Source: Verrucomicrobiota bacterium
GTDB lineage: Bacteria; Verrucomicrobiota; Verrucomicrobiia; Chthoniobacterales; Terrimicrobiaceae
Assembly (NCBI GenBank): GCA_026398255.1
Contig: JAPLTG010000015.1
Coordinates: 186,001-250,000, forward strand
DNA: 64,000 bases
Direction of reading: 5' to 3'
The position numbers were made by a program, and so were the translations under genes. The notes under the pieces are model-generated. The model had not been told where the DNA came from. It made no database searches and worked only from the letters and a program-made list of their open reading frames with translations. This document shows positions 1 through 64,000 of this stretch, piece by piece; position 1 is the first letter of the stretch; the number at the start of each line of letters is the position of its first letter.

Positions 1-376
1 TATCACGCCGACAGGGTTTATCGCGCCCGCGTGGCTGCTCGGGAGCGAGGCGGAAGCGGCCGTGCGCGAGGCGGGATTCGACTACACCACGCGGATCGCG
101 ACGGTGGTGGATTTTAAAAAAGGAACGACGCACCGCTCGCGGAGTTTGGTGTGGAGCGTGCGGGCGCATTGGAGGCGGGTTTGCAGCTTAGCTTGGAACC
201 GCTCGTTGTTCCTCGCGACCAAATCCTCCCCTCTTCTTCGCATCGGCATCCATCCGCCAGATTGGGACCATCGCGCAATCCGGCGTCAGATTTTGGCCCT
301 CACCCGTGCGGCGCTTGCCGACCGCGAGGCGATGACCTATCAGCAATGGCTGCTCCGGCAGAGGAGCCTCCGATGA
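1..376 (+). CDS. Polysaccharide deacetylase family protein (DUF2334-like), C-terminal part
   Basis: Only the last ~124 codons are present. The frame, with codons starting at base 2, is open through the left edge, so the start lies outside. The visible part begins ITPTGFIAPAWLLGSEAE and ends with LRIGIHPPDWDH and a short helical tail. This resembles the C-terminal half of DUF2334-type polysaccharide deacetylases (NodB-like fold), which are thought to act on surface or exported glycans. The metal-binding motifs would be in the missing part, so activity cannot be judged. The stop TGA overlaps the ATG of the next gene (ATGA), which suggests coupled translation with the glycosyltransferase. The assignment rests on resemblance alone. 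Confidence 0.6.
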   Translation, partial: ITPTGFIAPAWLLGSEAEAAVREAGFDYTTRIATVVDFKKGTTHRSRSLVWSVRAHWRRVCSLAWNRSLFLATKSSPLLRIGIHPPDWDHRAIRRQILALTRAALADREAMTYQQWLLRQRSLR

Positions 377-2784
377 ACCGCACGACAACACGAACCGACC
401 TTCACATCCACTCGCGCCACAGCACGCGCGCGGCGGACTGGGTTTTGCGGCGATTGGATTTTCCGGCGAGCGCCTCGGATCCGCTGGAACTCTACGGAAT
501 ATTGCGCGCGGCGGGCATGCGGTTCGTCACGCTCACGGACCAAAACACCATCGACGGCTGTCTCGAAATCGCCCACATGCCGGATGTGATCCTCGGCGAG
601 GAGGTCGCCACGGTTTTTCCCGAGGACGACTGCCGCATCCATGTGCTCGTGTGGGGACTCAACGAGGCGCAACACCGCGAGATCGAGAAGGCCCGCGAGA
701 GCATTTACGACCTGCAAGCCTACCTCTTCGCCCAAAACCTCGCGCACTCCATTGCCCATCCTTTTCACAGCCTGAATGGAAAACTCGGCGCGCTGCATCT
801 GCAAAAACTCGCGCTGATGTTCCGTCATTTCGAAGGTATCAACAGCCGCTACGGCCAGTTGGCAAGCGCCTCGGCGCAATCGCTCCTCGGCAACCTCACA
901 CCGCGCCACATTGAGATTTTCAATGCCCGCACCGGCCTAGAGCCGACGCATGACGAACCCTGGCGCAAGATTTTCACCGGCGGTTCTGACGACCACGGCG
1001 GGACTCATCCTGCGGGGGCGTTCACCGAAACCGCCGCCTGCGCGACGGCCGAGGACTTTTTACGAAATATCCGCGAAGGCCGTTGCGAAGCCGCCGGACG
1101 GGCGGGAACTCCCCTCGCGATGGCGCACGGCACCTACAGCACCGCCTTCGAATACGCCAAGGCCCGCCTGCCGCTGAAGTCCGGCGACCCGACTGCTGCG
1201 CTACTCGAAAAAATCACCTCCCGATTCATGGAGGGCCGCGACCCGACGGAGTTCTCGCTCATCGACAAATTCGGATTCGTCACCCAAGGCATCCTCACCG
1301 GGAAAATTTTTGAGATCGCAAAATCCGGCAACCGCTCGCTCTGGAAGCAGCTCTCCGACTCTCTGAACCAGCCGGAACTAAAAGCCGCGATGGCCCGCGA
1401 AACGGCCGGCGTGGAGGAGGCCGAGCGCCGTGCGTTTTTGATGGCGAACCTGATTGCCAACCGGCTCGGCTACCGCTTCGTCACCGATTTCATCCAGCAA
1501 ATCTCGAAAGGAAAATTCCTCGAGAGCATCCAGACGATCATTCCACTCGCGCCGATCGCCGCGCTGCTCAGCCCTTACATCCACGCCTTCCGTCTGCCGA
1601 AGCGCGACTGGCTCCGCTCGAGCGCACGCGACCTCTCAGGCGGCATTCCGGATTTTCTAAAAAACAAACGGCGCGCGTGGTTCACCGACACGCTGGAGGA
1701 TGTGAACGGCGTCGCCACGACGATCCGCAAAATGACCGCCGCCGGAGTCGCTGCCGGGCGGGATCTCACCATCGTCACCTGCCGCTCCGAAGTCGCTGAC
1801 CACGGGGTTCCTTTAAAAAACTTCGCGCCCATCGGCGAGTTCGAATTGCCCGAATACGAACTCCAGCGCCTGAGTTTTCCTCCGGTGCTCCAGATTTTCG
1901 ATTGGCTCGAGCGTGAGAAAATTTCCGAGTTGATCATCAGCACGCCAGGGCCGATCGGGCTGTGCGCGCTCGCCGCCGCGAAGTCACTCGGCCTGCCTGC
2001 CGTCGGCATCTACCACACCGACTTCCCGCAATATGTTCGCATCCTCACGGACGACTCGTTCATGGAAACTCTCACCTGGAATTACATGCACTGGTTCTAC
2101 AGCCAGCTCGACATCGTCTATGTGAATTCCGAGGACTACCGCAAATGCTGGATCGAGCGCGGCATCCCGAGCGAGCGACTCCGCATCCTGCCGCGCGGAC
2201 TCGACTCCAAGTTGTTCCATCCGACCAAGCGCGACCGAGGCTTTTGGACCGCGCGGGGCCTGCGTGAGGGCGAGGTCGGAATGCTTTTCGTCGGCCGGGT
2301 TTCGAAGGAGAAAAACCTCGACCTGATCGTGTCGGCGACGCGGCGACTTGCCGAATGGCGCACGCCTGTGCGACCGATCATCGTCGGCGATGGCCCTTAT
2401 ATGCCGGAGTTGAAACGACTCCTCGGCGACGCGATTTTCACCGGCTATCTCGGCGGGGAGGATTTGGCGAAGGCCTACGCCTCGGCCGACCTCTTCGCGT
2501 TCCCGAGCACGACCGACACTTTCGGCAATGTCATCCTCGAGGCGCAGGCGAGCGGTATTCCCGTGATCGTCTCGGATGTCGGCGGCCCGCGTGATCTCGT
2601 GGAGAACGGCCAGGATGGATTCGTCACCAAGGCCAACGACGTCGGAGAGCTCGCCAATGCCATCCGCCAACTCGCCGACAACCCCGCCCTGCGCGCCTCG
2701 ATGGGCGAGGCCGGTCGGCGCCGTGTCGAGGACCGCGACTGGTCCGAGGCGTTTGAGAAATTCTGGAACTACTCGCCCGAGTGA
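373..2784 (+). CDS. PHP-domain / GT4 glycosyltransferase fusion protein
   Basis: 803 aa from ATG 373, which overlaps the previous stop. A longer in-frame start exists upstream but would run through the preceding gene. The N-terminal ~230 residues are a PHP metallohydrolase-like domain with its metal ligands visible: DLHIHSRHS near residue 9, TLTDQNTIDG, LGEEV, SIAHPFHS and GGSDDHGG. A helical linker follows. From about residue 434 there is a GT4 glycosyltransferase with GLCALAAAKSLGLPAVGIYHTDFP, LFVGRVSKEKNLD and the E-x7-E donor site around TDTFGNVILEAQASG. GT4 enzymes transfer sugars from nucleotide donors to lipids or glycans at the cytoplasmic membrane face. The PHP half could be a phosphoesterase acting on the same pathway, but its substrate is unknown. 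The partner is the deacetylase upstream. Confidence 0.85.
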   Translation: MNRTTTRTDLHIHSRHSTRAADWVLRRLDFPASASDPLELYGILRAAGMRFVTLTDQNTIDGCLEIAHMPDVILGEEVATVFPEDDCRIHVLVWGLNEAQHREIEKARESIYDLQAYLFAQNLAHSIAHPFHSLNGKLGALHLQKLALMFRHFEGINSRYGQLASASAQSLLGNLTPRHIEIFNARTGLEPTHDEPWRKIFTGGSDDHGGTHPAGAFTETAACATAEDFLRNIREGRCEAAGRAGTPLAMAHGTYSTAFEYAKARLPLKSGDPTAALLEKITSRFMEGRDPTEFSLIDKFGFVTQGILTGKIFEIAKSGNRSLWKQLSDSLNQPELKAAMARETAGVEEAERRAFLMANLIANRLGYRFVTDFIQQISKGKFLESIQTIIPLAPIAALLSPYIHAFRLPKRDWLRSSARDLSGGIPDFLKNKRRAWFTDTLEDVNGVATTIRKMTAAGVAAGRDLTIVTCRSEVADHGVPLKNFAPIGEFELPEYELQRLSFPPVLQIFDWLEREKISELIISTPGPIGLCALAAAKSLGLPAVGIYHTDFPQYVRILTDDSFMETLTWNYMHWFYSQLDIVYVNSEDYRKCWIERGIPSERLRILPRGLDSKLFHPTKRDRGFWTARGLREGEVGMLFVGRVSKEKNLDLIVSATRRLAEWRTPVRPIIVGDGPYMPELKRLLGDAIFTGYLGGEDLAKAYASADLFAFPSTTDTFGNVILEAQASGIPVIVSDVGGPRDLVENGQDGFVTKANDVGELANAIRQLADNPALRASMGEAGRRRVEDRDWSEAFEKFWNYSPE

Positions 2785-3021
2785 CACGCCGGTGTTTGTA
2801 TTTTTTCCAAAAAAACCCCTTGCAGTGCTTTGGCAATTGCTGTCATTAGTCCGCTTCAAATGATGGACCGCAAAGGTTTTTGCTTCACACAGATTTCCAA
2901 ATCGTCGGCATGCGGCGCTTGAGTTACTTTTTCACGCGCACACCGCGCGCACTCATCCATCTTCGGGACGCCTTGATTCCAAGGTGCTCCGTTTTCACCA
3001 TCCAGCCAAAGGGGACCAGCT

Positions 3022-3630
3022 ATTAATATTCGGGATATTCGCATCAATGAGCGGATTCGCGCCCGCGAAGTGCGCGTGATTCTTGCCTCGACCAATGAAC
3101 AACTCGGCGTCTTGCGCCTCGACGAAGCCATTCGCCGCGCGCGCAGTCTGGGGCTCGACCTCGTGGAGATCGCTCCAAACGCGCAGCCACCTGTCTGCCG
3201 CATCGTGGACTTCGGCAAATTCCGCTACGACCTTTCGAAGCAGGAGAAGGACAAAAAACACGCCGTCAGCAAGGTGAAGGAAGTCAAATTCCGCGTGAAT
3301 ATCGACGAGCACGACTACCTGACAAAAATCCGGCACGCCGAGGATTTCCTCGACAAGGGGAACAAGGTGAAAATCCAGCTCCAGTTCCGCGGACGCGAAA
3401 TGGCGCACAAGGAACTCGGCATGGATGTCGTCCAGCGCGTGCGAACCGACCTCTCCGGCATGGCGCATGTGGACATGGATCCGAAGCTCGTCGGCCGCGC
3501 GATCGGTATGACGCTCAGCCCGCTCCCAGCCAACAAGCGGCACCGCAAATTCTCGAAACACGGCGAAATCCTCGAACCCGAACCGGTCGATCACGACCAC
3601 GGGGACGACGAGGATGCTGGGGATGAGTGA
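3022..3630 (+). CDS. infC: Translation initiation factor IF-3, ATT start codon
   Basis: 202 aa. IF-3 binds the 30S subunit, prevents premature 50S joining and proofreads the start codon and initiator tRNA. The N-terminal domain reads INIRDIRINERIRAREVRV, followed by the linker SKQEKDKKHAVSKVKEVKFR and the C-terminal domain with KIQLQFRGREMAHKELG. No ATG fits. The first codon that keeps the conserved N-terminus is ATT at 3022, seven bases after AGGGG (3010-3014). A GTG at 3070 would delete the first conserved strand. AUU starts are classical for infC and allow autoregulation, because IF-3 discriminates against them. The usual partners rpmI and rplT do not follow; a HAD hydrolase overlaps the end instead. 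The C-terminal tail is acidic and His-rich. Confidence 0.93.
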   Translation: MNIRDIRINERIRAREVRVILASTNEQLGVLRLDEAIRRARSLGLDLVEIAPNAQPPVCRIVDFGKFRYDLSKQEKDKKHAVSKVKEVKFRVNIDEHDYLTKIRHAEDFLDKGNKVKIQLQFRGREMAHKELGMDVVQRVRTDLSGMAHVDMDPKLVGRAIGMTLSPLPANKRHRKFSKHGEILEPEPVDHDHGDDEDAGDE

Positions 3631-4297
3631 CCGCCGACTTCTGCTGTTCGACATCGACGGCACGCTGATCGCCTCGGGAGGCGCGGGCGAATGGGCCTTG
3701 CGCGATGCGATGAAGGCCCGCTTCGGAATCGACGAGGATTTGGGTGGAATCCTGCTGGCCGGCGCGACCGACAAGAAAATCGCCGTCGCCATGTTGGAAA
3801 AAAACGGCCTCGCGCCGAGCCCGGAAAACATCACCGCGTTGCTCGACGAATATCTCGCTCACTTGGAAACCCGGATGCCGAAACACAACGGGCGCGTTCT
3901 TCCCGGCATGATCGAGTTGCTGGAAGTCCTCGCCAAGCGCGAGGAGGCGGTTCTCGCCCTGCTCACAGGGAATGTCGTGCGCGGCGCGGAAATCAAACTC
4001 ACGCACTACGGCGTCTGGCACCACTTCGAGTTTGGCGCGTTCGCCGACGACCACCACGACCGAAACGAACTTGGAAAATTTGCCCGTGCTCGCGCGCTCG
4101 ACCGTCACGGCATCGAGTTTGCGCCGGAGAAAATTTATGTGATCGGCGACACGCCGCGCGACATCGAGTGCGGCCGCGCGATCGGCGCCAAGACGGTCGC
4201 CATCGCTACCGGACATTACTCGCTCGAGGAACTCGCCGAGCACACGCCGGACTTTTTGTTTCGGGATTTTTCCGAGACCGAGCGCGTCGTCGAGTGT

Positions 4298-4309
<12 letters not shown>
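3623..4309 (+). CDS. HAD-family phosphatase (phosphoglycolate phosphatase-like)
   Basis: 228 aa if started at ATG 3623, which overlaps the end of infC by eight bases; ATG 3614 is a possible alternative. HAD motif I is LFDIDGTLI, with the nucleophile and acid/base [10 protein letters not shown]. Motif II is ALLTGN. Motif III is VIGDTPRDIECG, in a sequence ending with the ATGHYSLEEL loop typical of Gph/PpaX-like enzymes. Such enzymes hydrolyse small phosphate esters in the cytoplasm, for example 2-phosphoglycolate. The exact substrate cannot be read from sequence. Its 3' end overlaps the 3' end of the convergent lipoprotein gene by 12 bases. Confidence 0.85.
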
Positions 4310-6218
<1,909 letters not shown>

Positions 6219-6370
6219 ACTTGCGTCAGGCAAAAACAAAACCTTGACGCGAAACGCCGCGAATCTGAATCTTCTGGGCTCAATTTATTTCAAAAGGCTC
6301 TTTCTCCGTGGCGCACTAAATCAAGCCCCTTCGGAACACCCAGAGCCGCTACCATTCCTGATCCCATTCG

Positions 6371-7408
6371 ATGTTTGATAATCTTCTTGGACTGTTTTCG
6401 AGCGACATAGGCATCGATCTCGGCACCGCAAATACACTCGTTTATGTCAAAGACCAGGGCATCGTTCTCCGCGAGCCCTCGGTCGTCGCGGTTCAACAAG
6501 GCACCAATCGCGTCCTTGCTGTGGGCAACGAGGCCAAGCGAATGCTCGGCCGCACGCCCGGCAACATCGTCGCCATCCGCCCTTTGAAGGACGGTGTGAT
6601 CGCCGATTTCGAGATCACCGAAGCCATGCTTCGCCACTTCATCAGCAAGGTTCACAACCGCCGCCGCATGGTTCGCCCACGCGTCGTCGTGGCCGTTCCC
6701 AGCGGAATTACCGAAGTGGAAAAACGCGCCGTCAAGGACTCGGCCACCCACGCCGGAGCGCGGGAGGTTTACTTGATCGAGGAACCCATGGCAGCCGCGA
6801 TCGGTGTCGGCCTCCCCGTGCAGGATGCGGCAGGAAATATGATCGTGGATATCGGTGGTGGCACGACCGAGGTCGCCTTGATTTCCCTTTCCGGAATTGT
6901 CTTCAGCCGCAGCGTGCGCGTGGCGGGCGATGAACTCGACGAAGCGATCACGAACTACATGAAGCGGGCCTACAATCTCATGATTGGCGAGCGCACCGCT
7001 GAAGAAATCAAAATCAAAATCGGCTCCGCCTACAAACTCGAGAAGGAGGTCGGCCTCGAGGTGAAAGGCCGCGATCTCGTGGCAGGCCTTCCCAAAACCA
7101 TTTCCATTACCTCGCAGGAAATCCGCGAGGCGCTCATGGAGCCACTCTCGACAATTGTCGATTCCGTGCGAATCACGCTCGAGCGCTGTCCGCCCGAACT
7201 CTCCGCCGACTTGGTCGATCGCGGTCTCGTGCTGGCCGGCGGTGGCGCGCTCCTTCGCGGCCTCGACCGCCTGCTCTCGGAGGCCACCGGCCTTCCCGTG
7301 CATGTCGCCGAGGATCCTTTGAGCGCCGTAGCGGAGGGCACCGGACGCGCTCTTTCGGAGATTAAATTCCTCCGGGCCGTTTCTGCCGAGCGCCCGCACG
7401 GGCGTTGA
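6371..7408 (+). CDS. mreB: Rod shape-determining protein MreB
   Basis: 345 aa actin-like ATPase that forms membrane-bound filaments and guides sidewall peptidoglycan synthesis. The N-terminus [25 protein letters not shown] gives an amphipathic start and the phosphate-1 loop. The second phosphate loop is [18 protein letters not shown], followed by [13 protein letters not shown] and the adenosine motif [17 protein letters not shown]. Length is normal. It begins the mreB-mreC-mreD-mrdA-rng block, 40 bases before mreC. The 152-base gap after leuB probably holds the cluster promoter; a TTGACG at 6244-6249 is present, but no convincing -10 follows. Confidence 0.97.
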
Positions 7409-7448
7409 TTCCGAGGATCGGAGTGGAACTTCCGCTTCCTGAATCTGG

Positions 7449-8258
7449 ATGAATAAACTTCACATCGCTCTGGTCGTCGCCGTTCTCGCGGTGGTGCTTT
7501 ACCTTTCGACTTTGTCGACGGCGGCCATGCAATCCCTGCAAGCCGGGTTCATGTCGATTTTCTCACCGTTTCTTCGCACGAGTTCCGCGGTTCAAGAGAA
7601 CATCGGCTCGGTCGGTCAACGGCTCAAAACTCTCGACGAACTCGAGGTGGAAAATCGCCAACTCCTCACGGAAAACAACCAGCTCCGCGCCGCCAATAGC
7701 CTGCTTCGCGAGCTTCAGGCCGAGAACAGCCGCCTCCGCCTCGCCTTGGATTTCCGCGAGCGCGCTTCGTTCAAGCTCCTGCCCGCACAAGTCATCTCGC
7801 GCGATGCCTCGACTTGGTGGAATACGATCCGGATCAACCGCGGTTTCGAAGATGGCGTCGAGGCCGATCAACCCGTCCTCACCGACGCCGGACTCGTTGG
7901 AAAAATCACCACGGTCTCGAAAAACGAGGCGATCGTGGTGTTGATCACCGATGAAACCTGCCGCATCGGCGCGAAAATCGAGGGCACTCGCGAGCAGGGC
8001 ATCGTCTCCGGATTTCGCGTTCAGGAAGACGACGCCACGGGACTTCTTCAAATGAACTTTTTGTCCAAGAATGCCGAGATCACCCCGGGCCAGGAAGTCA
8101 TGACTGTGGGTGTCGCCCACGGCTCCTTCCCGCCCGGAGTCGTGATCGGCAAAGTGAAAGAATTCATCCGCCGTCCCCTCGACGGCCAAGCCATTGTGGA
8201 ACCCGCCGTGCATCTTGCCTCGACCGAGGATGTGTTCGTGCTGGTTGGGAAAAAATGA
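7449..8258 (+). CDS. mreC: Rod shape-determining protein MreC
   Basis: 269 aa bitopic membrane protein. One N-terminal transmembrane segment (LHIALVVAVLAVVLYLSTLS) is followed by a periplasmic coiled coil rich in leucine, glutamate and asparagine (LKTLDELEVENRQLLTENNQ onward, about residues 58-95). The MreC beta-barrel domain then carries VISRDASTWWNTIRINRGFEDGVE and QEVMTVGVAHGSFPPGVVIGKV. MreC links the cytoplasmic MreB filament to PBP2 and the Rod complex. Its stop overlaps the mreD start (ATGA, 8255-8258). Confidence 0.95.
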   Translation: MNKLHIALVVAVLAVVLYLSTLSTAAMQSLQAGFMSIFSPFLRTSSAVQENIGSVGQRLKTLDELEVENRQLLTENNQLRAANSLLRELQAENSRLRLALDFRERASFKLLPAQVISRDASTWWNTIRINRGFEDGVEADQPVLTDAGLVGKITTVSKNEAIVVLITDETCRIGAKIEGTREQGIVSGFRVQEDDATGLLQMNFLSKNAEITPGQEVMTVGVAHGSFPPGVVIGKVKEFIRRPLDGQAIVEPAVHLASTEDVFVLVGKK

Positions 8259-8806
8259 AGACGCTGATCGACCTTGCGGCACTCTTCATCGGGGTCGTGT
8301 TGGCTTTTATCATCCAGCACGCGATGCCGCCGATGGATGGCATGCACGGGGCTCATATTTTGTTGGTGCCGCTGGTTTTTTTCTACTCGGCCATGGTCCT
8401 GCCCTTCCCCGCGATGCTTGTCGCCGCGCTCTACACCGGGTTTTTGAGCGACCTGATGTATCTGCATGTCGTGGGTGGAAAGGTTGAAATCCCGATTGGC
8501 TTCTCTATTCTCTATTTCATGTCCACCGGCTGTGTCGCCAATGGGTTCCAACCCGCCATGAAGGAAGGCAATGTCTTGCCTTTCGTTCTTATGAGCGCCC
8601 TCGGCACATCGCTTTATCTTTTCATCCAATTCGCGGTGATCACCTGGCAACGGGGAGACTTCATTTGGGAAAATGCCATCGCTTGGCGCATTTTGGCGCC
8701 CGGAGTCATGGCGGCGCTCATCGCGCCATTGTTCTACTGGACCCTTTCTCACATGGATCGTTTGCTTCCCGATGGCTCCCGCAAAGCGAGGACCATCAAG
8801 AGATGA
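8255..8806 (+). CDS. mreD: Rod shape-determining protein MreD
   Basis: 183 aa integral membrane protein with five or six hydrophobic segments, for example LAALFIGVVLAFIIQHAMP, ILLVPLVFFYSAMVLPFPAM and VLPFVLMSALGTSLYLFIQF. MreD completes the MreBCD complex in the inner membrane. Similarity between MreD proteins is low, and the call leans on topology and position: it is translationally coupled to mreC upstream (ATGA) and to mrdA downstream (ATGA, 8803-8806). Confidence 0.88.
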   Translation: MKTLIDLAALFIGVVLAFIIQHAMPPMDGMHGAHILLVPLVFFYSAMVLPFPAMLVAALYTGFLSDLMYLHVVGGKVEIPIGFSILYFMSTGCVANGFQPAMKEGNVLPFVLMSALGTSLYLFIQFAVITWQRGDFIWENAIAWRILAPGVMAALIAPLFYWTLSHMDRLLPDGSRKARTIKR

Positions 8807-11064
8807 AGCGAACCCGCGCCGGATCCCGCATCCTTTTCCTTGCCTTGCTGGTGTTGGTCGCGATGGGCGCCATCACTTGGCGGCTTTGGGAAGTTCAAGT
8901 TCTCAAAGGGTCCGAATACGCCTCCCGCGTCAGCAGCGGCTCGCAAGTGACTGTCCGACTCCCCGCCGTCCGCGGCGAAATCCTCGATCGCAACGGGATC
9001 AAACTCGTCGAAAACCGCGCCAGCTTCGAGGTGGATTTCTACCTCCCAGACATGGTCCGCGCTTACAAGGAAGCCAAGGGGGCCGTTCCGATGGTGAGCT
9101 ACCGTGGCAAAGTCCACAATATGCCCCGCGATCTCAAAGAGGCCGATGTCGTCAAAATTGTTTCCGAAACCGTCATCCCCAGACTCGAGGAAATTGGCGT
9201 CGCCAAGGATTACAGCGCCAATGCCCTTCAGATCCACTACCGCACCAATCGGGAAGTTCCCTACAATTACCGCCAAGACCTGAACTTCGATGAGATGGCC
9301 CTCTTTTCGGAAAAAAACCTCGGCCTCGCGGGTGTGAATGTCAGCGTCAAGCCCGTCCGCTGGTATGTTTACGGCTCCATGGCCGCCCACATCCTCGGAT
9401 ATGTCGGGTCCCCGCGCGACCTCGATAAACTTCCCGACCTGCGCTCTTTCAACTTTTACGAGCCCGATGTCGAAGGAAAGGCCCAGATCGAGCTTTCGAT
9501 GAACGAGCACCTCAAGGGCAAGCCCGGCGCCCGCATTCTTCGCCGCAACGCCAAGGGCGTGATCGAGGGCGAAAGCAGCCGGCGCGAACCCGTCCAAGGG
9601 AATAATGTCCACCTCACTCTCGATGCAAAAATCCAAGCGATCGCCGAGCAGGCCCTGCGCGTTGTCGGCCGCGGTGCCGCCGTGGTCCTCGATCCGCGCA
9701 ATGGCGACATCCTCGCCATGGCCTCGGTGCCGTCCTACGATCCGAATGTTTTCATCCCCTCGATCTCCGCCACGGATTGGAACAAGATCAACAAGGAAGA
9801 AACCAATCCCATGGTCAACCGCGCCATCAGCGCCTACGCGCCTGGCTCCACCTACAAAATTCCCATCGCCCTCGCCGGCATGCGCGCGGGCCTCGAGGAC
9901 AAATCCTTCCCCTGCTACGGCGGTGTTCAATACGGCGACAAATACATGCGCTGCTGGATCGCGGAAAAAAAACGCACTCACGGCAAACTCTCTCTCGAGG
10001 ACGCCATCAAGGTTTCCTGCAACGCCTACTTCTACCAATTCGGCAACGCCGCCGGCATCGAGCAAATCGTCGCCATCGGCAACATGCTCGGCCTCGGCCA
10101 AAAATCCGGCATTCCCATCTCCGGCGAATCCCCGGGCGTCCTTCCCGGCCCCGAGTGGTTGAACAATATCAATCCCCGCGCGCGCTGGTCGAATGGCCTC
10201 ACCGCAAACACCGCCATTGGCCAAGGCGATGTCCTTGCCTCCCCGCTTCAAATGGCCGTCGTCACCGCCGCTCTGGCTAATGGCGGCACGGTTTACTACC
10301 CTCGACTCATCGACCGCATCGTTTCGCAGGACGGCAAAGTGGTTCAACAAGACCCGCCCCGCGTGCGCTCAAATCTTCTCACCGATGCCGACCTCACCGC
10401 CGCCCAGGTCAACCATGTCCGCCAAGGTATGTGGAGCGTCGTGAACGAGGGTGGCGGCACCGCAGGCCGCGCCAAAAATTCCGAGATGCCCACCGCTGGA
10501 AAAACCGGAACCGCCCAGTTCTGGCGCTCCGGAGTGAAAGACAACCACACCTGGTTCATCTCATTCGCTCCCTTTGAAAACCCCGAGTATGTCGTCGTGG
10601 TTTTTGTCCAAGGCGCGAAGTCCGGTGGCGGCGTCTCCGCCCCGATCGCCGCGAAAATTCTCGATGGAATCCAGAAATACAAAAGCGGCAATGAGGACAT
10701 CCAACTCGCCGCACTGGAACCCGCCAAGGGCAATTTCCTTTTCACCGAGAGCGTCGACTTCGGCCGCGAGGTCGCCGCCACCAACAAACTCTTCGACGAC
10801 GGCGAGACCGCCGAGAGCCCCTCGGCCACTGGCCAGGAAAACCGCCCCGCCGCCGAACCAACCGTGCGCGCCGATGCAGACGAAGCCGGCCGCGTGCAAA
10901 ACAAAACCCAACCCCGTGTCGAAAAAGCCCAACCAGCCACCGCCGGAGCCCAGCCAGGCGCCGCCAAACCCAAATCCAATCCCATCGGAAACTTCTTCAA
11001 TTTCCTCGGAGGAAAAAAAGAAAAGTCCAAGGAGACGAAGCCCGAGAAGAAAGAAAACCGATGA
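8803..11064 (+). CDS. mrdA: Penicillin-binding protein 2 (peptidoglycan transpeptidase)
   Basis: 753 aa from ATG 8803, which overlaps the mreD stop. One N-terminal transmembrane anchor (ILFLALLVLVAMGAITWRLW) is followed by a dimerisation/pedestal domain starting VRLPAVRGEILDRNG and a transpeptidase domain. Active-site motifs are complete: SxxK in APGSTYK (Ser349), SxN in SCN (405-407) and KTG in AGKTGTAQF (Lys567). It cross-links sidewall peptidoglycan with the MreBCD-RodA complex. After the catalytic domain there is a low-complexity tail of about 110 residues, rich in Pro, Ala, Lys and Glu, which most PBP2 proteins lack. The tail overlaps an open frame that continues into RNase G. No rodA is present in the window. 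Confidence 0.95.
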   Translation: MKRTRAGSRILFLALLVLVAMGAITWRLWEVQVLKGSEYASRVSSGSQVTVRLPAVRGEILDRNGIKLVENRASFEVDFYLPDMVRAYKEAKGAVPMVSYRGKVHNMPRDLKEADVVKIVSETVIPRLEEIGVAKDYSANALQIHYRTNREVPYNYRQDLNFDEMALFSEKNLGLAGVNVSVKPVRWYVYGSMAAHILGYVGSPRDLDKLPDLRSFNFYEPDVEGKAQIELSMNEHLKGKPGARILRRNAKGVIEGESSRREPVQGNNVHLTLDAKIQAIAEQALRVVGRGAAVVLDPRNGDILAMASVPSYDPNVFIPSISATDWNKINKEETNPMVNRAISAYAPGSTYKIPIALAGMRAGLEDKSFPCYGGVQYGDKYMRCWIAEKKRTHGKLSLEDAIKVSCNAYFYQFGNAAGIEQIVAIGNMLGLGQKSGIPISGESPGVLPGPEWLNNINPRARWSNGLTANTAIGQGDVLASPLQMAVVTAALANGGTVYYPRLIDRIVSQDGKVVQQDPPRVRSNLLTDADLTAAQVNHVRQGMWSVVNEGGGTAGRAKNSEMPTAGKTGTAQFWRSGVKDNHTWFISFAPFENPEYVVVVFVQGAKSGGGVSAPIAAKILDGIQKYKSGNEDIQLAALEPAKGNFLFTESVDFGREVAATNKLFDDGETAESPSATGQENRPAAEPTVRADADEAGRVQNKTQPRVEKAQPATAGAQPGAAKPKSNPIGNFFNFLGGKKEKSKETKPEKKENR

Positions 11065-11320
11065 CCTTCCCGCCGCCGAGTCCAACACCCCAACTCCCGC
11101 AATCCCGCAGGAAATCCCAGCTCCTTCCTCACCGGACGTCCCCGCTTCTTCCCAGGCAGTTCCCCAATCTGGGGAGCAACCCCGCCGCCGGAATCGACGC
11201 GGACGCCGGGGTCGCGGACGCCGTCACTCTCAAACCCCGCCTCAGGACACACCCACTTCCAACCAAGCGGTCGCCGCTCCAGCGCCGACCAAAACTTCAA
11301 CACCAAAACCCGAAAAACCC

Positions 11321-12898
11321 ATGCTAGTAGAAGCCGTAAAAAGACTTTTAGGCCTGAAGAAAAAAACAGGCATCAAACTCATCGTCAGTTGCGAAAAACT
11401 CGAGAAACGCGTCGCGCTTCTTGAGAATAACCGACTCGAGGAATACACCATCGAACGCGAGACCGACCGGAACATCGTCGGCAGCATTTACAAAGGCAAA
11501 GTCCGCAACATCGAGCCCGGCATCAAGGCGATGTTCGTCGACATCGGATTCGAGAAAAATGCGTTTCTCCAATTCTGGGATGCCATCCCCGCCGCTCTCG
11601 ACAGCGGAATCGAGACGATCAACCGCGAAGGCGGCAACAAAAAGAAAGCCCCTCGCATCACCCACAAGGATGTGCCGAACATCTACCCCGTCGGCTCGGA
11701 TGTTTTGGTGCAGGTGAAAAAAGGACCGATCAGCAACAAGGGCCCGCGCATCACGACCGATATCAGCCTCGCCGGCCGCTACCTCGTTTTGATGCCATTC
11801 AATGACCAGTTTGGTATCTCCCGCAAAATCGAGGATCCGAAAGAGCGCGATCGCCTCCGCACCATTCTCCGCGAACTCGATGTCCCCGAGGGCATGGGTA
11901 TCATCATGCGAACTGTCGGCGCCGGTCAGCGCGCCCGCTACTTCGTGCGCGATCTCAGCCTGCTACTCGAGCAATGGGCGCAGGTCCAAAGCGGCATGGA
12001 TCAAAAACAGGCGCCGGCCTGCCTTTTTGAAGAACCCGACCTCGTCGAGCGCACCGTGCGCGATTTTCTCACCGACGAAGTGGATGCCATCATCGTCGAT
12101 GACGCCAAGTCCGTGGAGCGCATGCAGGAGATCGTCGGCCACATTTCGAAGCGCGCGAAGAAATCCATCCAGCACTACACCGGCGCCCAGCCGATTTTCG
12201 AATGCTTCGGCGTGAAGGCCCAGATCGAAGCCGCTTTCCACCGCCAAGTCTGGCTCCCGTGCGGCGGCTACATCGTCATCGATGAAACCGAGGCGATGAT
12301 CGCCGTGGATGTGAATACCGGTCGGAACAAAGGTGCGAAGGACATGGAAAAAACCATCCTTCAAACCAACCTCGAAGCCGCCGAGGAAATCGCCCGACAA
12401 CTCCGCCTCCGCAATATCGGCGGACTCATCGTCGCCGACTTCATCGACATGAAGAACCGCCGGGATCAGCAAGCCGTCTACCAGCGCGTCAAGGACCGCC
12501 TCAAGCGCGACAAAGCCCGCACTCATGTGCTGCCGATCTCCCAACTCGGCCTGATGGAAATGACCCGCCAGCGCGCCAACGAATCCCTCGCCAGCACGCT
12601 GTTCATGCCATGCCCGCACTGCTCCGGCAAAGGCGTCATCAAGAGCCCCATGACCATGAGTGTGGAGCTCCAGCGCTCCCTCCACTCCGTCATGCGCAAA
12701 CATCAGGAGAGCATCCACGAGATTCGCGTCACCGTTCATCCCGACTTGCTCGCCCGACTCCGCACGGATGATGAAGACCACCTCATCGACATCGAGCGCC
12801 GCTACGCGGGCCGCTTGATTTTCCGCGCCGACCCGACCTTCCATCAGGAAAAACTCGTTATCGCCAACGCCCAAACCGGAGAGGAACTCAAAGCCTAA
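11321..12898 (+). CDS. rng: Ribonuclease G/E family endoribonuclease
   Basis: 525 aa from ATG 11321; this start is uncertain. The S1-like domain lies near ETDRNIVGSIYKGKVRNI. The catalytic DNase I-like domain has its metal-binding [12 protein letters not shown] IAVDVNTGR and IVADFIDM (about residues 329 and 372), and a Zn-link CPHCSGKG lies near residue 430. Length is close to RNase G (~490 aa) and lacks the long RNase E tail. It processes 16S rRNA 5' ends and mRNAs in the cytoplasm. The same frame stays open upstream through 11065-11320 and into mrdA, encoding a proline-rich stretch with RRRNRRGRRGRGRRH, so the true protein may start earlier. There is no ribosome-binding site before 11321. 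Being downstream of mre genes matches the enterobacterial mreBCD...rng arrangement. Confidence 0.9.
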   Translation: MLVEAVKRLLGLKKKTGIKLIVSCEKLEKRVALLENNRLEEYTIERETDRNIVGSIYKGKVRNIEPGIKAMFVDIGFEKNAFLQFWDAIPAALDSGIETINREGGNKKKAPRITHKDVPNIYPVGSDVLVQVKKGPISNKGPRITTDISLAGRYLVLMPFNDQFGISRKIEDPKERDRLRTILRELDVPEGMGIIMRTVGAGQRARYFVRDLSLLLEQWAQVQSGMDQKQAPACLFEEPDLVERTVRDFLTDEVDAIIVDDAKSVERMQEIVGHISKRAKKSIQHYTGAQPIFECFGVKAQIEAAFHRQVWLPCGGYIVIDETEAMIAVDVNTGRNKGAKDMEKTILQTNLEAAEEIARQLRLRNIGGLIVADFIDMKNRRDQQAVYQRVKDRLKRDKARTHVLPISQLGLMEMTRQRANESLASTLFMPCPHCSGKGVIKSPMTMSVELQRSLHSVMRKHQESIHEIRVTVHPDLLARLRTDDEDHLIDIERRYAGRLIFRADPTFHQEKLVIANAQTGEELKA

Positions 12899-12940
12899 AA
12901 CACCCGATCTTCGCGAGCGGGAAAATTTCGGTTTTTTCGC

Positions 12941-12968
12941 TTGCAAGACGAAGTGCGATCCCTAGTCT
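12941..12968 (+). promoter_or_regulatory. Candidate promoter of the rpsL-rpsG operon
   Basis: TTGCAA (12941-12946), 16 bases, then TAGTCT (12963-12968), about 78 bases before rpsL. The same spacing with TTGATC/TAGTTT precedes sucA, which supports a housekeeping sigma-factor site. It is inferred by eye only. Confidence 0.35.
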
Positions 12969-13046
12969 CCACCCTCCCGCAAGGTGTTGGGGGAATGCCG
13001 AAGCCGCATTCCCGCTGCGTCACGCGTGTTAGAAAACGATTCGAGA

Positions 13047-13457
13047 ATGCCAACCATCAATCAACTCGTCCGCAAAGGACGCCAGAAAACCAAGATCAAG
13101 TCGAAGTCGCCAGCGCTGGTGAATTGCCCCCAGCGCCGCGGCGTCTGTGTGCAGGTCATGACACGCACACCCAAGAAGCCCAACTCCGCTCTCCGCAAGG
13201 TTGCCAAGGTTCGACTCACAAATGGCCAAGAAGTCATCGCCTACATTCCCGGCGAAGGCCACAATCTCCAAGAGCACTCGATCGTCCTCGTTCGCGGCGG
13301 CAAGGTGAAAGACCTTCCCGGCGTGCGCTATCACATCGTGCGCGGAACACTCGACAGCCTTGGGGTTGACGGTCGCCGCCGCAGTCGTTCGAAATACGGA
13401 GCCAAGCGTCCTAAGCCCGGCCAAGAAGACAAAGCAGCCAAGGGCAAAAAGAAATAA
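13047..13457 (+). CDS. rpsL: 30S ribosomal protein S12
   Basis: 136 aa starting [13 protein letters not shown] at ATG 13047. An ATG further upstream in frame adds a non-homologous leader. S12 lies at the decoding centre. The [13 protein letters not shown] segment contains the lysine (K42/43 in E. coli numbering) where streptomycin-resistance changes occur; it is the normal lysine here. [10 protein letters not shown] and [19 protein letters not shown] are canonical. The C-terminus has a lysine-rich extension. It is first in rpsL-rpsG-fusA. Confidence 0.97.
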
Positions 13458-13478
13458 TTAACAGAATTTTCATTCATC

Positions 13479-13952
13479 ATGTCACGCCGCCGCAGAGTTA
13501 TTCATAAAGAAGTCAAAAAGGACGCCCGCTACGCGAGCCCCGTTGTCGCCAGCCTCATCAGCACCGTCATGCGCGAGGGCAAGAAGTCGACAGCCGAGCG
13601 TATCGTTTACACCGCCATCGAAAAAACCCGCGAAGGCACCGACACCATCGACCCTCTCGAGACCCTCAATAAGGCCCTCGAGAATGTGAAGCCCCGCCTC
13701 GAGGTGAAATCCCGCCGAGTCGGTGGAGCCACCTACCAAGTGCCGATGGAAGTCCCCGCCGCCCGCCAAGTCTCCCTCGCCATGCGCTGGCTTGTGACTT
13801 TTGCGAACAAACGCAAGGGAGTTCCGATGGAAAACGCCCTCGCCTACGAGCTCAAAGACGCTGCCGCCGGACAAGGCAACGCGATCAAGAAGCGCGACGA
13901 CATGCACAAGATGGCGCAGGCCAATCGCGCCTTCGCACACTTCCGCTGGTAG
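13479..13952 (+). CDS. rpsG: 30S ribosomal protein S7
   Basis: 157 aa. S7 nucleates assembly of the 30S head and contacts the exit-site tRNA. It starts MSRRRRVIHKEVKKDARY and contains the conserved GKKSTAERIVYTAIE and LENVKPRLEVKSRRVGGATYQVPMEV (helix and beta-hairpin), ending HKMAQANRAFAHFRW. Length is typical. It lies 21 bases after rpsL and is followed by a strong terminator, so fusA, though adjacent, needs read-through or its own promoter. Confidence 0.97.
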   Translation: MSRRRRVIHKEVKKDARYASPVVASLISTVMREGKKSTAERIVYTAIEKTREGTDTIDPLETLNKALENVKPRLEVKSRRVGGATYQVPMEVPAARQVSLAMRWLVTFANKRKGVPMENALAYELKDAAAGQGNAIKKRDDMHKMAQANRAFAHFRW

Positions 13953-13966
13953 CATGATTTTCCCAA

Positions 13967-14009
13967 GCGGGCGGTTTTTTCCCCACAGGAAAAACCGCCC
14001 TCTTTTTTG
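13967..14009 (+). terminator. Rho-independent terminator after rpsG
   Basis: Arms GGGCGGTTTTTTC and GAAAAACCGCCC form a long GC-based stem with a short loop (CCCACA), followed by TCTTTTTTG. It lies between rpsG and fusA, 15 bases after the rpsG stop. Confidence 0.85.
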
Positions 14010-14043
14010 TTTTAACCCCTTTCCAAACTAAAAAAAACACACC

Positions 14044-16200
14044 ATGGCAGCCACGACCGACACCTCGAACCCGAACTCCCCCAACCGCGCTTTCCCTCTC
14101 GAGCGCACACGCAACATCGGCATCGCCGCGCACATCGATGCCGGCAAAACCACTCTCACCGAGCGAATCCTTTTTTACACCGGCATGATCCACAAGATCG
14201 GTGAGGTGCACGAGGGCACGACTGTCACCGACTGGATGGAGCAAGAGCGCGAGCGCGGCATTACGATCACCTCCGCCGCCACCACTTGCTCGTGGATGCA
14301 ACGCCCGGAGGAAGGTATCTACAAAGCCTACTCGGGAATCAAAATGCGGGTGAACATCATCGACACTCCAGGCCATGTGGACTTCACGGCCGAGGTCGAG
14401 CGCTCCCTGCGAGTTCTCGATGGCGCAATCGCCGTGTTCTGCGGCGTCGCTGGCGTCCAACCCCAATCCGAGACCGTCTGGCGCCAAGCCACCAAATACG
14501 GAGTTCCCCGCATCGCGTTCGTTAATAAAATGGATCGCACCGGCGCGGATTTCGACAATGCCGTCAACTCCATGCGCCAAAAACTCGGCGCCAATGCCTG
14601 GCCAATCCTCATCCCTCTCGGCCGCGAGGACTACCTCAAGGGCCAGATCGATGTCATCAACCAAAAGGCTGTCATCTATCATGACAACGACGCGATGGGC
14701 TCCACCTACACCATCGAAGAGATTCCCGAGGAAATGAAGGACACGGCCCAAGCCGCCTACGACGACCTCGTTTCCCAAATGTGTGACCTCGATGAGGAAA
14801 TCGGCATGCTCTACCTAGAGGAAAAACCCATTTCCATCGAGCAACTCAAGGCCGCCATCCGTCGCCAGACCATCGCCAACAAATTCGTCCCCGTCGCCGG
14901 CGGATCCGCATTCAAAAATAAAGGCGTCCAATACCTTGTTGATGCCGTCATCGACTACCTCCCCGGCCCGCTCGACATCGCGCCTGCCAAAGGACAAAAC
15001 CCCGACACCGCCGAGCCCATCGAAGTCGTTTCGAATGACAATGGGAAATTTTGCTCCCTCGCCTTCAAGCTCTGGAGCGATCCCTTCGTCGGCAAACTCG
15101 TTTTCTTCCGCGTTTACTCCGGCAAGCTCTCCAAGGGCGATACCGTTTACAATCCCCGCACCAACAAGCGCGAACGCATCAGCCGCCTCATCCAGATCCA
15201 AGCCGACAAGCGCGAAGATATCGATACCTGCTACTCGGGCGACATCGCCGCCATCGTCGGTATCAAAAACATCACGACCGGTGACACGCTCTGCGACGAG
15301 GATCACACCATCCTTCTCGAGCCACCATCCTTCCCCGACCCCGTCATCTCGATGGCTGTCGAACCGAAGACCAAGATCGACCAAGAGAAGATGGGCAATG
15401 CGCTCCAGCGCCTCGCTGAAGAAGATCCGACCTTCCGCGTCTTCACCAACGAGGAAACCGGTCAGACCATCATTGCCGGCATGGGCGAGCTCCACCTCGA
15501 GATCATTCGCGACCGTATGATGCGCGAGTTCAAGGTCGAGGCCAACTCCGGCAAACCTCAAATCGCTTACAAGGAAACCATCCTCACCCCCGCCGAGGGC
15601 GAAGGAAAACTCGTCAAGCAATCCGGCGGTCGTGGTCAATACGGCCATGTCGTCTGCAATGTTCGTCCCAACGAACGCGGGAAAGGACTCACGATTGAAA
15701 ACAAAGTCGTCGGCGGAACCATTCCCAAGGAATTCATCCCAGCCGTCGAAAAAGGCTTCAAAGAGGCCGTCCTCAACGGCGTCGTCGCAGGCTACCCCGT
15801 CATCGATGTCCATGTGGACATCACCGATGGCTCCTACCACGATGTGGACTCGAACGAAATGGCCTTCAAAATGGCCGCCATTTTCGCTCTCAAGGACGGC
15901 ATGAAAAAAGCCAAGCCGATCCTTTTGGAGCCAATCATGAAGGTCGAAAATGTAACTCCAGACGAGTTCCAAGGCGACATCATGGGCGACCTCAACCGCC
16001 GCCGCGCCCGCATCCAAGGCATGGAAACCAAAGGCAACCTTTGCACCATCAACGCCGAAGTTCCGCTCGCGGAAATGTTCGGTTACGCCACCGCGATCCG
16101 CTCGCTCTCGAAAGGCCGCTCCTCCTACTCGATGGAACCCTCGCACTTCGAAGAAGTCCCCGCTCAAGTCAAGGCCGCCATCCTCGAGCAGAAGGCATAA
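14044..16200 (+). CDS. fusA: Elongation factor G
   Basis: 718 aa translational GTPase that drives translocation. G1 is [12 protein letters not shown], switch 1/G2 is [14 protein letters not shown]3 is DTPGHVDFT and G4 is NKMDRTGAD. Domains II-V follow, with [14 protein letters not shown] in domain III and [11 protein letters not shown] in domain IV. A slightly longer G domain accounts for the length being above the usual ~700. ATG 14044 follows an A-rich leader without an obvious Shine-Dalgarno sequence. No tuf gene follows, unlike the enterobacterial str operon. Confidence 0.97.
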
Positions 16201-16214
16201 CCAAAGTCTCACTC

Positions 16215-16257
16215 AACAAACGCCGGACCTTGGAAACAGGGCCCGGCGTTTTTGTTG
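16215..16257 (+). terminator. Rho-independent terminator after fusA
   Basis: Inverted repeat ACAAACGCCGG / CCGGCGTTTTTGT with a 15-base loop, ending in a T-run at 16249-16253. It lies 14 bases after the fusA stop. Confidence 0.75.
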
Positions 16258-16281
16258 TCCGCCACATGACACGCACGATGC

Positions 16282-16310
16282 TTGCGCGGGACACTCCCCT
16301 TTTCTAGGCT
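16282..16310 (+). promoter_or_regulatory. Candidate promoter upstream of the metY remnant and metX
   Basis: TTGCGC (16282-16287), 17 bases, TAGGCT (16305-16310), 21 bases before the ATG at 16332. A -10 of the form TAGnnT matches the candidates before rpsL and sucA. No SAM-riboswitch fold was recognised between it and metX. Confidence 0.3.
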
Positions 16311-16331
16311 CTTGGCCTTATCCAGTTTGTT

Positions 16332-16412
16332 ATGAAACTTGAAACCATCTGCCTCCATGGCGGCACCGCTCCCGATCCCCTCACCCTCTCCCGCGCCACG
16401 GCGGCTCAATAA
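16332..16412 (+). pseudogene. metY: 26-codon remnant resembling the N-terminus of O-acetylhomoserine sulfhydrylase (MetY)
   Basis: ATG to TAA encodes 26 residues beginning MKLETICLHGGTAPDP and ending RATAAQ. MetY proteins characteristically begin with M-x-x-ET-x-x-LH-x-G-x-x-PDP-x-T-x-x-RA, so the start of the family is matched closely. The frame then stops where the next residues (usually PIYQTTSY) should begin. The rest of the gene (~400 codons) is absent; metX starts nine bases later. In many bacteria metY and metX are adjacent. It may be a deletion scar or could now serve as a short upstream peptide affecting metX translation. The MetY resemblance is seen; the history is inferred. Confidence 0.6.
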
Positions 16413-16421
16413 TTTTTTCAA

Positions 16422-17585
16422 ATGTCCCAAGGCGTCGGAACAGTCGAAACGAAATTTTTAACTTTTGGCAGCGCGGGCGAGCCCTTCGTCACCGCGGACG
16501 GCGGCGTGTTGCCATCGGTCACGATCGCTTACGAGACCTATGGCAAACTCAATGCCGACCGCAGCAACGCAATCCTGCTTTTCCACGCCCTGAGCGGCGC
16601 CCAGCACGCCGCCGGCACCAACAAATCCGTGCCCGGCACCGACGACCGCTGGACCGAAGAAATGCACACCGGTTGGTGGGACAGCTTCATCGGCCACGGC
16701 CGCGCGCTCGACACCGACAAGTTTTTCATCATCTGCGCGAACTACCTCGGCAGTTGCTACGGCTCCACCGGCTCGGCCTCGACCAACCCCGCCACCGGCA
16801 AGCCCTACGGTTCCAGCTTTCCGCGCGTCACGGTCCACGACATCGTCCGCTCGCAACTCCCCATCCTCGAGACGCACGGCATCGAAAAACTCCACGCCGT
16901 TGTCGGAGCCTCACTCGGCGGCATGTGCGCTCTCGACTTCGCGTTCCACTTCCCCGAGCGCGTCACGAATGTCATCCCGATCGCTACCGGCCTCCGCTCC
17001 CACGGACTCCAGCAGATGCACAACCTCGAGCAGATCATCGCCATCACGCGCGATCCCGCGTTCGGCAGCGGCGACTACTACGGCACCACCGGCCCGGTCC
17101 ACGGCCTCGCGCTCGCCCGCATGATCAGCCACAAGACATTCTTCTACGCCGATGCGATCGAGGAGCGCGCGAAGGTCGCGATCGTCCAACCCGAGACAGA
17201 CATCCCCTGGTATCGCATCTCAAGCGTCCTCGAGAGTTACATGCTTTATCAGGGACAAAAATTCGTCCGCCGCTTCGATGCGAATAGCTACCTGCGAATC
17301 ATCGACGCCTGGCAGCAGTTCGACCTCTTCAAGGACGCCAAAACCTCGGGCGCGCATCCGCTTTTCTCCCGCTGCCGCGACCAGCAATACCTAGTCTTCT
17401 CGATCGATAGTGATTGCTGCTTCTACCCCGACTACCAATCGGAAATTTGTGCCGAGCTGAAAAAAGCCGATGTCCCGCAACTGCGCCTCACCGTGCATTC
17501 CGAAAAAGGCCACGACAGCTTCCTGCTCGAGCCCAAGCTCTACACCCCGCACCTCGCCTACGCCCTCGGGCACCAACCTCGCTGA
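16422..17585 (+). CDS. metX: Homoserine O-acetyltransferase
   Basis: 387 aa alpha/beta hydrolase that acylates homoserine, normally from acetyl-CoA, as the first step toward methionine. Seen are LLFHALSGAQHAAG, GWWDSFIGHGRALDTDKFF, the oxyanion/substrate loop ANYLGSCYGSTG, nucleophile Ser164 in VGASLGGMCALDFA, the acid region FSIDSDCCFYP, and the catalytic His in SEKGHDSFLLE. The family also includes succinyltransferases, and sequence alone does not fix the acyl donor. It follows the metY remnant by nine bases. No downstream partner is present. Confidence 0.93.
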   Translation: MSQGVGTVETKFLTFGSAGEPFVTADGGVLPSVTIAYETYGKLNADRSNAILLFHALSGAQHAAGTNKSVPGTDDRWTEEMHTGWWDSFIGHGRALDTDKFFIICANYLGSCYGSTGSASTNPATGKPYGSSFPRVTVHDIVRSQLPILETHGIEKLHAVVGASLGGMCALDFAFHFPERVTNVIPIATGLRSHGLQQMHNLEQIIAITRDPAFGSGDYYGTTGPVHGLALARMISHKTFFYADAIEERAKVAIVQPETDIPWYRISSVLESYMLYQGQKFVRRFDANSYLRIIDAWQQFDLFKDAKTSGAHPLFSRCRDQQYLVFSIDSDCCFYPDYQSEICAELKKADVPQLRLTVHSEKGHDSFLLEPKLYTPHLAYALGHQPR

Positions 17586-17680
17586 CACGCGAATTTTAGC
17601 TTGGGCAGGACGGCTGGAACCACGCATTCTCCCGCGATGATTTTTGGTAGAAAAAACGAGCTCTCGCGGAGGCTCACTCA

Positions 17681-18937
17681 ATGATTCAGGGCTTGCCCGG
17701 GTTTCGGGATTTTTTTCCAGAGGACTGCGCGAGGCGGAATCATGTGGTTGCCACCTGGCGGGAGGTTTCGCGCCGATACGGCTTTGTGGAGTTCGATGGG
17801 CCAGCCCTGGAAAGCACGGATCTCTATCGAAAGAAAAACGAAGCGGGCGCAGAGATTCTCGAGCAGCTTTATTCCTTCACCGACCGCGGCGGCCGCGAGG
17901 TGGCGCTGCGCCCTGAAATGACCCCCACCCTCGCCCGCATGGTCGCGGCCCGCGAGAAGCACTACCGCAAACCGATGAAGTGGTTTTGCGTGTCGAATTT
18001 CTTCCGTCACGAACGCCAGCAAAAGGGCCGCCTGCGCGAGTTTCTTCAGTTCAATGCCGACATCCTCGGCGAGTCTTCGCCGCAGGCCGACGCCGAGATC
18101 ATCGCGCTGGCGATTGATCTCCTGCGGGCCTTCGGCTTCACAGCCGAGCATTTCGTCGTTCGTCTCAGCGACCGCAAGGCGTGGATGGATTTTCTCCAAT
18201 CGCGTGGCTGCGACGAGGCCGCCTGCCGGACCGCCCTCGCCTGCGCCGACAAACTCGAGCGCGAGCCCGAGGAAAAACTCAACGCTAAGCTCGCGGCGAC
18301 GGGCCTAACCGTCGCCGATCTCAAAGCCTTCATCGCAGCCGGAAGCCCCGAGGCGTTCGCCCCGGTTCTTGAGGCCCTCGCCGCGCGGGGGCTCACGGGA
18401 TTCGTCCAACCCGACCTCTCGATCGTGCGTGGCCTCGCCTACTACACCGGCGTGGTCTTCGAGATTTTCGACCGCTCGAAAAACCTCCGCGCCCTCGCTG
18501 GCGGGGGACGCTACGACGGCCTCGTGAAAGGCCTCAGCGACGGAGCCGCCGACCTGCCCGCCATCGGCTTCGGCATGGGCGATGTCGTCCTCGGCCACCT
18601 CATCGACGAAACCCCCGCCGCTGCCGAAAAACTCCAAGCCGCCCTCGCGCTAACAAGCGATGTGTTTGTCGTCATCGCAGACGAATCCCGCCGCGCGGAA
18701 GCCCTCCAGATCGTCCAAACTTGCCGCGAACTTGGCCTCTCCACCGACTTCCCGCTCAAGTCAGCTAAAGTCGGCAAGCAATTCCAAGAAGCCGAAAACC
18801 TCGGCGCCACCCATGCGGTCGTGATCGGCCAGGAATGGCCGCAAATCAAACTCAAGCACCTCGCCACCCGCGCCGAGCAAACCCTCGACCACGCCGCGCT
18901 CGCACCGACTCTTAAAACTTACAAACTTCATTCTTAA
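17681..18937 (+). CDS. hisS: Histidine--tRNA ligase
   Basis: 418 aa class II aminoacyl-tRNA synthetase. It starts MIQGLPGFRDFFPED. Motif 2 is in WFCVSNFFRHERQQKGRLRE and the His-A signature in GLAYYTGVVFEIF. LAGGGRYDGLV with the downstream GFGMGDVVL is motif 3. The C-terminal anticodon-binding domain begins near SDVFVVIADESRRAEALQI. Length matches bacterial HisRS. It is followed seven bases later by aspS, the common hisS-aspS pair. Confidence 0.95.
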   Translation: MIQGLPGFRDFFPEDCARRNHVVATWREVSRRYGFVEFDGPALESTDLYRKKNEAGAEILEQLYSFTDRGGREVALRPEMTPTLARMVAAREKHYRKPMKWFCVSNFFRHERQQKGRLREFLQFNADILGESSPQADAEIIALAIDLLRAFGFTAEHFVVRLSDRKAWMDFLQSRGCDEAACRTALACADKLEREPEEKLNAKLAATGLTVADLKAFIAAGSPEAFAPVLEALAARGLTGFVQPDLSIVRGLAYYTGVVFEIFDRSKNLRALAGGGRYDGLVKGLSDGAADLPAIGFGMGDVVLGHLIDETPAAAEKLQAALALTSDVFVVIADESRRAEALQIVQTCRELGLSTDFPLKSAKVGKQFQEAENLGATHAVVIGQEWPQIKLKHLATRAEQTLDHAALAPTLKTYKLHS

Positions 18938-18944
18938 AACTCCG

Positions 18945-20720
18945 ATGACCTACCGCACCCACCACTGCAACGCCCTCCGCTCCGAACATTCCGGCACCGA
19001 AGTCACCCTCTGCGGCTGGGTCGCCTCCCGACGTGACCACGGCGGACTCATCTTCATCGACCTCCGCGACCGCGAAGGCATCACGCAGGTTGTTTTCCGC
19101 CCCGAGGAAAATCCCGACGCCGCCAAGAAATCCCACGAACTCCGTAGCGAGGATGTGATCCGCGTCACCGGCAAAGTCGCCCCCCGCTTGGCTGGAACCG
19201 AAAACTCGAAATTGGCCACCGGCGCGATCGAACTCGTCGCCAGCGCGCTCGACATTCTCAATGCCGCCGAGGTCCTCCCTTTCCAACTCGACGACAAGGT
19301 TTCCAACGAAGACCTCCGGCTCACCTACCGCTACCTCGACCTGCGCCGCGAAAACATGGCCCGCAACCTCCGCCTGCGCCACCGCGTCGTGAAGACCATG
19401 CGCGATGTGATGGACTCCGAGGGCTTCCTCGAAATCGAGACTCCGATCCTCTCGAAAAGCACGCCCGAAGGCGCGCGCGACTTTCTCGTTCCCTCGCGCC
19501 TCACGCCCGGAGCGTTCTACGCGCTCCCTCAGGCCCCGCAGCAATACAAGCAACTCCTCATGGTCGCCGGGGTGGAAAAGTATTTCCAAATCGCCCGCTG
19601 CTTCCGCGACGAGGATTTGCGCGCTGACCGCCAGCCCGAATTCACCCAGCTCGATGTCGAGGCCTCGTTCACAACGCAGGACGAAATCCTCGCGCTGATG
19701 GAAAAAGTCATCGCCACTGTCTTCCGCGAGTCAAAAGGCATCGAAATCCCGACACCCTTCCCGCGACTTACCTACAAGGACGCGATGAACCGCTTCGGCA
19801 GTGACAAACCCGACACCCGCTTCGGCATGGAGATCACCGACCTCGGAGATATCTTCCGCGACACACAGTTCAAAGTCTTCCGTGGCGCTTTCGACAACGG
19901 CGGCGTGGTAAAAGCCATCAACGCCTCGGGCCTCGCCTGCATCACCACGGGCCAGATCGAAAATCTCACCGAACTCGCCAAACAAGCCGGCGCGAAAGGC
20001 CTCGCCTTTATCAAGGTCGAGAACGGTGAGTGGAGATCCCCGATCGTCAAATTCTTCACCGACGCCGAAAAAGCCGCCCTCACCGAACGCCTCGCCATCA
20101 AGGAAGGCGACCTCATTTTGTTCGGTGCCGACAAGTGGGAAACCGCCTGCGAAACGCTCGGCCGCGTCCGCCTTCGCGTCGCCGAAATGCTCGGAACGCT
20201 GAAAGATTCCACCGCGCTCAATTTACTCTGGGTCGTCGATTTTCCGCTGCTCGCCTGGAACGAGGAGGAGCAGAAGTGGAACGCTGTCCACCATCCCTTC
20301 ACCCGCCCCTGCGCCGAGGACCTTACGCTGCTCGAGGCTGGCGAATACGGAAAGATCCGCGCCGTGGCCTACGATGTGGTTCTGAACGGCGTCGAGATCG
20401 GTGGCGGCAGCCTTCGAATCCACGAATCCGATCTGCAGTCGAAGATGTTCAGCGTCCTCGGCGTTGATGCAGAGAAACAACAGCTCCTCTTTGGCCACAT
20501 CCTGAAAGCCTTTCAATTCGGCGCCCCGCCCCATGGCGGCATCGCGCTCGGCTTGGACCGCCTCGTCATGCTCATCGCCGGCGAGGAAAGTATCCGCGAT
20601 GTCATCGCCTTCCCGAAAAACAACCGAGGCGTCGAGATGATGACCCAGTCGCCCGCTGAAGCCGACTTCAAGCAACTCCGCGAACTTTACATCCAAAGCA
20701 CTGTTAAGAAGGCGACCTGA
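18945..20720 (+). CDS. aspS: [13 protein letters not shown] ligase
   Basis: 591 aa bacterial-type AspRS. The N-terminal OB-fold anticodon-binding domain has TLCGWVASRRDHGGLIFIDLRDREG. The class II catalytic domain has motif 2 in IARCFRDEDLRADRQPEFTQ, then the bacterial GAD insertion (about residues 290-410), and motif 3 GIALGLDRLVMLIAGEESIR. LPQAPQQYKQLLM binds aspartate and ATP. Whether it is discriminating for tRNA-Asp or also charges tRNA-Asn is not evident; no gatCAB is visible here. It forms a two-gene unit with hisS. Confidence 0.96.
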   Translation: MTYRTHHCNALRSEHSGTEVTLCGWVASRRDHGGLIFIDLRDREGITQVVFRPEENPDAAKKSHELRSEDVIRVTGKVAPRLAGTENSKLATGAIELVASALDILNAAEVLPFQLDDKVSNEDLRLTYRYLDLRRENMARNLRLRHRVVKTMRDVMDSEGFLEIETPILSKSTPEGARDFLVPSRLTPGAFYALPQAPQQYKQLLMVAGVEKYFQIARCFRDEDLRADRQPEFTQLDVEASFTTQDEILALMEKVIATVFRESKGIEIPTPFPRLTYKDAMNRFGSDKPDTRFGMEITDLGDIFRDTQFKVFRGAFDNGGVVKAINASGLACITTGQIENLTELAKQAGAKGLAFIKVENGEWRSPIVKFFTDAEKAALTERLAIKEGDLILFGADKWETACETLGRVRLRVAEMLGTLKDSTALNLLWVVDFPLLAWNEEEQKWNAVHHPFTRPCAEDLTLLEAGEYGKIRAVAYDVVLNGVEIGGGSLRIHESDLQSKMFSVLGVDAEKQQLLFGHILKAFQFGAPPHGGIALGLDRLVMLIAGEESIRDVIAFPKNNRGVEMMTQSPAEADFKQLRELYIQSTVKKAT

Positions 20721-20735
20721 GTTTGGCTTTTTGTT

Positions 20736-20770
20736 CCGCCTTCAAATCTTTTGCAGGAGGCGGGCTTTTT
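20736..20770 (+). terminator. Possible Rho-independent terminator after aspS
   Basis: CCGCCT (20736-20741) pairs with AGGCGG (20758-20763) across a 16-base loop, followed by GCTTTTT. The stem is short, but the position just after aspS is right. Confidence 0.5.
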
Positions 20771-20872
20771 GGAGCAAGCGGCTGGATTCATAGTGAAAGA
20801 CTTTCGTTATCCAATCCGGCGCTTTCTCAGTGGTTGACTGTTTCGCGAAGCCAGCCACTCTTTCGCCCGCGA

Positions 20873-21904
20873 ATGCTTGATTTGAAATCACAGAGGGTGG
20901 ATTCGACGGCTCGGGGATGTGATCTTCCGCGCTTACGGGCGGCGTTACTTGGCGCACTGGTTTGCGGTTTTTTCGCGCTGATTCTTCCGCTCCGTGCGGA
21001 GGGCGAGCCGGTCCAAACCGTGCGGGTTGGTTTTTTCCCGAACATCACCCATGCCCAGGCTCTCGTGGCTTCAAACATGAGCCGCGAAGGGAAAGGTTGG
21101 TTCGAGAGCCGGCTGGGGACGCCTGCGAAAATCGAGTGGAATATCTACAATGCCGGCCCTTCCGCGATGGAGGCGTTTTTCACCAAAGCCATCGACCTCA
21201 GCTATGTCGGCCCGAGCCCGGTGGTCAACGCCCATGTCCGCGCGAACGGCAAGGAAGTCCATGTGCTCTCTGGCGCGATGCGAGGCGGCGAGGCTTTGGT
21301 CGTCCGCGGCGAGGGGATTTTGACCACCGAGGACCTTCGGGGGAAAACCATTGCCACGCCCCAACTGGGAAATACCCAGGATGTGGAGTGCCGCTTCTGG
21401 CTGCTCGAGCATGGGATGAAAGTGACCCTGGTGGGCGGAGCCGCCCGAGTCATCCCGACCGCAAACCCCGACATGCTCCAACTCTTCACTCAGGGAAAAC
21501 TCGATGGCGCATGGACGGTCGAGCCGTGGGTTACCCGCCTTGTGAATGAAGCTGGTGGGTGGATTTTTCATTGCGACCCAAACGCCGTCACCACCGTGCT
21601 CGCGGCCCGCTCGGGATTTCTGGCGGAAAATCCAGAAGTCGCCCGGAGGTTCGCGACCGCCAATGAGGAACTCACTGCTTGGATGATCGCCAATCCCGAG
21701 GAGGCCCGACGACGCATTCGCAACGAACTCAGCGCCATCACACGCCGGGAGATTCCTCAATCCCTGGTCGATGAGGCCTGGCCGCGGCTCCATCCCAACA
21801 CCTCGATTTCCGTGGAGCCGTTCGAGAAATTTCTGGAAAAGGCGAAAAAGGTTGGTTTCCTGCGGGCCGAAGTGAATTTGAAAAACTTGATTTGGAAGCC
21901 ATGA
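20873..21904 (+). CDS. ABC transporter substrate-binding protein (NrtA/SsuA/TauA-like)
   Basis: 343 aa from ATG 20873; a longer frame begins at 20723 but adds no signal sequence. A hydrophobic signal segment (LLGALVCGFFALILPLRA) precedes the mature protein, TVRVGFFPNITHAQALVASN. Ligand-site segments include NAGPSAMEAFFTKAIDLSYV, GPSPVVNAH, GKTIATPQLGNTQDV, and QGKLDGAWTVEPWVTRL. This is the NMT1/SsuA-like periplasmic fold used for nitrate, sulfonates, taurine or thiamine precursors. The substrate cannot be named from sequence. The stop overlaps the ATPase start (ATGA). Confidence 0.85.
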   Translation: MLDLKSQRVDSTARGCDLPRLRAALLGALVCGFFALILPLRAEGEPVQTVRVGFFPNITHAQALVASNMSREGKGWFESRLGTPAKIEWNIYNAGPSAMEAFFTKAIDLSYVGPSPVVNAHVRANGKEVHVLSGAMRGGEALVVRGEGILTTEDLRGKTIATPQLGNTQDVECRFWLLEHGMKVTLVGGAARVIPTANPDMLQLFTQGKLDGAWTVEPWVTRLVNEAGGWIFHCDPNAVTTVLAARSGFLAENPEVARRFATANEELTAWMIANPEEARRRIRNELSAITRREIPQSLVDEAWPRLHPNTSISVEPFEKFLEKAKKVGFLRAEVNLKNLIWKP

Positions 21905-22713
21905 GCCTCGAAGCCGAACTCGCCAACGCCCAGCCCGAGCGCATTGAGATTCAAGGCGTCACCAAATCCTACACCACTCAGCGCGGCACCGTCGTGGCCC
22001 TCGATAATGTCAGCCTCAAAGTCGGCGAGGGGGAATTCCTCTGTTTGGTCGGCCCCAGCGGTTGTGGAAAATCCACGCTCCTGAATATCATCGCCGGCCT
22101 CGACGAGCCCACTTCCGGACGCGCCCTTGCTGCCGGAGAATCGATTCGTGGTCCAGGGCGCGACCGCATGGTGATGTTCCAAGAGCACGCTCTTTTCCCA
22201 TGGCTGGATGTGATCGGGAATGTTCTCTTCGGCCTCCGACTCAAGCCCGGCCTGAACCGCAAGGAGCGCAATGAGGTTGCGCGATACTACCTTCATCTCG
22301 TGGGGTTGAACAAATTTGAGCACGCCAATATCCACGAACTCTCGGGGGGAATGAAACAGCGCGTGGCTCTCGCCCGCGCCCTGGCACCCAATCCTCGCGT
22401 GTTGCTGATGGATGAACCCTTCGCCGCACTCGACGCGCTCACCCGCGAACAACTCTACGGCGACATTCAGCGCATCTGGGAGGCGCGCCGGAAAACCATC
22501 ATCTTCGTCACTCACAATGTCCGAGAGGCGGCCTGCCTCGGAGACAGAGTTCTTCTTTTCTCGCCGAACCCCGGCCGCATTCGCGCGGAGTTTATCATCA
22601 AGCTTCCGCGCCCGAGAGATATCAACAGCATCGAACTCGCCCACTACTCCACGGAAATCACTGCGACCTTGAAAGGCTTCAACTCCGCATCGGGCAAGGA
22701 GGCTTCCGAATGA
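21901..22713 (+). CDS. ABC transporter ATPase (SsuB/TauB/NrtD-like)
   Basis: 270 aa from ATG 21901, overlapping the previous stop. Walker A is GPSGCGKST, Q-loop VMFQEHALFPWLDV, signature LSGGMKQRVALARAL, Walker B VLLMDEPFAALD and H-switch IFVTHNVREA. The PRPRDI tail is typical of nitrate/sulfonate/taurine importer ATPases. It powers uptake with the binding protein upstream and the permease downstream (ATGA overlap at 22710-22713). Confidence 0.93.
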   Translation: MSLEAELANAQPERIEIQGVTKSYTTQRGTVVALDNVSLKVGEGEFLCLVGPSGCGKSTLLNIIAGLDEPTSGRALAAGESIRGPGRDRMVMFQEHALFPWLDVIGNVLFGLRLKPGLNRKERNEVARYYLHLVGLNKFEHANIHELSGGMKQRVALARALAPNPRVLLMDEPFAALDALTREQLYGDIQRIWEARRKTIIFVTHNVREAACLGDRVLLFSPNPGRIRAEFIIKLPRPRDINSIELAHYSTEITATLKGFNSASGKEASE

Positions 22714-23480
22714 TCCGCACCATTTCTTCCACCGCATTCTTCCTCGTTCTTCTTCTCTCCTGGGAAGTCGCATCGCGCTCCGGCCTCTACTCGCCGGTGC
22801 TGCTTCCCTCGCCGCTGAATGTCTTCGAATACCTGTGGCAGTCCGGCATGGATGGCACCCTGTGGACGGCCACGCTGGTGACCATGAAACGCCTCTTGCT
22901 CGGCTATGGAATCGGCCTGCTCTTTGGCGTCCCCCTCGGCCTGCTCACTGCGCGATCCCGGATCATGCAGGACACCCTCGGACTCCTCGCGCTGGGAGTT
23001 CAAACCCTCCCCAGCGTGTGCTGGGTGCCGCTCGCCCTGCTGTGGTTCGGACAATCCGAAGCCGCCATGCTTTTTGTGGTGGTGATGGGAACCCTCTGGT
23101 CGGTGATCATTGCCACCAGCGACGGCGTCCGGGCCATGCCGCCGATTTACCTCCGCGCGGCTCGCACCATGGGCTCGAGCGGACTCCACACTTGGGTCAA
23201 AGTCATCCTTCCCGCCTCGCTTCCATACCTCGTCGGAGGCATGAAACAGGGCTGGGCTTTCGCATGGCGATCGCTCATGGCCGCAGAAATTTTCGTGACC
23301 ATCCTCACCGGCTTTGGCCTTGGCCAACTCCTCCAATATGGCCGCGAACTCCTCGCGATGGACCAAGTGGTCGCTGTCATGGCGATTATCATCGTGATCG
23401 GACTCCTCGCCGACCGAATCCTCTTTTCCCCTTGGGAGCGGTTTTTCCACCGCCGCTGGGGAACCGGTTCCGTGAATTGA
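22710..23480 (+). CDS. ABC transporter permease (SsuC/TauC/NrtB-like)
   Basis: 256 aa inner-membrane subunit with about six transmembrane helices (for example ISSTAFFLVLLLSWEVASRS and VVAVMAIIIVIGLLAD). The EAA loop that docks on the ATPase is YLRAARTMGSSGLHTWVKVI followed by LPASLPYLVGGMKQGWAFAW. LPSPLNVFEYLW near the N-terminus is typical of the family. Last gene of the three-gene importer; it converges on gcvP. Confidence 0.92.
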   Translation: MIRTISSTAFFLVLLLSWEVASRSGLYSPVLLPSPLNVFEYLWQSGMDGTLWTATLVTMKRLLLGYGIGLLFGVPLGLLTARSRIMQDTLGLLALGVQTLPSVCWVPLALLWFGQSEAAMLFVVVMGTLWSVIIATSDGVRAMPPIYLRAARTMGSSGLHTWVKVILPASLPYLVGGMKQGWAFAWRSLMAAEIFVTILTGFGLGQLLQYGRELLAMDQVVAVMAIIIVIGLLADRILFSPWERFFHRRWGTGSVN

Positions 23481-23558
23481 ATTCAGACTCCCCCCACGGT
23501 GCGGCGATGAGCTGATTCCCTTTCGCCGAATACTGGTTCGTTCTCGTGATTTCCTGAA

Positions 23559-26375
23559 TTAGGAACCCACCATCGGCGGGCAGGAGCAGAAGACATGGCG
23601 GTCGCCGTGGACATTGTCGATGCGGGCGACGCTGGGCCAGAATTTGTGCTGACGGAGCCACGGGGCAGGCCAGGCGGCTTGCGAGCGCGGGTAGGGTCGC
23701 GTCCAGTCGTCGGCAGTTACGGCAGCTGCGGTGTGCGGGGCGTTTTTGAGCGGGTTGTTGGTTTTGTCGAACGCACCGGATTCGACCGCGAGAAGTTCGC
23801 CGTGGATCGTGATCATGGCGTCGCAGAAGCGGTCGATTTCGGCTAGGGATTCGCTCTCAGTCGGTTCGACCATGAGCGTTCCGGCGACCGGCCAGCTCAT
23901 CGTCGGGGCGTGGAATCCAAAATCCATCAGGCGCTTCGCAACATCCTCGACCTCGATACCGGCGCGTTGTTTCCACTCGCGCAAATCGAGGATGCATTCG
24001 TGGGCCACGCGGTTGGATTTTCCCCGGTAGAGGATGGGGAAACATTTTTCGAGACGGGTGGCGATGTAGTTTGCACTGAGGATGGAGACGGCCGTGGCGT
24101 CACGAAGGGCGCGGGGGCCCATCATGGCAATATACATCCAGGAAATGACGAGGATGCTCGCGCTGCCAAGGTTCGATTGGGAGACGGGGCCGACGGCGCT
24201 GTTGTTGGCAAGCGGGTCGCCGGGCAGGAAGGGCGCGAGGTGCTTGGCAACGCCGATGGGGCCGACGCCTGGACCGCCTCCGCCATGCGGAATGCAGAAG
24301 GTTTTGTGGAGATTGAGATGGCAGACATCCGCACCAAAATCGCCGGGACGGCAGAGGCCGACCTGGGCGTTCATATTCGCGCCATCCATGTAAACCTGAC
24401 CACCCCCAGCGTGGACGATGTCGCAGATGTCGCGGATGCCTTCCTCGAAAACGCCATGCGTGGAGGGATAGGTGACCATCACGCAGGCGAGCGTGTCGCG
24501 ATGGGCATCGGCTTTGGCGCGGAGGTCGGCGAGGTCGATGTTGCCGGATTGGTCGCAGGCGACGGGGACGACTTTCATGCCGGCCATGACGGCGCTCGCT
24601 GGGTTCGTGCCGTGAGCGGAAACGGGGATGAGGCAGTCGGTGCGCTGAGTTTCGCCGCGAGAGCGGTGCCAGGCACGGATGGCAAGGAGACCGGCGTATT
24701 CGCCCTGCGAGCCGGCGTTGGGTTGAAGAGAAACGGCGGCGAATCCGGTGATTTCGGCGAGCCATTCCTCCAGCTGACGCGCCATTTTTTGATAGCCGAG
24801 AGATTGGTCGGCGGGCGCGGCGGGGTGGAGTGAGGAGACGGTGTCCCAAGTGACCGGGAGCATCTCAGAGGTGGCATTGAGCTTCATCGTGCACGAACCG
24901 AGCGGGATCATGGAGGTCGTGAGCGAGAGGTCCTTCGCCTGCAAACGGCGGATGTATCGGAGCATCTCGGTCTCGGTATGGTGCGTGTTGAAGACCGGGT
25001 GAGTGAGGAAGGGCGAGGTGCGTTGGAAGGCGGGTGGAAAGGTAGCGCGGGCGTCCCGCCCGTGATCGATCAATGGCAGGCGGGACGCCTGCCCTACAAA
25101 GAGCTCGAGCAAAGGACCGAGATCCTCGGTGGTTTCGTCGAGCGAGATGGTAATCGTTGTCGGGTTGAGGAGACGGAGGTTGATGCCGGCCTGAGCGGCG
25201 CGGGCGACCAAGGCTGGGGCGGACTCGTTTTTTGGAGTCACGCTGATTGTATCGAAAAATGCGGCGTGGTGGACGGTGTGACCGGCGTTTTTGAGGGACT
25301 CGGCGAGCTTGGCGGCGTGGCGGTGGATGCGCTCGGCAATCGAGCGGAGGCCCTCGGCGCCGTGATAAACGGCATACATCGAGGCCATGACGGCGAGAAG
25401 AACTTGGGCGGTGCAGATGTTGCTGGTCGCCTTGTCGCGGCGGATGTGTTGCTCGCGGGTCTGGAGAGTGAGGCGCAAGGCGGGATTGCCAGCGGCGTCT
25501 TTCGAAACGCCGACAAGCCGACCGGGGAGGCGACGCTTGTGTTCATCGCGGGTCGCGAGGAAGGCTGCGTGGGGCCCACCGTAGCCGGGAGGGACGCCAA
25601 AGCGCTGGCTCGAACCGATCACGACATCGGCCCCACATTCGCCGGGAGGTTTCAGGAGGGTGAGCGCAAGGAGGTCGGCAGAAACGATGGCGAGAGCACC
25701 GACCGCGTGGGCGCCGGCGACGAGTTTTTCCAAGTCGCCAATCGAGCCGTCGGTGGCTGGGTATTGAAAGAGGGCGGCAAAGACAGGTTCGACGGGAAGG
25801 TTTTCGGCAGGGCCGGTGAGAACCTTGATCCCAAGCGGCTCGGCGCGGGTTTGAAGAACAGCGAGGGTTTGGGGATGGACATGGTCGGCGACGAAAATCG
25901 CATCGCCGCCCTTGATGTCGTGACAAAGCGTCATCGCCTCGGCGGCAGCGGTGGACTCGTCGAGCAGGGAGGCGTTGGAAATCTGCATCCCGGTGAGGTC
26001 GCAAACCATCGTTTGGAAATTGAGAAGCGCCTCGAGACGGCCTTGCGCAATCTCGGCCTGATAGGGGGTATAGGCCGTATACCAGCCGGGATTTTCGAGA
26101 ATGTTGCGGCGAATGACGGCAGGTGTGTGGGTGCCGTGGATGCCCATGCCGAGGTGGTTGGCAGCGATTTTGTTCTCCGACATGATCGCGCGGAGGGCGG
26201 CGAGGGATTTTTCCTCGGAACGCGCGGCGGGGAGGTTCAGGTCGTTTTTAAGCCGGATCGAGGCGGGAACGGTTTCGTTGATCAAGGCGTCGAGCGAGGG
26301 CACGCCAACAGCGGCGCACATGGTTTCAATTTCCTTGGAGTCGGGGCCGATATGGCGGTGGGCAAATGCGGTCAT
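23559..26375 (-). CDS. gcvP: Glycine dehydrogenase (decarboxylating), P-protein
   Basis: 938 aa single-chain P-protein. It decarboxylates glycine with PLP and passes the aminomethyl group to lipoylated GcvH. The N-terminus is [16 protein letters not shown]; the C-terminal half carries [18 protein letters not shown] and the PLP lysine in [20 protein letters not shown] (near residue 690). At about residues 427-444, the junction of the two halves, an insert beginning [16 protein letters not shown] comes from a palindromic repeat at DNA level and keeps the frame open. The next residues, [20 protein letters not shown], are again normal. It is the last gene of the speA-gcvT-gcvH-module-gcvP run. 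Confidence 0.96.
25042..25096. repeat. Palindromic REP-like element inside gcvP
   Basis: 55 bases. The left arm GGCGTCCCGCC is the reverse complement of the right arm GGCGGGACGCC. The right unit is itself a hairpin (GGCAGGCG-GGA-CGCCTGCC) followed by CTAC. The 23-base right unit is identical to one at 28036-28058 in gcvT. The element is translated in frame within GcvP. Confidence 0.8.
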
Positions 26376-26432
26376 GTCGAGACGCGGGAGTATGCGAAAC
26401 CCACCGCGAATGGCGAAGAAAATTGCGAGCGA

Positions 26433-26909
26433 TCAGGGTGCCTTTGAGCGCAAGGCTTGAAGCTCAAGAACTGTGTGGAGATCGCGGGGGCGTCCCATTG
26501 CCCGTTTGGCCTCGATCAAGGCATCGAGCGTGAGGGTCCGAATTTCCAACCCCGAAATGTGGATGCTTTGGCTCAGGGGCAGGCAATCTTGAAAACTTCC
26601 CAGCCCCTTGATTTCACCGAGGCAATCGAGTTGTCCCCAATCGGTGGCAAGATAGAGGTTTTTCAAGGCACCCGCGCGGGCTTGGTCCAGAGTAAAGGGA
26701 AGCCTCTGGGGTGTCATTCGATGGCAGGGATTCAGTTCGGCCAAGGCCTCGAAAATCCGCCCGAGGTTTTCAGAATCCATGGGGCAAACGATATCCACAT
26801 CCCTTGTTAGAAGAGCGCTGCCGTGAAGGAGTGCGGCAAGACCTCCGCACAGGATGAAATCCACATTCGCGCGGGCCAGGCGCTCGGTGATTCTCTCAAG
26901 GCTTTTCAT
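26433..26909 (-). CDS. Nucleotidyltransferase-fold protein (DUF6036/AbiEii-like)
   Basis: 158 aa from the ATG at 26909; a longer start at 26948 lies deep in the upstream gene. The fold signature is visible: FILCGGLAALLHGSALLTRD, with the GG motif and DVDIV supplying the D-x-D metal pair. A C-terminal segment (ALIEAKRAMGRPRDLHTVLE) is shared with small nucleotidyltransferases of toxin-antitoxin-like pairs. It overlaps the upstream 70-aa gene by 14 bases, the arrangement of a two-gene module. A target is not predictable. It sits between gcvH and gcvP. Confidence 0.7.
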   Translation of the reverse strand: MKSLERITERLARANVDFILCGGLAALLHGSALLTRDVDIVCPMDSENLGRIFEALAELNPCHRMTPQRLPFTLDQARAGALKNLYLATDWGQLDCLGEIKGLGSFQDCLPLSQSIHISGLEIRTLTLDALIEAKRAMGRPRDLHTVLELQALRSKAP

Positions 26910-27108
26910 GTGATTCGGCGAGGGCCGATTGCAATGCCTCGGCTTCATTGAGGAAGCGGTCGTTTTGGCGGAGGCGTTGCTCCGGAGTCAGGCGTAGGTT
27001 TTCTTCCAGCAACGAGAGATCGATACCGAAAAGCTCGGCACGCTGGATCGCCGTGAGACCGTCATCGGTGCGCCAGAAGCGCTCGAGTTCGGGCGGGAGC
27101 GTCTCCAT
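26896..27108 (-). CDS. Small helical protein paired with the nucleotidyltransferase
   Basis: 70 aa, starting METLPPELERFWRTDDGLTA, acidic and mostly helical, with LTPEQRLRQNDRFLNEAEAL near the middle. The R-L-x-x-N-x-x-F/A-L-x-x-A pattern is common in small proteins encoded before nucleotidyltransferases of the previous type, where they are candidate antitoxins. It lies nine bases downstream of gcvH and overlaps the nucleotidyltransferase start. The function is inferred from the arrangement only. Confidence 0.6.
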   Translation of the reverse strand: METLPPELERFWRTDDGLTAIQRAELFGIDLSLLEENLRLTPEQRLRQNDRFLNEAEALQSALAESHEKP

Positions 27109-27117
27109 GGGGTTTGT

Positions 27118-27498
27118 TTATCCGCCGATTTGGGCGCGGTAGGCGGCGGCGTCTTGGAGGGACTCGAGGTCGGCGGGGTTGGCGAGGCGGATTTTGAAAA
27201 TCCAGCCGGCGCCGAAGGGATCGGTGTTGAGGAGCGAGGGGTCGGCTTCGATCGCTTCGTTGCGTGCCACGACCTCGCCGCTGACGGGTGAGTATATGTC
27301 GCTGGCGGCTTTGACGGATTCCACAACGGCGGCGATGTCGCCGGCTTTCACCGTTTTTCCGATGGCGGGAGGTTCGGCGAAGACGATGTCGGTGAGTTCG
27401 GCCTGGGCGTGGTCGGTGATGCCGACCGTGCCGGTGTCGCCCTCGACGAGGATCCATTCGTGACTGGTGGCGTAGCGGAGGTTTTCGGGAACATTCAT
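27118..27498 (-). CDS. gcvH: Glycine cleavage system H protein
   Basis: 126 aa lipoyl carrier that shuttles the aminomethyl intermediate between GcvP, GcvT and Lpd. [20 protein letters not shown] is canonical. The lipoylation site is Lys63 in [19 protein letters not shown], and [13 protein letters not shown] closes the domain. The start overlaps the gcvT stop (ATGA, 27495-27498). Confidence 0.97.
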
Positions 27499-28574
27499 GG
27501 TTTTTTAAGGAATGGTTTTTTGACGACCTCGGCGCGGAAGCGGCGGTCGCGGACTTCGATTTGGACTTCCTGACCGAGATCGCAGTAGGCGGGCGGCAGG
27601 TAGGCGAGGGCGATGCCGTAGCCAAGGCTAGGCGAGAGCGCGCCACTGGTGGTTTCGGTGACGGGCTCGCCGTTCACGAACACGCGGTAGTGCGAGCGGA
27701 TCGGCGGGGATTTGTCGGTGACGCGCAGGGCGCAGAGTTTGTGGGGGAGGATGGAATGTTGCTTCTGCGCAAGGAGTGCGTCGCGACCGAGGAAGGCGGG
27801 CTTTTTGAGATCGCAGAAAAATCCGAGTCCGGCCTCGAGCGGTGTGCGGTCGGGCGAGAGGTCGGAGCCGTTGAGCGGGTAGCACATTTCGAGGCGGAGC
27901 GTGTCGCGGGCTCCAAGGCCGCAGGGCGTGGCGCCTGCTGCCAGAGCGGCTTGCCAGGCGGCCGTAGCTTCGGAGGCGGGCACGATCCACTCGAAGCCGT
28001 TTTCGCCGGTGTAGCCGGTGGTGGCGGTAAAAGATGGCAGGCGGGACGCCTGCCCTACGGGCATTTCGTGAACGCGGTTGCGCTCGGCGGGCATGGGGCG
28101 GTGGAAGAGTTTTTTGAAAACCTCGGCGGCTTTCGGGCCTTGGATGGCGAGGGCGGCGAACTCCGAACTGCGGTCGGTGAATGTCACGCCTGGCGCAGCG
28201 TGTTTTTTCAACCAGGCGGCGTCTTCGTCAATTTTCGCGGCGTTGACGATGAGGAGATATTTTTCCTCCGCGAGGCGGTAGGCGATGAGGTCGTCGATCA
28301 CGCCGCCGCGTTCATTGAGGAGCAGCGAGTATTGGGCTTGGCCGACGGGGACGGAAGTGAGGTTGTTCGTGAGGAGCGAGTCGAGCCAAGCGGTGGCACC
28401 GGGGCCTTCGACGAAAAACTCGCCCATGTGCGAGATGTCGAACACGCCGCAGGATTCGCGCACGGCTTTGTGCTCTTGGAGGATTCCGGTGTATTGAACC
28501 GGCATTTCCCATCCGGCGAATTCGACGATGCGGCCGCCGGCGGCGAGGTGTTGGTCGTGAAGTGGAGTGCGCAT
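27495..28574 (-). CDS. gcvT: Aminomethyltransferase (T-protein)
   Basis: 359 aa. It releases ammonia and transfers the methylene group to tetrahydrofolate. The N-terminus is [54 protein letters not shown] and [19 protein letters not shown] are family motifs. Just before TGYTGENG, residues ~173-180 (GQASRLP) are encoded by a 23-base palindromic repeat also found in gcvP. Its ATG overlaps the last base of the speA stop (TAATG), so gcvT has no room for its own leader or a glycine riboswitch. Confidence 0.95.
28036..28058. repeat. Palindromic REP-like element inside gcvT
   Basis: 23 bases: an 8-base-pair hairpin GGCAGGCG-GGA-CGCCTGCC followed by CTAC, identical to 25074-25096 in gcvP. It is translated in frame. 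Confidence 0.8.
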
Positions 28575-30517
28575 TAGGCGGTGGGCGGCTTGGCGTGTTG
28601 GTCGTCGAAATTCAAGTAGGTGTAGAGCGTGAGACTTTTCTCGTAGTCGTCAAGCAGACGCATGGCCTCGTTTGGCTTGAGGCGGTCGGATTTGATGGCG
28701 GCGTCGGTCTGCGCCTTCATGCGGCGGGCGAGTTCGTTCACATCCCACTGGGTGAGGCTGAGGACCTGTCCAATCGTGCTGCCGGGGAGGATTTCCTCGA
28801 TGTAGTAGCCGCTGTCCTCGTCCTCATCGAGGTAGATGTGCATTTCGTTCACACGGCCGAAGAGGTTGTGGAGATCGCCCATGATGTCCTGGTAGGCACC
28901 GGCGAGGAAGAAGCCGATATAGTAAGGCTCGCCGGACTTCCAGCGGTGGAGCGGGAGGGTTTCCTTCACATCCTGGATGTCGATGAACTTCGCCACCTTG
29001 CCATCCGAGTCGCAGGTGATATCCACGAGCGTGGCGTTGCGGTCCGGCGCTTCGTTGAGGCGCTGGATCGGCATGACGGGGAAAAGCTGGCCAAGCGCCC
29101 AGTGGTCGAGGAGGGATTGGAAAACGGAGAAGTTGCAGAGGTATTGGTCGCCGAGGGCGTTTTGGATTTCCTGCACCTCCTCGGGAAGCGGCTCGGATTT
29201 GTCGAAAAGCTCCACGGTGCGCGTGGCGATCTGCCAATAGACGGTCTCAATGCCTGCCTTGGTGCGAAGGTCGAGCAGGCCGAGGTCGAACATCGACTGC
29301 GCGCGCTCGCGGATTTCCTGGGCGTCGTGGAAATTCTCGAGGCGGCGATCCATCGAGAGACCGGCTTGGATTTCCAGGATGTCGGCAAGTAGGTTCGGCT
29401 GGCCGTCAGGGGCGGGCGTGGGAGGAATCTCGATGTGGCTGGCTTTTTCGATCGCGCCGAAGGCCTCAACGATCAACACGGAATGCTGGGCGACGATGGC
29501 GCGACCGCTTTCGCTGACCAGAACGGGGTGCGGGACGGACTCGGAGTCGCAGACCTCTTTCACGGTGTAGACGATGTCGCGCACATATTCGTCCATCGAA
29601 TAATTCATCGAGCTATCGAATGTGGTGCGCGAGCCGTCGTAGTCCACGCCGAGGCCGCCGCCGACATCGAGGTAGCCGAGTTCGTGGCCCATCTTCGAAA
29701 GTTTCGCGTAGAAGCGGGCGGCTTCGCGGACGGCGCGCTTGATGGTTCCGATGTCGGGAACCTGCGAGCCGACATGGAAGTGGACGAGCTTGAGGCAATG
29801 AGCGAGCCCGGCGGCGTGGAGCATGTCGCTGGCCTCGACCAGGTCGGCAGTGGAGAGGCCGAACTTGGCATTCTCACCGCCGCTGGTGGCCCATTTGCCC
29901 GCGCCTTTGGAGAGCAGTCGAACGCGCAGGCCGATCATCGGCTCGGTTTTCATGTCCTGCGACACGCGGAGGATGTGGGCCAACTCCTCGAGTTTTTCGA
30001 CAACGAGGATGACTTTTTTTCCGAGCTTGCGGCCGAGCAGCGCGCTGCGGATGAAGCTCGTGTCTTTGTAGCCATTGCAGATCACAAGGCTTTCGGGATC
30101 GGTATGGACCGAGAGCGCGGCGAGGAGTTCGGGCTTGCTGCCTGCCTCGATGCCGAAGTGCCAGGGCTGGCCGGCGTCGAGAATTTCCTCCACGACTTCG
30201 CGGAGTTGGTTGACCTTGATCGGGAACACGCCGCGATAGGGCGCGGTGTAGTTGGCCTCTGCAATGGCTCCGGCGAATGCCTTGTTGATCGTCTCCACGC
30301 GGTCGCGCAGGAGGTCGTGGAACCGCACCACCAGCGGAAAGGCAAGGTTGTGCGCGCGGGCTTGGGCGACGACTTCCATGAGATCGATCGTCTCGCCATT
30401 GCGCTTGGGATGGACGACGACATGGCCGGATTCATTGATGGCGAAATACCCCCCACCCCAGCGTTCTATGCTGTAGAGATCGGCGGCGTCCTGAATGGAG
30501 AATGAAGGCGGGTTCAT
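28574..30517 (-). CDS. speA: Biosynthetic arginine decarboxylase
   Basis: 647 aa from the ATG at 30517; ATG 30559 would add 14 residues. PLP-dependent decarboxylation of arginine to agmatine, the first step of a putrescine route. The N-terminal YSIERWGGGYFAIN and YRGVFPIKVNQLREVVE contain the PLP lysine, then GIEAGSKPELL, HFHVGSQVPDI and the glycine loop GYLDVGGGLGVDYDGS. The C-terminal region has CDSDGKVAKFID and HNLFGRVNEMHIYLDEDE. Length matches SpeA (~650 aa). It is the first gene of the overlapping speA-gcvT-gcvH run, an unusual partner for the glycine cleavage genes. No agmatinase gene is nearby. Confidence 0.95.
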   Translation of the reverse strand: MNPPSFSIQDAADLYSIERWGGGYFAINESGHVVVHPKRNGETIDLMEVVAQARAHNLAFPLVVRFHDLLRDRVETINKAFAGAIAEANYTAPYRGVFPIKVNQLREVVEEILDAGQPWHFGIEAGSKPELLAALSVHTDPESLVICNGYKDTSFIRSALLGRKLGKKVILVVEKLEELAHILRVSQDMKTEPMIGLRVRLLSKGAGKWATSGGENAKFGLSTADLVEASDMLHAAGLAHCLKLVHFHVGSQVPDIGTIKRAVREAARFYAKLSKMGHELGYLDVGGGLGVDYDGSRTTFDSSMNYSMDEYVRDIVYTVKEVCDSESVPHPVLVSESGRAIVAQHSVLIVEAFGAIEKASHIEIPPTPAPDGQPNLLADILEIQAGLSMDRRLENFHDAQEIRERAQSMFDLGLLDLRTKAGIETVYWQIATRTVELFDKSEPLPEEVQEIQNALGDQYLCNFSVFQSLLDHWALGQLFPVMPIQRLNEAPDRNATLVDITCDSDGKVAKFIDIQDVKETLPLHRWKSGEPYYIGFFLAGAYQDIMGDLHNLFGRVNEMHIYLDEDEDSGYYIEEILPGSTIGQVLSLTQWDVNELARRMKAQTDAAIKSDRLKPNEAMRLLDDYEKSLTLYTYLNFDDQHAKPPTA

Positions 30518-30584
30518 GAAAGTGGCGGGCACACTAGGACTCTTCGGGAAAATTTCCATGCGAAAGCGCGGGCATTTTTGGGGG

Positions 30585-31472
30585 CTAATTGAGGAACGAT
30601 TTGGCGAAGGCGATCCAGACTTTGTGGCGGGGGACTTTCACACGCAGGCCGAGGGGGTGCTCGGCGACGAGGGCGAGGGTTTGGCGGGCGAGGTCGAGCG
30701 GGAGTTTGCAGGCGGCACGGAGGGCGCGGGATTTCACGGCGGAGGCGTATTCCTGACCAGCTTCGAGGAGTTCGGAGGCGCGTTGCATTTCGGGATAAAA
30801 GCGTTCGTCGGGAATGTAAACACGGCCCGAGTCGGCATCGCGTCGGCGGTCGCGGAGGATGTTCACCATTTGCAGGCCTTGGCCGAATGTCTTGGCTAGC
30901 GCGAGCATTTCGTCGAGCGGTTTGGTGGCGTAGTCGGGAATGTGGCGGAAGCTCAGGCGCGTCCAGAATTCCCCCACGCTGCCGGCGACGAGTTGGGTGT
31001 AATCAATGAGTTCTTCGGGAGAGAGAGGTTGGGGCGGCTCGCCATCGGCGGATGGCTCGAAGCGCTCGAGATCGAAAATTTGACCGCGGAGGATGACTCG
31101 CCAGGCGCTCTTGATTTCGGCGGCGTCGGGGATGGCGTCGAGGGCTTTGAGGAGATCGGGCAGTCGGGCCACCAAATCACGCTCGTCGCCTGTCAGGCCG
31201 AGGTCGGGGCTTTTTTCAGGAAAGGAATCCGGCAAGGCCCGGAGGAGAGCAAGGCGCTGGAAGGCGGGAGCGGTGGCGGCATCCGCAATGGAGTCCGAAG
31301 CGCGGGCAAGCATGTAAGCCAACGACAAGGCGGGGCGGATCGAGGTTGGCAGGATGCGCAGGGAGAGCGCGAAGGTGCGGGCGAGTTTTTTGAGCAGGCG
31401 CTCGTAGCCGGCCGTATCCAGAACGGTGAGGGCCAGGGCGGGCGGGGTTTGAGAGGTCACGATCAACGACAA
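30585..31472 (-). CDS. Squalene/phytoene synthase family protein
   Basis: 295 aa. The trans-isoprenyl diphosphate synthase head-to-head fold carries two [13 protein letters not shown] motifs: ARASDSIAD and the second in VNILRDRRRDADSGRVYIP. FALSLRILP near the N-terminus is the substrate-entry segment. These enzymes condense two prenyl diphosphates to squalene, hydroxysqualene or phytoene at the membrane. No hpn or crt genes are near, so the product is unknown. It overlaps the alpha-E gene by ten bases, which suggests a role in the same operon. Confidence 0.85.
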   Translation of the reverse strand: MSLIVTSQTPPALALTVLDTAGYERLLKKLARTFALSLRILPTSIRPALSLAYMLARASDSIADAATAPAFQRLALLRALPDSFPEKSPDLGLTGDERDLVARLPDLLKALDAIPDAAEIKSAWRVILRGQIFDLERFEPSADGEPPQPLSPEELIDYTQLVAGSVGEFWTRLSFRHIPDYATKPLDEMLALAKTFGQGLQMVNILRDRRRDADSGRVYIPDERFYPEMQRASELLEAGQEYASAVKSRALRAACKLPLDLARQTLALVAEHPLGLRVKVPRHKVWIAFAKSFLN

Positions 31473-32416
31473 TAGGTCTCAGCCAGCGCGTTGGAAATCC
31501 CACCGAGCCGATTGCGGCTTTCCTCGAGATACTGATGGAGTCCTGTTTTGAAAATCGAACTGATATTGGCGAAGTCGAGGTTCGACCGGAGCAAGCCGGA
31601 GAGGCGCTCGGCCTCGTTCTCAAAATGCCCTCGGTCTGTGCCAGAAATACGGTGCAGGGCGGAGTCGAGGGCGTCTACGCAGAAGCGGATCGAGCGTGGA
31701 AAGGAGTCGTGAAGGATGAGGAATTCGGCGACTTCCCAACTCGTCACGCGGCCGTGCGAGAGTTTGAAATAGGCCTCCATGGCTGAGCAGGAGCGCAGCA
31801 CGGCCAGCCATTGGGTGACATCGATATTCCCACCGACTTTTTCATCTTGGGGCAGGAGGACATGGTATTTGAAATCCAGCACCCGCGAGGCGGAGTCTGC
31901 TCGCTCGAGAAATTTTCCCACTTGGAGGAATTGCCAGCCCTCGCCGTGCGTCATCGTAGCGTCGGTGATGCCTTGGAAGGAGTGGAGATTTTCTACGAGG
32001 GCGCGATAGAATCCGATCGGGCTCTCACGATGCGAGGCGCGCGCGTCAGGGCTTTGGAGGTAGAGGTAGAGACGGTTGAGGCGCTCCCACATTTCGCTCG
32101 AAATCTGCTCGCGGACGGTGCGGGCATTTTCGCGGGCGTGGGTCACCGAGGCCAGGATCGAGCCGGGGTTGGATTTTTCGAAAGTGATGAATTCCATCAC
32201 GGCATCGCCGGTGGTTTTTTCGTGGAGTTGATGGAAAAGCTCCTGGTCCTCCAGCGTGGCGAGGATGGGAATCCACTGCAGATTCGAATCCGAATAATTC
32301 AGCGCCTCGAAATCGAGCACGAGTTGCATATTCACATCAAGGATGCGGGAACTGGACTCGGCGCGCTCGATGTAGCGGCTCAGCCAGAAGCAGGAATCGG
32401 CGACGCGGCTCAGCAT
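31463..32416 (-). CDS. Alpha-E domain-containing protein
   Basis: 317 aa, nearly all helical, starting [20 protein letters not shown], the hallmark of the alpha-E family. Other markers are [17 protein letters not shown] and [20 protein letters not shown], plus [19 protein letters not shown]. Alpha-E proteins accompany a circularly permuted ATP-grasp enzyme and often a transglutaminase-like peptidase; the pathway may make or modify a peptide and is uncharacterised. The ATP-grasp gene is directly upstream with a seven-base overlap. No transglutaminase is present here; a squalene/phytoene synthase occupies the next position. Confidence 0.93.
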
Positions 32417-33867
32417 GATTGCTCCTCCCCCTCGTCGAGAACCCAGGTGTCTTTTGTGCCGCCGCCTTGCGAGGAGTTCACAACCAGGGAGCCTTTTCGC
32501 ATGGCGACACGGGTGAGTCCGCCCGGGATGATGGTGGTTTTTTCACCCATGAGAATGTAGGGGCGAAGGTCGATGTGGCGTCCCTCGAACCCGCCATCCA
32601 CGCGGCAGGGCGAGCGGGAAAGGCTCACGACCGGTTGGGCAATGTAACCGCGCGGGTCCGCGATGATCGCGGCGCGGAATTTCTCGATTTCTGCCTTAGT
32701 CGCGTGCGGGCCGATCATCATGCCGTATCCGCCACTTTCATTCGCGGCTTTCACGACGAGTTGCTCGAGATTTTCGAGAATGTATTTCCGATCGGATTCC
32801 ACGGCGGAGAGGTAGGTCTCCACATTCGGGAGGATCGGTTCCTCGCCGAGATAAAAGCGAATCATGGCCGGGACATAGTAGTAGGTGACCTTGTCGTCGG
32901 CGACGCCGGTGCCAAGCGCGTTGGCGAGGTTCACATTCCCCTCGCGGTAGGCGTTGACGATGCCCGGCACTCCGAGGACGGAATCTTTTCGGAAAACGGT
33001 CGGATCCAGAAAATCGTCATCGATCCGGCGGTAGATCACATCGACTTGCTTGAGGCCTTTCGTGGTCTTCATGAAAACCCGCGAATCCTCAACGATGAGG
33101 TCCTGGCTGGTGACAATCTCGATGCCCATCGCGCGGGCGAGGAACGAATGCTCGAAATACGCGGAGTTGTAGATCCCTGGCGTGAGCACGACGACCGTCG
33201 GATCGGGATTTCCTCCCGGCGCGACATAGCGGAGTGCGGCGAGGAGTTCCTGCGGGTAGCGGTCCACAGGCCGGACTCCGTAGCGGCTGAAAAGCTTTGG
33301 GAAAACCCGCTTCATCGCCTGGCGGTTTTCCAAGACATACGAAACCCCAGACGGGCAACGGCCATTGTCCTCGAGCACGAGATATTGCCCGTCTGCTCCG
33401 CGAATGAGATCGGTGCCGCAGACATGGATATAAATTCCGTGTGGCACATCCAACCCGACGAGTTCAGGCCGGTAGTGCTTCGCGGTGCGGATGATTTCGA
33501 GTGGGATCACTCCTTCCTTCACGATTCGTTGGTCGTGGTAGATATCGTGGAGAAAAAGATTCAGCGCTCGCAGGCGCTGCTCCAAGCCGCGCTCCAAGTG
33601 TCGCCACTCGTCCGCCGGGATGATGCGCGGCACGAGATCAAAAGGCATGATCCGCTCGGTGCCCTCATCGCCGCGATACACGGTGAATGTGATTCCTTGG
33701 TTGAGATACGCGCTTTCCGCCATGGAGCGCTTGCGCTCGAAAGTGGCGGTGTCCATATCCGAGAAACGCCCGAGAAGCCGCTCGTAGTGAGGACGCACCT
33801 TGCCATCCACCTCGAACATCTCATCGAAAAATCCCTCCGTTTCGTATTGATCGAAAAGGCCCTGCAT
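32410..33867 (-). CDS. Circularly permuted ATP-grasp type 2 protein
   Basis: 485 aa from the ATG at 33867; the frame extends to 34020 without family similarity. [18 protein letters not shown] begins the family consensus. [59 protein letters not shown] and [14 protein letters not shown] follow. The domain order is a permuted ATP-grasp, so carboxylate-amine ligase chemistry is expected, but the substrate is unknown. Forms an operon with the alpha-E gene. Confidence 0.93.
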
Positions 33868-33925
33868 GCGGCAGATATTTTGCCTAACCCTTGGGCTGTG
33901 AAAAGCTAAAAATCCCCTACCCCGG

Positions 33926-34450
33926 TTAGCGGGCAACAACCTGCAAAGGATCGAGCGCGCAGGACACTTGGTGGCTCCCGAACTTCGTGTAAATAAAACG
34001 CGCTGGAGTCGAGTTGGCACGCGTCACGCCCCGCACTTTGGCGAGGCCTTCAGCGCGCAGGAAATTCAGAGTAGCCGCGAGTAGAGCGCTTCCGAGACCT
34101 CGGTTGCGGTATTCGTGGAGTATCATCGGCCCGCTCGAGAGGTGGTTCAACGAATCAGGATCGGCATCCATCACCGAAACGCCGATGATGCGCGATCCGT
34201 GCTGGGCGACCACACACGAGGGCGTCTCTCGGCTTTTATCGAACGCCTCCTCGACGAAGCGCTCCATGCTTTCATCCAGCCGGCGGCTGATATCGCCCCA
34301 GGAAGAATCCATGGAAAATGCGGTGCGAAGAACCTTGCCGACGACCTCTTCGTCCTCGCGGTTAGCAGGTCGGATCGCCAGAGAAGCTGGCGCGGGCACC
34401 GAGTAATCTGCAGACACCGTGTCCCATTCAAAGCAAAGCCAAGGTTGCAT
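33926..34450 (-). CDS. GNAT family N-acetyltransferase
   Basis: 174 aa. The acetyl-CoA motif is in [19 protein letters not shown], preceded by the strand [29 protein letters not shown] is the usual N-terminal helix pair. The acceptor is unknown. It sits 58 bases upstream of the ATP-grasp gene and could be the first gene of that operon; the 5' region up to 34712 is divergent from the aldolase. Confidence 0.8.
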
Positions 34451-34487
34451 TCAATAATTCAGGTTAAATCCCTTCCGACGACACAGG

Positions 34488-34577
34488 TCAGGAAACCCCC
34501 TGATCGTTGCGGCTGACCCACCAAACGCAACCGAGAAAAACGGCGCAGACCATTCCAAAAGCAGAAAATGAAAACAT
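34488..34577 (-). CDS. Possible 29-aa single-pass membrane peptide
   Basis: A short ATG-to-TGA frame whose product begins [20 protein letters not shown] and ends VSRNDQGVS. One hydrophobic helix followed by a basic/polar tail is a plausible small membrane protein. No ribosome-binding site is visible. It lies in the intergenic region between the GNAT gene and the divergent aldolase, so it may be chance. Confidence 0.2.
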
Positions 34578-34657
34578 GAAGTGCGTTGTGGTTTTTCAGA
34601 AGCCGATCCTGCGGTCAATGAAATTCCCAGACACCACTGGGATAAACACCGAATTGC

Positions 34658-34686
34658 TCGACAAGCGTCCATCGCTTTTCTACTAG
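34658..34686 (+). promoter_or_regulatory. Candidate promoter of the aldolase gene
   Basis: TCGACA (34658-34663), 17 bases, TACTAG (34681-34686), 26 bases before ATG 34713. Found by eye and of modest quality. Confidence 0.3.
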
Positions 34687-34712
34687 TCGCCGCCGAACAA
34701 CATTCCACACCC

Positions 34713-35783
34713 ATGATTGATAACATCATCTCAGCGCTCGGCGACAAAGCCGACTACCTTCTCAAACACACTTCGAAAACCGTCTCGAAGGACCAACTCC
34801 ACCTGCCCGGGCCAGACTTCGTCGATCGCATTTTCGCCCACACCGACCGGAACCAACGCGTTCTGAACAATCTCCAGTGGATTTACAACTCCGGCCGCCT
34901 CGCAGGCACCGGCTATGTTTCGATCCTGCCCGTCGACCAAGGCATCGAGCACTCTGCCGGCGCCAGCTTCGCAAAAAACCCCGCGTATTTTGACCCCGAG
35001 AATATCGTGAAACTCGCCATCGAGGGCGGTTGCAACGCCGTCTGCTCGACCTTCGGCGTCCTCGGCTCCGTTTCGCGCAAATACGCTCACAAGATTCCGT
35101 TCCTTGTTAAAATCAACCACAACGAACTCCTCACCTACCCGAACGCCTTCAAAGAAATCCTCTTTGGAAAAATCAAGACCGCTCACGACATGGGTGCAGC
35201 CGCCATCGGCGCCACGATCTACTTCGGATCCGACGATGCCCACCGCGAGATCGTCGAGGTCGCCGAGGCCTTCGCCTACGCCCACGAACTCGGCATGGCG
35301 ACCGTTCTCTGGTGCTACCTCCGCAACCCCGCCTTTAGCATCAAAGGCGACAAGGACTACCATCTCGCCGCCGACCTCACCGGCCAGGCCAACCACCTCG
35401 GTTGCACCATCCAAGCCGACATCATCAAGCAGAAGCTCCCCGAGAACAACGGCGGCTTCAAAGCCCTCAACACCGGCGGCTCCAGTTACGGCAAACTCGA
35501 CGAGCGCATCTATACCGAACTCACCACCGACCATCCGATCGACCTCTGCCGCTACCAGGTCGTGAATTGCTACATGGGCCGCGCCGGCCTCATCAACAGC
35601 GGCGGCGCGAGCGGCAAGAACGACTTCAACGAAGCGGTCTTCACCGCCGTGGTCAACAAGCGCGCGGGCGGCACCGGCCTCATCTCCGGCCGCAAAGCCT
35701 TCCAGCGCCCGATGGACGAGGGAGCCAAACTCCTTCACGCCATTCAGGATGTCTACCTCGCCAAAGAGGTCACCATCGCCTGA
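34713..35783 (+). CDS. fbaB: Class I fructose-bisphosphate aldolase (DhnA/FbaB type)
   Basis: 356 aa. Schiff-base aldolase of the archaeal/FbaB kind, cleaving fructose 1,6-bisphosphate. The start [17 protein letters not shown] at 34713 follows a region lacking homology. Key segments are [37 protein letters not shown] with the candidate catalytic lysine, [13 protein letters not shown], and the phosphate-binding [14 protein letters not shown]. Length is typical for the longer FbaB forms. A terminator follows directly, so the gene is monocistronic. Confidence 0.93.
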
Positions 35784-35810
35784 TCACCCGGCGCGAAAGT
35801 TCCAAACAAA

Positions 35811-35847
35811 ACAACAGCCGCAACTCACCTTGCGGCTGTTTTTTTTA
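35811..35847 (+). terminator. Rho-independent terminator after the aldolase gene
   Basis: Perfect inverted repeat ACAGCCGCAA / TTGCGGCTGT with a 6-base loop and an eight-T tract. The next gene starts five bases after the T tract. Confidence 0.9.
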
Positions 35848-35851
35848 AAAC

Positions 35852-36856
35852 ATGGACACCGAAATTCTGATCGTAGGAGCAGGGCTTTGTGGGCTCCACG
35901 CCGCCGCTCGGTTGCAGGCCGCAGGCCGCTCCGTGCTGGTGCTGGAGAAAAGCCGCGGCCTGGGCGGACGCGCCGCGACAAGGCGCTGGAACAATATGCC
36001 GGTCGATCACGGCGCCCAGTTTTTCACCGCCAAAAGCCCGGAGTTCGTCGCGCAGGTCGCGCGCTGGATGGAAGCCGGCGTCTGTCACGAATGGACGCGT
36101 GGTTTGCACCGTTTCTCGAGCGGCCAACTCCACGCGCCCGAGGATTTCGCCCACCCGCGCTTCGCCTGCCGAGCTGGAATGGCCTCGCTCGGCCGCGCCT
36201 TGGGTGGTCCGCTCGGCGACATCATGCGGCGCGAATCCAAAGTCTCACGCTTCGCCGTGGTCGATGGACAATGGCAAGCCACCCTGGAGGATGGACGCCT
36301 CGTGCGATCGCGGAGCCTTTTGCTCACGCCCCCGCCCGCACAAAGCCGTGCCCTCCTTGCCGAGACAGCGCCGATGGCGGCTCAAGAACTCGACCGCCAC
36401 CACTCATGGCCCTGTCTTGCCGTGGCAGCTTGTTTTTCGCGAAGGGAAATCCCATGGCAAGGCATCCAAGCCCCCGATGACAAGGTGCTGACTTGGATCG
36501 GCCATGACACCAGCAAGCGCCCGGAACTTCACGCGGGCCACACGATTCTCATGCTCCATGCCGCTCCAAGTTTCAGCATCACAAACGCCGACGCGCCCGA
36601 GGGAGAAATTGCCGCTGCCTTGCTCCGCCGAGCTTCTGAAATGACCTCGCTCGATTTGTGTTCACCGCTCGAAATCTTTTTGCAGAGGTGGCGCTACGCG
36701 CTACCGGCTTCTGGCGAAACGCCATCCGGCCCGATCGCCCAAACCTTCCCCGCGCCTCTCGCCATAGCCGGCGACTGGAGCCATGGTGGTCGCATCGAAG
36801 GCGCCTGGATGGCCGGCCGCGATGCGGCGGAGCAATTGCTCGTCATGCTCCGCTAA
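35852..36856 (+). CDS. NAD(P)/FAD-dependent oxidoreductase (renalase-like)
   Basis: 334 aa. The Rossmann dinucleotide motif is in LIVGAGLCGLHAAARLQAAG, with the acidic strand end VLVLEKSRGLGGRAATRR. VDHGAQFFTAKSPEF is typical of renalase-like amine oxidases. A C-terminal FAD-contacting segment reads LAIAGDWSHGGRIEGAWMAG. These flavoproteins oxidise small amines or dihydronicotinamides; the substrate is unknown. ATG 35852 lies directly after the terminator T-run. Confidence 0.85.
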   Translation: MDTEILIVGAGLCGLHAAARLQAAGRSVLVLEKSRGLGGRAATRRWNNMPVDHGAQFFTAKSPEFVAQVARWMEAGVCHEWTRGLHRFSSGQLHAPEDFAHPRFACRAGMASLGRALGGPLGDIMRRESKVSRFAVVDGQWQATLEDGRLVRSRSLLLTPPPAQSRALLAETAPMAAQELDRHHSWPCLAVAACFSRREIPWQGIQAPDDKVLTWIGHDTSKRPELHAGHTILMLHAAPSFSITNADAPEGEIAAALLRRASEMTSLDLCSPLEIFLQRWRYALPASGETPSGPIAQTFPAPLAIAGDWSHGGRIEGAWMAGRDAAEQLLVMLR

Positions 36857-36879
36857 GGGCCAACCGAAGCGGCCTTTGC

Positions 36880-37530
36880 TTACTGGGCGCTCTTTTGTTT
36901 TTCCAACCAGGCTTTCGCGAATTCCCAAACGATCGGCAGGACCGAAACAACGATGATGCCCAGGATGACGAGCTTCATGTTTTTTTGAACCACCTCGAGG
37001 CCACCGAAGTAATATCCGCCGCCGAGAAAAATCCCGACCCACAGGAACGCGCCAGAGACATTGTAGAGCGCAAATTTGGAATAGGTCATCGATCCCACGC
37101 CGGCGACGAATGGCGCGAAGGTCCGAACGATCGGAACGAAGCGCGCCAGGATGATCGCGCGACCGCCGTATCTTTCATAGAAAGCATGGGCCTTCATGAG
37201 GTGGGCCTTGTTCAAGAAGCGGTTGGACTCGTATTGAAATACTTTTGGCCCCATCCACTTTCCAATCGAGTAGTTGACGGCGTCTCCTAGAATCGCCGCG
37301 ACGAGGAGCAGCGGGGTCACGATCTCGACTTGAATGAGCTGTTTTCCAGCGAGGGCTCCGACGGCAAAGAGCAGCGAGTCGCCTGGCAGGAACGGGGTCA
37401 CGATGAGACCTGTTTCGCAAAAGATGATCGCGAAGAGCAGAGCATAAATCCAGAAGTCGTAATTCTTGATGAACCATTCCAAGTGGCGCTCGGCATGGAG
37501 AAAAAAATCGATGAAGTCGGCGAATGTCAT
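36880..37530 (-). CDS. DedA family membrane protein
   Basis: 216 aa polytopic membrane protein, starting MTFADFIDFFLHAERHLEWF. The DedA signatures are visible: FCETGLIVTPFLPGDSLLF and GGRAIILARFVPIVRTFAPF followed by VAGVGSMTYSKFALYNVSGA. DedA proteins are implicated in lipid (undecaprenyl phosphate) recycling and proton-dependent transport at the inner membrane. It converges with the renalase-like gene, leaving 23 bases between stops. Confidence 0.93.
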   Translation of the reverse strand: MTFADFIDFFLHAERHLEWFIKNYDFWIYALLFAIIFCETGLIVTPFLPGDSLLFAVGALAGKQLIQVEIVTPLLLVAAILGDAVNYSIGKWMGPKVFQYESNRFLNKAHLMKAHAFYERYGGRAIILARFVPIVRTFAPFVAGVGSMTYSKFALYNVSGAFLWVGIFLGGGYYFGGLEVVQKNMKLVILGIIVVSVLPIVWEFAKAWLEKQKSAQ

Positions 37531-37690
37531 GGGCTGTCCTTATCAAGGTGCGAAACGCCTCTGGCAACGATAAATCCCCCGCGACTCCAAATTGACGCCC
37601 TCCGCCCGCCCGCCTTTGTTCGTATTTTCCTAAGAATTCGTTCGGAATCGTGGAATGGTCAAAACCAGCCCCATCCTCCATGATGCGGCG

Positions 37691-38695
37691 ATGAACTTGT
37701 TTCCTTTCGCTGATTACTGGTGGTTTTACTGCGGCTTCACGGTTTTTGTTTTGATCGTGTTGGCACTCGATCTCGGGGTGTTCCACCGCAATGCGCATGA
37801 GGTCAAATTTCGCGAGGCTCTGGCGTGGAGCGTCGTGTGGGTTGCGATGGCGGTTCTGTTCGGCTGGCTATTCGGAAAATTTGCGGAGTTCCGTTTTTTC
37901 AACGACGCCCGACTGCTCGCCATTCCTGGCTTCGATCCGTCGGTGGAGGCCCACCGCGCGATGCTTCAATACTTCACCGGCTATATCGTCGAGAAGGCCC
38001 TCTCGGTGGACAACATCTTCGTGTTCGTTGTCATTTTCACCTACTTCAACATCCCGGACAAATACCAGCACCGCGTCCTTTTCTACGGCATCATCGGAGC
38101 GCTCATTTTCCGCTGCATCTTCATCGCGGTCGGGGCGGCTCTCATCCAATATTACTGGGTCGTCGTTCTTTTCGGCGTCTTCCTCATTCTCACCGGCATC
38201 AAAGTTATACTCGCCCCGGAAAAGCCGCTCGATCCCGAGAAAAATCCGATTCTGAAATTCTTGAAGCGCGTCCTGCCCATCACGCCGCAACTCGAGGGCC
38301 AGCGGTTTTTCCTGCGTCAAAACGGGACGCTGATGGCGACCCCGCTCTTTGTGGCGCTTATCTTCATCGAGATCTCCGATGTGGTTTTCGCCGTCGATTC
38401 CGTGCCAGCGATCTACGCGATCACCAAGGAGCCGATGATTGTTTTCACCTCAAACATCTTCGCCATTCTCGGCCTGCGCGCGATGTTCTTCCTCCTCGCA
38501 GGCGTCGTGCACAAATTCCGCTTCCTGAAATACGGCCTCGGTCTCGTGCTCGTTTTCGTCGGTCTGAAAATGGTCTGGCTGAACCAACTTTTCGGCGGCC
38601 ACTTTCCGATCGGTTGGTCACTCACTATCATCTCAGTGCTCATCGGCAGCTCGATCGCCGCCTCGTTTTTGATCCCTCCCAAGAAAGAATCCTAA
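37691..38695 (+). CDS. TerC/Alx family integral membrane protein
   Basis: 334 aa from ATG 37691 (ATG 37655 is also possible). About nine hydrophobic helices. Family signatures are FTGYIVEKALSVDNIFVFVV, FFYGI-type helices, LFVALIFIEISDVVFAVDSV with conserved acidic residues, and NIFAILGLRAMFFLLAGVV. TerC/Alx proteins export metal ions such as manganese or contribute to tellurite resistance. The yybP-ykoY riboswitch that often precedes alx is not recognisable upstream. It converges with the photolyase gene. Confidence 0.93.
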   Translation: MNLFPFADYWWFYCGFTVFVLIVLALDLGVFHRNAHEVKFREALAWSVVWVAMAVLFGWLFGKFAEFRFFNDARLLAIPGFDPSVEAHRAMLQYFTGYIVEKALSVDNIFVFVVIFTYFNIPDKYQHRVLFYGIIGALIFRCIFIAVGAALIQYYWVVVLFGVFLILTGIKVILAPEKPLDPEKNPILKFLKRVLPITPQLEGQRFFLRQNGTLMATPLFVALIFIEISDVVFAVDSVPAIYAITKEPMIVFTSNIFAILGLRAMFFLLAGVVHKFRFLKYGLGLVLVFVGLKMVWLNQLFGGHFPIGWSLTIISVLIGSSIAASFLIPPKKES

Positions 38696-38703
38696 AACTG
38701 GTT

Positions 38704-40173
38704 TCAGCCGAGCTCCAGACCCGGCAGGGTCGGTTGCAGATTTTTTGCGCTGCGCCGAGCTGGGGATCGTTTGCGACTTCCGTGACGCACAAAAACTGCC
38801 TTGGCCTCGGTTCGCGTTTCCGTTTGTCGACGCACGGCCGAGATTTTATCGCGAGCCTCTTTCACCGCTGCCGTGTGTTCAACGATCGGGGCCGGATAGT
38901 TTTTCCCTATGAGGCATCCGTAGCGGCTCTGAATTTCGGCGGGCATTTGCTCCGGCCGTGACAGCCAGTAAACGGGAACCTCGCGGAGTTCTGGCAGCCA
39001 GTGGCGAATGAATACGCCGTCAGGATCTTGCTCGAGGGCTTGTTTGGCCGGGGAATAAATCCGCAGCGTGTTGATCCCGCTCGTGCCACTCTGCATTTGG
39101 AATTGGCTAAAATGAATGCCCGCCTCGAAATCGAGGAAGTGGGACCCCAGCCACATCGCCGGTTCGCGCCAGTGGAGCCAGAGATGATACGCGGAAAAAC
39201 TCGCGAGCATCGCCCGCATGCGGAAGTTGAGCCAGCCCGTTGCCTTCACATCCCTCAGTCCGTCGTAGGCCCGCACGAAATTACCGAACTCGATGCGCGG
39301 CTCGTCCTCGAGTTTTTGCATGAAGTGGCAGTGCCAGCGCAAACGGGACCCGAAACTCTGCAGCGACCCGAACCATCGCCGATCCACCGCCGCACCGGCC
39401 TCCCGAGCGGCGCGCAGAGCCAAGCGACGCTCGCCGAGTTTTGCGACCACCGTGCGCATTGAGATGCAGCCAAAGGAAAGATACGGGCTGATGCGCGAGC
39501 AGGCAGTCCAACCCTCGAGCGGGCTCGACATCGCCGCACGGTAATTCACGCCCCGCTCCGTGAGAAACGAGTGGAGCGTTCGGCGAGCCGCCTCTTCACC
39601 GCCCTTTTGCGCGTCCGGCTTGTCGGAGGGAGGCAAACCCATTTCCTCGGGACCGAGAATCCCCTCGCTCCTCAACCCGTCCACTCCGCGAATCCCCGGC
39701 ACCGAACTCGCTGGCCCCCGCATGAATTCCTCCCAATTTTTCGACCATCCATTGCGAGAACGCAGCCGACGCACCACTCCGTCCTGGCGAAATTCATTCC
39801 ATGGAATTCCCCTCTCGCTGCACCACGCGGCCACCTCGCGATCCCGGCGATAAGTCAGCCCGCTTCCGGTCTCCTCGTGCGACCAAAGTTCGGCAAAGGA
39901 AATTTCCCGCCACATGGTTTGCAGCACTTCCGTGACCGCCCCCCGCCTCAAGACGAGATTCCCACCCAACTCCCACAACGAGTGGTCCAGCGAGCGCAGG
40001 GATTCGTTCAGAAAAACCAGATGCGCCGAAGTGAACTCCGCGCTGCCGTGCAGTTCCGGCTCGTAGACATACAGGCAAACGACCGGGCCGCGCTTCGCCG
40101 CCTCGACCAACGGACGGTGATCCTCCACGCGCAGGTCGCGCTTGAACCACACGAGTTGCGTTGGCTCCTTCAT
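38704..40173 (-). CDS. Cryptochrome/photolyase family flavoprotein
   Basis: 489 aa from the ATG at 40173, which overlaps the DUF2256 stop (ATGA). The N-terminal antenna domain starts [17 protein letters not shown]. The C-terminal FAD domain has [55 protein letters not shown], and [20 protein letters not shown]. The last segment differs from the WQWxAGTGTDA of classical CPD photolyases, so it belongs to a divergent branch. Light-driven DNA repair is likely but the lesion is not certain. The C-terminus has a basic extension. Confidence 0.88.
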
Positions 40174-40319
40174 CGCTTGGCGGGTCGGACGCGGCGGCAT
40201 TTGTCACTGCAATAGCGCACCTCCGCCCAGACGCGTTCCCATTTTTTTCGCCAAGAAAATGGCCGCCCGCAAGCGACGCAGATCTTCGAGGGTAAATGTT
40301 CTTTTTTCACACCACGCAT
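40170..40319 (-). CDS. DUF2256 family zinc-ribbon-like small protein
   Basis: 49 aa starting [20 protein letters not shown]. Two cysteine pairs (CVAC and CSDKC) around [11 protein letters not shown] fit the DUF2256 consensus and a small zinc-binding fold. DUF2256 genes are frequently found with cryptochrome/photolyase genes; here the stop overlaps the photolyase start (ATGA). The function is unknown. Confidence 0.85.
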
Positions 40320-40366
40320 GTCTCGCAAGGTTACGAGCCGTGGCGTGCCGCCGATGCGGGGAATCC

Positions 40367-40401
40367 TGAAAAAGGTGCCGCCGGCTTTACTTTCCGGCGG
40401 G
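40367..40401 (-). terminator. Possible terminator at the end of the rpmH-jag operon
   Basis: On the minus strand CCGCCGG-(9)-CCGGCGG is followed by CACC and TTTTT. It overlaps the last codons of jag, and separates it from DUF2256, which starts 67 bases further on. Confidence 0.5.
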
Positions 40402-40842
40402 GCGCTTGCGAATCGTGATCCGCTTGAGGCGGTCCTCTTCAGGCGGGCTCCAAGTCTGAATCTCGGCGTCGTCTTTGAAAAGATTGTGAACGATGCGGCG
40501 GTCGTAGGAGTTGAGCGGCGCGGTCTGCATCGGACGGCCCGTGGCGCGCACGACATTGGCGAGTTGTTTGACCTTCGAAACGAGGGCATCGTCGCGCATG
40601 GCGCGGTGGTGCTGCACATCCACGATGATGCGCGGGGCGGGGGGATTTTGGGCCAGGAGGAGGCGGTTCACGAGATGCTGGAGGTCTTCCATCACCTCCT
40701 CGCGGCGGCCAATCAGGCGCTGGGGCTCGTGGGTGAGGATTTGGAGGACAGGTGTGCCCTCGTGCTCCTCGTGCTCGATGGTGGCGACGAAGCCAAGATA
40801 CCCGAGCATGGTGTCGAGGATTTCGGCGGGTTGTGGGTTCAT
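40387..40842 (-). CDS. jag: Jag/KhpB family RNA-binding protein (KH and R3H domains)
   Basis: 151 aa. The KH-like domain has [20 protein letters not shown] and [20 protein letters not shown]. The R3H domain, with [20 protein letters not shown], binds single-stranded nucleic acid. The N-terminal Jag-N domain is absent, so this is the short form. It is the last gene of rpmH-rnpA-yidD-yidC-jag, and its ATG overlaps the yidC stop. KhpB/Jag proteins act in RNA-based regulation of cell elongation and division. Confidence 0.87.
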
Positions 40843-42566
40843 GGCGAGTGGCGGTTTTTCTTGTTCTTCTTTGCCTCAACCGCTGCGCGCTTGGCAACAA
40901 TGCTTTTCTTTTCGAGGGTCGGCAGGGGTTTGTTCCGTGTCATGTAGAGCTGAACAATCGAGAAGAGGTTTTGGGTTGTCCAATAAAGCGCAAGGCCGCT
41001 GGCGTAGTTATAGCAGAACACCAGGAAGATGATCGGCATGAAGTAAAAAATCCGCTGCTGCATGGCATCGCCGGTCTTCGGTGTGATGACCATTTGCCAG
41101 ACCATCGTGCCGGCCATGACGATCGGGAGGATATTGATCGGAAGCCCAAGGATGTAGCCGATGGTGTCGGGCTGGGAGAGGTCGGTGACCCAGAAGAACG
41201 AGCTGTTGCGAAGCTCGATGGCGGTGCCGAGCATGGAATAGAAGCCGAAGAAAATAGGGATCTGAACGAGGAGCGGCAGGCAGCCGCTGAAGGGATTCAC
41301 GCCATACTCCTTGTAGAGCTTCATCACCTCCTGGTTCATCTTTTGCGGGTCGTCTTTGAACTTCTCCCGCATCTCGGTCATTTTCGGCGAGAGGAGCGCC
41401 ATCTTGCGCATCTCATTCGTCGCTTTGTTCTGGATCGGCCAGAGCGCGGTTTTGATGAGAAGCGTGAGAACGATGATCGACCACGCGTAGTTGCCGATGA
41501 GGGAGTGGAGGCTGTTCATCGCCCAGAGGAGGAATTCGCTCACGAATCCGAAAATACCAAAACTCATGACTTGCTCCTGCGTGGGACCGAGTTGGCGGAG
41601 GCGGGAAAGTTCCTTCGGTCCGGCGTAGATCTGGAATGAGCGCGTCTCGGTGGCTCCGGGCGCCAGCGAAGGACCAGCTTGGATCAGCCCGCCCTGAACG
41701 CCGAAAACCTCGCTGCCATTGAGCTTCGGAGCCTCGAAGCGCTTGGCCCAAACAGATTTTGCCCCTGCTCCTCCCTGAGGGGTCACGATCGTGCAAAAAT
41801 ACTGGCTTGCGACCGCAGCCCAGCGGATCTCGGGCTCGCTCTCTTGGTAAAGCTCGCGCTCGCCGTGTATTTGGATGCCGATGAGCGGCACGGAACTCGC
41901 GGAGAACCAATTCACATCGATGTTCGACATCGAATTCGCGTGGCCCCAATCGAAGCGCGTATACATCGGCATGTCGTAGATGTGGATTGGTGCCGCACCG
42001 CCGGCAGCGACAAAAAAGTCGGGAACCTGATTATGCGTCGTGCCGGTATTTCGAAACGAGATGTCGAGCGTAACGGTGTAGGATTTGTTTTTTTCACCCG
42101 GTGGCGGAAGCAGGAATCGCTTTGTGATTTCCAAGCCCCCTTCGCGGGTCACACTGAACACTGCCGCGCCTTTCGCGGGATCCGTGCTCATCGAGAATCC
42201 CCCAAGAGCCTTGCCGGGTTCGAACCCGATCGCTCCGATGGGCAGCGTGCGACTGCGGTTCAGCGAAACATTTTCCTTGTTCTCGCCCATGTGCATTCCC
42301 AGCACGACTTGTTCGATGCCGCCGGTGTCGTTATTGAAAACAAACTCGGCACCTTCGCCTTTGAGAGTCTCCTTGAGAGCGGTCATGACCGCTGGCCCGG
42401 GTGTCGCGGCCACCAAAGGCTCTGGAACTGGAGTAGCGGATGGCGGGGTGGCCGGGGCCTGAGCGACCGGGGCTGGCAGCGGCGCCATGTATTCAGATAC
42501 ATACCACTGCCAGGCGAAGAGTCCGATGACGGAGATGATGATGGCGATCCAGGATGTGCGGTCCAT
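40839..42566 (-). CDS. yidC: Membrane protein insertase YidC
   Basis: 575 aa Oxa1/YidC/Alb3 insertase. The N-terminal transmembrane segment TSWIAIIISVIGLFAWQWYV and a large periplasmic beta domain (about residues 60-350) give the Gram-negative form. The conserved core begins WSIIVLTLLIKTALWPIQNK, with the cytoplasmic hairpin LSPKMTEMREKFKDDPQKMN and hydrophobic helices after NPFSGCLPLLVQIPIFFGFY. It inserts membrane proteins alone or with SecYEG. It starts directly after the yidD stop. Confidence 0.96.
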   Translation of the reverse strand: MDRTSWIAIIISVIGLFAWQWYVSEYMAPLPAPVAQAPATPPSATPVPEPLVAATPGPAVMTALKETLKGEGAEFVFNNDTGGIEQVVLGMHMGENKENVSLNRSRTLPIGAIGFEPGKALGGFSMSTDPAKGAAVFSVTREGGLEITKRFLLPPPGEKNKSYTVTLDISFRNTGTTHNQVPDFFVAAGGAAPIHIYDMPMYTRFDWGHANSMSNIDVNWFSASSVPLIGIQIHGERELYQESEPEIRWAAVASQYFCTIVTPQGGAGAKSVWAKRFEAPKLNGSEVFGVQGGLIQAGPSLAPGATETRSFQIYAGPKELSRLRQLGPTQEQVMSFGIFGFVSEFLLWAMNSLHSLIGNYAWSIIVLTLLIKTALWPIQNKATNEMRKMALLSPKMTEMREKFKDDPQKMNQEVMKLYKEYGVNPFSGCLPLLVQIPIFFGFYSMLGTAIELRNSSFFWVTDLSQPDTIGYILGLPINILPIVMAGTMVWQMVITPKTGDAMQQRIFYFMPIIFLVFCYNYASGLALYWTTQNLFSIVQLYMTRNKPLPTLEKKSIVAKRAAVEAKKNKKNRHSP

Positions 42567-42818
42567 TTAGTGCGAAAGGGTCTTGAGTTGCGTGGGAACC
42601 GGGTCGTGTCCACAACCGCCCCAGGGTTGGCATCTAGCGAGGCGGCGGAGTCCCAGGAGGCAACCGCGCCAGGCTCCATGGGCGCGGAGGGCTTCTATAC
42701 AATAGCTCGAACACGAGGGCTCGAACCGGCAGCCACAGCCAGGGCCGCCGATCACCTGCAGGAATGGCGAGAGCGTGAGCTGGTAACAGCGCACGAGAGC
42801 GATAAGCAGGTATTTCAT
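42567..42818 (-). CDS. yidD: Membrane protein insertion efficiency factor YidD
   Basis: 83 aa from the ATG at 42818, which overlaps the rnpA stop (ATGA). A longer frame begins at 42863. The amphipathic N-terminus [19 protein letters not shown] is followed by the cysteine-rich consensus CRFEPSCSSYCIEALRAHG and LARCQPWGGCGHDPVP. YidD assists YidC-dependent insertion at the inner face of the membrane. Confidence 0.95.
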   Translation of the reverse strand: MKYLLIALVRCYQLTLSPFLQVIGGPGCGCRFEPSCSSYCIEALRAHGAWRGCLLGLRRLARCQPWGGCGHDPVPTQLKTLSH

Positions 42819-43216
42819 TGAGAGTCGGGCAAAATAGAAAGTCGGCGGGCGAGAAGCAACCATTCCGCTCTCAATTCGTCGAAAGTGGCACTCGCGGCCG
42901 TGGACTTGGCGACGACCACGATGTCAAATCCCGGAGCGAGTCGAGGTCGGTCGGCGCGGATGATTTCACGAAGTCGGCGCCGGGTTTTATTACGATCCAC
43001 CGCTCCACCGACACGCTTGGAAGTCACGAAACCAATCCGGCTGGTCTGTGCGGCGGAGTCCTTAAGAACACCGAGACGGAGCAGACGACCTTGCGAGGAT
43101 TTTCCTTTTTCCCGGACCTTGCGAAAGTCTCGGCTATTGAGGAGACGAGCGGTTTTTGGAAAACGCAGTCGAGCCCGCTCAGGCTTGGGTGTGTCTGGCG
43201 AAGTGGACTTCGACAC
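42815..43216 (-). CDS. rnpA: Ribonuclease P protein component
   Basis: 133 aa. The protein subunit of RNase P, which matures tRNA 5' ends. Family segments are [40 protein letters not shown] and the RNR motif [15 protein letters not shown]. The only available ATG (43216) lies inside rpmH, so the two genes overlap by 38 bases in different frames. The N-terminal ~17 residues are an extension before the conserved core. Confidence 0.92.
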
Positions 43217-43352
43217 CTTTCGGGAGAAGCCGCTTGCGGCCGTGACGGCGGCGGCGGCTCAGGATGGCGCGGCCGGCCCTGGTCTTCATGCGGGCGCGGA
43301 AGCCGAATTGCTGTTTGCGCGTGCGCTTGGAAGGCTGGTATGTGCGTTTCAT
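43179..43352 (-). CDS. rpmH: 50S ribosomal protein L34
   Basis: 57 aa, slightly longer than the typical 44-46. It starts [20 protein letters not shown], with [16 protein letters not shown]; the extra C-terminal residues ([14 protein letters not shown]) overlap rnpA. First gene of the rpmH-rnpA-yidD-yidC-jag operon, with a candidate promoter just upstream. Confidence 0.95.
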
Positions 43353-43374
43353 AAAATTGGCAAATGGAGGCGAG

Positions 43375-43402
43375 AGAGTAGGAGGATTTCGCAGAGCGTC
43401 AA
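43375..43402 (-). promoter_or_regulatory. Candidate promoter of the rpmH operon
   Basis: On the minus strand, TTGACG (43402-43397), 16 bases, then TACTCT (43380-43375), 23 bases before the rpmH ATG. It is the best -35/-10 pair seen in the core region. Confidence 0.45.
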
Positions 43403-43512
43403 CCCCAAATCCCGCCCCCCTGAAAATCCCGACCCAGCGGGGAACGATTCCCATCAGGCGCCGGGATTTTTCGGGCTGGCACGAGGCCATGCCGGTGCTT
43501 ACGATCCGGTTC

Positions 43513-43872
43513 ATGGCGCGAAATATTTTGGGAGGTGATCTGGAGCCTTGCTGCTACGAACCGATGACGGGGTTTTTCCGTGATGGCTATTGCCACACCG
43601 GGCCGGGAGATTCGGGGGTTCACACCGTCTGCGCGGTGATGACGAAGGAATTTCTGAAATACTCTTTCGAGCAGGGCAACGACCTCTCGACGCCCAGGCC
43701 GGACATGCAATTCCCCGGACTCAAGCCCGGTGACCGCTGGTGCCTTTGTGCAAGTCGGTGGAAAGAGGCCTTCGATGCCGGGATGGCCCCGAAAATCCGA
43801 CTCGAATCGACGCATGCCTCGACACTGGAGTTCGCGAATATCGAAGATTTGAAAGCCTGCGCCGCCGAGTAG
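43513..43872 (+). CDS. DUF2237 family protein
   Basis: 119 aa from ATG 43513. Family consensus: [50 protein letters not shown] and the ending [19 protein letters not shown]. Several conserved cysteines and histidines are present. DUF2237 proteins are small cytoplasmic proteins of unknown function. It converges with the secreted protein gene at 43888. Confidence 0.9.
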
Positions 43873-43887
43873 CGGGCGGCGGGATTC

Positions 43888-44703
43888 TCAGCGAAATCCC
43901 TTGGCGTTATTGCGGTCGGCAACGAAGAGATTCGCGCCGCGTGCCTTGAGAACAAAAGTATTGTTGTCGCCATATTTGGTCCAAGGGCCGGGAGGGACTT
44001 CGCGTGCTTCGACAAATTTCCAGTCGCAAACATCCTTGCCGCCCATGCCGAGGTAGTCGCGCACGGCCGGGGAGACATCGAGGCCGGCGCCTTGGTTCAA
44101 GTTTGGGCGGGGGCGCTCGTTGCCGAAGACATATTGCCAGTGGTCTGTGCGGAAGGGGCCGCAGTCCTCCCACTGGGCATAGGCGATGCGGTTGCCGTGC
44201 CGGATCGCGATCCAGCGTCCCTTGCAAACGGATCGGCCGGGTTTTTCGAAGGCTTCGCGGAACCAGGGAATGACGCGGGGCACCTCGGGTTTCGTCTTGC
44301 CTCGGGTCACATCATTGTAGGGGAGGGCAATGTAAAACGGGTTCTGGCGCGGGATGAATTTTTTCGGAAGGAAGTGGTGGCGGGTGGCGGGGTCGGGATT
44401 GTCGTAGCCGCCGAAGTTTTTGTGCCAATGCTGATCCCAGGAACTCTTGCAGTTCGGCACGGGATTATTGCGCGTAGGCTGTTCACCCACCCAGAAAACG
44501 GTCGTGACGATGTTGCGCTTCCAAGGATAGCGGCCGGAGGAAACTCCCGTCGAGGTAGCGACGATCGGGGGCTCGATTTTTTGGATCGCCTTTTCGCGCA
44601 GGGCCATGGCGAGCTTTTCAAAATCAGACGCGCTCGTGGCAGAAGCGAAAACTGTCTGCAACGACGCCAAAACAAGACTGAGGAGAAATACGCGGATGGC
44701 CAT
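43888..44703 (-). CDS. Secreted protein with a possible double-psi beta-barrel domain
   Basis: 271 aa from the ATG at 44703, with a signal peptide (IRVFLLSLVLASLQTVFASA) cleaved near residue 22. The body is rich in aromatics: GRYPWKRNIVTTVFWVGEQP, FYIALPYNDV, AYAQWEDCGPFRTDHWQYVF. The C-terminal AGLDVSPAVRDYLGMGG followed by VCDWKFVE resembles RlpA/expansin-like double-psi barrels, in which the DxSPAA motif lines a glycan groove. This suggests a periplasmic cell-wall-related role. The resemblance is weak and no family name is certain. Confidence 0.6.
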   Translation of the reverse strand: MAIRVFLLSLVLASLQTVFASATSASDFEKLAMALREKAIQKIEPPIVATSTGVSSGRYPWKRNIVTTVFWVGEQPTRNNPVPNCKSSWDQHWHKNFGGYDNPDPATRHHFLPKKFIPRQNPFYIALPYNDVTRGKTKPEVPRVIPWFREAFEKPGRSVCKGRWIAIRHGNRIAYAQWEDCGPFRTDHWQYVFGNERPRPNLNQGAGLDVSPAVRDYLGMGGKDVCDWKFVEAREVPPGPWTKYGDNNTFVLKARGANLFVADRNNAKGFR

Positions 44704-44838
44704 TTCCGTAAGAGAGCCCAAGGTGGTGCAGGGCCCCAGATGGTGCAAACTAAAAAGTCCGTCCGGGCGGGCTTGTCCCCCACTCCCGCTGGCAAGAATG
44801 TTCGTGCAATTAGGAAATGCCGCCCTTTATTTCGCGCC

Positions 44839-46458
44839 ATGTCGCGCCTTCTGCCTTGGATTCTTGCCGCTTCGAGCGGTGTGCTCCTCGGCTTATCCTA
44901 CCCGCCTGCCGATCTCGGCAACCTGATCTGGATCGCACTCGTTCCGCTCGCGTGGGCGGTGTGGTTCACTAAACCCGCGCCGCGCCGCGAGTGGCTGCGG
45001 CTCGCAGGGCTGGGGTATTTTTGCGGGTTGTTCTTTTTTCCCATGGGAGCCTTCTGGCTCACCGAACTGACCTGGCCGGGTTATATCTTACTGGCACTCT
45101 ATTTCTCGTTCTACACGGCAGGGTGGGCTGTTTTCGCCGGGATGCTAAAAAGTCCTGACGCCGACGCCTCCCCATGGCTCGGCTCCCTCCACAACCTCCG
45201 AGTCTGTGCGCTCGGCGCGGCAGGTTGGACCGCTATGGAATGGCTGCGCGGTGTGATTTTCCCCGCCTTCGGATGGAACGGCCTCGGTATCGCCCAACAC
45301 GCCAACATCCCGCTCATCCAAATCGCCGATGTCACCGGAGTCGGCGGGATTTCGTTTTTGATCGCCATGGCGAACCTCATGATCGCCGCCACGATCAAAC
45401 GCCTCTCGCTTGAACTCGGCAAAGGGGCCCGCCGCGCTCATCTCGATTTCGCACTCACCATCGCCCTCGTCGCGCTGGCCTGGACCTACGGCGTGCGCCA
45501 ACTCCTCGACCCCGAGCCCGCCTCGACCGAAATCTCCTTCGCCGCCGTGCAGGCGAGCGTGCCGCAGCTGGAACGCAACAATCCCGCGTTCGAAATGGAA
45601 ATCCTCGAGGGCTACAAAAACCAAAGTCTCGCCGCCATCGCGATGCAGCCGGACCTCATCCTCTGGCCCGAGTCCGCCACGCCAAACCCCGTTCTCGGGC
45701 ACCAGCACACCTGGGATCTCGTGCGCGGCCTCGCCGAGCAACACGCTGGTGATTTTCTCATCGGCACCGTGCATTGGGGGCAGGAGGGCGACTTCAACTC
45801 CATCGCGCTCCTAACCTCGCGCGGCTCCGAGGCCCAACTCCACCACAAGATCCACCTCGTCCCATTCGGAGAGTATGTCCCGCTGCGCAAGGAATTCCCC
45901 CTGCTCGCCCACATCGTTGGCGAACTCGTGCCTGATGATTTCGATCCGGGAAAAAAATTCACCCTTCTCGAAATGGAGGCCAAGCCGGTGAAACTCGGCC
46001 CGCTCGTGTGTTTCGAGGACACACTCGGCGACCTCGCCCGCCGCTTTGCCGAACTCGGCGCGCAGGCCTTCGTCGTGGTGACGAACGACGGATGGTTCAA
46101 TGAAAGCTCCGGTTCGCTCCAGCATGTTCGCAACGCCCTCTTCCGCTGTGTGGAAAACAACATCCCGATGATCCGCGCCGCCAACACCGGCGTGACTTGT
46201 GCGATCGACCGCCACGGCGTAGTGCGCGAAATCCTCCGCGACCCATCCGGCAACACCTTCGGGCCAGGCATCCTCTTCAGCAAAATCTCAGTCCCACAAA
46301 ACCCCTCGCCCACTTTCTACTCACGCTACGGCGAAATTTTCTCAATCTCGTGCATCGTTCTATCCGCCATCGTCGCAGGGATTTCCCTCATCCGCTCCAG
46401 ACTCCAAAAAAATTCCCCTCGCACGAACGATTCCGATCCGAAAATCTCCACGCCATGA
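44839..46458 (+). CDS. lnt: Apolipoprotein N-acyltransferase
   Basis: 539 aa from ATG 44839; upstream in-frame codons lie antisense to the previous gene. Six or so transmembrane helices (residues ~1-230) carry a nitrilase-like domain. The catalytic triad is seen as Glu in [12 protein letters not shown], Lys in [15 protein letters not shown] and Cys in GPLVCFEDT. It adds the third acyl chain to lipoproteins in the inner membrane. The stop overlaps purS (ATGA). Confidence 0.93.
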
Positions 46459-46685
46459 AAGTCCATGTCTCCGTCCTGCCGAAACCATCCGTTCTCGATC
46501 CCCAAGGCGCCGCCGCCGCCGAAGCCATCCGCCACCTCGGCCTTCAAGGCGTGGGCCGCGTGCGCATCGGCAAGCTGATCGAACTCGAACTCCCCGACGC
46601 CACGCCCGAGGCCGAAATCCACCGCATCGCCCGCGACCTCCTCTCGAACCCCGTCATCGAAGACTACTCCATCGCCAAACAATGA
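46455..46685 (+). CDS. purS: Phosphoribosylformylglycinamidine synthase subunit PurS
   Basis: 76 aa dimeric linker subunit of the three-part FGAM synthase (PurS-PurQ-PurL). [20 protein letters not shown] and [20 protein letters not shown] are canonical, as is the VIEDYSI ending. It overlaps lnt upstream and purQ downstream by four bases each. PurL is not in the window. Confidence 0.94.
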
Positions 46686-47383
46686 AATTCGCCGTCCTCC
46701 GCTTCCCCGGCTCGAACTGCGACCAAGACTGCGTTCTCGCTCTCAACGCCCTCCCAGGCGCTTCCGCCGACTTCGTCTGGCACAAAGACACCTCGCTCGC
46801 TGGCTTCGATGCCGTCATCGTTCCCGGCGGTTTTTCCTACGGCGACTACCTGCGCTGCGGCGCGATCGCACAGTTTTCGCCAATCATGCAATCGGTGAAA
46901 AATTTCGCCGCCGCCGGTGGCACGGTCCTCGGCATCTGCAACGGCTTCCAAATCCTCTGCGAGAGCGGCCTCCTGCCCGGCGCGCTCGTTCGAAACAAAG
47001 GCCTCCACTTCGTCTGCAAACACCAGCACCTCCGCGTGGAATCCACGAACTCGCGCTTCACAAACTCTGCGACCAAAGGCCAGGTTTTAAACATCCCCAT
47101 CGCGCACGGCGAAGGCTGCTACTTCGCCGATGACGCCACGCTCGCAAAGCTCAACGCCAACGACCAAATCCTCGTCCGCTACTGCGATGCCACCGGCGCC
47201 GTGACCGACGCCGCGAATCCCAACGGCTCCCGTGAAAACATCGCCGGCATTTGCAACGAGACCCGAAATGTCTTCGGCCTCATGCCCCACCCCGAGCGCG
47301 CCTGCGACCCGGCCCTCGGCAGCACAGACGGCCTCGTGATTTTGCAAAGCCTCCTCACCGCCGAACCCGCGAAAGCAAGCTGA
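46682..47383 (+). CDS. purQ: Phosphoribosylformylglycinamidine synthase subunit PurQ (glutaminase)
   Basis: 233 aa class I glutamine amidotransferase that feeds ammonia to PurL in purine synthesis. [20 protein letters not shown] is the family start. The catalytic cysteine is in [19 protein letters not shown], and the His-Glu pair is in [13 protein letters not shown]. It ends nine bases before the convergent pyk gene. Confidence 0.96.
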
Positions 47384-47392
47384 CTCCGCGCC

Positions 47393-48796
47393 TCAGGGCA
47401 CGGTGCGGATCTGGATCGATTCGAAGCGCTCTTCGCCTTCGATGAGTTCGCGCAAGACGATGAGCTTTTCGCCGCTGGCGACGAGTTTTTGTTGGATAAG
47501 GAATTTTTCGGCTTCGGCGAAGGTCTCTTCCGCGTCGGTGGTGAAATCGAGTTGAAAGGCGTGGGAATTCCAATTCAGCGTCTGGTGGCGCACCTCTTCT
47601 TGCGTGGGAGTGAAAACAAAGATCGGTGCGCGCTCAGGGCGCAGGTGGCTGGTTTGGTCGGCCATCTCGCCGGTGCGGGTGAAAACGACGAGCTTCGAGT
47701 CCTCGATCGAGTTGGCAAGCATCACGGCGGAGCGGATGGTTTTTTGACGCTGCGTGGCGAGGATGGCGTCATTCGCATAGCCCGCGCCGCCGCTCAAGGC
47801 GATGCGCCGCGCCACACGGTCGAGGACTTTCACGCAATCGACAGGATATTTTCCCTGCGCCGTCTCGCCGCTGAGCATCACGGCATCGGCCTGCTCGAAG
47901 ACGGCGTTTGCCACATCGGTGATTTCCGCACGGGTGGGAATGGGGTTCGTAATCATGCTCTCGAGCATGTGGGTGGCGACGATGACGGGACGGCCAAATT
48001 GAATGCACTCCTTGATGATCCGGCGCTGAATGATCGGAAGTTCCTCCATCTTGCATTCGATGCCGAGATCGCCGCGGGCGACCATGATCGAGTCGGCGGC
48101 GCGAACGATGTCCTTGATATAGCGGACGGCATTCTGGTCTTCGATCTTGGCGACCGTGCGCGCGTTCGAGCCGAGGCTGCGCAGCACGCGTTTGAGTTCC
48201 AAAATATCCGACGCCTCGCGGCAAAAACTCAGAGCTACAAAATCCACGCCGACCTCGACGCCGAGTTCGATGTCCTCGAGGTCCTTGGCGGTGAGCGGCG
48301 GGAGGTTGACCTTCACGCCCGGGAGGTTGATGTGGCGGCGGGAGCCGAGGTCGCCCTCAGTGAGGAGTTGGCACTTCACGCGGTTGGCGTTTTTTTCCAG
48401 CACCTTCATGTGGATCACGCCGTTGTCCACCAGCACGACATCACCCACATGAATGTCGTCCACGAGACCGTCGTAGTTCACATCCACCGAGAATTGCTCC
48501 TCGCTCTTCGCGCCGCGAACGGTGAATTCAAAAATGTCGCCGGGTTTGAGATTGAGCTTCGCCGAGAGGTCCCCAGTGCGGATCGCGGGGCCTTGCGTAT
48601 CAAGAAGAATGCCGCAGTTCGCATGCAGCCCGGCGGCGATACGGCGAATGCGCTTCACCACATCACGCACCCAATCGTGCCGGGCGTGGCTCATGTTCAG
48701 GCGGAAAATATTCGTGCCCGCGAGGATCAAATCCCCGATCACAACATCTGAATCCGAAGCAGGCCCGAGCGTGCAAATGATTTTGGTTTTGCGCAT
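47393..48796 (-). CDS. pyk: Pyruvate kinase
   Basis: 467 aa from the ATG at 48796. It starts [16 protein letters not shown]. The active-site segments are [52 protein letters not shown] with the catalytic lysine, [20 protein letters not shown] and [15 protein letters not shown]. It transfers phosphate from phosphoenolpyruvate to ADP. The C-terminal domain is normal. It is divergent from sucA; the 145-base gap must hold both promoters. Confidence 0.96.
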
Positions 48797-48857
48797 GCGC
48801 CTATCAACAGGCTCGACAGCGACTTGGCAAGCCACCCTTTTCGCCAATTTTTCCCGT

Positions 48858-48885
48858 CTTGATCTTGAGGAGCGAATGTTTAGTT
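48858..48885 (+). promoter_or_regulatory. Candidate promoter of sucAB
   Basis: TTGATC (48858-48863), 16 bases, TAGTTT (48880-48885), 57 bases before the sucA ATG. The layout is the same as the rpsL candidate. Confidence 0.35.
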
Positions 48886-48941
48886 TCGCCCCCTGCGGCC
48901 AGTCAGTCTCTAAATCCCGGGCCGAAATCATCCACCACCGA

Positions 48942-51689
48942 ATGAATACATCAGTCCCCGCCCGTGCCAACGAGGCGATGATCGACGAACTCCACCAACG
49001 CTGGCTCCAAGACCGGCGCTCCGTTTCCCCCGATTGGTCCGCTTTTTTTGAAGGCTTCGAACTCGGCCTCGAACGAAGCGTCGTCGAGGAACAAAAAGAA
49101 GGCTCCGGCCTGTCCGCCTCCCCTCTCCAGGCCAAGGTGGACGAACTCGTGCGCGCCTACCGCGCGATCGGCCACACCTGCACGCACTTGGACCCGATCT
49201 CACCCGCGCCGACTTTGAATCCCGCCCTCGAGCCCTCCGCGTTTGGACTCGGCGAGGCCGAGATGAATGAGGTGGTCTCCTCCCGCTATTTCCAAAACGG
49301 ACGCGCCCTCCGGCTCCGCGAGATGATCGAAACGCTCCGCAAAACCTACTGCGCCACGCTCGGCGCGGAGTTCGAGCACATCCATGACCGCGAGATCCGC
49401 GAGTGGGTGGTGAGCCGCGTGGAAAACCGCGCCGCTGCGGACCGCAACGACCCCGCCCTGCACCGCCGTGTGTTGGAGACGCTCTACGAGGCCGAGACTT
49501 TCGAGTCCTTCATCCACGCGAAATTCGTCGGCCAAAAACGCTTCTCCCTCGAAGGCGGCGAATCGCTCATGGTCGCCCTCGACACAATTCTCCAAAATTG
49601 CCCCACCTCGGGCGTCCAGGAAATCGTCATGGGCATGGCCCACCGCGGTCGCCTCAATGTTCTTTCGAACTTTGTCAAAAAACCCGCGAGCGTGATTTTC
49701 GGGGAGTTCCAGGACTTCTTTAATCCCGAGAAATTCGGCGGCGGCGAGAATGGCGATGTGAAATACCACCTCGGTTACCAGAGCTCCCGCGAGCTTCCCG
49801 GCGGTGCCACGGTGGAAATCCGCATGGCCGCAAACCCCAGCCACCTCGAGGCTGTCGATCCGGTCGTTCAAGGCAAGGCCCGCGCCCGTCAGCGCGTTCT
49901 CGAGGACACCGCCACTCGGAAGAAAGTCCTTCCGCTCCTCATTCACGGCGACGCCGCGTTCATCGGCCAAGGTATCGTCGCGGAGACTTTCAATATGTCC
50001 CAGCTGCCCGGCTACAAAACCGGCGGCACCATTCACCTCGTCGTCAACAACCAGATCGGCTTCACCACCCTGCCGATGGATGCACGCTCGACCGCCTATT
50101 GCACCGACATCGCCAAGATTGTCGACGCCCCGATTTTCCATGTGAATGGCGAGGATCCCCTGACAGTCGTCGAAGTCGCCCGGATCGCTCTCGAGTTCCG
50201 CCAGAAATTCGGCCGCGATGTTGTGGTCGATATCTACGGCTACCGCCGCCACGGCCACAACGAGACCGACGAGCCCTCCTTCACGCAGCCGGACATCTAC
50301 AACATCATCAAAAAGCACCCGCTGCCGGGAGCGAGGTTTTCGTCCGAACTCGCCGCACTGGGCACCGTCTCAAAGGCCGAGGTCGAGAAAATCCGCACCG
50401 GTTGCATCGAGCGCCTCGAGAAGGAACACGCCGAAGCCGCGAAAGAAATCGCCTCCCTGAAAAAGAAGAGTGCCTTCCGCGGCTCCACCGCGATTCACCA
50501 AGCCCCCTACTCGCACGATCCGGTCAACACCGCCATCAGCAAAAACAAGCTCGACCGCATCGTCAAAGCCATCACCACCGTTCCCGCCGGTTTCAATGTC
50601 GTCCAAAAAATCCAGCGCACGGTCCTCGACCGCCGCTTGCAAGTTTGGAAGGAAGGCGGGCCCTTCGATTGGGGATTCGCCGAGGCTCTGGCTTTCGGTT
50701 CCCTCCTCGTCGAGGGCACACCCGTGCGTGTCTCCGGCCAAGATAGCCGCCGTGGCACCTTCAGCCACCGCAACGCCGTCCTCTACGACGAAAAGTCCCG
50801 CGAGCCATTCATCCCGCTCCAGCACATCACACCGAAGCAGGAGTCGTTCTGTATCTACAACAGCCCACTCTCCGAATACGCCGTCCTCGGTTTCGACTAC
50901 GGCTACTCGATGGACTACCCCTCGATGCTCTGCATCTGGGAGGCCCAGTTCGGTGATTTCTCGAATGGCGCGCAGATCATCATCGACCAATTCATCGCCT
51001 CCGCCGAGGCAAAGTGGCGCCGCCCCACCTCGATCGTCATGCTCCTCCCGCACGGCTACGAAGGCCAGGGCCCCGAGCACTCCAGCGCCCGCCTCGAGCG
51101 TTTCCTCCAACTCTGCGCGCAGGAAAACATGCAGGTCGTGAATCCCACCACGCCCGCCCAGTATTTCCACTCCCTCCGCCGCCAGATCCACCGCGCATAC
51201 CGCAAGCCGCTCGTCATCATGACGCCCAAGAGTCTCCTGCGCTCCGAGGATTCCGTCTCGCGTGTCGAGGATTTCACCAACGCCCGCTTCGAGGAAATTC
51301 TCGACGATCCCGCCATCAAGGATCCGAAAAAAGTCACGCGCATCGTGTTTTGCTCGGGCAAGGTCTACTTCGACCTCGTCCGCGCCCGCGCCGAAGCCAA
51401 GCAGGACGCCACCACCGCGATCATCCGCATCGAGCAACTCTACCCGCTCCACGCCGACCGCATCCGCGAAGTCGTCGCCCGCTACAAATCCGTAAAGCGG
51501 TTCGTCTGGTGCCAGGAGGAACCCGAAAACCAAGGCGCCTGGCTCTTCCTCGCCCCGCGCATCGCCGGCATCGTCGGCTCGCTCATCGGCTACGCAGGCC
51601 GCTCCGAGAGTGCCAGCCCCGCCGTCGGCTCCTACGGAAAACACAAGGACCAACTCGTCAGCTTACTCAAACAAGCGTTCGAAATCTGA
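48942..51689 (+). CDS. sucA: 2-oxoglutarate dehydrogenase E1 component
   Basis: 915 aa from ATG 48942; the frame is open upstream but antisense to pyk. Thiamine-diphosphate-dependent decarboxylation of 2-oxoglutarate in the TCA cycle. The N-terminal E2-interaction segment is INELHQ-like ([22 protein letters not shown]). Then [36 protein letters not shown], the ThDP site around [19 protein letters not shown], and [20 protein letters not shown]. It is followed 17 bases later by sucB. Confidence 0.96.
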
Positions 51690-51706
51690 ACCACCACACC
51701 AAGAGC

Positions 51707-52801
51707 ATGAAAGTCGAAGTCACAATCCCATCCGTCGGCGAGTCCATCACCTCAGGAGTCCTCTCCATCTGGCATAAAAAAGACGGCGAGCAAGTCGCCG
51801 CCGATGAACTCCTCTTCACGCTAGAAACCGACAAGGTTTCTCAAGAGGTCAACGCCCCTGCCGCCGGTGTCGTCAGCACCAAAGTCGCCGAAGGCACCGA
51901 GGTGAAAATCGGCCAACTCGTCGCTGAGATCGACCCCGCCGCCACCGGAGCCGCACCCGTCGCCCCGGCCACACCTGCTCCGACTCCTACAGCCGCTCCA
52001 GTCGCCGCGCCGACCCCCGCACCCGTTGTTGCAGCTCCCAAATCCTCCCCCGCCCCGACTCCGACTCCCGTCCTCGCTACGCCCGCGCCTACTTCCTCCG
52101 ACTCCCGCGCCGTCCGAAAAAAAATGACACCCCTGCGCCGCAAGATCGCCGCGCAGCTCGTCAAAGCCCAGCACACCGCCGCCATCCTCACCACTTTCAA
52201 CGAGTGCGACATGAGCGCCGTGATGAGCCTCCGCAAAGCCCTCCAAGAAGACTTCAGCAAAAAACACGGCGTCAAACTCGGCTTCATGAGCTTCTTTGTG
52301 AAAGCCGTTATCGACGCCCTCCAAGCCGTCCCCGCCATCAACTCCCGCATTGATGGCGACGACCTCATTTTGAATAATTCCTACGATGTCGGCGTCGCCG
52401 TCGGCACCGAGAAAGGCCTCGTCGTCCCCGTTGTGCGCGATTGCGAAAAGCTCTCCTTCGCCGACATCGAAACCCGCCTCGCCGCCTACGCCGCCAAAGC
52501 CCGCGAAGGCAAAATCTCCCTCGATGACCTCAGCGGCGGCGTTTTCACCATCAGCAATGGCGGTGTCTACGGTTCGCTCCTCAGCACCCCGATCCTCAAC
52601 CCGCCCCAAAGCGGCATCCTCGGCATGCACAAAATCCAAGAGCGCCCCGTCGTGGTAAACGGCCAAATCGTCGCCCGCCCCATGATGTATCTCGCGCTCA
52701 GCTACGACCACCGCGTGGTCGATGGCAAGGACGCCGTGACCTTCCTCATCCGCGTGAAAGACTGCATCGAGAACCCCGCCCGCCTGCTCCTCGGGGCATA
52801 A
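51707..52801 (+). CDS. sucB: Dihydrolipoyllysine succinyltransferase (E2) lacking a recognisable subunit-binding domain
   Basis: 364 aa. Lipoyl domain, residues 1-76, with lipoyl Lys43 in [11 protein letters not shown] Pro/Ala linker at ~77-132 leads directly into the catalytic domain ([19 protein letters not shown] at ~137, LTTFNECDM, and the catalytic HxxxD in SYDHRVVDG, His335/Asp339). The ~35-residue peripheral subunit-binding domain, normally S-P-A-V-R-x-L...G-x-G-G-R-I-x-x-x-D between linker and catalytic core, is not visible. The protein is accordingly ~40 residues shorter than E. coli SucB. It transfers the succinyl group to CoA. E3 (lpd) is not in the window. Confidence 0.94.
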
Positions 52802-52823
52802 AAAAACCGGGGCAATCCCGGGT
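52801..52823 (-). terminator. Possible terminator after tRNA-Pro
   Basis: Reading the minus strand after the tRNA, CCGGG and CCCGG arms with a 5-base loop precede a run of seven or more Ts that overlaps the sucB stop codon. The stem is short. Confidence 0.45.
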
Positions 52824-52830
52824 TGGAAAA

Positions 52831-52904
52831 TCGGGCCGGAGAGATTCGAACTCTCGACCTCTTGAACCCCATTCAAGCGCTCTACCAAGCTGAGCCACGG
52901 CCCG
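52831..52904 (-). tRNA. tRNA-Pro (anticodon GGG)
   Basis: 74 nt, no encoded CCA. Acceptor arms CGGGCCG / CGGCCCG with discriminator A. The D-arm is GGCTCAGCTTGGTAGAGC. Anticodon stem CTTGA/TCAAG encloses the loop ATGGGGT, giving U33 and anticodon GGG, which reads CCC and CCU. The T-arm is GAGAGTTCGAATCTCTC. All stems pair fully. Confidence 0.93.
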
Positions 52905-52992
52905 ATTTAGAACGGACAATTTCGTTCCCCGATCCCCGAAACTCAAGAACGAATATTGCGGATTTCTTTGTTCGGACGGATGAAAAAAATGC

Positions 52993-53030
52993 AAAAAAAG
53001 GCGGCGACCTTTTCGGACGCCGCCTTTTTG
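52993..53030 (-). terminator. Rho-independent terminator downstream of the eno fragment
   Basis: Arms AAAAAGGCGGCG and CGCCGCCTTTTT form a perfect stem with an 11-base loop. T-runs occur on both strands, so it could work in either direction. It lies 17 bases after the eno stop codon. Confidence 0.85.
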
Positions 53031-53046
53031 TTGAAGGGCTGAAAGC

Positions 53047-53633
<587 letters not shown>

Positions 53634-53894
53634 CTATTTCCGACGGATTATTAATTCGTATTCTTGGTGAGATCTGATCCAGAACCAAACGGCGGTATCT
53701 CCATCAATGACTGCAAGAGCGCGATAGGAATCTGTGATCCTACAAGACCAAAAGTTTTGGACTTTTTTAAACTGTAGGGATGGGTGTGAAGGGTCATTCA
53801 ACCAAAGCCTATATTGCTTGACCGCCGTTTTTTGAATCGGAGCTGGTAAATCGGAATAAGCCTTCCAGAATTTGGACGAGGCTTTACTTTTCAT
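53634..53894 (-). CDS. RelE/ParE-superfamily toxin
   Basis: 86 aa from the ATG at 53894. Compact fold with KASSKFWKAYSDLPAPIQKT, HPSLQFKKVQNFWSCRIT, and the ending YRALAVIDGDTAVWFWIRSH. This matches the small RelE/ParE-like toxins, which cleave ribosome-bound mRNA or block gyrase. Its start overlaps the 3' end of the upstream antitoxin gene by 11 bases. Which of the two activities applies cannot be read from sequence. Confidence 0.8.
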   Translation of the reverse strand: MKSKASSKFWKAYSDLPAPIQKTAVKQYRLWLNDPSHPSLQFKKVQNFWSCRITDSYRALAVIDGDTAVWFWIRSHQEYELIIRRK

Positions 53895-54099
53895 CACCGG
53901 GAAGCTCACGCGAACCACCTGACCGGTGTTCTTGAAGCGCTTCCGCCGCCAGGTCGTTTAATCGACCAGCACAGATATCCTCTTCAATTTGACGATCCCA
54001 TGCATCGGAAAAGCGCGAGGAAATCCAATGCGTTAGTTCAAACAATTCATCGGTTGGCAGTTTTTCAATCGCTTTCTCAATTTCCATCACTGTGCTCAT
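53884..54099 (-). CDS. Antitoxin partner of the RelE/ParE-like toxin
   Basis: 71 aa from the ATG at 54099 (the frame is open to 54285 but unlike any protein). It starts MSTVMEIEKAIEKLPTDELF, followed by ELTHWISSRFSDAWDRQIEE and the tail DLAAEALQEHRSGG. The pattern 'xxLAxEALxEHRxG' is typical of small antitoxins before this toxin type. Antitoxin-first order with overlap fits a type II module that represses itself. Confidence 0.75.
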   Translation of the reverse strand: MSTVMEIEKAIEKLPTDELFELTHWISSRFSDAWDRQIEEDICAGRLNDLAAEALQEHRSGGSRELPGDEK

Positions 54100-54197
54100 A
54101 AGATTTCTATCGACTGAACCAAATCGAATGACAAGAAATTTTCCCAAACCTTTTCTTGTAGTGGCTGGCTGAGACTGCCGAGACTTCCCACTCCTCA

Positions 54198-54493
54198 GGA
54201 ACGCTGAGGTCCTCCTCGGCCTGACGCTCCAACAAATCCTACAGGGGCGTTGGCGCTCCCGACGATTCAAGACGGCTTGCAACAAGGGTGGGTAAAAATT
54301 CCAGATTCAGAGCAGAAGATTCTACAAGATATGTGAATGTGTGAGACCGCCCCCTTCCCATGCGCGGGTCCCTTTCACTGATCACTGACATTGTAGCGGC
54401 TGTCTATGACTGCCGATCTTCGCGCCTTTCATCAGGTTTTGGCTGCAAAAACAAGCCCCACTCCAGCAAAGCCAACGAGATGTTGGCGCTCCT
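54198..54493. repeat. Dispersed repeat, copy A
   Basis: Two conserved blocks, 54198-54299 and 54371-54493, match 55350-55450 and 55499-55620 almost base for base. The first block starts GGAACGCTGAGGTCCTCCTC and contains GGGGCGTTGGCGCTCCCGAC. The second starts CCCTTTCACTGATCACTGAC and ends GTTGGCGCTCCT. The 70-base segment between blocks differs between copies. No transposase is present. It occupies most of the 485-base gap between the two toxin-antitoxin pairs. Confidence 0.85.
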
Positions 54494-54584
54494 ACCGAGC
54501 TTGGCTATCGATCCTCAAATTGATAAAATATCAGCAATTAATGCTGAAACCTTTGACTTTTTTACTGCTCTTTGAGCCTTCGAC

Positions 54585-54863
54585 TCAAAGACGCCGCACT
54601 TGGTCATGGTTCATGACATCAAAGAGAACAATCTCCTCCTCAGTGACTTTGAAAATCAAGCGCCATCGCAAATCCAAACGAGCCTCATAGAAATGAGTCC
54701 CGTGAAGCTGCCGAAGTCCATACCCTGTGTGCAGATGCGGGTCGGCACGCAATTCTGGCAAATTAATCAAAATCTCTCCGATTCTTTGCTTTTGAGAACC
54801 AGAAAGACTCCGCCAAGTTTTTAAGAAACGCCGGGCCGCCCAAATTGGGATATGCTTGGGCAT
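54585..54863 (-). CDS. RelE/ParE-superfamily toxin (second pair)
   Basis: 92 aa. ARRFLKTWRSLSGSQKQRIG, a helix pair, is followed by strands YGLRQLHGTHFYEARLDLRW and RLIFKVTEEEIVLFDVMNHD ending in QVRRL, the RelE-like beta sheet and C-terminus. The ATG overlaps the antitoxin stop by one base (TGATG). Probable mRNA interferase. Confidence 0.75.
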   Translation of the reverse strand: MPKHIPIWAARRFLKTWRSLSGSQKQRIGEILINLPELRADPHLHTGYGLRQLHGTHFYEARLDLRWRLIFKVTEEEIVLFDVMNHDQVRRL

Positions 54864-55135
54864 CAGTCGCGTTTGAGAGCATCCACCGCTTCCGATCCAG
54901 TTTTACCAAGAAAAAGCAAAGCTCCTTCTCTCCGATCCCTTTCGATTTCTGAATCGAATTCCTCCAACCCCTTCATCGAGATTTCCGGATTAAAATGCAA
55001 ATCGGCTTCCGTGACTTTCAGTAATGTCACGGCTGGGCGTGAACCGCGAAGGATCATCACCTCTTCGCCCTGCTCCACGGCCTCAATGAGCGAACTCAAA
55101 TGTGTTTTAGCTTGTGAAATATTGACCAGTTTCAT
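54863..55135 (-). CDS. Phd/YefM-family antitoxin
   Basis: 90 aa. The N-terminal DNA-binding region MKLVNISQAKTHLSSLIEAV, with EQGEEVMILRGSRPAVTLLK, is the Phd/YefM fold. The C-terminal half (FDSEIERDRREGALLFLGKT) would bind and neutralise the downstream toxin. It is first in a two-gene operon with a promoter immediately upstream. Confidence 0.85.
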   Translation of the reverse strand: MKLVNISQAKTHLSSLIEAVEQGEEVMILRGSRPAVTLLKVTEADLHFNPEISMKGLEEFDSEIERDRREGALLFLGKTGSEAVDALKRD

Positions 55136-55140
55136 AGACC

Positions 55141-55169
55141 AAATATGAGGTTGGGTTTTACTCTGTCAA
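55141..55169 (-). promoter_or_regulatory. Candidate promoter of the phd-like operon, possibly leaderless
   Basis: On the minus strand, a perfect TTGACA (55169-55164), 17 bases, then ATATTT (55146-55141). The ATG begins at 55135, so transcription starting 6-8 bases after the -10 would yield a leaderless or nearly leaderless mRNA. Confidence 0.45.
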
Positions 55170-55349
55170 GTTTCGATTCCCGTGATTTTATTCAGCCACC
55201 CGCAAGCTCGCTACAGCACCCATGTCGCTTTTGAAACTACTTAAATGTCAATAATGAATTCCTGAACCCTCTGACCAGAAAAACATCCAAAACCGAGCTT
55301 AGGTTAGCGCCATTCATGCCTTGACCCATCTGAGTTTATCCGATGCGTG

Positions 55350-55620
55350 GGAACGCTGAGGTCCTCCTCGGCCTGACGCTCCAACAAATCCTACAGGGGC
55401 GTTGGCGCTCCCGACAATTCAAGACGGCTGCAGCAAGGGTGGGTAAAAATCAAGATTCAGCCACAGATAGGCTTGCGAAATATGTCAAAGCACGGGGCCC
55501 TTTCACTGATCACTGACATTGTAGCGGCTGTCTATGACTGCCGATCTTCGAGCCTTTCATCAGGTTGGCTGCAAAAATAACTCCCGCTCCAGCAAAGCCA
55601 ACGAGGACGTTGGCGCTCCT
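55350..55620. repeat. Dispersed repeat, copy B
   Basis: Second copy of the repeat at 54198-54493, same orientation, 1152 bases further on. Blocks 55350-55450 and 55499-55620 are highly similar to copy A; the middle is 24 bases shorter. The following bases (AATTAATGCCCGACCCCTTTG) resemble those after copy A (AATTAATGCTGAAACCTTTG), so the unit may extend to about 55680. The rest of the 565-base gene-free stretch 55136-55700 holds nothing else recognised. Confidence 0.85.
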
Positions 55621-55700
55621 GCCGCCCTTGGTTAACCCTCCTCGGATTGACTAAATGTCAAGAATTAATGCCCGACCCCTTTGAACACCTTTGAATTTCA

Positions 55701-56294
55701 CTATGAATAAAAACGGGCGAACATTGAGGCCTCTACATCAGCAGCAAACCAAAACTTATCTTGTCGAAATGGATTATGAATTTTTTGTTTGTTAAGGCTG
55801 CTTGCAATTATAATACAATCTTTTGAGAATTTTTCGTATCCTTCAGGATTGAAGGAATATGGCAAATAGTTGGTCAGGATAGCGTCGTAAACGGGGCATT
55901 GCGAGGGCATGAGGAACCTTAAGTGTTTGGATGCGAATGATGGCGTGCCGAGCCCTTTGAGCTTGTTAAGACTGGCAAGAGCAGAAGATGGACTGGGCGT
56001 AGAACAGTTCAATAAACTGTAAGCATTTAGGAATGCTGCTGAAATTTTATCTGGTGTATTTCTTTTGATTACGCGACCAGCGACGCCTGCAAAATTACCC
56101 CACCGACATACATGACGAATATACTTCTCAAGCTCCGGAAATTGAAAGTTTCTTTTTACCAAAGAGATTGCCTCATTTTCCAACTCGTGAACACCTGGAA
56201 ACTCATTCAGGTGTTTCTTCATCAACTCTGGAAATTCCTTAAATTCAAATTTCGGACCGAGAATTATGGCTTTTTCGTTTGAATGCAGAAACAT
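55701..56294 (-). CDS. Hypothetical protein, possible helix-hairpin-helix fold
   Basis: 197 aa from the ATG at 56294, 20 bases after the giant gene ends; ATG 56378 would overlap it by 64 bases. Mostly helical. The segment LNKLKGLGTPSFASKHLRFL followed by MPSQCPVYDAIL resembles the helix-hairpin-helix and following loop of HhH-GPD/OGG-fold DNA glycosylases. The usual catalytic lysine and aspartate are not clear. AT-richer than the core genes. I do not recognise the family; function unknown. Confidence 0.55.
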   Translation of the reverse strand: MFLHSNEKAIILGPKFEFKEFPELMKKHLNEFPGVHELENEAISLVKRNFQFPELEKYIRHVCRWGNFAGVAGRVIKRNTPDKISAAFLNAYSLLNCSTPSPSSALASLNKLKGLGTPSFASKHLRFLMPSQCPVYDAILTNYLPYSFNPEGYEKFSKDCIIIASSLNKQKIHNPFRQDKFWFAADVEASMFARFYS

Positions 56295-56314
56295 ATTTAT
56301 ATACCTCAAAAATA

Positions 56315-59300
56315 TTACTTTGGCAATATACCGATGTTTGAAGGCCCGCCAGACCCGCCGGAGCTTGATTCTCCCCAAGTTACAACAGATCCATCTTTTA
56401 ATAGAGCAGCAAAGGCTCTTTCAGTTGAGTAAATTTTAACTACATCCGAACTATTCAAGCTTGGCCCTTGGCCCCCATATTCAGCTCGACCCCAAGTGAC
56501 AATCGGGCCACTTTGCTTCACAGCTACAAAAGCCGAGTAATTTGAATAAATCGTCTTAACATTGGATGTTAGATTTGATGAAATACTGCTATATGTGTCG
56601 TAATAGCCGTGATAAACTGATGAATTGCCGCCAGCTCGGTCTTCCCCCCAAGTAACTACTGAGCCATCATTTTTTAAAGCTGCAAATGCATTGCTTGTAG
56701 AAAACATTTCTTTCACATTTGAAGAAAGCATCGAAGCCACACTTACGAAGCTATTTGATGGACTAAGATATATTGTGGAATTCCCGCCGTAAAACGCAGA
56801 CCCCCAAGTAATTATAGAACCGTTTTTCTTTAGGGCTGCAAACGCAGTTCCCGTGGAATAGATAGCCGTGACATTTGAGGACAAACTTGATGCAACGCTA
56901 GTTGAGTCGCCGCCAAAGTCCAGATAACCCCAGGACACAACAGAACCATCTTTCTTCAGCGCGGCAAATGCATGATTATTAGAATAGATTTTTGTGACAT
57001 TACCGCTCAATTGATTTGATACGCTAGTAGAATTTCCTCCATATTCAGAGTCCCCCCAAGTGACTACTGAACCATCTTTTCTTAGCGCTGCAAAGGCACT
57101 ACCATTTGAAACAATCGTTGTCACATTTCCACTCAACTGGCTTGAAACTGCGGAGGAATTGCCGCCAGCACGAATAACTCCCCAGGTAACAACAGCGCCA
57201 TCTTGCTTTAAAGCTGCAAATGTGCCTCCACCTGAATAGATGCTGGTAACATTTGATGACAAAGCGAGTGCTACACTCCCGCTCTCAACCCATCCATCAA
57301 TATACGAAGTCAGGCTCGAATTTCCACCGGCTGCTAATTCGCCCCAAGTAGCAACTGAACCATCTTTTTTTAGGGCCGCAAATGCGCCATAATTAGAGTT
57401 AATACTCAAAACATTTGCAGATAATTTAGATGCAACGCTAGTTGAGTTACCACCATATTCTGAGTTACCCCAAGTAACCACCGAACCATCTTTCTTTAAG
57501 GCTGCAAATGCAGTTCCCGTGGAATAGATAGCCGTGACATTTGAGGATAAACTTGCTGCTACACTAATTGAGTTGCCTCCATGCCTCGGATCACCCCATG
57601 ATACGACTGAACCATCACTTTTAATTGCTGCAAAAGCATATGGATTGGAAAAAATGGTTCCAAGATTCGAAGCGGCACCGACCACTACGACCACTTCCAC
57701 CTCATCCCAATAGCCGCCGGATTCGACTCGGATGACGAAGGTGTAGGTGCCGGCGGTTGTCGGGGTGCCGCTGAGGGTGCCATTGGCGCTGAAGGACATG
57801 CCGGGGGGAAGGAGACCTTCGCTGATGGACCAGACTTTGTCTCCCGTGCTGCCGACTGCGCCGAAGGTGAAGCCTGCGTAGGCTTGGTTGAGCGTAGCTT
57901 CGGGCAAGGTGCCGCTGATGGAGATTTTCGGCCCGATGTTGCGAGCGAGGCGGAAGCCAAAATCTTCACGGTGGGCATCCGCATCGGTGGAACTACCCCC
58001 GCGGAAATGGGTTTCCATATAACCAGATGCATCGTAAATCCAAGAACCGCCACGGGTTCTACGGTCCAATCCGGTTGGCAATTGAACCTCGTCCCAGCAG
58101 AACTCCAGAGCATTTCCGCTCATGTCGTAAATGCCAAGTTCATTAGGTGACTTCAGTCCCACGGCCCAAGTTCCGCGTCCATCTTTTTGGTCAACAAGTG
58201 CCCCGTTGGCGTTTAAAAAATACCATCCCACTTCATCCAAGGAGTTGCTGCCGCTGTAGAGGTAACCTAGGCTGGAAACTCCTCCGAGGGCCGCCCATTC
58301 CCATTCGGACTCCGTGGGCAAACGAAACCCATTGGCAACTTGGTTCTCCTGCACTGCACTGGATCCGTTTGCGCCGAAGTTTCCTGTTCGATAAATGGTT
58401 CCGTTCACCGTGTAGACAGGCGTCAGCCCATCCATCTGACTCTTGGCGTTGGACCATTTCACCACATCATACCAACTCACATTACGCGCGGGGTGGTTGC
58501 CTGCACTCCCCTGCCCTACGCCGGCGAGGTCGGTGTAGCCGTTGGCGACGGCCCAAGTGCGGACGGTTTGCCATTCGTCCCAAGTCACTTCTGTGCGGCC
58601 GATTTGGAAGGCTTGGACTTTCTGCCCGGCGAGTTCGGAGCTTTCTGGCAAAGTGCCGCCTTGGACGGTGACCATGTCGCCTGTGGCGTTGCGGACATAC
58701 CGGATACCCATGCTTGGAAAATCGAGGTAAATTCCGTTTCTGAAAAACACCGTGCAGTGGTCGGGCGTGCCTGCTCCGCCGCGGCGGGCTCTACCGCCAG
58801 TTACGGCATCCCAGCACCATTCCCATTGGTTGCCACTCATGTCATAAAGACCGAGTTCGTTGGGCAGTTTTCCACCAATAGGTTTCATGATGTTTGGCGA
58901 GTTGCTCCAATACCATGCCACCTCTTCGATGTTATTGCTTCCGGCGTAGGTGTAGCCCTTGCTTTGGACACCACCGCGAGCCGCCCATTCCCACTCCGCT
59001 TCGGTTGGCAGACGATATCCATTGGCATTCGGATTCCATTCAGGAATTTGCTGGCCTTTTTTGAAAATAGTTCCGTTAAAAGTATATGCAGGCTGCAGAC
59101 CTTCCATTTGACTCTTGGCATTGCACCACTTGGCGGCATCGTTCCAAGTCCAGACATAAGCAGGGTAGTTGCTGCCAGTGAAAACCTGACCGTGATTTGA
59201 ATCACTTGTGGCAAATTCACGCGAAAATCGGAATTCATAACCATTCTGCACCGCCCATTTGACCACCTCGCGGTATTCAGCCCAAGTGGTTTCGAAGCGG

Positions 59301-62300
59301 GCGATGTGGAAGGCAGAGACGGTTTGGTTGGCGAGCGCGGATCCAGAGGGCAATGTGCCGCCTTGGACGAGGACCATGTTCGGTTCTCCGGATTCCTCAG
59401 AGTAGAGCTGCGAGACTTCAGCAGCGCTTAGAGCGCGGTTGTAGATGCGGACTTCGTCGATATTGCCTTTGAATCTGCCGTAGGGGCCTCCTCCAATGCC
59501 TGTATCTTCTTGAGGTGAAAATGCTCGGAGTATTTTTTCCCTTCCAGAACTGAGACCCGTTCGAACATGTTTCCCATTTAAGTAAAGAAGAGGCGCAGCG
59601 TTGTTACTGGATGTAATCGCTACTTGAACCCAATCTGAATTCAATGGTGCTGGATAGCTTAAGACAACAGGCATATATTGAAAGGCATGCTCCAACACGC
59701 TTATGCCATTGGTTCCAGCAGCTAACAAGAAACCACCATGATTCCCCCCTCCGCCCACCACATACTTGTGTATGTATGAAGTGCCTGATGTGGCTTCAGT
59801 GCCAAGAATTTCTTCCTCGGTAGCTTTTATCCATGTAACAAGCGTCACATTATCCTCTGCGGTTGTTAGTTCAGAATCTACTGAAGCTATAGATCCAGTA
59901 GCCCCATCAAAGAAATAGGATTTGTTAGAATCTCCAAATCTGTCGGGGCTAAGAACTACATTACCAACAATTTTCCCATTTTTCCCATAACCGCTCTCAT
60001 CCACCGCATTCCCATCAAACGGGTAATGCGCCACCAAGCCCACACTCAGCGGTTCGAACGATTTTCCATCAAACGGATTCGTCCCATCATACATTTCGCG
60101 GTAGTCGTTCACGCCATCACCGTCGGAGTCAAAGTTGTCCGAGCGGCGGCCGGCTTGGTAGCCCATGTCGGCGCGGGTGTCGTCGGGGTCTTTGTTGGCG
60201 GGGTTGGCGGTGTTGATGGCAGGTGAGCCGCTTTGGAGGCTGTAGTCGCCGGAGTCGGGGTTGTTCAGCTTCGGATCGGTGCCGAGGTTGCCGGTGCCTG
60301 CGGTGAAGGTCTCGATGCCGCCGGAGGTGACGCCATTTTGGGAGAGCGTGTAGGTGACGGTGGCCACGGTGCCTCGGTTGTAGGGATAGGCGAAGGCGCC
60401 GATCTGGTCGCCGCCGTTGGCCCAGAGGATGCTGTTCATGAGGTCCATCTTGCCGCCGTTGGCGAGGGAGACGCCGCCTTGGTAGCCGAAGAAGTTCCGG
60501 CTGTCGTTTTTGTAGACAGTGACACGATCGAGGATGATCTTCGAGCCCTCGGTGAGCGTGGCGCCGCCGCTGGCCCAGGCGTAGTTCTCGGCGAGGACGC
60601 AGTTTTCCACGGTGAGGATGTCGGTGGGTTTGCCGATGGAGTAGATGGCTCCACCGAAGGTGGCGGAGTCGCGGCCTGGGGTGCCAACGCCGTTGCCTCG
60701 GATAATGCAATTTTTTACCGTGGCGGTGGTGCGGCAGTGGATGCCGCCACCGTAGTAGTCGAAACCGTAGGAGGAGGGCTGCGGACGGCCTGTGCCACCG
60801 GTGATGGTGAAGCCGTCGATGAGGGTGCCCTCGCCTGCGATTTCAATGACGGTTTTGCCTTTCACGCCGCGCAGGGTGGTCTGGGCTTCGCCGGATTGGG
60901 AGATGAGCTTTACGCTCTTGCCGACGATCGAGACGGTGCCGTTGTAGCTACCGGGCTGGACCATGATGGTGCCGCCGGTGCGCGAGGTATCCACCGCTTT
61001 TTGCACGGTGACGAAGGGTTTGGCGAGTGTGCCGTCGCCTGTGGTGTCGCTGCCGGAGGTGGCGACCCAGAGGATGGCGAGTTCGGGTTTGATGACCTCG
61101 AGGATGACCTCGATCTCTCCCCAACGACCGCCGGAGCTGGCGCGGACGATGAACGAGTAGGTGCCTGCTGTGGCTGGTGTGCCGGAGATTTTTCCAGTGG
61201 CGGGGTCGATTCCCAACCAAGCGGGTTTGTTGCCGGTGATGGACCATGTGTAGCTGCCGCTACCTCCATTGGCGGTGAGGCCGAAGTCAAGGCCGCTGCC
61301 TTCTGTGCCGGTGGGGATGTCGCCATCGACGGCGATTTGGATTTTGCGCACGAGGGCGAGGCCGTGTTTCGCACCGGCGGCGATGCCGAGGACATTGCCT
61401 GGAGCGGGCGGCGGCGTGATGTTATCGGGGTTGAAGCCCCAGTTCACGATGGAGTTGTCGGCCTTGAAGGCGAGGGTGCGGTCGCCTTCGGCGGAGATTT
61501 GCACGACATTGGTTAGCCCGGCGGGCACGGTGGCTTGGGCGGTCCAGTTGGCTCCCCAGGCGACGACGGTGCCGTTGGCTTTGAGGGCGACGGAGTGGTA
61601 GTCGCCAGCGGCAATCTGGGTGACGCCGGTGAGACCTGCAGGCACGGTGGCTTGGCCCATGTCGTTGCGGCCCCATGCGACGACGGTGCCGTCGCCTTTG
61701 AGGGCGAGCGCGTGGCCGCGGCCGGCGGCGAGTGCGGTGACATCCGAGAGGCCAGCGGGGATGGTGGCTTGGCCTTGGTCATTGGCTCCCCAGGCGACGA
61801 TGCGTCCATCGCCGGTGAGGGCGTAGGAGGTATTGAAGCCTGCGGCGATGAACTTCGCGCGGCGGAGTGTGGCGGGGATGGTGGTCTGGTTGCTGGTATT
61901 CCAGCCCCAGCCGGTGACTTTGCCTTCGCTATCGAGTGCGAGGTAGTGGTTGTTGCCTGCGGCGACTTGGACGATGTCCTTGAGGTCGGCTGGCACATTG
62001 CGCTGGCCGGCCCAGTTTGTGCCCCAGACGGAGACGGTTCCGTCAGCGCGAAGTGCGGCGGAGCTGGAATCGCCCGCAGCGATCTGGACGACGCGATTGA
62101 GTGCGGTCGGAATGGTGGTCTCACCATTCGGGTTCGCTCCCCATGCGATGACATCGCCTTCCTGGGTCGGACGCTCGGGCGGGAGTTCGTCGATCTCATG
62201 GATCTGGATGACTTGGTTGGCGGCGACATTTTCCAACACGCTCTTCAACCCGCTCGGCCAGTAAACGGTTACCTTGGCGGCCTGCGCCTTGTCGGCAAGG

Positions 62301-64000
62301 CCGAAGGTGAGGCTGGATTTGGTGGCGGAACCGGTGTCCGCGCCAAGGTATTGGGCGAGGGTGGAGGTGGTGGCGATGGAGTCTTCGCGCTCGAGGAGGT
62401 AGTGCATGTTCCCACGGCGACCATCGAAGAATTCATAGGACGATCCTGAGCGCTTAAGGGGCTCGTCAGGAAGGTCGTTCCACCTCTGTTGCGAATCTTC
62501 ATAACCAATTATGTGAAGATATGCTTCGTTACCGCTATTATCTGGCTGTCCAGGTAGCCATCTTGTATATCCCCATGTTTCCCCAGTAATCCACTTCCAG
62601 ACTCCTTCCTGCTCGGCATCAGTAGCGCCAAGCCAGAGGTTTTTCCCATTCAAGGAACTGCCGAGACTTTGCTGGATATTTTGCCATTCATTAGCACTCG
62701 TGATTGTGGCTAAATGCCCGCCTTTGTTTTCTGCGTCGGCTATTGCCTGAGTCCAAGTGAAGTTGCCGGTTACAATCTCATACCTGCTAACACCGGCTAC
62801 CTGTGCGGGTTTATTGGTCTTAGTATCCTTCAACTCCACTTCCACGCGTGCCCCAGTTCCCTGCGCGGGTGAAATCGCGCCGACGAGTTCGACTTTGAGC
62901 CAGTTGGATTGTTTAAGGTCGGAATCATTCCGGTAGACTTTGAAGTATTTTCCAGCGCCCCAGCCGTTGTTGGCCCAAACAACGAAGTCGAGGTCACCGT
63001 CACCGTCGAGGTCAGCAGTGTAGCCATCGCTACCGAGGTTTCCACCGCCGGGGATTTTGGCGTCAATGCCCCAATCGGTGGTCGAGTCGAAGAACGCCTT
63101 GGCGGGATCGACGGTGCCATTAGAGGTCGCCTTAAGGTAGGTGGCTCCATTTTCCCACATGCGCGGGTAGATATTGGCGAAGGTGTGAAGGCTCGTCCAA
63201 ACGGCGTCTTGGTCACCATCGAGATCGGCATCAAAGATCGTGAGGCCGTGATGGTAATAGCGGCCGTGGATGATCGGCGAATCCTTTTGGGTGTAGGTGC
63301 CGGTGCCATCGTTGATGTAGATGCGCGGGATGGAGCCTGCCGATGGCCAATCGCTGGAACCATTGATGAGATCGAGGTCGCCGTCATTGTCGATATCGAA
63401 AGAATAAATCGGGCTGAACTCGCTGCTGGCTGTGATGCCGCAATTTAACTTCTCGGTGTAACCCGCGAGGGTCTTCGTGCCGGTCGGATTTTGATAGTCG
63501 GCGGAGGAATTGCCGGAATTCAAATAGAGCGAGGCAGGATGCGGGACATGGGTATCATTTGGCCAATTGCCATTAGTCTGAACGGCAACGAAGTCGGGTT
63601 TTCCATCGTTATTGGCATCCGTCACGCTGAACGATGGGTTTTTCCAAGTCGTCTTAATGAGGTAGGTCTTGCCGCTGAAGAGCGGGGCGGCGGTCTGCGA
63701 GGTGCTCGCTTGGTTGAAGACGGCTGCGATGCCTCCGCCAGTGGTGGCGTTGATATTAAAGACGAGGTCGAGGTCACCATCAGCGTCGATATCGGCGTAG
63801 CTGACTTGGCGGTAGCCCGCGAGGTCGCCGGTGAGAAGGCCGATAAGGGCTTGCTTGGTGAAGACGCCGCGACCGCCATTCAGGTAAAGGGTCGCCTCGG
63901 TGCGTTGGGTATTGGTGGCGAGGATGTCGGTGACGCCGTCGTTGTTGAAGTCCGCCACGAGCGCGGGCGAGACGCCGGTGAGACCGGCCTGGGCGGTGCC
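56315..64000 (-). CDS. Giant modular secreted protein (VCBS, UnbV/ASPIC, C-type lectin, RCC1-like, beta-helix, LamG, two FGE-sulfatase domains), 5'-partial
   Basis: Frame open through the right edge; at least 2,561 residues, N-terminus missing. Order from the N-terminal side by window position: VCBS/FG-GAP repeats with D-x-D-x-D-G loops (63990-62920); UnbV/ASPIC halves (62910-62810 and 62330-62200) split by a C-type lectin domain (62800-62390); seven RCC1-like repeats (62160-61340); putative Ig (61330-61080); right-handed beta-helix (61075-60060); LamG (60040-59375, VAHYPFDGNAVDESG...DEVRIYNRALSAAE); two formylglycine-generating-enzyme-like domains (59370-58680 and 58675-57930, each with RLPTE-x-EWEWAA and YDMSGN); a second Ig (57925-57675); ten RCC1-like repeats (57660-56340). 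Probably exported and carbohydrate- or surface-binding. The FGE domains likely serve as structural or lectin-like modules. Confidence 0.85.
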   Translation of the reverse strand, partial: GTAQAGLTGVSPALVADFNNDGVTDILATNTQRTEATLYLNGGRGVFTKQALIGLLTGDLAGYRQVSYADIDADGDLDLVFNINATTGGGIAAVFNQASTSQTAAPLFSGKTYLIKTTWKNPSFSVTDANNDGKPDFVAVQTNGNWPNDTHVPHPASLYLNSGNSSADYQNPTGTKTLAGYTEKLNCGITASSEFSPIYSFDIDNDGDLDLINGSSDWPSAGSIPRIYINDGTGTYTQKDSPIIHGRYYHHGLTIFDADLDGDQDAVWTSLHTFANIYPRMWENGATYLKATSNGTVDPAKAFFDSTTDWGIDAKIPGGGNLGSDGYTADLDGDGDLDFVVWANNGWGAGKYFKVYRNDSDLKQSNWLKVELVGAISPAQGTGARVEVELKDTKTNKPAQVAGVSRYEIVTGNFTWTQAIADAENKGGHLATITSANEWQNIQQSLGSSLNGKNLWLGATDAEQEGVWKWITGETWGYTRWLPGQPDNSGNEAYLHIIGYEDSQQRWNDLPDEPLKRSGSSYEFFDGRRGNMHYLLEREDSIATTSTLAQYLGADTGSATKSSLTFGLADKAQAAKVTVYWPSGLKSVLENVAANQVIQIHEIDELPPERPTQEGDVIAWGANPNGETTIPTALNRVVQIAAGDSSSAALRADGTVSVWGTNWAGQRNVPADLKDIVQVAAGNNHYLALDSEGKVTGWGWNTSNQTTIPATLRRAKFIAAGFNTSYALTGDGRIVAWGANDQGQATIPAGLSDVTALAAGRGHALALKGDGTVVAWGRNDMGQATVPAGLTGVTQIAAGDYHSVALKANGTVVAWGANWTAQATVPAGLTNVVQISAEGDRTLAFKADNSIVNWGFNPDNITPPPAPGNVLGIAAGAKHGLALVRKIQIAVDGDIPTGTEGSGLDFGLTANGGSGSYTWSITGNKPAWLGIDPATGKISGTPATAGTYSFIVRASSGGRWGEIEVILEVIKPELAILWVATSGSDTTGDGTLAKPFVTVQKAVDTSRTGGTIMVQPGSYNGTVSIVGKSVKLISQSGEAQTTLRGVKGKTVIEIAGEGTLIDGFTITGGTGRPQPSSYGFDYYGGGIHCRTTATVKNCIIRGNGVGTPGRDSATFGGAIYSIGKPTDILTVENCVLAENYAWASGGATLTEGSKIILDRVTVYKNDSRNFFGYQGGVSLANGGKMDLMNSILWANGGDQIGAFAYPYNRGTVATVTYTLSQNGVTSGGIETFTAGTGNLGTDPKLNNPDSGDYSLQSGSPAINTANPANKDPDDTRADMGYQAGRRSDNFDSDGDGVNDYREMYDGTNPFDGKSFEPLSVGLVAHYPFDGNAVDESGYGKNGKIVGNVVLSPDRFGDSNKSYFFDGATGSIASVDSELTTAEDNVTLVTWIKATEEEILGTEATSGTSYIHKYVVGGGGNHGGFLLAAGTNGISVLEHAFQYMPVVLSYPAPLNSDWVQVAITSSNNAAPLLYLNGKHVRTGLSSGREKILRAFSPQEDTGIGGGPYGRFKGNIDEVRIYNRALSAAEVSQLYSEESGEPNMVLVQGGTLPSGSALANQTVSAFHIARFETTWAEYREVVKWAVQNGYEFRFSREFATSDSNHGQVFTGSNYPAYVWTWNDAAKWCNAKSQMEGLQPAYTFNGTIFKKGQQIPEWNPNANGYRLPTEAEWEWAARGGVQSKGYTYAGSNNIEEVAWYWSNSPNIMKPIGGKLPNELGLYDMSGNQWEWCWDAVTGGRARRGGAGTPDHCTVFFRNGIYLDFPSMGIRYVRNATGDMVTVQGGTLPESSELAGQKVQAFQIGRTEVTWDEWQTVRTWAVANGYTDLAGVGQGSAGNHPARNVSWYDVVKWSNAKSQMDGLTPVYTVNGTIYRTGNFGANGSSAVQENQVANGFRLPTESEWEWAALGGVSSLGYLYSGSNSLDEVGWYFLNANGALVDQKDGRGTWAVGLKSPNELGIYDMSGNALEFCWDEVQLPTGLDRRTRGGSWIYDASGYMETHFRGGSSTDADAHREDFGFRLARNIGPKISISGTLPEATLNQAYAGFTFGAVGSTGDKVWSISEGLLPPGMSFSANGTLSGTPTTAGTYTFVIRVESGGYWDEVEVVVVVGAASNLGTIFSNPYAFAAIKSDGSVVSWGDPRHGGNSISVAASLSSNVTAIYSTGTAFAALKKDGSVVTWGNSEYGGNSTSVASKLSANVLSINSNYGAFAALKKDGSVATWGELAAGGNSSLTSYIDGWVESGSVALALSSNVTSIYSGGGTFAALKQDGAVVTWGVIRAGGNSSAVSSQLSGNVTTIVSNGSAFAALRKDGSVVTWGDSEYGGNSTSVSNQLSGNVTKIYSNNHAFAALKKDGSVVSWGYLDFGGDSTSVASSLSSNVTAIYSTGTAFAALKKNGSIITWGSAFYGGNSTIYLSPSNSFVSVASMLSSNVKEMFSTSNAFAALKNDGSVVTWGEDRAGGNSSVYHGYYDTYSSISSNLTSNVKTIYSNYSAFVAVKQSGPIVTWGRAEYGGQGPSLNSSDVVKIYSTERAFAALLKDGSVVTWGESSSGGSGGPSNIGILPK
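56340..57660 (-). repeat. Tandem array of ten RCC1-like repeats at the C-terminus of the giant gene
   Basis: Ten units with the core AFAALKKDGSVVTWG followed by a YGGNSTSV-like turn and a spacer ending SSNVTAIYS. Unit length is 41-60 residues. Two units share a 38-base identical stretch (56844-56881 and 57510-57547), showing recent duplication. The DNA is AT-richer than the rest of the gene. Confidence 0.85.
62390..62800 (-). other. C-type lectin-like domain inserted within the UnbV/ASPIC domain
   Basis: Encodes FTWTQAIADAENKGGHLATI, then NLWLGATDAEQEGVWKWITG, WLPGQPDNSGNEAYLHI and HYLLERE, the fold order of C-type lectin domains. The flanking residues (GTGARVEVELKD before; LTFGLADKAQAAKVTVYWPS after) are the two halves of one UnbV/ASPIC domain. 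The inserted DNA is visibly AT-richer than its flanks. Confidence 0.7.

Follow-up and report, generated by a model that had tools for sequence, protein, structure and literature searches.

The locus between fusA and hisS

The stretch of DNA analysed here, which we call the window, covers 64,000 nucleotides of a Verrucomicrobiota bacterium, and all coordinates below refer to it. Between the gene for elongation factor G and hisS lies an intact metX, preceded by a short open reading frame and arranged as follows:

14044 to 16200, plus strand: fusA (elongation factor G), the upstream neighbour, named by eye from its translation; relatives have homologous DNA
16219 to 16254, plus strand: inverted repeat and T run after fusA, a likely terminator picked by eye
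16282 to 16310, plus strand: possible promoter, TTGCGC-17 nt-TAGGCT, picked by eye
16332 to 16412, plus strand: 26-codon ORF with the metY start and stop codons, read as a metY deletion scar (ORF, alignment to G020)
16332 to 16397, plus strand: metY codons 1-22, the 5' remnant (nucleotide identity to G020, breakpoint scan)
16398 to 16412, plus strand: last four metY codons and stop (TAAQ and stop), 15 nt (alignment to G020)
16413 to 16421, plus strand: gap from metY stop to metX start, 9 nt, against 8 nt in G020 (locus comparison)
16422 to 17585, plus strand: metX, homoserine O-acetyltransferase, 387 aa, intact (NCBIfam NF001209, 353.1 bits, cut-off 331)
17681 to 18937, plus strand: hisS, the downstream neighbour, named by eye from its translation; collinear with G020

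The window MetX clears the NF001209 cut-off and stays under that of TIGR01392 (348.9 vs 500 bits). It is 98% identical to the MetX of G020, the nearest relative among the genomes compared and a member of the same genus, with pS 0.09 and pN 0.006.

The short ORF starts with ATG and encodes 26 amino acids, MKLETICLHGGTAPDPLTLSRATAAQ, followed by a stop codon. At the same place G020 has a metY of 426 codons, whose product begins MKLETICLHGGAAPDPITLSRA, also given as MKLETICLHGGAAPDPITLSRAVPL, and ends in ...DQALATAAQ; the end of the stub, ...SRATAAQ, matches this C-terminus. When the genome of the window was searched with the G020 MetY, the stub was recovered at E 1.6e-6 (28.1 bits, 83% over residues 1-24), and the likeness is therefore not a matter of chance. 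Alignment of both ends shows that codons 1-22 of G020 metY run directly, without a shift of frame, into the last four codons and the stop of that gene, with exactly 1,200 bp (400 codons) absent relative to G020. Positions 16332-16396 are identical to G020 metY at 56 of 65 nt, the best-fitting breakpoints lie within scar positions 58-65, where the exact breakpoint is ambiguous within a few nucleotides, and about three bases (CGC) are common to the two junction sides in G020. A comparison of the 26-residue peptide with NCBIfam gave no match.

The initial annotation had suggested that this ORF may be a metY deletion scar, ending nine bases before metX, and this reading holds: both ends are homologous to those of the intact orthologue in this position, the catalytic body is gone, the join is in frame, and 9 nt separate the TAA from the metX ATG at 16422. 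It had also let the likeness to MetY stop at the residues RA, with a TAATAA-like end. The N-terminal part of this is correct, but the likeness resumes after the junction, and the end of the ORF is also metY; the stop is a single TAA (16410-16412) in a sequence that reads CAATAATTTTTTCAAATG. A further metY in the genome, for which the annotation had advised a search, was not found in the 44-contig draft, listed as 100% complete, with either Pfam family PF01053 or the G020 MetY as query. PF01053 gave seven matches, and only one of these, an enzyme on contig C16, exceeded 100 bits. The G020 MetY matched 24 residues of the stub, the C16 enzyme in two places (31-32% identity) and, weakly, contig C13. 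Taken together, these data make it very probable that an in-frame deletion of 1,200 bp in the lineage of the window reduced metY to this ORF.

Upstream of the stub, the initial annotation had noted a candidate promoter. A scan of 16100-17800 for the sigma-70 consensus found no promoter. The block chosen by eye is only suggestive; the DNA around it aligns in part with that upstream of metY in G020, G014 and G019. The repeat after fusA was likewise not listed by a scan that allowed loops of 3-8 nt, and the alignment to G020 reaches 16257. The stop of fusA and the scar are only 131 bp apart in the window. The corresponding region of G020, the counterpart of window 16258-16331, holds about 6.5 kb between fusA and metY (L085, 5346-11844), in which we named by eye two glycosyltransferase-like genes and sucrose-phosphorylase-like, HAD-like and glucosyl-phosphoglycerate-synthase-like genes. 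One protein of this cluster had no match in the window's own genome (G000), in a search run without a positive control. Overall, collinearity between the window and G020 contig C91 extends for about 53 kb, interrupted by a few other insertions or deletions; about 2.9 kb of the window (20712-23566) lacks an equivalent at the corresponding position in G020. Beyond the aligned stretch, an open frame of 2,281 aa occupies 56315-63160 on the minus strand.

metY and metX in related genomes

Full metY is present in 3 and MetX in 4 of 16 genomes of the genus, several of which are incomplete, and 31 of 213 genomes of the order have a MetX match at E 1e-40 or better. We surveyed the adjacency of the two genes at 110 loci from three sources (12 + 18 new + 80), with some genomes counted twice. 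Genomes whose best MetX segment reaches 78% identity to that of the window were placed in a close class, which holds 13 genomes besides the window's own: 11 with an adjacent metY, two of these cut by a contig start, together with G075 and G077, in which metX is split over contigs and a full metY precedes its 5' part. Thus defined, all 13 have an adjacent metY, with a gap to metX of 5-10 nt in every case. Within the class the scar occurs only in the window, and no conservation of the short ORF as such is seen; the 13 relatives carry metY itself. The two genes are also kept in G014 and G019, of the same genus, where they appear to overlap by about 8 nt. The initial annotation had made its reading depend on there being relatives with metY at this locus, and G020, G014, G019 and the entire close class are such relatives. 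Among farther loci, an adjacent metY is often absent, or metY stands in another arrangement.

To look for similar scars, we scanned 530 nt at the start of metX with a regular expression for metY motifs. Both strands were scanned with an identical offset, which means that the true upstream side of metX is covered on one of them only. The sample was 33 loci from a hand-made list of loci without an adjacent metY (L019 was skipped, and some others, L126, L135, L136 and L162 among them, were not listed), and the regular expression found no further metY scar in it. LH[AG]G words in L197 and L169 (plus strand) and L115 (minus strand) were judged by eye to be chance, and matches in L011, L012, L013 and L197 are the ends of full metY genes in another arrangement, not scars.

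The two genes group differently in trees of 24 MetX and 23 MetY rows. The MetY of G020 groups with those of G014 and G019 (support 100/98). In the MetX tree, the window and G020 group with the genomes of family f8 and G003 (100/99), while G014 and G019 group with G069 (99/99). From these placements, the metX behind the scar is of a type foreign to the operon: it seems that metX was swapped inside the operon, the window and G020 having a metX of another lineage and G020 a metY of the genus type.

What the deletion may have left behind

An in-frame deletion of this kind would remove 1,200 bp of metY and leave its start region, its stop codon and the intergenic spacing in place. Since these survived, the stub should still be transcribed together with metX, and if translated it would end 9 nt before metX. 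It may be, then, that the stub is translated and that metX, coupled to it or not, is expressed from the former start region of metY. On this reading the event is ordinary gene loss with a non-polar outcome, which resembles a non-polar knockout made in the laboratory.

Loss of the enzyme itself may have been tolerated because another route to homocysteine may exist. The C16 enzyme is a cystathionine-synthase-like (CGS-like) protein of 426 aa, with its start chosen by hand, and adjoins a PatB-type C-S lyase (412.7 bits, cut-off 340; L024, 5633-8211). The genome also encodes homoserine dehydrogenase (on C16), MetH (on C44) and MetX. Among the matches listed (25 of 43 matching families), the CGS-like enzyme falls far below every curated cut-off, and its nearest solved relatives are CndF and BesB, so a replacement route is uncertain and a role in homocysteine synthesis is a guess. 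Besides metY itself, a PF01053 match above 100 bits occurs only in the window genome and G020 among the 16 genomes of the genus. The CGS-like/PatB region is collinear with G020 contig C49 at 92%, yet G020 keeps metY, so that a by-pass alone does not explain the loss. The direct sulfuration route (PF01837) was found in none of the 16 genomes; the family was detected in 3 of 14 controls.

Could the stub have acquired a function of its own? The initial annotation had proposed that it is retained because it positions ribosomes for metX. The geometry allows this: the final 15 nt of metY are kept and 9 nt separate its stop from metX, an arrangement in which translational coupling is plausible. In a study of E. 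coli gene pairs (PMC10666635), distances of -8 to +10 nt are taken as predictive of coupling, a range that includes the +9 nt of the stub, and the last 15 nt of the upstream gene were enough for coupling in the two pairs tested. The same source considers independent initiation the likelier case for E. coli pairs near +10 nt and reports that +14 nt already cuts reinitiation by 40-80%. Further points in favour of a short leader ORF under selection, whose translation delivers ribosomes to metX, are the in-frame join itself and the tight or overlapping metY-metX boundaries of relatives. In the other two frames no stop lies close in front of metX. One of them runs on into metX and terminates at 16461, 40 nt into the gene; the other meets a stop at its third codon and then stays open for the remainder of the 369 nt examined. 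Against this, a deletion falls in frame by chance one time in three, and the scar is known from one genome. A Shine-Dalgarno-like word precedes only 2 of 24 hand-picked starts in the window, the stub being one of the 24; as starts lacking one are the rule, neither the stub nor metX is unusual, and metX may initiate independently. The fold of 16319-16470 is no stronger than that of shuffled sequences (z 0.22).

The codon differences bear on the same question. Relative to G020, the 22 metY codons of the stub differ at 8 of 17.2 synonymous sites and at 2 of 48.8 non-synonymous sites. When these were polarised by eye with G014 and G019, T12A and three synonymous changes (codons 8, 9 and 20) fell on the G020 branch. 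Codon 17 is Leu in the window, Ile in G020 and Val in the outgroups, which leaves the window branch with about one synonymous change (codon 3), one non-synonymous change (codon 17, Val to Leu) and some ambiguous ones, too few for a test of selection. With several differences belonging to the G020 branch and the remainder possibly older than the deletion, most cannot be placed after it; purifying selection acting on metY while it was still whole accounts for the pattern no less well than selection on the stub. Nothing in the data points to selection for the retention that the initial annotation had suggested, and we regard a leader ORF under selection as unlikely. The fuller version, in which one in-frame deletion turned an enzyme gene into a leader that selection keeps because metX translation needs ribosomes that finish at the former stop of metY, appears slightly less likely again.

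Another possibility is that the junction arose by recombination with G020-like DNA, with homology on the metX-hisS side and few shared bases on the metY side, and that metY was deleted in the same event. Of 840 windows of 1.4 kb, taken at 50-nt steps, the least diverged from G020 starts at 16401 (2.4%, against a mean of 7.3%), the metX-hisS intergenic region is identical at 94 of 95 positions, and the 8 synonymous differences in the 5' part of the stub are many for the metX rate of 0.09 (P 5e-5). Such contrasts are less telling in a region where pS ranges from 0.09 to 0.57 in 32 of 39 aligned ORFs (the remaining 7 have even lower values and were taken by eye as spurious), where the mre-type neighbours (7449, 8255) are nearly as low in pS as metX, and where other 1.4-kb windows go down to 2.6-2.8%. 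Moreover, the divergence of the stub is reached in 15% of 65-nt windows, and its P becomes 0.05 at a rate of 0.26. A lowest-divergence window that begins at the junction hints at a later exchange within a patchy background, and we think recombination as the origin of the junction improbable, though worth keeping in mind. That the assembly is in error and metY intact in the organism is suggested by the draft state of the genome and by the single instance of the scar; with the junction inside a 253-kb contig, only about three bases shared by its sides in G020 and no other metY fragment in the assembly, we consider this very unlikely. The position of a short ORF upstream of a methionine gene also brings to mind a classical attenuation leader peptide that senses methionine or cysteine. 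The sequence contradicts this so clearly that we give it almost no weight: instead of a run of regulated codons, the stub has one Met codon, its start, and one Cys codon; a terminator scan found no terminator-like site between stub and metX; an Rfam search of 15800-17800 gave no match up to E 5; and the fold described above offers no terminator or antiterminator. Simple decay of metY by an in-frame deletion remains our preferred account of the stub.

The stub beside known systems

Searches of the literature on metY, metX and translational coupling together, and on in-frame gene loss in operons, found nothing, and the matches listed in further searches made no mention of a metY scar. If selection keeps the stub, it would be an example of a leader ORF arising from a dying operon gene; as a product of gene loss, it is a natural counterpart of the non-polar knockout.

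The closest comparison is with the Keio knockouts. In these (PMC8547470), the start codon and the last seven codons (21 nt) are kept to spare the downstream gene, and expression of the gene directly downstream of Keio-type deletions is nevertheless often lowered after transcription. As in those scars, the start codon and last codons of metY are retained, and metX keeps its upstream stop and spacing. Unlike them, the stub is natural, retains 22 N-terminal codons plus the last four codons and stop, and has no recombinase site. It also resembles the short upstream ORFs that deliver ribosomes to a coupled gene, as treated in a review (PMC12548453), in that it ends just before the next start; it differs from the ORFs described there in deriving from a decayed enzyme gene, and its coupling to metX is putative. 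The locus can also be set beside the metY-metX operons of Verrucomicrobiota relatives (G020, G014, G019, G003 and family f8), with which it shares gene order, tight spacing, both ends of metY and metX, whereas the loss of 400 metY codons is seen in the window only.
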